From a virus, in IMG/VR virus record IMGVR_UViG_3300037264_002101, positions 1 to 26,405 of that record: 26,405 bases of DNA; one strand, 5' to 3'. Positions 1-26,405 of this stretch are shown here, one piece after another. The translations under genes and the position numbers were made by a program. Position 1 is the first letter of the stretch, and every line of letters begins with the position of its first letter. The notes beneath the pieces were generated by a model. It had not been told where the DNA came from, searched no databases, and was given only the letters and a program-made list of their open reading frames with translations.

Positions 1-126
1 TATGGCCACATCAAGGGCTGCAGCCAATCGGCTGGCGACGTGAGGTGAGCAATTTCGTGATCCATTCTCGATCTGGCTGAGGAAGGGTGGGGAGACTGAG
101 CACGGGGTTAAGTCTACCGCACCTAG

Positions 127-198
127 TCCGCCCCCGAGGGATCGAACCCCGATCTCAACGCTTAAAAGGCGCGACTCTACCGATTGAGTTAGAGGCGG
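127..198 (-). tRNA. tRNA-Lys(TTT)
   Basis: Cloverleaf on the minus strand: acceptor CCGCCTC/GGGGCGG, anticodon loop CTTTTAA, T-loop TTCGATC. The anticodon stem has one outer mismatch. CCA is not encoded. Last gene of the first array; its 5' end overlaps the stop of the small CDS 189-359. Confidence 0.9.
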
Positions 199-359
199 GT
201 GGACTGCTGGGCCGGAGGTGGGGCCTGTTTGCAGAAGCAGTCGTCTCCGAGTTGGGCGTGCCACCACTCGTAGGGGTAGTCCACGCGATCGAAGTCGCGC
301 TTGCCGGGAGGGGTGGCAATGCCGTAGCCAGTCCAATGGTTGATGCCGGTGGTACTCAT
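189..359 (-). CDS. Small hypothetical protein inside tRNA array 1
   Basis: A 56-aa frame fills the space between the two Lys tRNA genes. The ATG lies 4 nt after the 3' end of tRNA-Lys(CTT), and the stop falls inside the 5' end of tRNA-Lys(TTT). The product starts MSTTGINHWTGYG and is rich in aromatic residues (WTGYG, DYPYEWWH), with a CFC motif near residue 42 and a Pro/Gln-rich tail. A G-rich stretch in the tRNA acceptor stem could serve as ribosome binding site. I do not recognise the family. It fits the gap exactly, which favours a real gene, but chance is possible. Confidence 0.5.
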   Translation of the reverse strand: MSTTGINHWTGYGIATPPGKRDFDRVDYPYEWWHAQLGDDCFCKQAPPPAQQSTRL

Positions 360-362
360 AAG

Positions 363-434
363 TCCGCCCCCAGGTACTCGAAACCTGCTCTGCCGATTAA
401 GAGTCGGCTGCATCACCATCAATGCTTGAGGCGG
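363..434 (-). tRNA. tRNA-Lys(CTT)
   Basis: Acceptor CCGCCTC/GGGGGCGG region, D-arm GCAT/ATGC, anticodon loop CTCTTAA, T-loop TTCGAGT. CCA not encoded. Acceptor stem nearly identical to the neighbouring Lys(TTT), suggesting duplication. Confidence 0.93.
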
Positions 435-445
435 TAGTGCTTGCG

Positions 446-517
446 CTCCGAGAGAGGGACTCGAACCCCCACGAACTGATTAACAGTCAGCCATGCAGCC
501 TATTACATCATCTCGGA
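446..517 (-). tRNA. tRNA-Asn(GTT)
   Basis: Acceptor TCCGAGA/TCTCGGA, anticodon loop CTGTTAA, T-arm GGGGG/CCCTC with loop TTCGAGT. Discriminator G; CCA not encoded. Confidence 0.93.
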
Positions 518-537
518 ATGTGATACTACTTAGATGG

Positions 538-624
538 GGTGACGGACGGAAATCGAATCCGCGAAGGGCTTTCACCCACCAGGGTCACAACCTGGCGCAA
601 CAAACCAACAGTTGCCTCCGCCAC
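538..624 (-). tRNA. tRNA-His(GTG) with a long variable arm
   Basis: Acceptor GTGGCGG/CCGTCAC, discriminator C and encoded CCA as in bacterial tRNA-His. Anticodon stem CCAGG/CCTGG with loop TTGTGAC. The variable region is 16 nt and folds as GGGT-GAAA-GCCC, a type II arm not expected in tRNA-His. T53-61 is an A-T pair, and no G-1 is encoded opposite C73. Confidence 0.85.
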
Positions 625-626
625 AG

Positions 627-697
627 CACCGGGGGAAGGACTCGAACCCTCATAGGCTGCCCCAAAAACAGCCGTCCTGCCATTGAACGACCCCGGT
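627..697 (-). tRNA. tRNA-Gln(TTG)
   Basis: Acceptor ACCGGGG/CCCCGGT, anticodon loop TTTTGGG (anticodon TTG), T-loop TTCGAGT. CCA not encoded. Confidence 0.92.
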
Positions 698-715
698 AGG
701 TATTCAGTTTTCAAG

Positions 716-788
716 CACCGAGAGAAGGACTCGAACCCTCACTTCTGCGTTCAGAGCACAGCGTGACTGCCAATTACACCATCTCGGT
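716..788 (-). tRNA. tRNA-Gln(CTG)
   Basis: Acceptor ACCGAGA/TCTCGGT, anticodon loop CTCTGAA, T-arm GAGGG/CCTTC. CCA not encoded. Paralogue of the adjacent Gln(TTG). Confidence 0.92.
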
Positions 789-803
789 ATCTGTTGTCTT
801 ACG

Positions 804-877
804 TCTAGGTGGGGAGAATCGAACTCCCATGATGTCCACGTCCCAAACGTGGCGGCTTACCGTTAGCCCACACCTAG
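804..877 (-). tRNA. tRNA-Pro(TGG)
   Basis: Acceptor CTAGGTG/CACCTAG, anticodon stem CCACG/CGTGG with loop TTTGGGA, T-loop TTCGATT. CCA not encoded. Confidence 0.94.
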
Positions 878-955
878 TTGGTCGGAGAGCCAGGACGCTG
901 CCCCTGGCCTAACGGCCCCGATGGCCGCCGTGCGCTCAACACTTCTCTCCGATGG

Positions 956-1027
956 TCGGGTAGAGAGGAATCGAACCTCCTTAGTCTCGGCCCCGAACCG
1001 AGTGCCTTGCCATCCGGCACCTACCCG
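956..1027 (-). tRNA. tRNA-Pro(CGG)
   Basis: Acceptor CGGGTAG/CTACCCG, anticodon stem CTCGG/CCGAG with loop TTCGGGG, discriminator A and encoded CCA. Confidence 0.94.
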
Positions 1028-1055
1028 TTGATCTCGATTGTCAAGGAACCCTGCG

Positions 1056-1139
1056 TGTCCAAGGAGGGACTTGAACCCTCACGACCTTTCGGCCAGCGCT
1101 TTTTGAGAACGCCGTGTCTACCAGTTCCACCACAAGGAC
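1056..1139 (-). tRNA. tRNA-Leu(CAA)
   Basis: Type II tRNA with a long variable arm. Anticodon loop CTCAAAA; Leu-type D-arm TGGTGGAACTGGTAGACAC. The acceptor GTCCTTG/CTTGGAC has two T-T mismatches at pairs 5 and 6, so it may be weakened. CCA not encoded. Confidence 0.88.
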
Positions 1140-1190
1140 ATGATGTTGCGTTTGTTGCGTTTGGCATGATGTTGCGTTTGTTGCGTTTGG
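1139..1190. repeat. 26-bp perfect tandem repeat (two copies)
   Basis: Positions 1139-1164 and 1165-1190 are identical and contain TTGCGTTTG subrepeats. They fill the spacer between two Leu tRNA genes, consistent with local slippage or duplication during array growth. Confidence 0.95.
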
Positions 1191-1273
1191 TCCGAGCGGA
1201 GGGACTTGAACCCTCACGACCTTGCGGCCAACAGCCTCTCAGACTGCCGTGTCTGCCATTCCACCACGCTCGG
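1191..1273 (-). tRNA. tRNA-Leu(GAG)
   Basis: Type II tRNA: acceptor CCGAGCG/CGCTCGG, anticodon loop CTGAGAG, long variable arm, T-loop TTCAAGT, encoded CCA. Confidence 0.93.
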
Positions 1274-1277
1274 TTGG

Positions 1278-1359
1278 TCCGAATGGAGGGAGTCGAACCC
1301 TCATGACCGAAGCCCACGCCTTCTGAGGACGTTGCGTATGCCAGTTCCGCCACATTCGG
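1278..1359 (-). tRNA. tRNA-Leu(CAG)
   Basis: Type II tRNA: acceptor CCGAATG/CATTCGG, anticodon loop CTCAGAA, T-loop TTCGACT, encoded CCA. Confidence 0.93.
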
Positions 1360-1363
1360 ATGG

Positions 1364-1445
1364 TGCGGGAGGAGGGACTTGAACCCTCACGTCCGAGGAC
1401 ACCGGGGCTTAAACCCGGCGCGGCTGCCAGTTACGCCACCCCCGC
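1364..1445 (-). tRNA. tRNA-Leu(TAA)
   Basis: Type II tRNA: acceptor GCGGGGG/CTCCCGC, anticodon stem CCGGG/CCCGG with loop TTTAAGC, T-loop TTCAAGT, encoded CCA. First tRNA after the leader ORF of array 1. Confidence 0.94.
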
Positions 1446-1480
1446 AAGAGCCTTCCGGCCCCAGGGGGAGAGGAAGTGCT

Positions 1481-1585
1481 CTACCCCTGTTGAGCCTGGG
1501 GATTCAGCGGTCGTCCGGTGAGACGCGGCTGATGTCGCCCTGGCTTGGCCTTGGAAGGCTGCGGTAGGAGGAGCAATCGGGACAT
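1481..1585 (-). CDS. Leader mini-ORF of tRNA array 1 (34 codons)
   Basis: The ATG lies 6 nt after the TACAGT -10 box at 1592-1597, so the transcript is predicted to start at or next to the A of the start codon (leaderless). The 34-aa product starts MSRLLLLPQPSKAKPGR and is basic and Pro/Gln-rich. It ends 35 nt before the first Leu tRNA. The same arrangement of promoter, tiny ORF and tRNAs recurs at 9123 and 12634. It may encode a peptide or be a translated leader that controls array expression. No family recognised. Confidence 0.55.
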   Translation of the reverse strand: MSRLLLLPQPSKAKPGRHQPRLTGRPLNPQAQQG

Positions 1586-1591
1586 GGAGAC

Positions 1592-1614
1592 ACTGTATCA
1601 CGCTGGGGTGACAG
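1592..1614 (-). promoter_or_regulatory. Promoter for tRNA array 1
   Basis: CTGTCA-N11-TACAGT, with TTGCGA 19 nt upstream of the -10 box. The CTGTCACCCC core is shared with the promoters at 5911, 9220 and 12695. It overlaps the last codons of the 62-aa CDS upstream. Confidence 0.7.
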
Positions 1615-1786
1615 GCTCGCAAGGGGTTTGTTCAATCTTCTTCTGCTCGGCCACCACGGCAGCGGTGATCCTCTTGGCGGCGGAGCCGACCCACTCAATG
1701 GTGATGTCTCCGTGTGTGTTGATGGAGTCCTTGAGGGCGCCGACCACCACACGGTGAAACGGATGCTGCTGAATGTCCTCAGCCAT
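1598..1786 (-). CDS. Small conserved-looking hypothetical protein
   Basis: A 62-aa soluble protein starting MAEDIQQHPFHRVVVGAL, with a helical KDSINTHGDITIEWVGSAAK region and an AAVVAEQKK helix. The ATG at 1786 has AGGG six nt upstream; an ATG at 1792 is possible but badly spaced. The start overlaps the stop of the metallophosphoesterase gene, suggesting translational coupling. It is the last gene of the RF-RecA-phosphoesterase operon, and its 3' end contains the array 1 promoter. No function recognised. Confidence 0.7.
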   Translation of the reverse strand: MAEDIQQHPFHRVVVGALKDSINTHGDITIEWVGSAAKRITAAVVAEQKKIEQTPCEPVTPA

Positions 1787-2570
1787 CTCCATCCCTCATG
1801 GCAGCGACCTCATCGGTATCGATGACGACCCATGCCTTCTCCCCTGTGCCGTCGCAGTCGAGGCCGATCACCTCGGTCACATAACCATCCCCAACGAGGG
1901 GGCAGTCGTAGCGCCAGTGATAGTGGCCATGCACCAGAAGATCGGGCTGCACCTCATCGACCACGCCGCGCAGGGTCTTGCGATGGGCGGTACTCCCAGG
2001 CTCCAACTTGGAGTACCAGGAGGCCGCATAGGAGCGGCTCAGGTACTCGCTCGACTTCACCAAGAACGCGTCCAGCCGAGTGATCCCATCCGGTGCATCG
2101 TGGGTGAGCATCACATCGACATGACCAGCGGCGATGGCACGGTCCGTGTCGGCATAGCGGAGCAACTCGTTGGGCCACCATGAGGTCCAAGGGGTCCGAT
2201 GCTCCTGATCAATCGAGTAGGCACCCCCGAGGGACATGAACGACACCCCGTCCCACTCCCAGGTGAGTCCGCGTGACATGTACGTCACGTTGTGACTGAG
2301 GGCGACAGGTTCAGGCGCATCGACAGGAGCACCCAACCTCTCCAACTGGTCGAACCAATCGTGGTTGCCGTCGATGAAGAACATCTGCTGATCGAACTGA
2401 TCGAGCACGTTGGTGATGGCCTTAAGCCGGTCCTCCCGTCGTCCAGGCCACAAGTAGCCCCAATCGCCAACTTGGAAGATGCGATCAGCCCCGAGACGAT
2501 TGGCCATCCGGCAGGCATCCTCAAGGAACGGTACGTTCCCGTGGCTGTCGCCCAGAGCCAGAATCTTCAT
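1779..2570 (-). CDS. Metallophosphoesterase (calcineurin-like)
   Basis: 263 aa. The metal-binding signature of the calcineurin-like superfamily appears in order: GDSHGN (residues 7-12), GDWGY (about 36), DGNHDW (about 69), MLTHDAPDG in the middle and HGHYHWRYD near the C-terminus. Such proteins are di-metal phosphatases or nucleases; the substrate cannot be read from the sequence. It starts 2 nt after the recA stop and overlaps the next small gene, so the three are probably one transcript. Role in nucleotide or nucleic-acid processing is inferred from its RecA neighbour. Confidence 0.9.
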   Translation of the reverse strand: MKILALGDSHGNVPFLEDACRMANRLGADRIFQVGDWGYLWPGRREDRLKAITNVLDQFDQQMFFIDGNHDWFDQLERLGAPVDAPEPVALSHNVTYMSRGLTWEWDGVSFMSLGGAYSIDQEHRTPWTSWWPNELLRYADTDRAIAAGHVDVMLTHDAPDGITRLDAFLVKSSEYLSRSYAASWYSKLEPGSTAHRKTLRGVVDEVQPDLLVHGHYHWRYDCPLVGDGYVTEVIGLDCDGTGEKAWVVIDTDEVAAMRDGDG

Positions 2571-2572
2571 CG

Positions 2573-3592
2573 TCAGCCCTTGATCTCTCCACCGTTCATG
2601 GCAGCCCTCACGAGCCTATCGATCTGAGCCTTCACCTCAGGATTCTCGACAAGGTAGGCGCCAGCGGCGGCAATGCCTTGGCCGATGTTGTCGCCATCGA
2701 GCGAGTACCAAGCACCGGACTTCTTCACGATGCCAAGGTCGCTCGCGAGGTCAACCAGCGACGCGTTGCTGTCGATCCCGTGCCCATAGATGATGTTGAA
2801 CTCCACCTCGCGGAAGGGGGGTCCCACCTTGTTCTTCACGACCTTGACCTTGGTGATATTGCCGACAGCCTCGCCGCCCTCGCTGATCTTGTCGCGCCGA
2901 CGGATGTCGAGACGTACCGAGGCGTAGAACTTGAGGGCCTTGCCGCCCGAAGTGATCTCGGGCGATCCGTACATGACCCCGACCCGCTCGCGCAACTGGT
3001 TGATGAAGATGACCAGCGTGTTGGTCTTGGAGATGTTGGCGGTCAACTTGCGAAGCGCCTGACTCATGAGCCGGGCCTGCAGGCCAACGTGGGAGTCGCC
3101 CATGTCGCCCTCGATCTCGGCACGGGGGGTGAGGGCTGCAACCGAGTCGATCACGATGACGGCGACCTCGCCGGACCGCACCAACAGGTCCACGATCTCA
3201 AGGGCCTGCTCGCCCGTGTCGGGCTGGCTCACCAAAAGTGACCCCATGTCCACCCCGATGGCCGCCGCGTACACGGGATCGAGAGCATGCTCCACATCGA
3301 TGAAGGCGCAGACGTTCCCCTTTGACTGAGCACTACCGATCGTGTGGAGAGCGAGGGTCGTCTTGCCTGAGGACTCTGGCCCGTAGATTTCCACCACGCG
3401 ACCACGAGGCAACCCGCCCGCCCCCAGAGCAACATCGAGATTGATGGCCCCGGTGGAGAAGGTGTCGATGTCCACCCGATAGTCGTCACCCATATTGAAG
3501 ATCGACCCATCCCCGTACTGCTTGTTGATCAGATCGAGGGCCGACTGCAAGCCAGTGTTCGCCGACCGAGGCTTGGACTGTTCTTTGGCCAC
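2573..3592 (-). CDS. recA: RecA recombinase
   Basis: About 339 aa, full-length RecA. It binds ssDNA and ATP to drive strand exchange. Walker [10 protein letters not shown] is at residues 71-79 and Walker B VIVIDS near 145. The L1 region [17 protein letters not shown], the [14 protein letters not shown] strand and the [10 protein letters not shown] segment are intact. The GTG at 3592 is chosen because GAGGAG lies six nt upstream and the N-terminus then matches RecA; a GTG at 3649 would add 19 unusual residues and has no clear ribosome binding site. It follows the release factor gene and is probably co-transcribed. SSB and a Cas4-like nuclease elsewhere in the window suggest a phage recombination-replication set. 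Confidence 0.95.
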
Positions 3593-3656
3593 GAAGTTCT
3601 CCTCGTTCACAGGTGGGGGCACATCGTACTCGTCATCCCTGACAGGCACCAGAGGC

Positions 3657-4290
3657 TCAGAACTTGCCCTTCATGAAATCCCCAAGACGCCAGGAACGGC
3701 CCGTGTCGTGGTCCACTACCTCATTGCGCTGAGTGTTGTGAGTGAAGGATTTGGCCGAACGCTCAGCGTCGATCTGAGTACGTCGCTGGGCATTGCTTAT
3801 GTGCGACTCCTCGGCTGCACGGTGGGCCGCTATCCGTTCAGATAGCACCTTCCGCGCCTCTTGGCGGTTCTGCCACTGAGATCGCCCATCGATGCGAACT
3901 TCGACCCCCGTAGGAACGTGTGTCAAAATGACACACGAGTCCGTCTTGTTGCGATGCTGACCGCCGGGGCCGGAGCCTCGGGCGAACCGCTCGGTAAGAT
4001 CATCCTCATTAAGTACGAAATCGCTTTCGATCTGATCGAGGATCGCGACAGTGGCGGTAGAGGTATGGCGCCGCTGCTCCCCCTTAGGGATGCGCTGGAC
4101 GCGGTGGGTGCCGATGAAGGGTTCGAGGAAGGTGGTATCACTCACCTCCAAGATCATCGTGCGAGCGGAGTCATCGACGCTGGAATCAATCCCACGTCGG
4201 CGCGCGGCGGAACGCAGAGCGTCAAAGCAACTCCTTGGAGAAGCGTTGCGCGTCGTCACCACCCTCGCCTGGCCTGATTTCAACTCGCAT
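3657..4290 (-). CDS. Class I release factor-like protein, made by +1 programmed frameshift
   Basis: Frame 0 starts at ATG 4290 (AGAAGGAG six nt upstream), encodes 22 residues starting [17 protein letters not shown], then meets CTT TGA C. Shifting +1 at CTT joins a 188-codon frame to give about 210 aa. The joined protein matches release factor domains 2-4: [20 protein letters not shown] (about 60-68), RRHTS, catalytic GSGPGGQ with GGQ at about 109-111, and a typical RF C-terminus. Domain 1 is missing. The codon-reading segment is [11 protein letters not shown], with neither the RF1 PxT nor the RF2 SPF tripeptide, so stop-codon specificity is unclear. The downstream frame alone lacks the EIRPGEGG start and would need a TTG codon at 4283. 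It lies between tRNA array 2 and recA, in the same direction. It could alternatively be a ribosome-rescue factor. Confidence 0.88.
4221..4236 (-). promoter_or_regulatory. RF2-type +1 programmed frameshift site
   Basis: Minus strand reads AAGGAG TTG CTT TGA C: a Shine-Dalgarno-like hexamer, three-nt spacer, slippery CTT, UGA stop and C as fourth base. The geometry is that of the bacterial prfB autoregulatory site. The +1 frame gives the correct RF sequence immediately downstream. Confidence 0.88.
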
Positions 4291-4332
4291 GGGGTTCTCC
4301 TTCTAGTTGCAACTGAACAGGGTCAAGATTGG

Positions 4333-4401
4333 AGCCGTCGCCAGGAATCAAACCCGAGGTAACCGCGGTACAAAGGCGGCGCGCTCATCAGAGCCAACGG
4401 C
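4333..4401 (-). tRNA. tRNA-Thr(TGT), reduced D-arm
   Basis: Acceptor GCCGTTG/CGACGGC, T-arm with loop TTTGATT, encoded CCA. The anticodon loop region reads CTTTGTACC with an inner C-C mismatch. The D-arm is only GCTC-TGAT-GAGC without the usual GG loop, giving a 69-nt gene. Possibly degenerate or a minimal tRNA. Confidence 0.7.
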
Positions 4402-4405
4402 ATGG

Positions 4406-4477
4406 AGCACCGGCCGGGAGTCGAACCCGGTTCTGCTGTTTACGAGACAGCCGCATCGCCGTCAATGCTTCCAGTGC
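4406..4477 (-). tRNA. tRNA-Thr(CGT)
   Basis: Acceptor GCACTGG/CCGGTGC, D-arm GCAT/ATGC, anticodon stem GCTGT/ACAGC with loop CTCGTAA, encoded CCA. Its CCA end is one nt from the next tRNA. Confidence 0.94.
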
Positions 4478-4548
4478 ATGGGCGAGATGTCGTTACTTGG
4501 GGCGTCCCCCTCGACCTCGCCCTCACGGGTGGAGGCATCTCACTTTGG

Positions 4549-4620
4549 AGCACCCACAGAGACTTGAACTCTGCTCTGCGGCTTACCATGCCGCCGTCTC
4601 GCCATCTAGACCTTGGGTGC
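4549..4620 (-). tRNA. tRNA-Thr(GGT)
   Basis: Acceptor GCACCCA/TGGGTGC, anticodon stem GCGGC/GCCGC with loop ATGGTAA, T-loop TTCAAGT, encoded CCA. Confidence 0.94.
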
Positions 4621-4624
4621 GTGG

Positions 4625-4695
4625 TAGCGACGGAGGGAATCGAACCCTCTACCACCGCTTATGGGGCGGCTGCCTCGCCAATCGGCCTCGTCGCA
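4625..4695 (-). tRNA. tRNA-Met or tRNA-Ile2 (CAT), C33
   Basis: Acceptor TGCGACG/CGTCGCT with a T1-T72 mismatch, encoded CCA. Anticodon stem GCCGC/GCGGT, loop CCCATAA: C stands at position 33 where U is nearly universal. D-stem GCC/GGC has C11-G24, the elongator pattern. A lysidine-modified Ile2 cannot be excluded. Confidence 0.8.
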
Positions 4696-4707
4696 TCGAT
4701 CCTTGCG

Positions 4708-4781
4708 TGCACAGAGCGGGACTCGAACCCGCGCATTTCCTCCGTGTCGTGGAGGGGCCTTTCCAACTTGGCCACCTGTGC
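4708..4781 (-). tRNA. tRNA-Val(GAC), C33
   Basis: Acceptor GCACAGG/TCTGTGC, anticodon stem CCTCC/GGAGG with loop ACGACAC, so position 33 is C. T-arm GCGGG/CCCGC with loop TTCGAGT. CCA not encoded. Confidence 0.85.
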
Positions 4782-4785
4782 TTGG

Positions 4786-4858
4786 TCGGACACCTGAGAA
4801 TCGAACTCAGCGCGATCGCCTTATCAGGACGACTCCATCACCAGATGAACCGTGTCCG
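4786..4858 (-). tRNA. tRNA-Ile(GAT)
   Basis: Acceptor CGGACAC/GTGTCCG, anticodon stem TCGTC/GGCGA with loop CTGATAA, T-arm CTGAG/CTCAG, encoded CCA. Short D-loop. Confidence 0.9.
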
Positions 4859-4862
4859 TTGG

Positions 4863-4933
4863 AGCACCAGGCAGGAGTCGAACCTGCGTATACGGCTTTG
4901 CAGGCCGCCGCCTAACCACTCGGCCACTGGTGC
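4863..4933 (-). tRNA. tRNA-Cys(GCA)
   Basis: Acceptor GCACCAG/CTGGTGC, anticodon loop CTGCAAA, T-loop TTCGACT, discriminator T with encoded CCA. Confidence 0.94.
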
Positions 4934-4998
4934 TTGAGTTGTCACCTACACACGCTTGACGTGAACTGGTGACGTATTGCTGTCACTGATGACAGTGG

Positions 4999-5069
4999 TC
5001 GGCCCGGCAGGAATCGAACCTGCGTCTCTGCCGTGTGAAAGCAGCACTAAGCCACTCAGTTACGGGCCG
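4999..5069 (-). tRNA. tRNA-Val(CAC)
   Basis: Acceptor CGGCCCG/CGGGCCG, anticodon stem CTGCT/GGCAG with loop TTCACAC, T-arm GCAGG/CCTGC, encoded CCA. Confidence 0.92.
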
Positions 5070-5121
5070 ATGTCCTTCGGTGTTCACTGTTCGCTCATCC
5101 GCGAACAGGAAACACCTTGTG

Positions 5122-5193
5122 TGGTTCCCCCCGGAATCGAACCGAGTCCTGCAGTGCTTCACGCTGCCGTGCCTCCACTTACACCTGAGAACC
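5122..5193 (-). tRNA. tRNA-Phe(GAA)
   Basis: Acceptor GGTTCTC/GGGAACC, anticodon loop GTGAAGC, T-arm CTCGG/CCGGG with loop TTCGATT. The innermost anticodon-stem pair is C-A. CCA not encoded. Confidence 0.9.
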
Positions 5194-5197
5194 TTGG

Positions 5198-5269
5198 AGC
5201 GGTCAGGGAGAATTGAACTCCCCTCTCCTGCTTGGCAAGCAGGTGTCTCGCCAACTAGACCTTGACCGC
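5198..5269 (-). tRNA. tRNA-Gly(GCC)
   Basis: Acceptor GCGGTCA/TGACCGC, anticodon stem CCTGC/GCAGG with loop TTGCCAA, T-loop TTCAATT, encoded CCA. Confidence 0.95.
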
Positions 5270-5280
5270 ATTGTTGTTGG

Positions 5281-5352
5281 AGCGGCGCAGGGGACTCGAA
5301 CCCCTCTCCTCTGCTTGGAAGGCAGATACATCACCATCAATGCTTGCGCCGC
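5281..5352 (-). tRNA. tRNA-Gly(TCC)
   Basis: Acceptor GCGGCGC/GCGCCGC, anticodon stem TCTGC/GCAGA with loop CTTCCAA, T-loop TTCGAGT, encoded CCA. Confidence 0.95.
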
Positions 5353-5375
5353 ATGCTTGTCCGTCGGCCCCTCAG

Positions 5376-5443
5376 TGGAGTACCAGGGACTCGAACCCTG
5401 CAATGCCTCGCTGCCAGCGAAGCGCGCGCCCTGCGCGTACCCC
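5376..5443 (-). tRNA. tRNA-Ala(GGC), very short D-arm
   Basis: Acceptor GGGGTAC/GTACTCC keeps the G3-U70 alanine identity pair. Anticodon stem CTTCG/CGAGG with loop CTGGCAG. The D region is compressed (GCGC-AGG-GCGC), giving a 68-nt gene. CCA not encoded. Confidence 0.8.
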
Positions 5444-5484
5444 ATATTGACCCTATTCAGTTGTCAAAGATCATCGTCTTACAG

Positions 5485-5558
5485 TGGAGCCGGAGGGAAT
5501 CGAACCCTCCTCACGGTGCTTGCAAAGCACTGTCGCCTGCCTTGGAACATGCGACCCC
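5485..5558 (-). tRNA. tRNA-Ala(TGC)
   Basis: Acceptor GGGGTCG/CGGCTCC with G3-U70, anticodon loop TTTGCAA, T-arm GAGGG/CCCTC. The D-arm pairs poorly. CCA not encoded. Confidence 0.82.
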
Positions 5559-5565
5559 AGGTGTT

Positions 5566-5592
5566 GGGTGGGGGGCCGAAGCCCCCTCACCC
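5566..5592 (-). terminator. GC-rich UUCG hairpin between initiator-like and Ala tRNAs
   Basis: On the minus strand GGGTG-A-GGGGGC, loop TTCG, GCCCCC-CACCC: 11 pairs, one bulged A, and a C(UUCG)G loop. No T tract follows. It resembles U-less actinobacterial terminators and could attenuate the array after the first tRNA. Confidence 0.55.
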
Positions 5593-5693
5593 GAGTCCGA
5601 CAAGTGGCCTGCACCATCTCGTCGGGATTCAGACCTCAGGAGTCCGCCTCTGGTTCTTCCAGTGGGCGCTCCGTCATCGGTCTGGCAGGTTGG

Positions 5694-5766
5694 TGGCGGC
5701 TACGGGAGTTGAACCCGATGTCTCCTGGTTATGAGCCAGGCGAGTAAACCGTTTCTCTCAGCCGCG
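5694..5766 (-). tRNA. tRNA-Met(CAT), initiator-like
   Basis: Acceptor CGCGGCT/AGCCGCC has an unpaired C1-C72, D-stem GAG/CTC gives A11-U24, and the 5' end starts CGCGG, all initiator features. Anticodon stem CCTGG/CCAGG (not the full GGG/CCC), loop CTCATAA, encoded CCA. First tRNA behind the array 2 leader. Confidence 0.85.
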
Positions 5767-5783
5767 AACCGTTGCTACCAGCG

Positions 5784-5867
5784 TCAGCCGGTAAATCGAC
5801 CGGCGCCTACGGGAATCCCCATGGCGGCGCCGGTCATCTCAGTTGTGATGCTCGTGCACGCTCGCAT
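5784..5867 (-). CDS. Leader mini-ORF of tRNA array 2 (27 codons)
   Basis: The 27-aa frame starts MRACTSITTEMTGAAMGIPV and has a strong Shine-Dalgarno, GGAGGTGA, six nt before the ATG. It lies between the array 2 promoter (5911-5933) and tRNA-Met. Unlike the other three leader ORFs it has a 43-nt 5' leader. No family recognised; the strong ribosome binding site supports translation. Confidence 0.6.
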   Translation of the reverse strand: MRACTSITTEMTGAAMGIPVGAGRFTG

Positions 5868-5910
5868 GTGGGTCACCTCCGTGGCTCGACGGTCTTGCGT
5901 TCTGCGAACC

Positions 5911-5933
5911 ACTGTAGCACGGAGGGGTGACAG
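5911..5933 (-). promoter_or_regulatory. Promoter for tRNA array 2, RF, recA
   Basis: CTGTCA-N11-TACAGT with TTGCGA 19 nt upstream of the -10 box. It begins about a dozen bases after the stop of the nucleotidyltransferase gene, and the CCTTGCGAGCCTGTCACCCC block is identical to that at array 1. Confidence 0.7.
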
Positions 5934-5945
5934 GCTCGCAAGGGG

Positions 5946-6629
5946 TTATCCCAAGTCCTTGATCCGTTCGAGCACCAAGAGGCGTTCAGCGAGTTCCTCG
6001 CTGGGGTTCTCGGGCAGGTCGGTGTCAGCCGAGTTGAAGTCGTCCATGAGGGAACGCACCATCTCCTCGTAGCCCTCCACGTCGTTGGCGGCCATCAGCC
6101 CGGCCTCGCGGCACATCTGAACTTCCTCAGAAGTCAGGCGCACACGCAGGACGCCCTCAGACAAAACGGCCATACCCTGGATGATGAGCCGGTAGCAGTG
6201 GCGTCCGTGCTTCTCGGTGCGCTTCTTGAGGTCGGCAGAGAACCCAGCGCCCGGCTCTGCCTCCTCGCGACGCTTCAACCGCTCCAACTGCTGGATGGCG
6301 TAGCCCCCGTAGGTCTTGCGAACGCGCTGGCTCAAGAAGGACTGACGGATGCCCACGAGGGCTTCGCCCACTTCGGTGCACACCTCGTACTCGGGCAACC
6401 AGAGCAACTCCATCACCGTGGGGTTGTTGGCCAAGCACAACTTGACAAACTTTGCCAACTCGTGGTGGGCCACATCGGGGTCGTGGGCGACGCGCGACTC
6501 CTTGGGCGGGTGCAGGCCCAGCAACTCAGAGGTGCGGGCCTGGAACACGCCGAGGCGATCGATGTCAGAGGTTGGGGTGGCAAGGCCGTATGCCGTCGAA
6601 CCGACGACGCCTTGAAGGATCACGTTCAT
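5946..6629 (-). CDS. RlaP-like nucleotidyltransferase (pol beta fold)
   Basis: About 227 aa. The N-terminus carries GSTAYGLATPTSDIDRLGVF (residues 10-29), the GS...DxD signature of pol beta-type nucleotidyltransferases, closest to the RlaP family described as a component of RNA repair operons. The ATG at 6629 is chosen because the TATGGT -10 box lies 7 nt upstream (leaderless); a frame start at 6641 would sit inside the promoter. Pnkp and an RNA ligase lie 3-5 kb away on the same strand, and tRNA array 2 is directly downstream. The nucleotide added and the substrate are unknown; tRNA end repair is the natural inference. Confidence 0.85.
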   Translation of the reverse strand: MNVILQGVVGSTAYGLATPTSDIDRLGVFQARTSELLGLHPPKESRVAHDPDVAHHELAKFVKLCLANNPTVMELLWLPEYEVCTEVGEALVGIRQSFLSQRVRKTYGGYAIQQLERLKRREEAEPGAGFSADLKKRTEKHGRHCYRLIIQGMAVLSEGVLRVRLTSEEVQMCREAGLMAANDVEGYEEMVRSLMDDFNSADTDLPENPSEELAERLLVLERIKDLG

Positions 6630-6636
6630 ACCCGAC

Positions 6637-6659
6637 ACCATACCTGTCAGGTATGACAG
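6637..6659 (-). promoter_or_regulatory. Leaderless promoter of the nucleotidyltransferase
   Basis: CTGTCA-N11-TATGGT, 7 nt before the ATG. The region holds two dyads: CCTGTCA-TACC-TGACAGG and CATACCTG-T-CAGGTATG (6640-6656). The dyads could be an operator. Confidence 0.72.
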
Positions 6660-6670
6660 GCTCCGTCGGG

Positions 6671-6808
6671 TTAGACCGGGACGGGCTGACGCTCCGGTTC
6701 GCGCACTGGCGGCGCTGGTTCTGGCGATGGCTCATGCCGCGGCTCGCGCACGGGGGGCGCCGGTACTTGCCACGGTTCCTCGCGAACGGGGGTTCCAATT
6801 TCACCCAT
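6671..6808 (-). CDS. Small proline-rich protein
   Basis: About 45 aa, starting MGEIGTPVREEPWQVP, with two near-repeats of PAPPVREP and a PVPV end. The ATG overlaps the stop of the upstream gene (ATGGGTGA), so translation may be coupled; ATGs at 6814 and 6817 are alternatives. Highly biased composition suggests an unstructured linker or binding peptide. No family recognised, and the Pro/Glu bias leaves doubt. Confidence 0.5.
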   Translation of the reverse strand: MGEIGTPVREEPWQVPAPPVREPRHEPSPEPAPPVREPERQPVPV

Positions 6809-7565
6809 CTTCATCATCCTCATCTTCGTCGTCCTCGGCGCGCAACTCAGCCAAGGCATCAGCGACGGCCTTGAAGGTGTTCCTCATGCTCACCATGGCG
6901 GCACCGACAGTCGTGGCGACCTCAGCCATAGCAAAGCCCAGCCGAGTCATTGTGTCCTTGAAGGCTTCGGATGCCTGTTGTTGGCGGCGCCGAGCGGCTT
7001 CTTCGAGATCGTCCTTGGTCACGTCGGTGAGAATCTCGTAGCCCACCCCATAGAACTCGGCCACCCTGGCCAACTCAACGGGCTGCACGAATCCAAGCCA
7101 AGGGACCTGCACCAAGGAATCGACGCGAGCGAACTCGGCCCGGTACCCACGGTCATGCTCGAACACGCGACCCCAGAGCAAGGCGCGCCCCCAGACCAGC
7201 CTGGTCCACGGGGGCGTCGTGTTGAGAGGGGTGTAACGGGACATCCCCGACAGCGGCCAATCCCACGCCATCGCCTCGATGGTCTTGTACGCATAGATGC
7301 CACACCCCACCCCCGCGTGGGCCTTGGTCACCGCGGTCGGCGCCGACTCGCACGGATCGTCCTCACTGCGGCAGTAGGCCGTGATGAAGTTGCGGTCGCG
7401 ATCACGGATGACATCACTGACCCACTCGCCAACCGGCGGCCAAACGATTCCTGAGGCTGGCGACCGCAACACCGGAGTTTCCTCGTCGCCAGCGAGCACC
7501 CAGCACCGCCAAGCCACGATTGGCTCGGCTAGGTCTGGAATCTCAATCTCGGCGTTCCCAATCAC
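6801..7565 (-). CDS. Hypothetical protein with CGIYAYK motif and acidic tail
   Basis: About 254 aa. The GTG at 7565 is chosen because TACCAT lies 7 nt upstream in the phage promoter context; a TTG at 7595 would be inside the promoter. Residues 1-110 contain AEPIVAWRCW, a Cys/His cluster (C65, C72, H83, C88) and GCGIYAYK near 88-94. Similar AWRxW...CGIYA proteins occur widely in actinobacteria and their phages without known function. The C-terminal part is helical (EEAARRRQQQASEAF) and ends in an Asp/Glu run. The Cys/His set may bind a metal. Confidence 0.78.
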   Translation of the reverse strand: MIGNAEIEIPDLAEPIVAWRCWVLAGDEETPVLRSPASGIVWPPVGEWVSDVIRDRDRNFITAYCRSEDDPCESAPTAVTKAHAGVGCGIYAYKTIEAMAWDWPLSGMSRYTPLNTTPPWTRLVWGRALLWGRVFEHDRGYRAEFARVDSLVQVPWLGFVQPVELARVAEFYGVGYEILTDVTKDDLEEAARRRQQQASEAFKDTMTRLGFAMAEVATTVGAAMVSMRNTFKAVADALAELRAEDDEDEDDEDG

Positions 7566-7572
7566 GAGGTCG

Positions 7573-7595
7573 ATGGTACTACTGCCCCATGACAA
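7573..7595 (-). promoter_or_regulatory. Leaderless promoter of the CGIYAYK gene
   Basis: TTGTCA-N11-TACCAT ends 7 nt before GTG 7565. It lies directly downstream of tRNA-Arg(TCT), so this gene need not depend on array 3 transcription. Confidence 0.7.
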
Positions 7596-7596
7596 G

Positions 7597-7668
7597 CGCC
7601 CTCACGAGGAGTCGAACCCCGATCCACCGCTTAGAGGGCGGGTGTCCTGTCCGTTGGACGATGAAGGC
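7597..7668 (-). tRNA. tRNA-Arg(TCT), C33
   Basis: Acceptor GCCTTCA/TGAGGGC, D-arm GTCC/GGAC, anticodon loop CCTCTAA, so position 33 is C instead of U. T-arm CGGGG/CCTCG. CCA not encoded. Confidence 0.85.
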
Positions 7669-7672
7669 TTGG

Positions 7673-7745
7673 TGCCCCCGCTGGGACTCGAACCCAGACC
7701 TGCCCTTTAGGAGAGGGCCGTGGTAATCCCTTCCACCACGGGGGC
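7673..7745 (-). tRNA. tRNA-Arg(CCT)
   Basis: Acceptor GCCCCCG/CGGGGGC, anticodon stem GCCCT/AGGGC with loop CTCCTAA, T-loop TTCGAGT, encoded CCA. Confidence 0.94.
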
Positions 7746-7760
7746 CAGATAATCTTTGCC

Positions 7761-8126
7761 ATGGACTTCTTCGCGACCGCCACGCTAACGGTAGCCCTGA
7801 TGGCTGGTGCGTCCTTCGTCGGCCGCATGGCCTACATGGCCAAACATGCCCCCGTCCCCGAGGGGGACAGGCCACGCAAGGGGTGGACCGTCGCCTGGGT
7901 TGTCTGGCTGGTGGCGGCGATCCTGGGGTTCTTCGCCATTGAGGTTCCGGCACTTCTGAATGACAGCGGGGGCGACACCCTCACCGAGCACATCCAGTTC
8001 GTCGCCGGGCAATCGCCCGCGTGGGCGATCATCGTGGCTGGTGGGATCGTGTCCTTCTTCGCATGGTTCCTCAAGCATCTATTTGACAAGGACTCGCGGG
8101 TCTGGGGTTACCTTCACCGCAAGTGA
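7761..8126 (+). CDS. Small membrane protein, holin-like topology
   Basis: 121 aa, the only plus-strand gene within the arrays. Three hydrophobic segments are visible: about 4-20 (ATATLTVALMAGASFVG), 44-62 (VAWVVWLVAAILGFFAIEV) and 90-107 (AWAIIVAGGIVSFFAWFL), with a charged tail. GATAAT stands 7 nt before the ATG, consistent with a leaderless start, but no TGTCA element precedes it. Topology would fit a holin or a host-envelope protein; no lysis gene is visible nearby, so function is open. It is antisense to any read-through transcript of array 3. Confidence 0.75.
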   Translation: MDFFATATLTVALMAGASFVGRMAYMAKHAPVPEGDRPRKGWTVAWVVWLVAAILGFFAIEVPALLNDSGGDTLTEHIQFVAGQSPAWAIIVAGGIVSFFAWFLKHLFDKDSRVWGYLHRK

Positions 8127-8130
8127 TTGG

Positions 8131-8202
8131 TCGGGATGGGGAGAATCGAACTCCCTACTTCTCGCCCCCCAGACGAGCGTTCTACCGATGAACTACATCC
8201 CG
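8131..8202 (-). tRNA. tRNA-Pro(GGG)
   Basis: Acceptor CGGGATG/CATCCCG, anticodon stem CTCGT/GCGAG with loop CTGGGGG, T-loop TTCGATT, encoded CCA. Third Pro isoacceptor. Confidence 0.93.
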
Positions 8203-8215
8203 TTGTGTTGTTGCG

Positions 8216-8287
8216 CCCCCCACCCAGGAGTTGAACCTGGACCTGTGCCTTCGGAGGACACCGTGATCTCCGTTTCACCAATGGGGG
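8216..8287 (-). tRNA. tRNA-Arg(CCG)
   Basis: Acceptor CCCCCAT/GTGGGGG, anticodon stem GTGTC/GGCAC with loop CTCCGAA, T-loop TTCAACT. CCA not encoded. Confidence 0.92.
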
Positions 8288-8299
8288 ATATGTGTTTGG

Positions 8300-8373
8300 C
8301 GCGCCCGGCAGGACTCGAACCTGCAGCCTCTTGATTCGTAGTCAAGTGTCCTAATCCATTAGACCACGAGCGC
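8300..8373 (-). tRNA. tRNA-Arg(ACG)
   Basis: Acceptor GCGCTCG/CGGGCGC, anticodon stem CTTGA/TCAAG with loop CTACGAA, T-loop TTCGAGT, encoded CCA. A34 would need host TadA to become inosine. Confidence 0.94.
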
Positions 8374-8385
8374 ATGTTGTATTCG

Positions 8386-8456
8386 CAGGAGTGTGGAGAA
8401 TCGAACTCCATCGACATGAGTTTTGGAGACTCACCGGCTACCTCAGCCTCACTCCT
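8386..8456 (-). tRNA. tRNA-Trp(CCA)
   Basis: Acceptor AGGAGTG/CACTCCT, anticodon stem TGAGT/ACTCA with loop CTCCAAA, T-loop TTCGATT. CCA not encoded. The 5' end overlaps the HNH stop codon by 2 nt. Confidence 0.94.
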
Positions 8457-8805
8457 ATGTTGGTTGCAACCGAGTATGGGTCCTGAGCCGATGGCAGTTC
8501 GAGCAAACCAACTCGCACTTGGCCACCTCGTCCTTCAACTTCTGCCAGTTCCCCATGATCACTAAGGTCGAAATCTTGTCCACCTTGTCCGACCCCTCGG
8601 GGTGGTCGAAATCCATGACGCAGGGCGGATAGACCTCCCCGCAGTCCGAACACGGACCAGATTTCTGCTCATCGACCCAAGAGCGCATCTCAGCCTTTCG
8701 CTGAACTGCCCTCCCTTTGTAAACCTCCTTGTTCCTGCGGTAGTGCTCTTTGCGGTACTCCCGCATCTTCCCTTGATTTGCCTCTCTCCACTCTGGTGTT
8801 GACAT
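8455..8805 (-). CDS. HNH endonuclease-like protein
   Basis: 116 aa. The N-terminal half is basic and helical (MREYRKEHYRRNKEVY). Residues about 52-112 form an HNH/zinc module: CSDCG, then DFDHPEG, then CELVCSNCHRLRTH. The two Cys pairs would hold zinc and DH plus the later His would be catalytic. Such small HNH proteins often behave as mobile endonucleases; its insertion between Trp and Glu tRNAs, with 2-nt overlap, fits that. TACCAT lies 6 nt before the ATG, so a leaderless start is possible, though the upstream TGTCA element is not recognisable. Confidence 0.85.
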   Translation of the reverse strand: MSTPEWREANQGKMREYRKEHYRRNKEVYKGRAVQRKAEMRSWVDEQKSGPCSDCGEVYPPCVMDFDHPEGSDKVDKISTLVIMGNWQKLKDEVAKCELVCSNCHRLRTHTRLQPT

Positions 8806-8848
8806 GCTCCCATGGTATCAAACCTTGGGGCGAGTTTTGAGTCTTGCG

Positions 8849-8920
8849 TCCCCCGACAGGGAATCGAACCCTGTTCTGAACCTTGAAAGAGTTCCGTCCT
8901 AACCAATGAACGACCGGGGG
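8849..8920 (-). tRNA. tRNA-Glu(TTC)
   Basis: Acceptor CCCCCGG/TCGGGGG, D-arm GTTC/GGAC type, anticodon stem GAACT/GGTTC with loop CTTTCAA, T-loop TTCGATT. CCA not encoded. Confidence 0.94.
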
Positions 8921-8932
8921 TTGTTGTTGTGG

Positions 8933-9004
8933 CGGTCTATAGGGGTATCGATCCCCTTACTTCACCTTGACAAGATGATGTGATAGCCAGTTCACCAATA
9001 GACC
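8933..9004 (-). tRNA. tRNA-Asp(GTC)
   Basis: Acceptor GGTCTAT/ATAGACC, anticodon stem TCATC/GGTGA with loop TTGTCAA, encoded CCA. The T-loop is ATCGATA, so T54 is replaced by A. Confidence 0.9.
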
Positions 9005-9018
9005 TTGGTGGTGTTGCG

Positions 9019-9089
9019 TCCCCCCGCCGGGACTCGAACCCGATTCTCCTGCTTGAGAGGCAGGTGACGCACCCTATGTCTCCGGGGGG
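9019..9089 (-). tRNA. tRNA-Glu(CTC)
   Basis: Acceptor CCCCCCG/CGGGGGG, anticodon stem CCTGC/GCAGG with loop CTCTCAA, T-loop TTCGAGT. CCA not encoded. First tRNA of array 3. Confidence 0.94.
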
Positions 9090-9122
9090 CTGATGCCCGC
9101 ACCCGGAATCGGGAGAGGGCTA

Positions 9123-9212
9123 TTAGCGCTCGGGGCGCTCGACAGGTCGCGCATCGCGACGCCAGCGCCGGGAGCGCTGATCTCGTTCGCGGAAGTCGGT
9201 AGACCTAGACAT
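9123..9212 (-). CDS. Leader mini-ORF of tRNA array 3 (29 codons)
   Basis: The ATG lies 7 nt after the TAGAGT -10 box, so the mRNA is predicted leaderless. The 29-aa peptide starts MSRSTDFRERDQRSRRWRRD and contains about ten Arg, giving a strongly basic, possibly RNA-binding peptide. It ends 33 nt before tRNA-Glu(CTC). Together with the ORFs at 1481 and 12634 it forms a recurring promoter-miniORF-tRNA unit. The peptide sequences are not alike, which favours a positional or regulatory role, but a product function is possible. Confidence 0.58.
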   Translation of the reverse strand: MSRSTDFRERDQRSRRWRRDARPVERPER

Positions 9213-9219
9213 GGCTATG

Positions 9220-9242
9220 ACTCTACCACACGGGGGTGACAG
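9220..9242 (-). promoter_or_regulatory. Promoter for tRNA array 3
   Basis: CTGTCA-N11-TAGAGT with TTGCTT 19 nt upstream of the -10 box; placed directly after the whiB stop codon. Shares the CTGTCACCCC core with the other array promoters. Confidence 0.7.
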
Positions 9243-9254
9243 CGAAGCAAGGGG

Positions 9255-9491
9255 TTATCCGCTGGCCAATGTCAACTGGCGGCGTCGTCGGAGTATCCGA
9301 CGTTCACGCTCGCTCATGCCACCCCAGATGCCAAACCTCTCATCTAGGCCAAACGCCAAGCAGTCCTCTCGGACGATGCACCCATAGCACACCTCCTTGG
9401 CCTCCTTGGTCGATTCACCCCGACCAGGGAAGAACAACTCGGGGTCTACTCCAAGGCAGTTGGCGAAGTCTTGCCAAATCGGCTCGTGCAT
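9255..9491 (-). CDS. WhiB-family iron-sulphur transcription factor
   Basis: 78 aa. Four cysteines follow the Wbl pattern: C12, then C35-x2-C38-x5-C44, followed by the GIWGG turn (about 54-58) and a basic tail (RERRILRRRRQ). Wbl proteins bind a 4Fe-4S cluster and usually contact the primary sigma factor. They are confined to actinobacteria and their phages, so this gene is the best host indicator. No ribosome binding site is seen; TACAAC lies 7 nt before the ATG, suggesting a leaderless start. The start codon is at the edge of a 13-bp inverted repeat. It may regulate the phage promoters described here (inference). Confidence 0.93.
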   Translation of the reverse strand: MHEPIWQDFANCLGVDPELFFPGRGESTKEAKEVCYGCIVREDCLAFGLDERFGIWGGMSERERRILRRRRQLTLASG

Positions 9492-9536
9492 AGGCCCGGT
9501 TGTAGCAGGTGATCAACACCCACACAACCGGGCCTA
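9491..9536. repeat. 13-bp inverted repeat touching the whiB start
   Basis: Arms 9491-9503 (TAGGCCCGGTTGT) and 9524-9536 are perfect complements with a 20-nt loop that itself holds GGTG/CACC. One arm covers the possible -10 box and the first base of the whiB start codon. It could be an operator, a terminator of the pnkp transcript, or both. Confidence 0.9.
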
Positions 9537-9549
9537 CATCTGAACTAAT

Positions 9550-10407
9550 TCAGAAGTCCCCGTAGGCAACCTGGAAACAGGTCAGACCGGCGTCACGCCA
9601 CATCCTCACGACCTGATCGCGGTCATCAATGACCAACACGGGGTTCCAGTGAGGGAGGATGTCCCGTTCCAGAATCTCGCGCTTGATGATCGAGTCCTTC
9701 CGCATGTCGCCCTCGGGACGCATCAGCACGCTGACGAAGGGAACGTCGTACTGCATCAGCCACGCCATGGTGTCCCGACGAACCTGCTCGGTGCCTTCAC
9801 GACCCGAGCACACCACGACGTGCCGCGTCTCGGCCAGCATCTTGACCAACTCCACGACCCGAGGGTTCGGGGCGTCCTCCAAGCACTTCTCGTACTCGAA
9901 GGGGCCGCGGCTGACGTGAAGGGCGAGGGTGCCGTCCACATCGACCACAACGCACTCAGGGAGGCTCTCATCGACCGTGACGGTCACATCCGGCTTGAGG
10001 TGGTCGTTGAACATCCTCATGATGACCTCGGCCCCCACCGAGCGATCGCGGGTGAGGTCGCGCTTAATACACTCCTCGGGCGTCACGTCGGTGAAGTCCT
10101 TCGTCTCGAAGTGGGCGCCGAACTCACGCGCCAACTCCCTGAGGTGATCGACCACGCCATGCTGGATGTTGGTGTCATCACAGATGACCGTGAGGCCATC
10201 CGCCAGACCGGCACGGATGAGGGCGTCACGGGCGACCTTGGTCGCCTTCTCCTTGCCCTTGGACCATTTGGTATCACCGTGCAACATCACGCGGAGCGAG
10301 TCGCGATTTACGACCACCGTGTTGCCGGGGTTCTTCTTCACTTGTTCGGCCGCCCAGGTGGACTTGCCCGATGCGGGTAATCCTTGTGTTGCAATCAACT
10401 TGATCAT
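9550..10407 (-). CDS. pnkp: Polynucleotide 5'-kinase / 3'-phosphatase
   Basis: 285 aa, T4 Pnkp domain order. The N-terminal kinase has a P-loop GLPASGKST (residues 9-17), NRD (34-36) and a DDTN motif (77-80). The C-terminal phosphatase of the HAD type has DVDGT (156-160), CSGRE (200-204) and IDDRD (260-264). The enzyme heals broken RNA ends by removing 3' phosphates and phosphorylating 5' ends before ligation. Its start overlaps the RNA ligase stop by 4 nt (ATGA), so the two are translationally coupled. All key residues are present. Confidence 0.94.
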   Translation of the reverse strand: MIKLIATQGLPASGKSTWAAEQVKKNPGNTVVVNRDSLRVMLHGDTKWSKGKEKATKVARDALIRAGLADGLTVICDDTNIQHGVVDHLRELAREFGAHFETKDFTDVTPEECIKRDLTRDRSVGAEVIMRMFNDHLKPDVTVTVDESLPECVVVDVDGTLALHVSRGPFEYEKCLEDAPNPRVVELVKMLAETRHVVVCSGREGTEQVRRDTMAWLMQYDVPFVSVLMRPEGDMRKDSIIKREILERDILPHWNPVLVIDDRDQVVRMWRDAGLTCFQVAYGDF

Positions 10408-11498
10408 GTTTCTTCCTCTCGATCTACGAATGGCTTCTCTGCTGCGGGCTTGATCATCTGCCAGATGGCCGGGGCGATGTCCTTGCCGTCAAACAGCGAG
10501 AACATCAGGCCGGGGGACGACGACTTCTTAGCCCTAGCAGCGAAAGCCTTGCGGTCCCCGTCGGGCGTGTTGTGACAGATGATGCTGAACTCCTCGTAGG
10601 CCGCATCTTCGATGGTCTTGAATTGCAGGTTGAGGTCGGAGATGACTCCCTTGACCCAGCCGTAGAACTCATCAGGAACGCGGTCCAGCACGTCGGTGAA
10701 GTCACCGCCACGGGCGAGGACTTCCCAGACACGCTTGGAGTTGATGCCAGTGATGATCCGGTGGAGCCGGACGTACTCGGGGTGCTTCACCTTGAGCCGG
10801 AATGAAGGCTCGCCGGGGCGGTACCAGACCGCCACGACACCCTCGTCCTCCTCATGATTGTTCCCCGTGGCGAAACGGTAAACCGCATCCATGTCGCCAA
10901 CACCAACGTGCTGGGTGGTGCGAGCACCGAGCCACCAGTCGATCTCCCACAAGGGGATGTCGGCTCCGGTAGCGATGTCGATGGCACCCAACATGACCAA
11001 CTCTGCCCGATCGCCATAGTTCACAACGATGCGGTTCTCGGGAAAGATGATCTCCACCAGGGTGGTGACACCTTCGGGTTGAGTGAAGTCGGGCATCTCG
11101 GCGTTCAGCCAGGCCGTGGCCCAGATGGCCTGATCGCTCATGAACGACCCACGGGTGGACACGGCGAAGCGACCATCGGGACGCTTGTAGATGATGCCAA
11201 GCGAGCCGTCCATCTTCTCCGTCACGATGGGCGGAATGGTCAGGGCGAACTTCGGAACAGTCGTCTCGGAGTGGTTGAAGAACTTGGGGAAAGGGCGCGC
11301 CAACACTTTGCCGTCGCTGGCGACAATCAGTCCACGACACGCCGAGGTCACGGGCGTCCAAGCGCGGGTGATCTGGCAGATCGATGAGTAGTTGTAGATC
11401 GTCAGGTCGAACTCGGGATGGCTCTGCGTCATGAGGTGCTTGGCCTCGATGGCCGCACGAATGTCGTCGTCCGAGAACAGGTCGTTGATGTGGGTCAT
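10404..11498 (-). CDS. RNA ligase, T4 Rnl1-like
   Basis: 364 aa. Nucleotidyltransferase motif I is EKMDGS with lysine 95 as the predicted AMP-accepting residue. Motif III-like E149 lies in TLVEIIFPENRIV, motif IV is EGVVAVW (219-225) and motif V is KVKHPEY (236-242). Upstream, ACRGLIV (about 53-59) is the Rnl1-type conserved R. A helical C-terminal domain follows, as in tRNA-specific Rnl1. With Pnkp it forms the classical RNA break-repair pair that restores tRNAs cut by anticodon nucleases. A good ribosome binding site (AAAGGAGG) precedes the ATG. Confidence 0.93.
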   Translation of the reverse strand: MTHINDLFSDDDIRAAIEAKHLMTQSHPEFDLTIYNYSSICQITRAWTPVTSACRGLIVASDGKVLARPFPKFFNHSETTVPKFALTIPPIVTEKMDGSLGIIYKRPDGRFAVSTRGSFMSDQAIWATAWLNAEMPDFTQPEGVTTLVEIIFPENRIVVNYGDRAELVMLGAIDIATGADIPLWEIDWWLGARTTQHVGVGDMDAVYRFATGNNHEEDEGVVAVWYRPGEPSFRLKVKHPEYVRLHRIITGINSKRVWEVLARGGDFTDVLDRVPDEFYGWVKGVISDLNLQFKTIEDAAYEEFSIICHNTPDGDRKAFAARAKKSSSPGLMFSLFDGKDIAPAIWQMIKPAAEKPFVDREEET

Positions 11499-11522
11499 GG
11501 TGTCCTCCTTTCGTCAGGGGGG

Positions 11523-11545
11523 ACTATACACCCCAGGCATGACAA
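11523..11545 (-). promoter_or_regulatory. Promoter of the RNA ligase-Pnkp operon
   Basis: TTGTCA-N11-TATAGT, with a 24-nt leader carrying GAAAGGAGGACACC before ATG 11498. Divergent from the promoter at 11548; the two TGTC elements stand back to back (TGACA-AGCC-TGTCC). Confidence 0.75.
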
Positions 11546-11547
11546 GC

Positions 11548-11570
11548 CTGTCCGGGTTAAGGAGTACGGT
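11548..11570 (+). promoter_or_regulatory. Leaderless promoter of the zinc/HTH gene
   Basis: CTGTCC-N11-TACGGT, 6 nt before ATG 11577. One base differs from the TGTCA element. Confidence 0.65.
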
Positions 11571-11576
11571 GTGCTC

Positions 11577-11978
11577 ATGCGAACGTGCAACAACTGCCTC
11601 AAGACCCTTCACCGTCGGTGTGAACGCAACGAATGCGCTTGCACGGTCTGTGGGTCGAGGGATCGTCGGCCGATCGCCACAGTGAAGCCACCCACTCCAC
11701 CCCGCGCTCGCGCCCCACGCCCTCCTAGGGATCGGGCTTACTCCACCAGCGACAAGGCGGCGTACATGCGCGAGTACCGTCGGCGTAAGGCTGCTGGGGA
11801 GGTCGAAGGGACCTATCGACGCACTACCCCCGACGATCTCCGCCGCATGGTGGAGTTGCGACTACAGGGCCTCACCTACCGAGAGATCGGCGAGGAGTTG
11901 GGCATGGACCACTCTTATGTGGCCCGCCTCACCAAGAGCGAGATGGCGGAAGGCCGAGGTCCTGCCCCCCAGGGCTGA
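11577..11978 (+). CDS. Zinc-finger plus HTH DNA-binding protein
   Basis: 133 aa, starting MRTCNNCLKTLHRRCERN. The N-terminus has CNNC, RRCERNECACTVC cysteines that could form a zinc ribbon. A Pro/Arg-rich linker follows, then a YMREYRRRKAAGE helix, and a C-terminal helix-turn-helix (LRLQGLTYREIGEELGMDHSYVARL), similar to resolvase or sigma-like HTH. The ATG at 11577 is chosen from the leaderless promoter; a longer in-frame start at 11418 lies inside the ligase gene. Its last 12 codons run across the 3' half of tRNA-Ser(TGA) on the other strand. Probably a regulator. Confidence 0.82.
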   Translation: MRTCNNCLKTLHRRCERNECACTVCGSRDRRPIATVKPPTPPRARAPRPPRDRAYSTSDKAAYMREYRRRKAAGEVEGTYRRTTPDDLRRMVELRLQGLTYREIGEELGMDHSYVARLTKSEMAEGRGPAPQG

Positions 11979-12031
11979 CGCCCCCGTCCGCTTTCAAGGC
12001 GGCGCCCGCTCGCTTGTCGGGTTGACCTTCC
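11947..12031 (-). tRNA. tRNA-Ser(TGA)-like, T-loop replaced (possible pseudogene)
   Basis: Acceptor GGAAGGT/GCCTTCC, anticodon loop CTTGAAA, long variable arm and encoded CCA are intact. T-stem TGGGG/CCTCG matches its neighbours, but the loop is GGCAGGA instead of TTCGAGT. The changed part lies under the 3' end of the plus-strand CDS. It may be non-functional. Confidence 0.6.
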
Positions 12032-12035
12032 GTGG

Positions 12036-12120
12036 CGGAGAGCGGAGCACTTGAAGCCCATGGTGTTACCCACGACTCGCTTTCGAGGCGGTCCCGGCGC
12101 GCCTGTCCGGTTCACTCTCC
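12036..12120 (-). tRNA. tRNA-Ser(CGA)
   Basis: Acceptor GGAGAGT/GCTCTCC, anticodon loop CTCGAAA, long variable arm, T-loop TTCAAGT, encoded CCA. The two outer anticodon-stem pairs and one T-stem pair are mismatched. Confidence 0.78.
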
Positions 12121-12123
12121 ATG

Positions 12124-12148
12124 ACAGGTTCTCGTAACGAGAACCTGT
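12124..12148. repeat. 25-bp palindrome between Ser tRNAs
   Basis: ACAGGTTCTCGT, one central A, then the exact complement: 12-bp arms. It abuts the CCA end of tRNA-Ser(GGA). Possible processing hairpin or protein-binding dyad. Confidence 0.93.
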
Positions 12149-12150
12149 GG

Positions 12151-12237
12151 CGGAGAGCCGAGGACTCGAACCCCACGCCCTTTCGGGCGCCAACTCGCTT
12201 CCAACGAGCGCCGGTACGCCTGCCCGGTTGACTCTCC
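12151..12237 (-). tRNA. tRNA-Ser(GGA)
   Basis: Acceptor GGAGAGT/GCTCTCC, anticodon stem GCTCG/CGAGT with loop TTGGAAG, variable arm CGCCCGAAAGGGCG, T-loop TTCGAGT, encoded CCA. Confidence 0.95.
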
Positions 12238-12239
12238 AT

Positions 12240-12302
12240 GATGTCGGCGAACGACGACATCCCCAGGATGTCGGCGAACGACGACAATCGGCACGATCGT
12301 GC
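12240..12302. repeat. 20-bp direct repeats and palindrome between Ser tRNAs
   Basis: The same 20 bases (GATGTCGGCGAACGACGACA) occur at 12240-12259 and 12267-12286, each able to form a GATGTCG/CGACATC-type hairpin. GCACGATCGTGC at 12291-12302 is a perfect palindrome. Confidence 0.92.
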
Positions 12303-12365
12303 TGATTTCGTTCGGATACAGGCTCACTGACCTGTTTCGGGCTGAAATCGGCACGTTCGTTCCGG

Positions 12366-12452
12366 CGGAAGGCCGAGGACTTGAACCCCACCCCCCGGAG
12401 GGGGCGAACTCCTTAGCAGGGAGTCCCAGCACGCCTGTCTGGTTGACCTTCC
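12366..12452 (-). tRNA. tRNA-Ser(GCT)
   Basis: Acceptor GGAAGGT/GCCTTCC, anticodon stem ACTCC/GGAGT with loop CTGCTAA, variable arm CCCCCTCCGGGGGG, T-loop TTCAAGT. Followed by CCG, so CCA is not encoded. Confidence 0.95.
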
Positions 12453-12457
12453 ATGTC

Positions 12458-12515
12458 GCTTAGGTTTGGACCGGCTTCTGTGCCCTGGGGGCACGGATTC
12501 AGGTCTAGACCTAAG
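12458..12515 (-). repeat. Long imperfect hairpin between Ser and Tyr tRNAs
   Basis: Outer arms CTTAGGT/ACCTAAG, middle GACC/GGTC and inner GTGCCC/GGGCAC stems stack into one 58-nt hairpin. Could be a spacer RNA structure, a processing signal or a small RNA. Confidence 0.6.
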
Positions 12516-12518
12516 TGG

Positions 12519-12601
12519 TGAGGGTGGAGGGAATCGAACCCCCTCAGGCAATGCCAACTGGTTTACAGCCAGCCCCGGCTCTCCAACTCCGGCGCACCCT
12601 C
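12519..12601 (-). tRNA. tRNA-Tyr(GTA)
   Basis: Acceptor GAGGGTG/CACCCTC, anticodon stem GCTGG/CCAGT with loop CTGTAAA, long variable arm, T-loop TTCGATT, encoded CCA. First tRNA of array 4. Confidence 0.95.
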
Positions 12602-12633
12602 TCGTGAGAGCGAGCGCCAGAGAACGCGCTCGC

Positions 12634-12687
12634 TCAACTACTCGATGAGTAGGAGGAATAGACCTCGGAGACGGAGAAGCGCTTCAT
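12634..12687 (-). CDS. Leader mini-ORF of tRNA array 4 (17 codons)
   Basis: ATG 7 nt after the TAAGGT -10 box (leaderless geometry). The peptide MKRFSVSEVYSSYSSSS is Ser/Tyr-rich (9 Ser, 2 Tyr of 17 residues), and the array it precedes encodes only Ser and Tyr tRNAs. Its codons TCC, TCA, TCG, AGT and TAT/TAC use exactly those tRNAs. This looks like an attenuator-type leader peptide, although the mechanism is inference. It ends 32 nt before tRNA-Tyr. Confidence 0.62.
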   Translation of the reverse strand: MKRFSVSEVYSSYSSSS

Positions 12688-12694
12688 GGGGACC

Positions 12695-12717
12695 ACCTTA
12701 GCACCTAGGGGTGACAG
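12695..12717 (-). promoter_or_regulatory. Promoter for tRNA array 4
   Basis: CTGTCA-N11-TAAGGT with TTGATT 19 nt upstream of the -10 box, adjacent to the dNMP kinase stop codon. Confidence 0.7.
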
Positions 12718-12721
12718 GCAA

Positions 12722-13315
12722 TCAAGAGATTCGGAGCACCTGGGTGTAGGAGCGACCAAAGAACTGCTCCAAGCGCGTCAGCATGTCGATGGGTCGCGAG
12801 TTGTTCTGCATGAACAAGTCGAAGCCCCACACGTCCAGATCATGCTCGGAAGCATGGTCATTGAGTGCTACGACCCCAGGACGCTGAATACGGATGGTGC
12901 GCCCCCCGGCTGCCTTGACTGCTTGGGCCTCGTTCTGGAAGCGCATGTCGGACAACACCACCCGTCGGTGTGCCTGCGCCCGCTTCATCGCAAGATCGAC
13001 CCAGAAGTCCGTACCCAAGATGTTGCGGCCCGCCTCGGTCCCAAGGCGCTGCAGGAATTGACGCATTTCGGGGTAGAGCGCCTTGGCTTCGGTGTAGCCG
13101 TGAAACTCCAAGGCATCCGAGTAGCGGATGATCTCATCCTCGCTGGGGTTGTCAGTCCCCATCACCCCCACGATGGGATTGATGGCCGCTGCGATCTCGC
13201 GCATGGGATCGGCGAAGGCGATCTTGACAAAAGAGAAATGTTCTACAAGCAGATCAGCCAGGGTGTCCTTCCCTGCCCCTGCGTACCCGGCAATCCCGAT
13301 CAGTGCTTCCGGCAT
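12722..13315 (-). CDS. Deoxynucleoside monophosphate kinase
   Basis: 197 aa. A P-loop GYAGAGKDT (residues 10-18) begins a phage-type dNMP kinase. LVEHFSFVKIAFADPMREIA, the RQFLQRLGTEAGRNILGTDFWV segment and VVLSDMRFQNEA are typical of the family that converts dNMPs to dNDPs for phage DNA synthesis. The start lies inside the 3' end of the zinc-ribbon gene (about 62-nt overlap), and a GAGAGGAACC stretch precedes the annotated ATG region. It is the last gene of the minus-strand structural operon. Confidence 0.9.
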   Translation of the reverse strand: MPEALIGIAGYAGAGKDTLADLLVEHFSFVKIAFADPMREIAAAINPIVGVMGTDNPSEDEIIRYSDALEFHGYTEAKALYPEMRQFLQRLGTEAGRNILGTDFWVDLAMKRAQAHRRVVLSDMRFQNEAQAVKAAGGRTIRIQRPGVVALNDHASEHDLDVWGFDLFMQNNSRPIDMLTRLEQFFGRSYTQVLRIS

Positions 13316-13442
13316 CTAGGTTCCTCTCTGGCATAGGGCATGGTTCGCCCTCACAGCAAGAATCTTTCCAGCCGCACCCCGGACATAGCCATCGAGTGGC
13401 CTCAGGCTTGTAGGAAGTGCCGCAGACCGCGCACTCTACCAT
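13254..13442 (-). CDS. Small zinc-ribbon protein
   Basis: 62 aa, beginning MVECAVCGTSYKPEATRW. CAVC and CPGC pairs (residues 4-7 and 18-21 region) followed by a CCEGEPCP cluster suggest zinc binding. The ATG overlaps the stop of the upstream gene as TGATG, and the 3' third overlaps dNMP kinase in another frame. The overlapping tail is unlike the N-terminus and may be poorly constrained. No specific function recognised. Confidence 0.65.
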   Translation of the reverse strand: MVECAVCGTSYKPEATRWLCPGCGWKDSCCEGEPCPMPERNLDAGSTDRDCRVRRGREGHPG

Positions 13443-13663
13443 CAACGGTTCTCCCCGAACAGATGCTCAATCAACCAGCCCAGAATGAGCCAGAGTCCGA
13501 GACGGCCGATCTTGTGGACGCGCAGCCGATGCCACACCTCGGTAATCGTCGGGACTTTCCTAGTGAGGATGCCCGTGATCTCCCAGGAGCACAAGACGAG
13601 GACGACGGCGGCCCGCCAATCCTTTCGATCTACAAATCGTTCAAGTAGAAATACGCGCTCCAC
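13442..13663 (-). CDS. Small protein with one membrane segment
   Basis: 73 aa from a GTG that overlaps the stop of the phosphoesterase gene (TAGTG arrangement). ERFVDRKDWRAAVVLVLC and the C-terminal GLWLILGWLIEHLFGENR give a hydrophobic middle and a membrane-like C-terminal segment near residues 52-64. TITEVWHRLRVHK is basic. The tight start-stop overlaps on both sides show an operon with coupled translation. Function unknown. Confidence 0.65.
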   Translation of the reverse strand: MERVFLLERFVDRKDWRAAVVLVLCSWEITGILTRKVPTITEVWHRLRVHKIGRLGLWLILGWLIEHLFGENR

Positions 13664-14907
13664 TACACCACCCGGAGATGATCGAACCCCATTCGATACT
13701 CCGATGATACGACGAAAGCGGCAGTGCCAGGAGACGAGTCTGAACCCGTCGCGTTGATCCACCATGTGCTACCGCCATCCATGGCCGGGCACTGGATGTG
13801 GACCTTGGGTCCGTGATCGATCACCGACAGGTGGTGATAGTGGCCGGTGACGACGATGCGGGCTTGTCCGATCGAGTGATCCCCGAAGGCCATGTCCTTG
13901 AGCCATTCCTTCTGCTTGGCCTGGGGGGTTGCCCCGCGACCAGCGAGGTGGCCATGGGTGAATCCAGTGGGAATGCCCGAGATGTCGAGCACGATCCAGA
14001 GACGCTCCTCAGGGATAACGAAGGAGACGTGCCCGAAGGCTTCATCGTTCTCCCGCATGGCGTTCGCCACCATCTCGATCACAAGAAGGTCATCGTTGTC
14101 GCCAGGCGTCGTATACATCTTGCCGTCGTTGCGATTCTCCCCGTGGTTACCGCCGACTCCACCGATGACCATGCGATCCATCCGACGAGAGAGCCGCACG
14201 GCCCCATCCCGAAGGCAACGGAAGGTGAGACGCAACTGTTCGCGTCGATTCAGTTCGGTGGTGAATGCCTGAGACGGGTAGTTGCCACTGCACTGCTCGA
14301 TGAGGTCACCCATGCCGATGAGGTACAGACACTCAAGGCCCGTCTTGGAACGCTTGAGTTCATCGATCATGTCCTCAATGCGATCGAACGAGGTCATGAT
14401 GCGATCGACGGTGCCGCGCACGCCGTCGCCATCACCCTTGCCGATCTGCCAATCGGAGATGGGAATAACCAAGGAGTGAGGCCCGGTCGGGACGGTCTTG
14501 ATCCGCTTCCACTTACGGATGCCATCGAGCATCTCGTCCATGTCGATGCCGTAACGCTGGTGACGCAGCCTGATCTTCGCCTTGTAGTAGTAGAAGCGCT
14601 GCACCTCTCCTGCCCCGAGGTTGGAGTCCCAGGCACGGAACTCGGGGTTGTAATCGGGGTCAACTTCGTAGACCTCGGGGTCGAGGTTCCAGATGGCCAG
14701 CAAGTCCATCCAGTCGTTGTCGCTGGGCGCGCTTGGCTCGGTGCGCGGCCCGGTAGAGATGACCCCTACTTCGCCATCGAAGGCAACTCCCGGCTCCCAG
14801 CCCTTGGGATGCCTGACGGCCCGCCGATCTGCTTCGGCGGCTATCCGGTTGACATCGGAGATGATGTCCAACTGAGGAACGTCAGCCTTAAGTCGATCGT
14901 CGGCCAT
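13663..14907 (-). CDS. Phage metallophosphoesterase, second copy
   Basis: 414 aa, unrelated in length to the 263-aa enzyme. Metal-site motifs are ISDWQIGKGD (about 150), GMGDLIEQCSGNY (about 199), VGGNHGEN (about 253), THGHLAG (about 319) and VTGHYHH (about 350), the order of calcineurin-like or Mre11/SbcD-like enzymes. An N-terminal region of about 140 residues is phage-specific. ATG overlaps the previous stop (TGATG). Homologues in actinophages are usually called phosphoesterase or exonuclease; a DNA-processing role is inferred. Confidence 0.85.
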   Translation of the reverse strand: MADDRLKADVPQLDIISDVNRIAAEADRRAVRHPKGWEPGVAFDGEVGVISTGPRTEPSAPSDNDWMDLLAIWNLDPEVYEVDPDYNPEFRAWDSNLGAGEVQRFYYYKAKIRLRHQRYGIDMDEMLDGIRKWKRIKTVPTGPHSLVIPISDWQIGKGDGDGVRGTVDRIMTSFDRIEDMIDELKRSKTGLECLYLIGMGDLIEQCSGNYPSQAFTTELNRREQLRLTFRCLRDGAVRLSRRMDRMVIGGVGGNHGENRNDGKMYTTPGDNDDLLVIEMVANAMRENDEAFGHVSFVIPEERLWIVLDISGIPTGFTHGHLAGRGATPQAKQKEWLKDMAFGDHSIGQARIVVTGHYHHLSVIDHGPKVHIQCPAMDGGSTWWINATGSDSSPGTAAFVVSSEYRMGFDHLRVV

Positions 14908-15239
14908 CAGGTGGCCCTAGGACATTGGCACTTCCCACGCCGATGGCGCTGGACACCGGGATCAGCAACCTGTCCACACAACTGCGAAAGATATTCAAGG
15001 GCCGCCCGTCGCTCGGGGTTCTTGGTGGCTGTGGCCACCTGGGCCACCTTGGGCGCCCAGGACTTCAACAGGGCGCAGATCGACGTGCCAAAGACGCGAG
15101 GGTCATCCAGCAACTTCTGCAGTGCTACCCGATCTTCTTCATCGAGGTAATCGAGGATGAGCCGCATGGTGCATCTGCCCCCGAGGCCATTTTTATAAAG
15201 AACGTCGTGTGAAGCATGAATCTCATCGGTGAGGCCCAA
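14907..15239 (-). CDS. Probable HTH protein ending in HRRGxCxC
   Basis: About 110 aa. The TTG at 15239 is chosen because a perfect AGGAGG lies 7 nt upstream; an internal ATG at 15167 has a weaker site. DYLDEEDRVALQKLLDDP and TSICALLKSWA look like a helical HTH region, and the end VQRHRRGKCQCP matches a common small actinophage family with that tail. These have been thought of as small DNA-binding or terminase-small-like proteins, which I cannot confirm. It is coupled to the downstream phosphoesterase by TGATG. Confidence 0.65.
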   Translation of the reverse strand: MGLTDEIHASHDVLYKNGLGGRCTMRLILDYLDEEDRVALQKLLDDPRVFGTSICALLKSWAPKVAQVATATKNPERRAALEYLSQLCGQVADPGVQRHRRGKCQCPRAT

Positions 15240-15292
15240 GGCATTACCTCCTAGATGGGGCACCTTGAATCGCCCGCAAGATTAGACGATCT

Positions 15293-18200
15293 TCATTCTC
15301 CTGAGTCGTCGCTCTCCTCGATGGACGACTTCGCGTTGATAGCGAGAGAGGCGACGCGAGAGGCGAGACGCTCGACCCGGAAGGGGCGAACGGCTTCGGT
15401 CAACTCGGCGAGACGGGCTGCATGGGCGTTGAGCACTTCGAGGATCGCCAGAACGGCGTCCCCGTCCATGCTGTGCTTGCCACAGTGGGCACACTCCCTC
15501 ATCGACCCCGCTGCCACCAGCGAGTCGAACTGACCCGTAACGGAGTTGTAGCGAGCGCGAGGCACGAGGGATTCAGTCTGGACGACCTCACCAGCCGAAG
15601 CGGCGAGCGCCGGGGTGATGAAGCCCGAGACGTTGACGGCCAGAAGGCCGACAACCTCAAGACGCCCATCGATGTTGCGCCAGTCCGGGCTGAGGTCAGA
15701 GCCACGCAGGCTCCGAACTTGCTCGGGCGAAGCGGTGGAGCGCACAGCGCCAGCCGCCACGATGCCGAACTCGTTCTCGTAGAGGGCCACGTCAGCGATG
15801 GCACACCCGGTGTGGGCGTAGAACGCCTGGGTGTCGCTGGCCCGCAACTTGAGGTCGGGGTGCACCGTGTCCATGTAGACGACGCCGGTAGCAACCAACT
15901 CGCCCTCGACCGTGAGGACGCTCTTGTTGCGGAAGTTGCGGTAGCCGTCACTCGAACGAGGAACGTCCACGCAACGATCGCGGAAGCCGATGTGGCAGGA
16001 GCCGAACTTGGCGACCAGGCCGTAGATGCGGCCGTTGGGGTAGATGATGACCGGGTGGGCCTCGTCCATCTCGCCGATCGAGAACCACTCCATCGGAGGG
16101 TTGACCGGGATGACGGGAAGTTCGGTCACGTTGTCCGAAGCCGAAGCCACGAGGGACTTCAACTCGATCGGCTCTCCGCCGCGCCCAACCAGTGGGTAGG
16201 GGCTTACGACACGCCAGACCTCGCCGAACACCTCGGCGCCGGATGCAACCAGAACGAGGTCATCACCCTGCTCCTCGGGAGAAATGACCCTGAGGGCCGC
16301 CTCTTGGAACGCCGGGAAGGGGGTCATAGTGGCGCCCATGATGCGACCCTCGACCAACACCTCGGTGATGCCTTCGGGGTCGCCGAACATGGCATCTTCC
16401 ATGGCCACGTCCTCGCCATTGGCGTCACGTAGTTCAGCCACAACCGAGTCGATGTCGGCAGAGACGCCACGCATGGTGCCTTCGGTCAGGAGACGCTTGG
16501 CCTCCTGGCCAGCCTCGCCCGAATCGAAATAGCCGCGACCGATGATCTCGTGTCCACGCCGCTCGACCTCGTGAATCGATCCAGCGATGACAGCGCCATC
16601 ATGGCCACCAGCATTGATGGTCTGCAGCATGAGGGGAATGGGAAGGTCGCGCCAGGTGAGGGCTTCCTTGTCAATCATGCGGCCATCGCCCGAAGGCAGG
16701 CCCTCCACGATCAGGACACCTTCCCACTCGAAATCGCCCTTCTTGAAGTCGCCGACCACCTTGGAATCCTCCTCGGCGGCCTGATCCTCAACGGGGGCAT
16801 CCTCGTCGGCAGCGAACTCGTCGGAAGCAATGGGAGTAACGGGAACGATCTCATCGTCCTTGTCGCCCGTACGGGCAACCGACTCGAACCAACGCCGAAT
16901 GACTTCGCCCACAAGGGCAACGTCGTCGGTGCTGGCGATGTCGCTGCCCCGGATGGCGGCCTCAGAAGCCATGGCGTGGAACCGAGCGCGCATCGTGGCA
17001 AGAGCGGCACGCACTTCCTCAACAGAAGCAACGTCCTCACCCAACTCGGGGATGTCCTCCACACCACCATCGCGCAGATGCTTGGCCAGGTGGTTGTAGA
17101 CCCCCTGGTAGTCCGCGGTCGGGATGGTCGAATCATCGATCACGGCGATGGCCGAATGCACGGCCCACAGAACGGCCGCACCGGGCGTGCCATCCTCGCT
17201 CACCTCGTGATGCGGGAACTTGTAGGCGGTCTTGTTGGTGGGATTGCCGTTGGAATCCACCCAGGCGTAAATCTTCCCGTAGTACGCGGGAGCCTCGCCA
17301 GAACGAGTGCGCTTCTTGACCTCGCTGCCGTCCCAATCGGTGAAGGTGGGGGGGTTCTTGGTGGCGCTGCTGTGAGGAGGAAGGGCCTTGAAAGATGCCT
17401 CGCCCTCGACCGCCATCGTCTCCGCCGCCCCATCGGAAGCCAAGGCTGGGGCTTCCTTGTCAGCGTCGGCCAGATGTGCTGCCAGATGCTCGTAGACGCC
17501 CTTGTAGTCGGCGTCGGGGATGGTCGTGCCGCCACGGCCGCCGTTCAGCACGCCGATTCCAGTGGAGCACGCCTTGAGGTTTGCTGCACCGGGCGTTCCG
17601 TCCTCGGACACCTCGTGGTGGATGAACTTCCACGCGTCCTTGGTCTTGGGGTCACCCTCTGGGTCGTTCCAGGCGTAGATTTCCTCGTAGTACGAGACAT
17701 CCTCGCCGGACTTGGCGCGGGCCTCTGCGGCCGGGCCGTCCCATGGGCCATCCGTGGTGGGGCCATGATGCACAGGGACAGCCTTGAACTCGGCGGGACC
17801 CTCGGCCTCCATGTCCTCCTCGGACTCCTCGATCTGAACCTCGACCTCAACTTCTCCGGTGCCATCACAGGTCGGGCATTCCTCGCCATCGACCTGTCCG
17901 GTGCCATCGCAGGTCGGACACGGCATCATCGCCACGTCCTCCTCCTCGCCATGATCAGCAGCCACGTCCCCGCCACCAGCGACCTTCTCGGCCGCAACGA
18001 ACTCATCGAGCACTGCTAGGCGCTCGTCGCGAGTCGGCTCATCGGCGATCACGATGGCCAGCGGGTCGGCCGAAGCTTCCGCGGGGTGATCTTCCTGCCC
18101 CTTCTCGGCGGCATTGAGCGCAGCCAACTGCGTCTTGGCATCTTCCTCGGAAGGATGACATCCCATCAGTTCACCATCAGCCGACTTGACGACCGCATAG

Positions 18201-18916
18201 GGGTCGCCCGCGTCACACTCGGGGTGCATTTCCACGATCTCGTAAGGCATTGAGTCACCCTCCTGGGCGCCAGGTTGAGCGGACGGAGTTGATTCGATTC
18301 CCTCTGATCGTAGTCCAGACGGACCCTCAGAGTTAGAAATGGCTCCCCGAAGTGGCCACACGGAACTCTCCTCACCCCACACCAGTTCAACTCCATCGAA
18401 CCGGACCTTCTCCCCGATGAGGCTCTCAGCGAAAGCCACTTCATCATCGGAAGCCCCGTAACACAGGGTGATATGGGGCATGAAGTCGTGATTGGACTTG
18501 ATTTCTTGGTCAGAACCAAGAGAAGCATTGACGGACTTAACCAGGGCCGCCCTCATCTCCCCAAGGCCGGGAGCGTCCACCAACAGGACTAGGGGAGGAT
18601 CATCCTCACCAGCCAACTCGAAGGTGGTGACGGCGGTGATCTCGCCATGAATCGGCTCGCGCTCGGAAGCAATCTCAGACGAAATCACCTCAGCAACCTG
18701 CTGCTGTGCGGCATCGGTCCATTGCTCGTCGGTCACCTTGCCGAAGTAGGCGAGGGTCAGGTGGACCTCCTCCTCGGGGGTGCCACCCTCAACGACGAAG
18801 CGCCCCGGATCGTCGGGACGCACGCAGGCCATGATGCCGTCAGAGTGATCTGGCTGATGAGCAGCGAACTCGATCGTCACCCCTTGACGCGTGATCTTTG
18901 AGACTCCGGGGATCAT
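15293..18916 (-). CDS. Capsid maturation protease fusion with N-terminal 2H phosphoesterase domain
   Basis: 1207 aa, several modules. Residues 1-195: HLTLAYF (HLT at 52-54) and HITLCYG (HIT at 148-150), the paired HxT motifs of 2H phosphoesterases. About 220-270: a YEIVEMHPEC...GCHPSEEDA segment. About 330-360: CPTCDGTG twice, a DnaJ-like zinc motif. About 380-500 and 515-640: two copies of a domain with FKA.P.H, EEIYAW/GKIYAW, HHEVSEDGTPGAA and GVYxHLAxHL. About 725-890: prohead protease-like (GRGYFDSGEAGQEAKRLL, VSADIDS, AFQEAALRVIS). The rest (about 900-1207) is a phage-specific tail with an ECAHCGKH motif. The portal gene overlaps its start by 4 nt, the usual portal-protease order. Cleavage of the assembling head is the expected role; the 2H domain would act on 2',3'-cyclic or 2'-5' RNA ends or cyclic nucleotides. 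Confidence 0.85.
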   Translation of the reverse strand: MIPGVSKITRQGVTIEFAAHQPDHSDGIMACVRPDDPGRFVVEGGTPEEEVHLTLAYFGKVTDEQWTDAAQQQVAEVISSEIASEREPIHGEITAVTTFELAGEDDPPLVLLVDAPGLGEMRAALVKSVNASLGSDQEIKSNHDFMPHITLCYGASDDEVAFAESLIGEKVRFDGVELVWGEESSVWPLRGAISNSEGPSGLRSEGIESTPSAQPGAQEGDSMPYEIVEMHPECDAGDPYAVVKSADGELMGCHPSEEDAKTQLAALNAAEKGQEDHPAEASADPLAIVIADEPTRDERLAVLDEFVAAEKVAGGGDVAADHGEEEDVAMMPCPTCDGTGQVDGEECPTCDGTGEVEVEVQIEESEEDMEAEGPAEFKAVPVHHGPTTDGPWDGPAAEARAKSGEDVSYYEEIYAWNDPEGDPKTKDAWKFIHHEVSEDGTPGAANLKACSTGIGVLNGGRGGTTIPDADYKGVYEHLAAHLADADKEAPALASDGAAETMAVEGEASFKALPPHSSATKNPPTFTDWDGSEVKKRTRSGEAPAYYGKIYAWVDSNGNPTNKTAYKFPHHEVSEDGTPGAAVLWAVHSAIAVIDDSTIPTADYQGVYNHLAKHLRDGGVEDIPELGEDVASVEEVRAALATMRARFHAMASEAAIRGSDIASTDDVALVGEVIRRWFESVARTGDKDDEIVPVTPIASDEFAADEDAPVEDQAAEEDSKVVGDFKKGDFEWEGVLIVEGLPSGDGRMIDKEALTWRDLPIPLMLQTINAGGHDGAVIAGSIHEVERRGHEIIGRGYFDSGEAGQEAKRLLTEGTMRGVSADIDSVVAELRDANGEDVAMEDAMFGDPEGITEVLVEGRIMGATMTPFPAFQEAALRVISPEEQGDDLVLVASGAEVFGEVWRVVSPYPLVGRGGEPIELKSLVASASDNVTELPVIPVNPPMEWFSIGEMDEAHPVIIYPNGRIYGLVAKFGSCHIGFRDRCVDVPRSSDGYRNFRNKSVLTVEGELVATGVVYMDTVHPDLKLRASDTQAFYAHTGCAIADVALYENEFGIVAAGAVRSTASPEQVRSLRGSDLSPDWRNIDGRLEVVGLLAVNVSGFITPALAASAGEVVQTESLVPRARYNSVTGQFDSLVAAGSMRECAHCGKHSMDGDAVLAILEVLNAHAARLAELTEAVRPFRVERLASRVASLAINAKSSIEESDDSGE

Positions 18917-20970
18917 GCAGAAATCCTTTCATGCTGAGCCACGGCCTGCTCGATCAACTCATTGGGTACCCGCAACCCATTCGGCCCCACCCTCAGTGGG
19001 CGTGCCATGGCAGACATCGCCTCGACCTCCAAGAGTGACAGCAGGCAATTCATGACCATGGCGGCCTTCTCGTCCGCAGTGAAGTTGTCGATGCCTTGAG
19101 CCAAGAAGTGCTCACGGAGCCAACCCTTGCCCCGCACGGTGAAGTTGTCCCAGGCCCCATCGAGCAACTCGCTCAACGTGACCTTCAACGAGGTTAGGTC
19201 GCGGTCGTTGACGTGCGAGAGGATGTCGGTCTTGCGGACGTTCTTGAACTGATCCTTCATAGCCACATGAGAACCGTTCATCTTGGAAAGCAGCCGATTC
19301 CCGGCACGCTCAAGAGCACGCTCAAGAGCGGCGTCAGCACCCGTAGCCAGACGATCGATCAACGTCTCCTCGACGCGTGGACCGGCAGGCCCCCGCGGAA
19401 TCGGTTCGTCTTGGCCCGTCTCGTTATCAATGACCGGGCGCGCCCCTGGGCCGGTGTCCTTCTTCTGGCCTTGGCCGTTGGCCGGTGCTGACCCAACGGG
19501 AGAAGCAGGAACCGTGCCCTCCTCTGTTGGCAAGTCCAGTTCACCTTCGAGTTCGGGATAGAGCATGCCCATGACCTTCGGACCGAAGATGATCGGCTCA
19601 GAGGCCATGAGGTTGCGAAGGTCACGCTCCTTGCGCTCCTCATCGGTGGGAGCGTCAGCCTCATCGAAGCCCGACTCACGCAAGTAAGCGACGCGGGAGA
19701 GTTCGACACGATCGAAAGCCGCACGGGCGTTGGGTCCGGTGTCGGTGCGAGAGGTGATGCGCGACGGATCGAATAGAAGGTAGAAGTTCGATGCCTCCGC
19801 CTCGGTCATCCCCTCAAACTCGACCAACATCGGCCGCAGGTAGGCGAAGGTCAAGAACTCGGACAGCATGTCGCCGATGGGGGTGACGTGCTTGGAAATG
19901 AAGTCGGCGTCGATGTTGTAGCCAGTCCAGTGGTTCAGGCCACCCTTGCCCTCCATGATCTCGGGCGGAACATCCAGGCCACCAGCCAGACGCTTGAGGG
20001 CTTCTTCCCTCAGGTCCATATACATGGTGTCAAGATCGCGGGCGACATCGATCAACTTCACCTTGTCGAAGAACTCAGCGGGGCCACGCATAATGAGGGG
20101 CACCAGCGATGCCGCCGAGGTGCGATCCTCGACCGGCGCCGTCAGATGCTCCATCAGTTCTTCGGTGAACGGATCGATGTCGTCAGTGCGATCGGAGTCG
20201 TCCTCGGTTTCGTCATACGGACCGAAAGACATCTCGTCGGGGACGAACAGGATTCCGGCCGACAGTCGCGATTTGGCCACAGCGTCAACCAGTTGGGTGA
20301 GGACTACGACCTCACGACAGATAGGCAGGACGTGCTTAAGGGCGGAATCAGGGCGCTCGGAGAAGCGGGGATCAGAACGCCAGAGACGAGCGATGTAGGT
20401 GTTGGGGTCCAACTCGTCGTACTGCTGGCCACCGTAGCCGCCGTAGTTCCGCTTGATGGTCTTGCCGTAACCCTCGATCTTGACTTCCTCGGGGGAGAGG
20501 AACTCCCAGCCGATGCCCGCTTCGCGATTGAACTCGTCAAGAAGGGGGGAACCCAACAAGAAGGACTCGCCAGCAACCTGCAGGTGCATCGACGCCTTGC
20601 GATACAACTCCTGCTTTCCGCCACGCGGGGGCATGAGGGCGTCCCACACGCGCGTCACGCGCTCGTCACCTGTCTCCCGCCAGCCGCCAGTTGCAACCTC
20701 GTTGTCTTTGACGACGGGACGAATCTGGCAGGCCGCCACCGTGTTGGCCGTTAGGCCAATGACGTAGGCCACCTCACCGATGATCTCGTAGTAACCGAAC
20801 GCGTCACGCTGCCAAGCCTCCGGCACCCCCAGGGGGGCCTTGATGTCGTTGATCTTACGGAGGGCTGACGTGGTGACATAGGCCGATCCCTTGGGATGGG
20901 TCATGGCGAAGTCCGCCAGACGGCCCTTGGCAAGCATGTCTACACGGCGAAGTGGTCCAGAACGCGGCAT
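18913..20970 (-). CDS. Portal protein
   Basis: 685 aa, a large portal protein forming the DNA entry vertex of the head. Recognisable by the AFGYYEIIGEVAYVIGLTANTV region (about 58), GESFLLGSPLLDEF (about 132), DRTSAASLVPLIMRGPAEF, DLDTMYMDLREEALKRLAGGL and the PPEIMEGKGGLNHWTGYNID segment that precedes the stem. It starts 38 nt downstream of a TGTCG-N11-TATGGG promoter with an AGAGAGGTAGAGG ribosome binding site. ATGA overlap couples it to the protease fusion. No terminase precedes it here, since the neighbouring upstream genes are divergent. Confidence 0.88.
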   Translation of the reverse strand: MPRSGPLRRVDMLAKGRLADFAMTHPKGSAYVTTSALRKINDIKAPLGVPEAWQRDAFGYYEIIGEVAYVIGLTANTVAACQIRPVVKDNEVATGGWRETGDERVTRVWDALMPPRGGKQELYRKASMHLQVAGESFLLGSPLLDEFNREAGIGWEFLSPEEVKIEGYGKTIKRNYGGYGGQQYDELDPNTYIARLWRSDPRFSERPDSALKHVLPICREVVVLTQLVDAVAKSRLSAGILFVPDEMSFGPYDETEDDSDRTDDIDPFTEELMEHLTAPVEDRTSAASLVPLIMRGPAEFFDKVKLIDVARDLDTMYMDLREEALKRLAGGLDVPPEIMEGKGGLNHWTGYNIDADFISKHVTPIGDMLSEFLTFAYLRPMLVEFEGMTEAEASNFYLLFDPSRITSRTDTGPNARAAFDRVELSRVAYLRESGFDEADAPTDEERKERDLRNLMASEPIIFGPKVMGMLYPELEGELDLPTEEGTVPASPVGSAPANGQGQKKDTGPGARPVIDNETGQDEPIPRGPAGPRVEETLIDRLATGADAALERALERAGNRLLSKMNGSHVAMKDQFKNVRKTDILSHVNDRDLTSLKVTLSELLDGAWDNFTVRGKGWLREHFLAQGIDNFTADEKAAMVMNCLLSLLEVEAMSAMARPLRVGPNGLRVPNELIEQAVAQHERISA

Positions 20971-21008
20971 CCTCTACCTCTCTTGCGATTGCCCCAAGCG
21001 TACTCCAC

Positions 21009-21031
21009 CCCATAGTGGACGACTGCGACAA
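21009..21031 (-). promoter_or_regulatory. Promoter of the portal operon
   Basis: TTGTCG-N11-TATGGG on the minus strand, back to back with the plus-strand promoter at 21035. Confidence 0.6.
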
Positions 21032-21034
21032 GAG

Positions 21035-21057
21035 TTGTCATACCTGCCTGATAACGT
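21035..21057 (+). promoter_or_regulatory. Promoter of the 21091 operon
   Basis: TTGTCA-N11-TAACGT, with TACCTG after the box as in the 6637 site. A 33-nt leader with AAGGAGCAACC precedes the ATG. Confidence 0.68.
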
Positions 21058-21090
21058 AGGCGCTCAATCGACACCAGACAAGGAGCAACC

Positions 21091-21828
21091 ATGGGAATCG
21101 AGACATTCGCGTCGCCCGGACTGCGATGGGGCCTTCTACTTGAGGACCATCCTGGCGCAACCCACGGTTTCAAGATGATGACCGGCACTGATTTGGGTGT
21201 TCCTGAATCATACGGCGGTAACGGCAACTTCTGTGTTTGCACCATCAGCGTCCCCGGCTATGAGCCGGTGGTGGCCTACAAGTCCATCAAGGATCGCGGC
21301 CAGCCCGACGAGTGGACGGTGAACTGCACCAAGACCTTGGGGCGCGCCCTCAAGAAGTGCGGCTACCCCGACGACCTCAAGGACCTCAAGGCCCTAGTGC
21401 TGTGGCGTCAGCGCGATGCCGAGATCACCGCCATCCGCGGCGGCTTCGCTGTCGAAGCGCCATCGAATCCCCTTGAGATCGAGGCTGGTGGACGCGATGT
21501 CGATGACGACGATCAACCCGATGCCGACCACGATGTCATCGATGAGGCTGACACCACGATGCCTCCGGCGGACTCTCGTGGACACGAGACAGACATCAAC
21601 TCCGACGACTCCAACGTGGTCGATGCTGAGGTGATCGAGGATGAAGCCACTCCCGAGCCTCGCGACGAAGAACGTCTAGCCGCCCTACTGACAGAGATCA
21701 GGGACTTGCCCCAAACCGACAAGGATGACTTCAAGGTCTGGCTGGTCGATCAGAACATCTCATCCCACCCTGACGGCTGGACCGACGCCAACTTGGATGA
21801 GATCGACGCCTGGATGGCGAACGATTAA
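21091..21828 (+). CDS. Acidic protein of unknown function, first gene of SSB operon
   Basis: 245 aa. An N-terminal globular half (residues 1-125) has MMTGTDLGVPESYGGNGNF and ends in ALVLWRQRDAEITAIRGGF; it resembles phage proteins that sit beside SSB and RecT-type genes but I cannot name it. Residues about 130-190 are a low-complexity Asp/Glu-rich linker (DVDDDDQPDADHD). A short helical C-terminal domain (LAALLTEIRDLPQTDKDDF) follows. Good ribosome binding site. The next gene overlaps its stop (TAATG). A DNA-metabolism role is inferred from position only. Confidence 0.82.
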   Translation: MGIETFASPGLRWGLLLEDHPGATHGFKMMTGTDLGVPESYGGNGNFCVCTISVPGYEPVVAYKSIKDRGQPDEWTVNCTKTLGRALKKCGYPDDLKDLKALVLWRQRDAEITAIRGGFAVEAPSNPLEIEAGGRDVDDDDQPDADHDVIDEADTTMPPADSRGHETDINSDDSNVVDAEVIEDEATPEPRDEERLAALLTEIRDLPQTDKDDFKVWLVDQNISSHPDGWTDANLDEIDAWMAND

Positions 21829-22232
21829 TGGGCGTCCCCAGCAAGTTCAAGACCAAGGTCGTCGGGGTCACCTTCGTGAAGGGGTATCCGAACAACATCT
21901 TCCGTCTGAACGACATCGCCGCCGAGAGGTTCCTGACCACGCCCGCTGGATTCGGCCAGGACGTGGAGCCGGAGCCGCTTCCTGCGGTGCTGATCCGCAA
22001 CCCCGCCAACGAGTTCGACGCCAACGCCATCGAGGTGCACGTCCCCTCTTTGGGTGACCCTGGCATGATCGGACACATCCCCCGCACGGTGGCCGAGCGC
22101 CTGGCCCCCAGCCTCGACGCTGGGGACCCCTGGCTGTCCTTCATCACCTATGTCGCTATCGATCCGAACCACCCCAACAACCCTGGGGTGCACATTGAGA
22201 TCGAGCGCTCCGGGGAGGAGGACCCATTCTGA
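21828..22232 (+). CDS. HIRAN-domain protein
   Basis: 134 aa, essentially a lone HIRAN domain: KVVGVTFVKGYP at the start, AVLIRNPANEFDANAIEVH (about 63-81), and GMIGHIPRTVAERLAP (about 88-103). HIRAN domains bind free 3' DNA ends and are found alone in many phages. It lies between an acidic protein and a zinc-binding protein and shares stop-start overlaps (TAATG and TGATG), so the three are probably translated together and could act on recombining DNA near SSB. Confidence 0.85.
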   Translation: MGVPSKFKTKVVGVTFVKGYPNNIFRLNDIAAERFLTTPAGFGQDVEPEPLPAVLIRNPANEFDANAIEVHVPSLGDPGMIGHIPRTVAERLAPSLDAGDPWLSFITYVAIDPNHPNNPGVHIEIERSGEEDPF

Positions 22233-22606
22233 TGACCGACACAGCACTCAACTGCGACGTGTGTGGCACCCACGAAGCGAAGGGCGTAGCGTCCGTCCCC
22301 GGCGTGCCCATCAGTGTCGCCTACTGCCAAGAGTGTCTCAACGCGAACGCTCATCCCTGGGGCATCCTGGTAGTGAACACCTCCTTGATAGGACATCTCA
22401 GCCAATCGGCTGAGTGGTGGCAAGAGATGGTGCGGGACACCTGCGCCCACCTCGGTCGCTCCATCGAGGAGTTCAATCTGGCCGTAGAGGTAGAGGTCAG
22501 GGAGTTCGACAAAGAGTACGAGCGGTACGTGGAGCAAGAAGAATCCACAACCGAGCAACAGGCGTCTGCTGGCAACCCCTTGACCGAATCTCTGGACTCA
22601 CTCTAG
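22232..22606 (+). CDS. Zinc-ribbon protein with helical tail
   Basis: 124 aa. CDVCGTHEA (residues 8-16) and CQECLNAN (about 32-39) form a two-pair zinc ribbon. The rest is predicted helical, with acidic stretches (REFDKEYERYVEQEE). The ATG overlaps the HIRAN stop. After this gene, 61 nt of intergenic DNA lead to SSB. Function is unknown; the neighbours suggest DNA metabolism. Confidence 0.75.
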   Translation: MTDTALNCDVCGTHEAKGVASVPGVPISVAYCQECLNANAHPWGILVVNTSLIGHLSQSAEWWQEMVRDTCAHLGRSIEEFNLAVEVEVREFDKEYERYVEQEESTTEQQASAGNPLTESLDSL

Positions 22607-22667
22607 AGTCAACGGCCTCGGTGTTGTCACCGACGATTAACAACCACTCACTAACGGAGTATGACCA

Positions 22668-23183
22668 ATGGCATCAGGAAACACCATCGTCCTCAGCGGG
22701 AATCTCACCCGCGACCCGGAACTCAAGTTCCTCGACAACGGCACCGCCCTGGCGTCGTTTGGCATTGCGGTAAACCGCCGCTGGCCAGACGCCCAAGGGG
22801 AGTGGCAGGAGGAGGCGCATTTCTTCGACGTGACCGCATGGCGGGAACTCGGAGAGAACGTCGCCGAGACGCTGCGACAGGGTGACCGCGTGATCATCGA
22901 GGGGCGTCTGCAGTACCGGAATTGGGAGGACAAGGACACTGGCGAGAAGCGCTCGAAGGTCGATGTTGTGGCCGACGAGGTTGGTGCTTCCCTCCGGTGG
23001 GCAACCGCATCCGTCACCAAGAACGAACGCAAGGATGACAACCGTGGAGATCGCGAACCGTCATCGGGAAGTCGTCGTGGTGGGGGCAGCAGCCGTGGTA
23101 ATGGCGGCGGCAGCCGTCGCGGCAGTGCTCCTCAGCAGGAGTCGCGTGGCTCCCGCGAGGATTTCGATGAGGAGCCATTCTGA
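22668..23183 (+). CDS. ssb: Single-stranded DNA-binding protein
   Basis: 171 aa. OB-fold (residues 3-110) with NTIVLSGNLTRDPELKF, ASFGIAVNRRW, FFDVTAWRELGENVAE and GDRVIIEGRLQYRNWEDKDTGEKR, matching bacterial SSB. A Gly/Arg/Ser-rich linker follows (SRRGGGSSRGNGGGSRRG), ending in the acidic DEEPF tip that binds partner proteins. The ATG has CGGAG a dozen nt upstream. It coats ssDNA during replication and recombination and fits the phage RecA and Cas4-like nuclease. Confidence 0.95.
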   Translation: MASGNTIVLSGNLTRDPELKFLDNGTALASFGIAVNRRWPDAQGEWQEEAHFFDVTAWRELGENVAETLRQGDRVIIEGRLQYRNWEDKDTGEKRSKVDVVADEVGASLRWATASVTKNERKDDNRGDREPSSGSRRGGGSSRGNGGGSRRGSAPQQESRGSREDFDEEPF

Positions 23184-23195
23184 TCGGAAGGCGCA

Positions 23196-23219
23196 GGGGG
23201 TGGGCTTCGGCTCACCCCC
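23196..23219 (+). terminator. UUCG hairpin after ssb
   Basis: GGGGGTG/CACCCCC outer stem, G-T wobble, GC/GC inner pairs and a C(UUCG)G loop. No clear T run, like the hairpin at 5566. Lies 12 nt after the ssb stop. Confidence 0.65.
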
Positions 23220-23252
23220 ACCGTCGTTTCCACGCGTCATAAGGGATCGCTG

Positions 23253-23789
23253 ATGGAGCCAACTCTCCACCTTTCTCTAGATGAAATGGAGTTCGTCGCT
23301 TCCGAATCGGTCAAGAGGACGGTCCACAAGCGGGCCGCGTCCACGAGCCATCGTCATGGCCACAGCGGGGCACCAGGCTTTGACTTGGACATCGTTGGAG
23401 GATTCGGCGAATACGCCGTAGCCAAGTTCCTGGGCTTGCCATGGGAGGCCGCTCCGGGGACGACTGACAAGTGGGGCGACATCATCCCTGGTCTACAGGT
23501 AAGGGCAACCTGGCACGGCGGGGGGCGCCTCATCCTCCACCCCGATGACGATGATGCCCATGTGTTCGTGCTCGCCATCGTTGAACTCCCTCAGGTGAAA
23601 CTCGCCGGATGGACCTTCGGGGAAGAAGCAAAGCAGGAGAAGTTTTGGGACGATCCCCAAAGGGGACGCCCGGCCTTCTTCGTACCCACCCATGAACTTC
23701 GTCGGTGCCGTGGCTCTCGTGGCCTGCTGAGGAGTCATCTGAGGATCGAGTCAGAAGTTGATCAAGCACCTGCACCCCCCCACTCGTGA
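23253..23789 (+). CDS. Hypothetical protein, possible nuclease-like
   Basis: 178 aa. The core has GFGEYAVAKFLGL (about 50-62), DKWGDI (about 72), LQVRATWHGGGRLILHPDDDD (80-100) and GWTFGEEAKQEKFW with RPAFFVPTHELR. An E...D...xVRA spacing could match a PD-(D/E)XK-type fold, but this is a guess from motif order. Related proteins appear in many actinophages without function. Its last 30 nt overlap the next frame. Confidence 0.7.
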   Translation: MEPTLHLSLDEMEFVASESVKRTVHKRAASTSHRHGHSGAPGFDLDIVGGFGEYAVAKFLGLPWEAAPGTTDKWGDIIPGLQVRATWHGGGRLILHPDDDDAHVFVLAIVELPQVKLAGWTFGEEAKQEKFWDDPQRGRPAFFVPTHELRRCRGSRGLLRSHLRIESEVDQAPAPPHS

Positions 23790-23967
23790 TTGCAGTCACG
23801 CCTACTCGATGGAGTACGAGCGCGATTACTGCTGGTGCAACGAATGCGGCACCACCTGGAAGATGCTCTACAAGGATGACGGGTCCTGCAAGACGTGGTA
23901 CCCGCTCCCTATCAAAGAGATGTCCCGTGGTGTTCGGCTGCAAGAAGTCGGATGGGGCCGACGATGA
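23758..23967 (+). CDS. Small zinc-finger protein
   Basis: 69 aa from a TTG (23758), with an inner ATG at about 23809. YCWCNECGTTWKM near residues 24-36 and an upstream DCSH suggest one zinc site. The start overlaps the previous gene and the stop shares ATGA with the next (HNH), so translation is coupled. Small proteins of this C-x2-C type are common in phages; function unknown. Confidence 0.6.
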   Translation: MIKHLHPPTRDCSHAYSMEYERDYCWCNECGTTWKMLYKDDGSCKTWYPLPIKEMSRGVRLQEVGWGRR

Positions 23968-24494
23968 AGCGCGGGGGACCCCTCAAGAGAACGTCGTCCC
24001 TCAAGCGATCGGGTGGACTCTCGGGTGGTGCCCCCCTCAAGCGCACCGAGATCAACCAGCGATCAGAGAAGCGCCAACGACTCATGACCGACGATCGCAT
24101 CCCCCTGATCGAACGGCTGGTGGCCGAGGGTCACAAGTGTGAAATCGGCCCGGTCTTGGCGGCCCATGATGTCCTCGAAGGGCGCCGCCACTGTCGCGGT
24201 AAGATCGAGGGGCTACACGAACTCCGCAAGCGGAGCGCCGGGGGGAGCCTGCTCAACCCGGACAACCTCGTCCCCGCGTGCAATTATTGCAATGGGTGGG
24301 TTGAACAGAACCCTTCCCTGGCTTGGGAACTCGGCCTCGTCCTGCGTGCTGGTGACCCAGACTACGAGCGCCTGGGGGCACGCCATGATCGATCCCGAGA
24401 AGATGTTCAGGGCCAGGATGTTGGCGGACCTACAGCAAGCCCAAGTGGCGGGAGCGGTATCACTGAGCCTGACTCAGATGCAGGCGATCACTAA
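23964..24494 (+). CDS. HNH endonuclease
   Basis: About 176 aa from ATG 23964, which overlaps the previous stop (ATGA). A basic N-terminus (KRGGPLKRTSSLKRSGG) precedes the HNH region: HKCEIGP, then GLHELRKRSAGGS, then NPDNLVPACNYCNGW. The H-N-(C..C) order is that of HNH nucleases, many of which act with terminases or as homing enzymes. The tail overlaps the small ORF at 24385 and looks like low-complexity read-through (TASPSGGSGIT). Confidence 0.82.
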   Translation: MKRGGPLKRTSSLKRSGGLSGGAPLKRTEINQRSEKRQRLMTDDRIPLIERLVAEGHKCEIGPVLAAHDVLEGRRHCRGKIEGLHELRKRSAGGSLLNPDNLVPACNYCNGWVEQNPSLAWELGLVLRAGDPDYERLGARHDRSREDVQGQDVGGPTASPSGGSGITEPDSDAGDH

Positions 24495-24546
24495 CATCGC
24501 CACGGCGATCTTCGAGGACCTGACTAGGAAGCCTGCATCGCCTTGA
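24385..24546 (+). CDS. Small helical protein overlapping the HNH tail
   Basis: 53 aa starting MIDPEKMFRARMLADLQ. The pattern QQAQVAGAVSLSLTQMQAITNIATAIFEDL is amphipathic helical and better protein-like than the HNH frame it overlaps. A GGGGG stretch lies 6 nt before the ATG. It converges with the Cas4-like gene, overlapping by about 22 nt. Function unknown. Confidence 0.55.
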   Translation: MIDPEKMFRARMLADLQQAQVAGAVSLSLTQMQAITNIATAIFEDLTRKPASP

Positions 24547-25402
24547 TCACGGCATAGCCGGGTGCATCCGTCCTGACACGCCCCTTCTTCATCCGCAGGG
24601 TCACGTCAGCCATTCCGTTCGGACAAGTTGATAGGGCTGGACACCACGCGCACAGGGGGCCTGTCTTAGTCTTGAACCCACGCCCATTGAAATCGAGCGT
24701 GATGTCCTCCCAGGTCTGAGTCGTCTTGTCCACGAGGTCACCACAGGACTTGTCGGTGAACTTCGTCTCGATGACCTCGGCATGGGTAGTGAAGATCAAC
24801 TTGCCCTTATTGGGACGCGTCCCCCAGGTGGCCTCGATCATCACCGCGTAGAAGTTCAACTGCTCCAACTTGGGGCCGCGGTACTTCGGGTCAGGGACCT
24901 TGCCCGACTTGTAGTCGGAGATCACCAAGCCGCTCTGCGTGCGATCCACGCGGTCAATGATCCCCCGAAGGTTGACGCCGTTGACCTTGCAGTTGACGAA
25001 CTTCTCGGTGGCCGCCACCGACACCTCGGCGGGGTTCTCGATCTCGAAATATCCACGGATCGACCACCAGGCGTCCCGCTTGAACACCTTGGCCTGTTCT
25101 TCATTCATGTCCAACAAAAGGAAGTCGGCGTGTTCCACCGTCTCGGGCCACGCTTGCGAAGCACATGCCCTGGCCCGATCAAGGTCACGCTCCTCGGGTG
25201 GTAGTTGCATGAGCAACTCCAAGGCCCGGTGCACCAGTGTGCCAAGGAGGGCGTCACGGCCGGATGGCTCGTAGCCACCATTGATCTTCTGAATCTCAAA
25301 GCGCTTCGGGCACTGGTGGTACAGGTCCATGGATGATGGCGACAGACCCTTGGGGAGTCGTCGGGCTGGCGGCACATCGAGGTCCATCACTTCTTGTCCC
25401 AT
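24524..25402 (-). CDS. Cas4/RecB-like PD-(D/E)XK nuclease
   Basis: 292 aa. LYHQCPKRF (C31) begins a Cas4-type cluster, completed by LCAWCPALSTCPNG (about 258-271), giving four Cys for Fe-S or zinc. RecB-nuclease motifs: GTLVHRALELL, GIIDRVD (about 147), VISDYKSGK (the D...YKSG site) and QLNFYAVMI. This is an exonuclease family typical of phage recombination. TACAGT of the divergent palindrome stands 9 nt before the ATG, consistent with a very short or absent leader. Only minus-strand gene in this region. Confidence 0.9.
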   Translation of the reverse strand: MGQEVMDLDVPPARRLPKGLSPSSMDLYHQCPKRFEIQKINGGYEPSGRDALLGTLVHRALELLMQLPPEERDLDRARACASQAWPETVEHADFLLLDMNEEQAKVFKRDAWWSIRGYFEIENPAEVSVAATEKFVNCKVNGVNLRGIIDRVDRTQSGLVISDYKSGKVPDPKYRGPKLEQLNFYAVMIEATWGTRPNKGKLIFTTHAEVIETKFTDKSCGDLVDKTTQTWEDITLDFNGRGFKTKTGPLCAWCPALSTCPNGMADVTLRMKKGRVRTDAPGYAVIKAMQAS

Positions 25403-25411
25403 GAGTTTGAC

Positions 25412-25434
25412 ACTGTAACCGATACCCCTGACAG
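25412..25434 (-). promoter_or_regulatory. Promoter of the Cas4-like nuclease
   Basis: CTGTCA-N11-TACAGT, 9 nt before ATG 25402. Shares the 33-bp palindrome with the promoter at 25438. Confidence 0.7.
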
Positions 25435-25452
25435 GGGGTGTCAGGGGTATCG
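25420..25452. repeat. 33-bp palindrome between divergent promoters
   Basis: Arms 25420-25433 and 25439-25452 are exact complements (14 bp), with GGGGG between. It holds both TGTCA elements and is the natural operator for a dimeric regulator. Confidence 0.95.
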
Positions 25453-25460
25453 TGTATGAT
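25438..25460 (+). promoter_or_regulatory. Promoter of the 25495 operon
   Basis: GTGTCA-N11-TATGAT; 34-nt leader with GAAAGGAGTCCCCC before ATG 25495. Confidence 0.75.
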
Positions 25461-25494
25461 CGTAATTCACATCCGTCAACGAAAGGAGTCCCCC

Positions 25495-25575
25495 ATGGCC
25501 GATCACAAGACCCCAGGAGAACTCAACCTCTCCAACTTCTGCTCAACAGTCCAAGAAGCCGATGCTGATGACTGA
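25495..25575 (+). CDS. Very small protein (26 aa)
   Basis: A 26-aa frame starting MADHKTPGELNLSNFCSTV with a strong ribosome binding site (AAAGGAG, seven nt spacing). Its 3' end overlaps the start of the next gene. Too short for family assignment; could be a leader or a small regulatory peptide. Confidence 0.6.
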   Translation: MADHKTPGELNLSNFCSTVQEADADD

Positions 25576-25927
25576 TCGTCTCGACTTCAACCACATCGCC
25601 TCAATCGCCGTCGCCCTACAGGCGCTCGCCAAGGACCGCGACGCCCCCGTTCATATCGAGGGCGACATCATCGTGGAGCGCCCCGACGAATCAGGGATTG
25701 ACTTCATCGACATGGACGAAGGTGAAGCGGCCCGTCGTATCGTGGAGGCCGTTATCAACCATCCTCATGTGCAGGAGTTGTTCACCGAAGCCGACCGAAT
25801 GTGGGAGGCTCTCAAGTGGCTCGTCCTCAACGTGGATACCGTCCCATCTCCCCCTGACGAGCACGTTGCCATAGTCGAGGCAGCCATCGACGCCTCCGGT
25901 TGGAGTGAATCGAGCGACTTGCCATAG
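25562..25927 (+). CDS. Hypothetical acidic protein
   Basis: 121 aa (MLMTDRLDF; a start at 25568 is also possible), overlapping the 26-aa gene. Two ordered helical regions (HIASIAVALQALAKDRD and EAARRIVEAVINHPHVQELF) flank an acidic strand (IEGDIIVERPDE). Resembles uncharacterised phage proteins; no known motif. Downstream 78 nt of intergenic DNA contain TTGACG and a CTATTG/CAATAG hairpin, perhaps a promoter for the next gene. Confidence 0.72.
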   Translation: MLMTDRLDFNHIASIAVALQALAKDRDAPVHIEGDIIVERPDESGIDFIDMDEGEAARRIVEAVINHPHVQELFTEADRMWEALKWLVLNVDTVPSPPDEHVAIVEAAIDASGWSESSDLP

Positions 25928-26005
25928 ACGTTTCGTCTTGACGCCATCCTTGCTATTGCGCTACGGACAATAGTACGTTGCCCCCCGACATCCCCTGGGG
26001 GACAA

Positions 26006-26152
26006 ATGGGCAAAACCAAGAAGGAAGAACCCAAGCAACGCTGCCCCGATTGCGGAGGAACGGGCCTACGTCCTGACGAACAAAATAGCTCGGCCCTTTG
26101 CGACTGTGCCGCTGGCATCAGGCGCGCTATGACGGCAGAGGGGTGGGACTAA
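26006..26152 (+). CDS. Small zinc-ribbon protein (48 aa)
   Basis: 48 aa starting MGKTKKEEPKQRCPDCGGTG. CPDCGGTG (13-20) and CDC near the middle could bind one zinc. No close ribosome binding site is obvious apart from GGGGGAC before the ATG. Family unknown; similar small CxxC proteins occur in many phage genomes. Confidence 0.65.
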   Translation: MGKTKKEEPKQRCPDCGGTGLRPDEQNSSALCDCAAGIRRAMTAEGWD

Positions 26153-26201
26153 CGTGGGGTACTCTTGCACTCCCAGCAACTCATCCCCAGAGGAGAGCGT
26201 C

Positions 26202-26405
26202 ATGACCGCCGCCACCCCCGTCCTTCACTCCGCCCTCTCGGCCCCCATTTGGGATGCACCGTTCTGGGATGCGCTTACCGAAGGGGAAGAAGCGGCCAAG
26301 ATCGCTTTGGGTGAACTCTATGAGGAGTCCTTCGAGAGTGAAGGGTGCTGCTGTGATGTCTGCGTCGTGAGGACGGTTCTCGAAGCCGTCTGGCCCGTAC
26401 TGACA
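26202..26405 (+). CDS. Hypothetical protein, partial at window end
   Basis: 68 codons open to the end of the window. Ribosome binding site AGAGGAGAGCGTC precedes the ATG. Acidic, starts MTAATPVLHSALSAPIWD, with a CCCDVC cluster near residues 51-56. Full length and function cannot be judged here. Confidence 0.65.
   Translation, partial: MTAATPVLHSALSAPIWDAPFWDALTEGEEAAKIALGELYEESFESEGCCCDVCVVRTVLEAVWPVLT

Follow-up and report, generated by a model that had tools for sequence, protein, structure and literature searches.

A prfB-type +1 frameshift site in a phage gene for a putative RF1-like release factor, a member of a family interrupted by early stop codons

Introduction

Recoding of a stop codon in release factor genes has been described for bacterial prfB and, as a separate case, for Mimivirus. 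The prfB cassette has the consensus internal Shine-Dalgarno sequence, three bases, CTT, UGA and C; it occurs in 0 of 2,658 Actinomycetota genomes, shifting amounts to ~6.6% in M. smegmatis versus 52.7% in B. subtilis, and none of 8,164 bacterial prfB genes has TAG as the premature stop (Prince et al., PMC12421855). An early in-frame UGA that is read through was once considered as a scheme for RF2, no bacterial RF2 gene of this kind being known, and an RF1/UAG counterpart is likewise not known (Atkins et al. 2016, PMC5009743). The class I release factor gene of Mimivirus and Megavirus contains one frameshift and one readthrough (PMC3521657). Bacterial prfB and this eRF1-type gene, the nearest viral one, are the closest precedents for the phage gene analysed here. 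A preliminary description of the locus had stated that the prfB site is lost in many actinobacteria and knew of no example in phages; the genome survey cited above bears out the former, and our search, which covered open papers, turned up no description of recoded release factor genes in phages.

Results

The shift cassette and its reading frames

The window, that is the whole stretch of DNA analysed (26,405 nucleotides), is a virus record of IMG/VR. Read along the minus strand, the order is AGAAGGAGAACCCC, ATG(4290), ... TCC AAG GAG TTG CTT TGA(4224-4222) C. The ribosome-binding site, AAGGAG (4297-4302, minus strand, read directly), lies 5' of the ATG that opens a 0-frame ORF of 22 codons plus stop (4222-4290, minus strand). 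The end of this frame is the full bacterial prfB shift cassette, AAGGAG-TTG-CTT-TGA-C. The internal Shine-Dalgarno-like AAGGAG (4231-4236, minus strand), identified by direct reading and by family statistics, ends 3 nt 5' of CTT; the slippery sequence CTT T (4224-4227, minus strand), at which CUU would shift to UUU, has its CTT in common with all other shift members of the family (see below); the gating stop TGA (4222-4224, minus strand, direct reading) is followed by C at 4221. The release factor continues in the +1 frame (3657-4223, minus strand), whose first codon is GAC and which encodes the rest of domain 2 together with domains 3-4. A +1 shift at CTT, with CTTT taken as one step, opens 188 more codons up to the stop TGA at 3659-3657 and yields an uninterrupted 210-amino-acid protein; no other route joins the two frames. 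Both the prfB-type geometry with its spacing and the obligatory nature of the shift, as put forward in the preliminary description, are thus borne out.

The site resembles that of bacterial prfB in its AGGAG-type internal Shine-Dalgarno sequence, the 3-nt spacing, CTT, TGA and C, its place early in a release factor gene and the continuation in the +1 frame. It differs in that the phage product is RF1-like and lacks domain 1, in that 15 of 73 phage shift members use TAG while related members carry in-frame stops instead, and in that the position of the site along the protein varies within the phage family. With the Mimivirus/Megavirus gene it shares the internal stops of a viral release factor gene, recoding here being predicted from sequence; however, the Mimivirus factor is of the eukaryotic/archaeal type, belongs to viruses of amoebae and represents a protein family unrelated to the bacterial RF1 type of the phage factor.

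The joined product is RF1-like and consists of domains 2-4

Pfam matches the joined product to part of PCRF (profile positions 104-194) and to the complete RF-1 domain, and residues 3-208 align with solved RF1 chains, so the continuous release factor alignment said to be restored by the shift is confirmed. The product scores 140 bits against the RF1 profile, 91 against RF2, 66 against PrfH and 43 against ArfB, each below the curated cut-off of the respective profile (400, 370, 167 and 100 bits). Since the RF1 match starts at model position 108, domain 1 is absent; from domain 2 onward the product matches RF1, and it has the GGQ catalytic motif (3957-3965, minus strand) that is intact in every family representative. 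The SPF tripeptide of RF2 is missing. Where RF1 has its codon-recognition tripeptide PxT and RF2 has SPF, the alignment places PKG (4080-4088, minus strand), adjoining a two-residue deletion; members of the window clade have PKG or a PQG-like sequence with this deletion and no PxT, and most relatives have an RF1-type PPT. Among 169 parsed representatives, 158 retain the equivalent of RF1 Q181, the third-base residue. The predicted structure of an uninterrupted relative (L150, mean pLDDT 88.5) superimposes on ribosome-bound RF1 with a TM-score of up to 0.91, compared with ≤ 0.85 for RF2 chains and 0.69 for PrfH.

By these comparisons of predicted proteins the product is RF1-like rather than RF2-like, without domain 1. 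The release factor homology seen in the preliminary description stands with this correction; the +1 shift, moreover, is only one of several types of bypass in the family. Because the PxT threonine is lost, release activity of the window-clade factor is not assured. The best match among phage families is PHROG 19918, phage proteins of unknown function (103 bits, residues 3-208); unlike the joined product, its profile has 355 positions, and thus an extra N-terminal region, and recoding is not described there.

Conservation and selection at the site

CTTTGAC occurs at the same alignment column in five relatives on separate contigs (L002, L003, L010, L093 and L094/L095), which are 50-80% identical in the best segment; in a DNA-level search for close phage relatives all matches were 44-46 bases long. 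The five comparisons with the window together give 39 synonymous and 20 non-synonymous codon differences in the 0-frame segment, and the identical DNA read in the +1 frame shows 8 synonymous and 54 non-synonymous. Judged by these codon differences, the 22-codon first frame is under purifying selection. It holds E4, G10, G11 and D13, which are invariant in the family alignment. From established RF1 structures we take the segment to be the helix tip that decodes the first stop-codon base, and a product without it should therefore not decode. Since both the site and a first frame under purifying selection are kept in the five relatives, the arrangement is explained neither by an error in sequencing nor by a dispensable N-terminus, the two possibilities that the preliminary description had named as refuting it; homologues retain the first 22 residues.

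The phage family and its gates

Viral contigs were scanned once with a query and five times with alignments, and matches in genomes and phage records were added. This gave 464 loci, 404 products of which were classified by a family HMM on three-frame translations; with two bacterial release factor genes set aside, 175 phage-type representatives at 80% identity were retained. In this sample, which takes the best 80 loci per alignment scan, is not a census and was started from shift members as first queries, 73 of 175 non-redundant members require a +1 shift, 96 are interrupted in frame by one or two stops, always at model columns 36-51, and six are uninterrupted (L087, L108, L114, L150, L350 and L413). 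An early stop is therefore present in 169 of 175 members. The gate is UGA only in 148 of the 169, and all interrupting stops are confined to model columns 25-53.

Every one of the 73 shift members has CTT directly 5' of the 0-frame stop (56 TGA, 15 TAG, 2 TAA). CTT makes up 0.9% of codons in the family genes, and its presence at all 73 sites is far beyond chance. The shift stop lies at column 25 in the window clade (six members), at column 37 in 60, at columns 47-48 in four and at column 53 in three. A maximum-likelihood tree, a quick one in which many branches are weakly supported, requires at least 13 changes among shift, in-frame stop and no stop, or 16 if site positions are treated separately; the states cluster in clades on this tree and so are inherited.

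CTT TAG shift sites in this RF1-like gene are found, for example, in L012, L014, L035, L121, L138, L146, L151, L158, L417 and L431. In-frame stops occur in pairs, separated by a few codons, within one release factor gene in L089, L090, L097, L103 and L109, and likewise in L321, L322, L329, L356 and L359. The second stop of such members often stands in the context TGA CTG or TAG CTG, and several of them sit in phage genomes of 100-735 kb.

Signals around shift sites and in-frame stops

At the 73 shift sites the upstream consensus, GGAGG or similar, ends three bases 5' of CTT. Pairing with the anti-Shine-Dalgarno sequence, calculated for the 7-mer that stops 3 nt short of CTT with other codons of the same genes as control, averages -6.3 kcal/mol at shift sites versus -0.8 kcal/mol elsewhere. 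A Shine-Dalgarno core is present in 61 of 73 members, the other 12 having no obvious core, and C directly follows the stop in 57 of 73. No RNA structure was found 3' of the shift sites (mean z -0.4).

A single TGA at column 36 characterizes 66 representatives (e.g. L134:2989-3657, L127, L112 and L130) and is followed by A in 57 of them. The residue at this column is Phe in the uninterrupted relatives L150 and L108; in bacterial RF1 the position holds a conserved aromatic residue, usually Trp. The RNA 3' of the column-36 UGA is strongly structured (mean z -2.8, with 46 of 66 below -2; control -0.5). Structure here but not after the shift sites is consistent with different bypass mechanisms, and the genes with a column-36 UGA are apparent cases of programmed UGA readthrough in phage release factor genes. 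A candidate long-range stem in these members gives 381 pairs versus 331 in shuffled partners (sd 6), for arms picked post hoc, and does not appear in the RNAalifold output; it is a lead.

Genetic code, neighbourhood and host

TGA closes 89 ORFs in the flanks of members with in-frame stops, and just 18 of these continue at length in the same frame; in the window, TGA ends 16 of 24 ORFs. A genome-wide reassignment of UGA is rejected on these grounds. ARAGORN reported no suppressor tRNA among the 36 tRNAs of the window. Candidates for stop-reading tRNAs near gated release factor genes were seen in two of 56 loci scanned, at L131:5313-5384 (tca) and L109:4629-4701 (cta).

In the window the release factor gene is flanked by tRNAs and RecA. 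tRNA-Leu(GAG), which would be the isoacceptor that decodes CUU and slips there, is encoded at 1188-1273 (minus strand); as one of 36 phage tRNAs, among which nearly all types are represented, it is not specific evidence. A tRNA-like sequence lies directly 5' of the release factor gene (~4330-4400, minus strand); ARAGORN did not report it, and judged by eye its anticodon would be TGT. An RNA-repair set is also encoded on the minus strand, comprising an RlaP nucleotidyltransferase (5946-6641), a PNKP kinase-phosphatase (9550-10407) and a T4 Rnl1-type RNA ligase (10404-11498). Taken with the 36 tRNAs, these enzymes suggest a gene set that sustains translation in a damaged or depleted host.

The portal protein matches mostly actinobacteriophages, at 24-31% identity, and this distant similarity points to a possible actinobacterial host. 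In such a host, where shifting may be weak, the gate would stay shut most of the time. One CTTTGA family member (L038, 2853-3489) is located near a RES-domain gene in an actinobacterial isolate, Ornithinimicrobium murale DSM 22056.

Discussion

From the reading frames and the family comparisons we think it probable that this is the gene of a phage class I release factor of the RF1-like type (domains 2-4), that the early stop gates its synthesis and that the factor is made only when termination there fails. After 22 codons ribosomes would pause, with CUU in the P site, UGAC at the A site and AAGGAG paired with 16S rRNA. Quick action of a release factor would give a short dead-end peptide; were release slow, tRNA-Leu would slip +1 from CUU to UUU, GAC would be read next and the full factor would be made. 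In UGA-gated members the factor would thus appear when RF2 activity is short and would then supply termination capacity to the phage; UAG gates would sense RF1 activity. The sequence itself shows the cassette, the frames, selection on the first of them, conservation and the homology to release factors; efficient shifting, host RF2 as the factor that is sensed and peptide release by the product are elements that we infer.

For the family as a whole, it seems likely that selection strongly favours an early stop within the genes of a widespread phage RF1-like lineage, with the gate re-made repeatedly, and that the members of this lineage serve to sense termination capacity, deploying the phage factor when release, usually at UGA, fails. 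The re-made gates would comprise +1 sites at several columns, an in-frame UGA with structured RNA, and one or two later stops.

Which release factor the gate senses bears on the nearest alternative, a prfB-like autoregulation in which the phage product would recognize UGA and keep its own synthesis in check, with no part played by host RF2. The cassette with UGA is the same as in bacterial prfB, and codon specificity may be relaxed in the window clade, where PKG has replaced the tripeptide with its threonine. On the other hand, the Q181 equivalent is kept and PPT is present in most relatives, the RF1 profile outscores RF2, and nevertheless the great majority of gates are UGA only. With RF1-type codon-recognition residues in most members, UGA gating provides no simple self-sensing loop, and the simplest reading of an RF1-like product behind UGA-only gates is that most members sense host RF2 and not themselves. 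Autoregulation is accordingly possible but rather doubtful. The preliminary description had the phage sense release factor activity at UGA; gating by UGA stands, but self-sensing in the manner of prfB is not established and host RF2 is at least as likely to be the factor sensed.

A rescue factor similar to PrfH or ArfB would use the gate to report stalled or damaged ribosomes, and its product would free these instead of serving normal termination. The absence of domain 1, as in PrfH, the weak PrfH and ArfB profile matches and the RNA-repair enzymes of the window fit such a role. Both profile scores fall well short of their cut-offs, however, the modelled relative is structurally closer to RF1 than to PrfH, and the PrfH partner RtcB is mostly absent, being found in 3 of the 30 related records searched. 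A PrfH/RtcB system is rejected on the PrfH score and the rarity of RtcB, and rescue in the wider sense is unlikely.

Independent initiation of the +1-frame ORF, so that two genes would be present and the first 22 codons would not enter the protein, has in its favour that 46 of 73 shift members, the window among them with TTG at 4283, contain an ATG, GTG or TTG 5' of the shift in the +1 frame; yet the remaining 27 have none of these codons there, 54 of 73 have no ATG, and the first frame, whose protein sequence is conserved, joins continuously to the release factor alignment and contains what we take to be the reader of the first stop-codon base, which makes a downstream start very improbable. 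Errors of sequencing or assembly can practically be dismissed, as can a pseudogene or a reassignment of stops throughout the genome with suppressor tRNAs, for although most members come from metagenomic contigs and two of the loci scanned have a possible suppressor-type tRNA, the site recurs in separate contigs and in a named isolate genome, the interrupting stops keep to a narrow range of model columns, TGA ends ordinary genes and ARAGORN reported no suppressor tRNA in the window.

The phage family appears to hold in-frame UGA and UAG forms beside the +1-shift forms. If the gating of a phage RF1-like factor is confirmed, sensing and replacement of host termination by phages becomes testable, and the family would be natural material in which frameshifting and readthrough can be compared as answers to one regulatory need. 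Confirmation would also explain why gene finders truncate or miss such genes. The best BFVD match of the family is a phage 'PrfB' entry of 164 amino acids, shorter than the family members described here, as would be expected if gene calling begins past the gate.

Follow-up and report, generated by a model that had tools for sequence, protein, structure and literature searches.

Short leader reading frames matched to their own tRNA arrays point to attenuation-like control of tRNA genes in tailed phages

Each of the four tRNA arrays of the virus genome analysed here is headed by a short open reading frame (ORF) whose amino-acid composition matches the tRNAs of that array. As these leaders are rich in the amino acids of their own array, we suggest that the arrays are switched by the supply of those tRNAs to ribosomes: ribosome-mediated, attenuation-like control of the phage tRNA arrays by their own aminoacyl-tRNAs is, in our assessment, the probable explanation. 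The computed support consists of the matched composition, a common promoter-like element, coding constraint in several pairs of relatives, conserved hairpins, and a second group of phages with terminators and antiterminators. The window, i.e. the whole stretch of DNA analysed, is a 26,405-base virus record from IMG/VR; its features are collected in table 1.

Table 1. Features discussed in the text. Coordinates refer to the window unless another record is named.
Feature	Position	Strand	Description
Promoter-like box A	12695..12717	minus	7 nt upstream of the leader A ATG
Leader ORF A, MKRFSVSEVYSSYSSSS	12634..12687	minus	17 codons, M K R F S V S E V Y S S Y S S S S stop; precedes the Tyr/Ser array
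Hairpin H1, CTACTC ATC GAGTAG	12638..12652	minus	within the 3' end of leader A; 3/6 pairs changed on both sides, six records
Hairpin T, GAGCGAGCGC ... GCGCTCGCTC	12608..12635	minus	begins at the leader A stop codon; 3/10 pairs changed on both sides, six records; without T run
Array A	11943..12601	minus	tRNA Tyr(gta), Ser(gct), Ser(gga), Ser(cga), Ser(tga); first three by ARAGORN, last two by eye and similarity
Promoter-like box B	9220..9242	minus	pattern match
Leader ORF B, MSRSTDFRERDQRSRRWRRDARPVERPER	9123..9212	minus	precedes array B; set E,D,W,R,P
Leader B hairpin, CCGGGTGCGGGC ATCA GCCCCCCGG	9082..9106	minus	closes leader B; built with the 5' strand of tRNA-Glu, which opens array B
Array B	7596..9089	minus	Glu, Asp, Glu, Trp, Arg, Arg, Pro(ggg), Arg, Arg tRNAs, with protein genes interspersed; ARAGORN
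Promoter-like box C	5911..5933	minus	pattern match
Leader ORF C, MRACTSITTEMTGAAMGIPVGAGRFTG	5784..5867	minus	precedes array C; set M,F,A,G,V,C,I,T
Leader C hairpin segments 1:2, 2:3, 3:4 (GACCGGCGCC, GGCGCCGGTC, TACCGGC, GCTGGTA)	5776..5835	minus	surround the leader C stop codon; overlapping, by eye; without T run
Array C	4403..5765	minus	Met, Ala, Ala, Gly, Gly, Phe, Val, Cys, Ile, Val, Met, Thr, Thr tRNAs; ARAGORN, Phe by eye
Promoter-like box D	1592..1614	minus	pattern match
Leader ORF D, MSRLLLLPQPSKAKPGRHQPRLTGRPLNPQAQQG	1481..1585	minus	precedes array D; set L,P,Q,H,N,K
Array D	126..1445	minus	Leu x4, Pro x2, Gln x2, His, Asn, Lys x2 tRNAs; ARAGORN
T4 Rnl1-type RNA ligase	10404..11498	minus	phrog_562, 1e-61
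Polynucleotide kinase	9550..10407	minus	phrog_505, 1e-92
RF-1-domain protein	3657..4283	minus	GGQ motif in translation; phrog_20323, 8e-7
Leader/attenuator loci of the second group	CcrRogue L131:19746-19883 and 21650-21745; phiCbK L216; further records L212-L224		leaders matched to arrays

ARAGORN finds 36 tRNA genes in the window, without exception on the minus strand, and the set covers all 20 amino acids once three genes recognized by eye or by similarity (Phe, Ser(cga) and Ser(tga)) are added. The original prediction, made from this sequence alone, was that a Ser/Tyr-rich leader peptide precedes an array of Tyr and Ser tRNAs exclusively. Both parts are borne out: 10 of the 16 residues after Met in leader A are Ser or Tyr (1.3 expected, p = 5e-8), and the array downstream carries no other tRNA. 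Its Ser(cga) and Ser(tga) genes are detected by neither ARAGORN nor Rfam; Ser(cga), read by eye, is 73% identical to the Ser(gga) stretch, and Ser(tga) shares about 89% identity with its counterpart in the related record L014. In the window Ser(tga) (12031-11943, minus) the T-loop TTCGA is replaced, so this gene may be degenerating. The Phe tRNA of array C is detected by ARAGORN in the relative L013. Short direct repeats are visible by eye in the inter-tRNA spacers at window positions 12240-12290 and 1190-1140 (GATGTCGGCGAACGACGAC twice and AAACGCAACATCATG-type twice).

The same prediction held that no other leader shows such an obvious match, and this is contradicted by leaders B, C and D, all of which match their own arrays. 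By a binomial test against 17 window proteins (5541 residues), the residues belonging to the own array number 20 of 28 in leader B (8.4 expected, p = 7e-6), 21 of 26 in leader C (11.1 expected, p = 8e-5) and 21 of 33 in leader D (8.1 expected, p = 2.5e-6). No window leader is enriched for the amino-acid set of any other array, and the true leader–array pairing ranks first of 24 in the window, L013, L014 and L047 (four of four genomes). A cognate codon is found in the own leader for 36 of the 38 tRNA species, the exceptions being the two Val tRNAs of array C; leader A covers 5/5 species of its array and leader D 12/12 (random-codon leaders cover on average 1.3/5, 5.0/9, 6.8/12 and 6.6/12). There is no codon preference beyond the amino acids: 1233 of 5000 synonymous shuffles do equally well or better, so the match sits at the amino-acid level, and a match at the codon level was dropped.

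Control ORFs upstream of tRNA genes lack such enrichment. Among 226 upstream ORFs of 59 tRNA clusters in 32 other tRNA-bearing records, none reaches p<1e-4 and one falls below 1e-3. This control excluded 34 entries, 21 of the window family (window included) and 13 of the Caulobacter/Brevundimonas group described below, and duplicates were removed by their first 2000 bases. An earlier control with slightly different cluster settings (30 clusters, 100 ORFs) gave a best p of 4.5e-4. No leader comparable to those of the window was found in Francesca, Racecar, Zooman, DSS3_MAL1 and the other tRNA-rich phages of the 32-record control, and none below p = 0.002 in Rhodobacter phage RcXuper.

All four leader ORFs have upstream a common promoter-like box, CTGTCACCCC-N3-GTGNTANNGT. 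The box has four matches in the window, all heading leaders, where 0.11 would be expected by chance (up to three mismatches), for a pattern derived from the same four sites that it then matched. The ATG of leaders A, B and D follows the box by 6-7 nt, so that their mRNAs are probably leaderless; the message of leader C has a 5' leader bearing a Shine–Dalgarno-like GGAGGTG. A search for the box in viral contigs gave no matches, and relatives were therefore located via protein genes, namely the RNA ligase (79% identical to that of the window in L012, 75% in L013 and 72% in L014) and the dNMP kinase (54% in L001 and 52% in L047), and their flanks were fetched. Scanning viral sequences again, this time using the RNA ligase alignment, returned no new close relative besides L012-L014, window leader B had no match in the phage collection, and no close relative was found in the host search of genome contigs. 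The leader C motif occurs at 18 loci in viral contigs. The leader itself is present at two of them, L032 and L039 (the records of L014 and L013); the others are unrelated reading frames.

A matched leader stands at every array head found in this family: six of six records for array A, five of five for B and four of four each for C and D, window counted. The Ser/Tyr bias is thus retained in all six records that hold array A. All 19 leaders in the six records are enriched for the amino-acid sets of the window, which were applied to the whole family, and are rich in codons for the amino acids of the genes that they would regulate; the weakest value is p = 1.9e-3 (leader D of L047). Because automatic scanning divided or truncated some arrays of the family (e.g. 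Leu-only in L014, p = 0.09), the family statistics use arrays read by hand. Leaders B, C and D of L047 (METREVPVEQVEPRWPRSPRVDSEPRRRRDI, MRTVQRAARIITAATFTRGGALGTGTVCID and MMKRLRLTGAHAHKNRQRLGRDKPRPFDAEQLPLHI) are unlike those of the window in sequence and keep their composition; leader D of L013 (MFARLLLLPGPHQAPAAHRKRSQRPPNR) is another divergent version. Between the window and L012, leader B has six synonymous and no non-synonymous changes, and between L001 and L047, leader A has seven synonymous and two non-synonymous changes; leader C of L013 has a codon insertion that keeps the frame. The signal is opposite or mixed in other comparisons (0 synonymous and 4 non-synonymous changes in leader A between L012 and L014; 4 and 8 in leader B between the window and L013). 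These counts indicate a coding constraint that is clear in some pairs and mixed in others.

The leader ends are associated with RNA hairpins. Leader A has two separate hairpins, H1 and T, that covary in six records; an alternative terminator with a T run and a clear antiterminator at leader A were not found. In the six records, 93.8% of the H1 and T cells are paired although the bases differ, and 6 of the 16 pairs are changed on both sides, compared with 0–2 when the partners are slid by 1–3 columns. The leader B hairpin shows a compensating change in L014 (GGGC/GCCC to GGGA/TCCC), and the leader C segments are retained in three of three close records save for base differences in segments 1 and 2. 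A scan of window positions 1-14000 detected no T-run terminator at any leader; as the hairpins have no T run, the window leaders are likened to attenuators and not filed in the class of intrinsic-terminator attenuators. In the window, tRNA is the only Rfam family to attain the gathering score, and a T-box riboswitch was rejected.

With a ribosome mask at the stop codon of leader A, the 5' strand of tRNA-Tyr pairs upstream with a probability of 0.82 in the window, 0.85 in L013, 0.82 in L014 and 0.46 in L047; with the ribosome further back in the leader, this strand is mostly free. The folding suggests a leader A switch that would sequester the tRNA-Tyr 5' strand when the ribosome is at the stop codon. 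The fit between the 3' arm of hairpin T and the tRNA 5' end is exceptional in the window and L014 only (1 of 123 other tRNA ends is as good), and complementarity to the 5' end of the first tRNA is absent at leaders C and D. Sequestration of the first tRNA was therefore dropped as a general mechanism, holding only for leader A of these two records, and the candidate controlled steps are Rho-dependent or tailless termination and RNA processing.

Leaders of this kind also precede tRNA arrays in a second group, the Caulobacter and Brevundimonas phages of the Dolichocephalovirinae, which surfaced by chance: Caulobacter phage CcrRogue had been scanned as a control. Its gp083, MFALSHLSLSTKAASPATLSLALLATAAKPSTKPTTSASHSTETH, precedes a Pro/Thr/Lys/Leu/His/Ala array. 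The array-2 leaders are enriched for the ARAGORN set of their own phage in six of six phages (p from 1.5e-5 to 6.6e-9, window background): 33/44 in CcrRogue (p = 2e-8), 31/44 in phiCbK (p = 1e-7), 33/38 in CcrSC (p = 7e-9), 29/38 in Colossus (p = 1e-7), 29/38 in PW (p = 1e-7) and 29/44 in Kikimora (p = 1.5e-5). A fixed set of P,T,K,L,H,A,S gives 42/44, 41/44, 32/38, 35/38, 35/38 and 39/44, in the same order (CcrRogue background; p from 3e-8 to 9e-15). These fixed-set scores are more flattering, since ARAGORN reports Thr in only two of the six phages (Rogue and SC) and makes no Ser call for Rogue or His call for phiCbK, and our conclusion rests on the own-set scores. Three Ser-tRNA-like sequences can be read by eye in Rogue, for which the phiCbK paper (PMC3556154) lists no Ser tRNA. 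Array 2 of CcrSC ends with an extra tRNA-Trp and its leader holds a Trp codon, which none of the other five leaders has. A similar leader, with a GTG start, heads array 2 of Bajun. No array-2 terminator was scored in Colossus and PW, and for the array-2 antiterminator a clear excess over shuffles is seen in Kikimora only.

Array 3 of these phages comprises Tyr, Phe, Val, Ile, Gln, Asn and Arg tRNAs, preceded by leaders such as MSKSYRQFVQIQVVRNFRAGRSRMDDGGTFI in 13 of 13 records; the ORF is mostly unannotated. Similar peptides occur in 46 phage records, 44 of them from Caulobacter or Brevundimonas phages; the two mycobacteriophage matches lie within an annotated toxin gene and were taken as chance. 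The array-3 leaders carry a T-run terminator and a mutually exclusive antiterminator. In 11 of the 13 records, a script located an intrinsic terminator 27-32 nt past the stop codon and a segment of the ORF complementary to its 5' arm, with an antiterminator pairing of -26 to -33 kcal/mol equalled by none of 300 shuffles in each record; in phiCbK and Bambus, both elements were read by eye. The RefSeq annotation places phiCbK terminators immediately upstream of arrays, array 3 included. In the folding of five phages, with the pairing of arm 3 computed before arm 4 is made, arm 3 pairs upstream, with the complementary ORF segment, at a probability of 0.89-1.00 when the A-site is at least 57 nt before the stop codon, in the control codons, and of 0.15-0.42 with the A-site at -45, with some later rebound in Rogue and Bajun. 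This model predicts a classical attenuation switch in the array-3 leaders of the five folded phages. At equilibrium the terminator stays above 0.8 throughout in Colossus and PW, and for most stall positions in Rogue, so the array-3 switch in these three phages would have to be kinetic.

Two further observations concern the same genomes. A conserved short ORF (MTHLLTRYEREATGLDTTTA and relatives; L131:19047-19109 and equivalents) precedes Glu/Asp tRNAs in seven Dolichocephalovirinae; its E and D residues are kept, and an enrichment is not visible. In CcrSC, a gene annotated as histidyl-tRNA synthetase (L213:2779-3357) sits among the tRNA arrays.

The amino-acid grouping differs between the two phage groups: Ser shares its array with Tyr in the window family but with Pro/Lys/Leu/His/Ala in the Caulobacter phages. 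In both groups the leaders go with the array. The simplest explanation is therefore that translation of the leader is read out to control the array. Each array would form an operon driven by a promoter of its own, in which the short leader ORF serves as a sensor of the array's own products, as the leader codons require the aminoacyl-tRNAs that the array would supply. If any of these tRNAs became scarce, because amino acids run short or because an anti-phage nuclease cuts host tRNAs, the ribosome translating the leader would stall; the position of the ribosome would determine the choice of RNA hairpins ahead of the first tRNA, and thereby the amount of array made. Shortage would presumably raise array expression, and termination rather than RNA processing is probably the controlled step in the phage of the window. 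The attenuation logic of the original prediction thus stands in part: the fourfold leader–array match, its persistence in divergent relatives and the attenuator anatomy in unrelated phages speak for it, and the missing T-run terminator and the lack of a clear antiterminator at leader A speak against it. As a principle, attenuation is strongly supported by these comparisons.

The leaders might sense tRNA supply and yet act on the processing or stability of the tRNA precursor, the ribosome position governing the fate of a hairpin by the first tRNA: whether it forms, whether it ties up the 5' strand of that tRNA, or whether a nuclease cuts it. This would account for hairpins that have no T run and for a leader B hairpin built from the tRNA-Glu 5' strand itself, and it agrees with the predicted upstream pairing of the tRNA-Tyr 5' strand when the ribosome occupies the stop codon of leader A. 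Given that the unusual complementarity to a tRNA 5' end is confined to leader A of two records and absent for C and D, and that the Caulobacter group has terminators, we consider control at the processing step unlikely.

Much less probable is a direct action of the leader peptides on targets such as ribosomes, tRNA nucleases or synthetases, the peptide composition being a result of binding to these targets. Their protein-level conservation among close relatives would suit an active peptide, but leaders B and C of the window and L047 are alike in composition and little in sequence, the four leaders of one genome are wholly different and each fits its own array, and the hairpins overlap the ORF ends. 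We give even less credence to Ser/Tyr richness as a by-product of RNA structure or base composition, the UCN and AGY serine codons pairing in H1. It is true that H1 falls in the TAC TCA TCG AGT AGT codons of leader A; the composition of leaders B, C and D and of the Caulobacter leaders and the exclusive match to the own array would, however, be left unexplained, and the 226 control ORFs upstream of tRNA clusters lack such enrichment.

Attenuation-like control by aminoacyl-tRNA supply has well-known counterparts. Leader-peptide transcription attenuators are established in amino-acid operons of the trp, his, thr and ilv type. The phage leaders resemble them in the short ORF rich in the relevant amino acids, the own promoter and the exclusive hairpins ahead of the first gene, and the full anatomy is found in the array-3 leaders of the Caulobacter phages. 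They differ in that the output is tRNA genes and not biosynthetic enzymes or synthetases, that one leader senses 2 to 8 amino acids and the four leaders of one genome cover 20, and that the window leaders have no T-run terminator. In mycobacterial cys operons, Cys-rich leader peptides are described without a recognizable intrinsic terminator, and Rho has been suggested (PMC1262725). These actinobacterial leader ORFs are similar in their clustered control codons and the lack of such a terminator, but they respond to a single amino acid and belong to a host metabolic operon.

Phages have been described to carry tRNAs that replace those of the host after cleavage by defence nucleases (PMC10264068, PMC11555353). 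The window shares the tRNA-rich genome of those phages, and the same region encodes the RNA ligase, the polynucleotide kinase and the RF-1-domain protein of table 1; it differs in that expression appears to be regulated per array. The words 'promoter', 'operon', 'transcription' and 'leader' do not occur in the main text of PMC10264068. phiCbK, with 26 tRNA genes according to PMC3556154, has RefSeq-annotated terminators directly before arrays, and the main text of that paper contains neither 'attenuat' nor 'leader peptide'. Among the open papers of PubMed Central, a set without most subscription papers and all preprints, no report of leader peptides or attenuation before phage tRNA arrays was recognized by title or start of abstract.

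The RNA ligase, which we take to be of the T4 Rnl1 type, and the polynucleotide kinase are likely partners in tRNA repair, and the RF-1-domain GGQ protein has a possible role in ribosome rescue. Tools for tRNA repair and stalled ribosomes would fit a phage facing tRNA-cutting defences, should such a trigger exist. L047 retains the polynucleotide kinase and has a KxDG-type ligase and an RtcB-like protein, named from their translations, in place of the Rnl1-type enzyme (L047:14224-15403, L125:3836-5017); this relative appears to use other ligases. The window also encodes an odd fusion, a protein of 1207 aa (15293-18916, minus) whose RNA-ligase-annotated N-terminal part (phrog_2659, phrog_14859) is joined to portal/head-protease-like families.

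The purpose of phage tRNAs has been debated for decades, mostly between codon supply and replacement of host tRNAs cut by defence nucleases. Tailed phages may have evolved, at least twice and with different amino-acid groupings, attenuation-controlled tRNA operons that jointly gauge how well aminoacyl-tRNAs are supplied during infection and replenish only the group that has run low, as an on-demand answer to tRNA-cutting host defences; in the phage of the window, four sensors would cover the 20 amino acids. We offer this broader proposal tentatively, as plausible and somewhat short of probable. If correct, it would describe attenuation with tRNA genes as the output and many amino acids sensed per leader, and the composition of a leader would predict which tRNA operons are regulated. 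If the expression of an array answers a shortage of the very tRNAs that it encodes, this would be direct functional evidence for replacement on demand, which is testable in the classical laboratory pair of phiCbK and Caulobacter crescentus.

Follow-up and report, generated by a model that had tools for sequence, protein, structure and literature searches.

A 2H phosphoesterase domain fused to a putative phage head maturation protease, a possible head-associated counter-defence enzyme

Why would a phage build a 2H phosphoesterase domain into the same polypeptide as the protease of its head, and what would such an enzyme do there? The question is raised by a gene on the 26,405-nucleotide stretch of viral DNA analysed here (IMG/VR virus record IMGVR_UViG_3300037264_002101, positions 1 to 26,405; hereafter the window), whose product is arranged, from N- to C-terminus, as a 2H domain, a linker, two repeats, an S78-like protease domain, an assemblin-like protease domain, and a tail. 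The occurrence of 2H domains on the head proteins MuF and portal has already been published, and what is new here is a 2H domain on a putative maturation protease.

Organization of the fusion gene

The fusion gene lies directly behind a portal gene, and the end of the portal open reading frame and the ATG of the fusion gene overlap by 4 bases (ATGA). No capsid gene was identified within the window. The features of this region are the following:

18913..20970, minus strand: portal gene, directly upstream of the fusion gene (phrog_776 portal, E 5.6e-96)
15293..18916, minus strand: fusion gene, 1207 aa, an open reading frame without internal stop whose start ATG is at 18916
18347..18865, minus strand: 2H phosphoesterase domain, aa 18-190 (Pfam PF13563, AlphaFold model, low dN/dS)
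18755..18763, minus strand: first HxT motif, H52-L-T54 (H in 66/67 relatives, T in 67/67)
18467..18475, minus strand: second HxT motif, H148-I-T150 (both residues in 67/67 relatives; aligns with the HIT motif of PDB 1vdx)
18041..18250, minus strand: small conserved domain, aa 223-292 (64-76% identity across the window and its relatives L002 and L003; flanking linkers poorly conserved)
17849..17920, minus strand: double CxxCxGxG zinc-type motif (DnaJ-like), aa 333-356, in an acidic linker (Pfam DnaJ_CXXCXGXG, 20.8 bits, below cut-off)
17447..17791, minus strand: repeat domain 1, aa 376-490 (local HMM REP)
17051..17395, minus strand: repeat domain 2, aa 508-622 (local HMM REP)
16268..16744, minus strand: S78-like protease domain (PROT), aa 725-883 (the homologous domain of phage DSL-LC01 matches Pfam Peptidase_S78)
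15590..16126, minus strand: putative assemblin-like protease domain (CTD), aa 931-1109 (VIA-align to T4 gp21 and herpesvirus proteases; H975, H1019 and S1076 invariant)

The closest relatives are L002 and L003, both with this architecture; L003 lies on a 171-kb contig. The repeat copies, of about 115 aa each and preceded by acidic linkers, belong to a domain (REP) that is also present in the MuF-2H-protease proteins L009 and L159. The DnaJ-like motif was not found in the fusion proteins of L002 and L003 and, being both below threshold and unconserved there, was dropped as a component of the mechanism. The initial annotation had placed a 2H phosphoesterase at the N-terminus of a head protease, which is borne out by the profile, fold, and PHROG matches and by the identical architecture of the close relatives; the sequences HLTLAYF and HITLCYG, which it had read as the paired motifs, are found in the translated open reading frame exactly at residues 52-58 and 148-154.

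Conservation of the 2H domain

The motif pair by itself is weak evidence for a 2H domain, given that paired HxT[hydrophobic] motifs 80-110 residues apart also occur in 116 of 20,000 shuffles of the fusion protein. Chance motifs are nevertheless ruled out by the profile matches and the fold. The N-terminus of the protein matches Pfam PF13563 (2_5_RNA_ligase2) above cut-off (E=4e-8), and a profile built from 18 phage homologues finds LigT/ThpR structures among the PDB sequences at E ~1e-9 to 1e-8, while reaching Acb1 at E 0.004 only.

The four catalytic residues are retained almost without exception (H52 in 66/67 relatives; T54, H148, and T150 in 67/67), in a set of domains that, apart from the two closest, are mostly only 19-31% identical to that of the window. 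In comparisons among the window, L003, and L002, where synonymous sites are close to saturation and the values are rough, dN/dS is 0.06-0.19 for the 2H domain, 0.13-0.16 for the S78-like protease domain, and 0.25-0.54 for the linkers; the 2H domain thus resembles the S78-like domain and mostly falls well under the linkers. These estimates indicate strong purifying selection on the 2H domain which, because its His/Thr pairs are conserved at such low identity and its dN/dS is low, is very likely an active enzyme.

Fold and nearest structures

The AlphaFold model of the domain, obtained with 67 aligned domains (pLDDT 88.6, pTM 0.82), shows the duplicated, two-lobed fold of 2H enzymes, whose lack would have spoken against the initial annotation. 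The top match among solved structures is the Thermus 2'-5' RNA ligase 1iuh (Z 16.7, rmsd 2.9, 154 aligned), followed by the Deinococcus CPDase (Z 16.1), E. coli LigT (Z 14.5), Usb1 (Z ~14), the rotavirus 2'-5'-PDE and AKAP18-type 2H domains (both Z ~13), and Acb1 (Z 10-12). On its model, the domain is of the LigT/ThpR-like type, nearer to LigT/ThpR and CPDase than to Acb1.

The likeness to the RNA 2',3'-cyclic phosphodiesterases ThpR and LigT includes the fold (Z 14-17), the two HxT motifs, which are placed as in LigT, and the best sequence matches in the PDB. However, ThpR and LigT are free-standing cellular enzymes, whereas the 2H domain of the window is part of a head-protease fusion, scores 19.9 bits against the cut-off of 65.7 of the ThpR equivalog model (NCBIfam TIGR02258), and reads PHITxxYG in its second motif region instead of HxTLxR. 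The anti-CBASS nuclease Acb1 is likewise of phage origin, but free-standing. The comparison with Acb1 made in the initial annotation therefore stands as far as the shared 2H fold is concerned and fails as a statement of closest kinship: the domain has 15.6 bits with Pfam PF23474 (Acb1), under the cut-off of 27, and its structural matches to Acb1 are weaker than those to LigT, so that direct membership in the Acb1 family was rejected. The fold does not point to one substrate, as LigT, CPDase, Usb1, the 2'-5'A phosphodiesterases, and Acb1 all share it.

The protease half

The assignment of the fusion protein as a head maturation protease has PHROG matches. A Pfam search with the S78-like domain of the window protein gave no match; its homologue in Actinomycetia phage DSL-LC01, on the other hand, matches Peptidase_S78 above cut-off (E 5.5e-6). 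Within this domain S819 is kept in 28/28 sequences and H772 in 21/28. In a profile comparison with the XkdF-type protease only the GxS stretch was aligned, without significance, and no PDB sequence matched a profile of the protease region.

In the C-terminal domain, H975, H1019, and S1076 are each kept in 39/39 sequences. Assemblins employ a Ser-His-His catalytic set and, because the residues of the C-terminal domain form a set of this type, it probably acts as a protease in capsid maturation. Aligned with VIA-align, the model of the domain ranks the T4 gp21 protease first (Z 7.5, rmsd 3.2, 121 aligned), followed at ranks 2-29 by 28 entries of herpesvirus proteases (Z 4-6), so that the top 29 rows are all gp21 or herpesvirus proteases; with Z values below 8, these matches are suggestive of an assemblin-like identity. 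The model of residues 715-1115 is good for this domain but poor for the S78-like part (pLDDT ~25-45 across much of it), which makes the latter uninformative and leaves the C-terminal domain as the usable portion; a Foldseek search of the whole model against the PDB gave no significant match. Iyer and colleagues described the assemblin-like peptidases of polyvalent proteins as always C-terminal and likely to process virion proteins, and the fusion of the window places its assemblin-like domain in the same position.

Relatives and architectures

Fusions of the 2H domain with head proteins occur in at least six domain orders: 2H-PROT-CTD, PROT-2H-CTD, CTD-2H, MuF-2H-PROT-CTD, 2H-S78_2, and portal-2H. 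Thus, it is placed after the C-terminal domain in Gordonia phages, behind MuF and ahead of both protease domains in Streptomyces phage Geonosis, ahead of an XkdF-type protease (S78_2) in Arthrobacter phages Salgado and Kharcho and Microbacterium phage ValentiniPuff, and behind the portal domain in some other relatives. In Mycobacterium phages I3 and Settecandela it is a separate gene close to the portal gene. A portal, MuF, or capsid homologue lies within the same fetched stretch for 85 of 105 2H open reading frames, a figure that describes linkage rather than prevalence, as the loci are redundant and were found through the 2H search itself. No close relative turned up when bacterial genomes were scanned.

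On a 2H tree of 80 rows, seven architecture labels require 18 changes, compared with a minimum of 6. Most other fusions group in a clade of 63 rows (98 SH-aLRT). The window family, three members joined with good support and set on a long branch, falls outside it, so that its 2H-PROT-CTD order may be of separate origin; the tree was made quickly and the placement of long branches is unsure. The whole fusion protein is matched by 811 phage records, mostly through the protease part, and the 2H domain by 229, the two counts having been obtained with different E limits, which identifies the 2H domain as an accessory domain of the protein.

Among the closest described genes are those of Gordonia, Mycobacterium, and Arthrobacter phages (phrog_2659, phrog_18402, and phrog_14859), such as gp19 of Gordonia phage Inspectinfecti and gp18 of Arthrobacter phage Salgado, annotated as 'RNA ligase' or 'head maturation protease'. 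They hold a homologous 2H domain with two HxT motifs, and many join it to the same C-terminal protease domain or to an XkdF-type protease. They differ from the window in that the 2H domain, 25-38% identical, either follows the protease domain or precedes an unrelated protease.

The catalytic domain stays intact while it changes its place relative to the protease domains (ahead of them, between them, or behind them) and its partner (MuF, portal, or a different protease), which argues strongly that its association with the head is important.

Proposed role in the head

Our preferred reading, in which we place about even confidence, is that the 2H domain would be the catalytically competent cargo of a head maturation protease, a head-associated counter-defence enzyme acting at the start of infection. 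From the observed fold, catalytic residues, constraint, fusion, head location, and repeated re-fusion to head proteins, a course of procapsid entry, cleavage, delivery, and substrate is proposed. The 2H domain would enter the procapsid within the protease polypeptide and would probably be freed by the protease as it cleaves its own chain and those of its partners. It could then be kept in the head, or released with it, to act as infection begins, opening 2',3'-cyclic phosphates or the cyclic (oligo)nucleotides of host defence.

There is precedent for such a route in Alt of phage T4, which is packaged in the head and injected. Similarly, where polyvalent proteins join a 2H domain to MuF or portal, this domain has been predicted to be packaged and injected, degrading host nucleotide signals or RNA (Iyer 2017, PMC5512222; Iyer 2022, PMC9503650). 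As in those proteins, the 2H domain of the window shares one polypeptide with a head component, but its partner is a maturation protease (S78-like plus assemblin-like) instead of MuF or portal, and it stands at the N-terminus. Nudix and ADP-ribosyltransferase domains on MuF, portal, or a capsid serine peptidase also join an effector to a head protein, although they belong to other enzyme classes; Nudix has been reported on a capsid-processing peptidase (PMC9503650). Several points weigh against the cargo reading. Maturation often entails the loss of the head protease, with both loss and retention cited in the literature, and the 2H domain might be lost together with the protease; the fold does not single out a substrate; additionally, the phage of the window has a full set of RNA-repair genes, which fits another role. 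A literature search found no virion mass-spectrometry report naming a 2H domain.

Alternative roles

An unlikely alternative is that the domain acts late and without injection: the prohead protease would trigger CBASS, and the attached 2H domain would destroy the cyclic nucleotide signal during head assembly, within the cell that makes the particles. According to the account of Richmond-Buccola 2024 given in PMC12409349, the Bas13 prohead protease interacts with a CBASS sensor, leading to growth arrest, and Acb1, itself a 2H enzyme, cleaves CBASS signals. The joining of 2H domains to two types of protease, S78-like/assemblin-like and XkdF S78_2, is in line with this, whereas their presence on MuF or portal without a protease, or as a separate gene, and the distance of the structural match to Acb1 are not. 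Such triggering would give a second reason for tying a nucleotide-cutting enzyme to the protease. At its most specific, trigger and antidote would share one polypeptide, the 2H domain having been repeatedly welded to a CBASS-triggering prohead protease so as to destroy the signal where and when it is provoked, which we regard as a long shot. The finding joins the head-packaged 2H effectors predicted in 2017-2022 with the prohead-protease trigger of CBASS described in 2024.

It is quite unlikely that the domain serves in RNA healing, opening the 2',3'-cyclic phosphates of nuclease-cut tRNAs for repair by the phage Rnl1 and Pnkp. The window does encode a T4-type (Rnl1-type) RNA ligase, a Pnkp with HAD phosphatase, RlaP, a release-factor-like protein, and 36 tRNA genes, and the ligase and kinase stay nearby in L002 and L003. 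However, T4-type Pnkp itself already removes the cyclic phosphate, and repair enzymes need not be head proteins. Ligases of three families (Rnl1-type, PF09414, and RtcB) were searched in 20 records with a head-linked or separate 2H domain, 14 of them complete phage genomes, and were present only in the window's own relative, all 14 complete genomes being free of them; as a control, phage Cece, where no 2H domain was found, gave both RtcB and a PF09414 ligase in these searches. Of the 14 complete genomes, 7 encode a HAD-Pnkp. For this reason, a partnership in RNA repair was rejected as the general role of these domains. While an RNA-repair role has been assigned to 2H domains in jumbo phages (Iyer 2021), the MuF/portal-type versions were never seen with RNA ligases by those authors (Iyer 2017, PMC5512222), unlike the 2H domain of the window, which shares its genome with an Rnl1-type ligase. 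The initial annotation's suggestion of action with Pnkp consequently fits the repair genes of the window but is unlikely to describe a general purpose; RNA repair is possible for this phage, yet it leaves the head linkage unexplained.

A Usb1-like RNase or RNA-processing effector, which would travel in the head and, once injected, damage or process host RNA, is distinctly improbable: the structural match to Usb1 is good (Z ~14) and the same was proposed for MuF-fused 2H domains by analogy with PBECR RNases (Iyer 2017, PMC5512222), but LigT/ThpR is nearer in both sequence and structure, and there is no sign of an immunity partner. Least probable is a non-catalytic structural or nucleotide-binding domain serving head assembly, for although 2H domains lie mostly close to head genes and the AKAP18-type domains that it resembles bind nucleotide, nearly every relative (66-67 of 67) retains the four catalytic residues, and the domain is accessory to the fusion protein.

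Annotation of cultured relatives

Most relatives in cultured Gordonia, Arthrobacter, and Mycobacterium phages are annotated as 'RNA ligase', a misleading label that conceals their predicted 2H activity. With so many cultured phages holding relatives, delivery and substrate can be tested directly on existing isolates.

Annotation and neighbours of the 2H genes

Many genes of public phages that contain this 2H phosphoesterase domain are labelled 'RNA ligase' (the related phage stretches L004, L005, L008, L010, L011, L012, L014 and L015), a label that probably derives from the family name '2'-5' RNA ligase'. None of these labelled genes had a match to nucleotidyltransferase-type RNA ligase families. 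Two Gordonia phages carry further genes beside their 2H domains. In ChisanaKitsune (L005, 3797-5853), a separate 2H gene is directly followed by one for a VIP2-like ADP-ribosyltransferase, with the portal gene upstream of both, and the two products are adjacent candidate head effectors. In Belphegor (L016, 1705-2067), a histidine-triad nucleotide-binding protein gene is flanked by a MuF-type gene and a 2H fusion.

Head proteases and the fusion-protein linker

Homologous head proteases also occur free of 2H, in DSL-LC01 (L017, 4383-6950), where another N-terminal segment stands at the place of the 2H domain, and in Microbacterium phage Cece (L018, 2574-7220), where a related segment precedes the protease within a single protein of 1548 aa. 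The linker of the window's fusion protein holds an insertion:

17849-17920, minus strand: double CxxCxGxG zinc-type motif

The two closest relatives (L002 and L003) lack this motif; in them a different stretch, CPCH...GC, occurs at another place.

RNA repair, translation and tRNA genes

The window also encodes the following:

3657-4283, 5946-6641 and 9550-11498, minus strand: translation and RNA-repair set (release-factor-like protein, RlaP nucleotidyltransferase, Pnkp and Rnl1-type ligase)
126-12601, minus strand: 36 tRNA genes, with RecA, RNA-repair and phosphoesterase genes scattered among them

The release-factor-like protein has 208 aa and almost entirely lacks the PCRF domain. Beside a tRNA-Ser gene (12148-12237) lies a stretch of 46 bases (12078-12123) that Caulobacter phage BL57 and Bacteriophage DSS3_MAL1 share at 93-96% identity.
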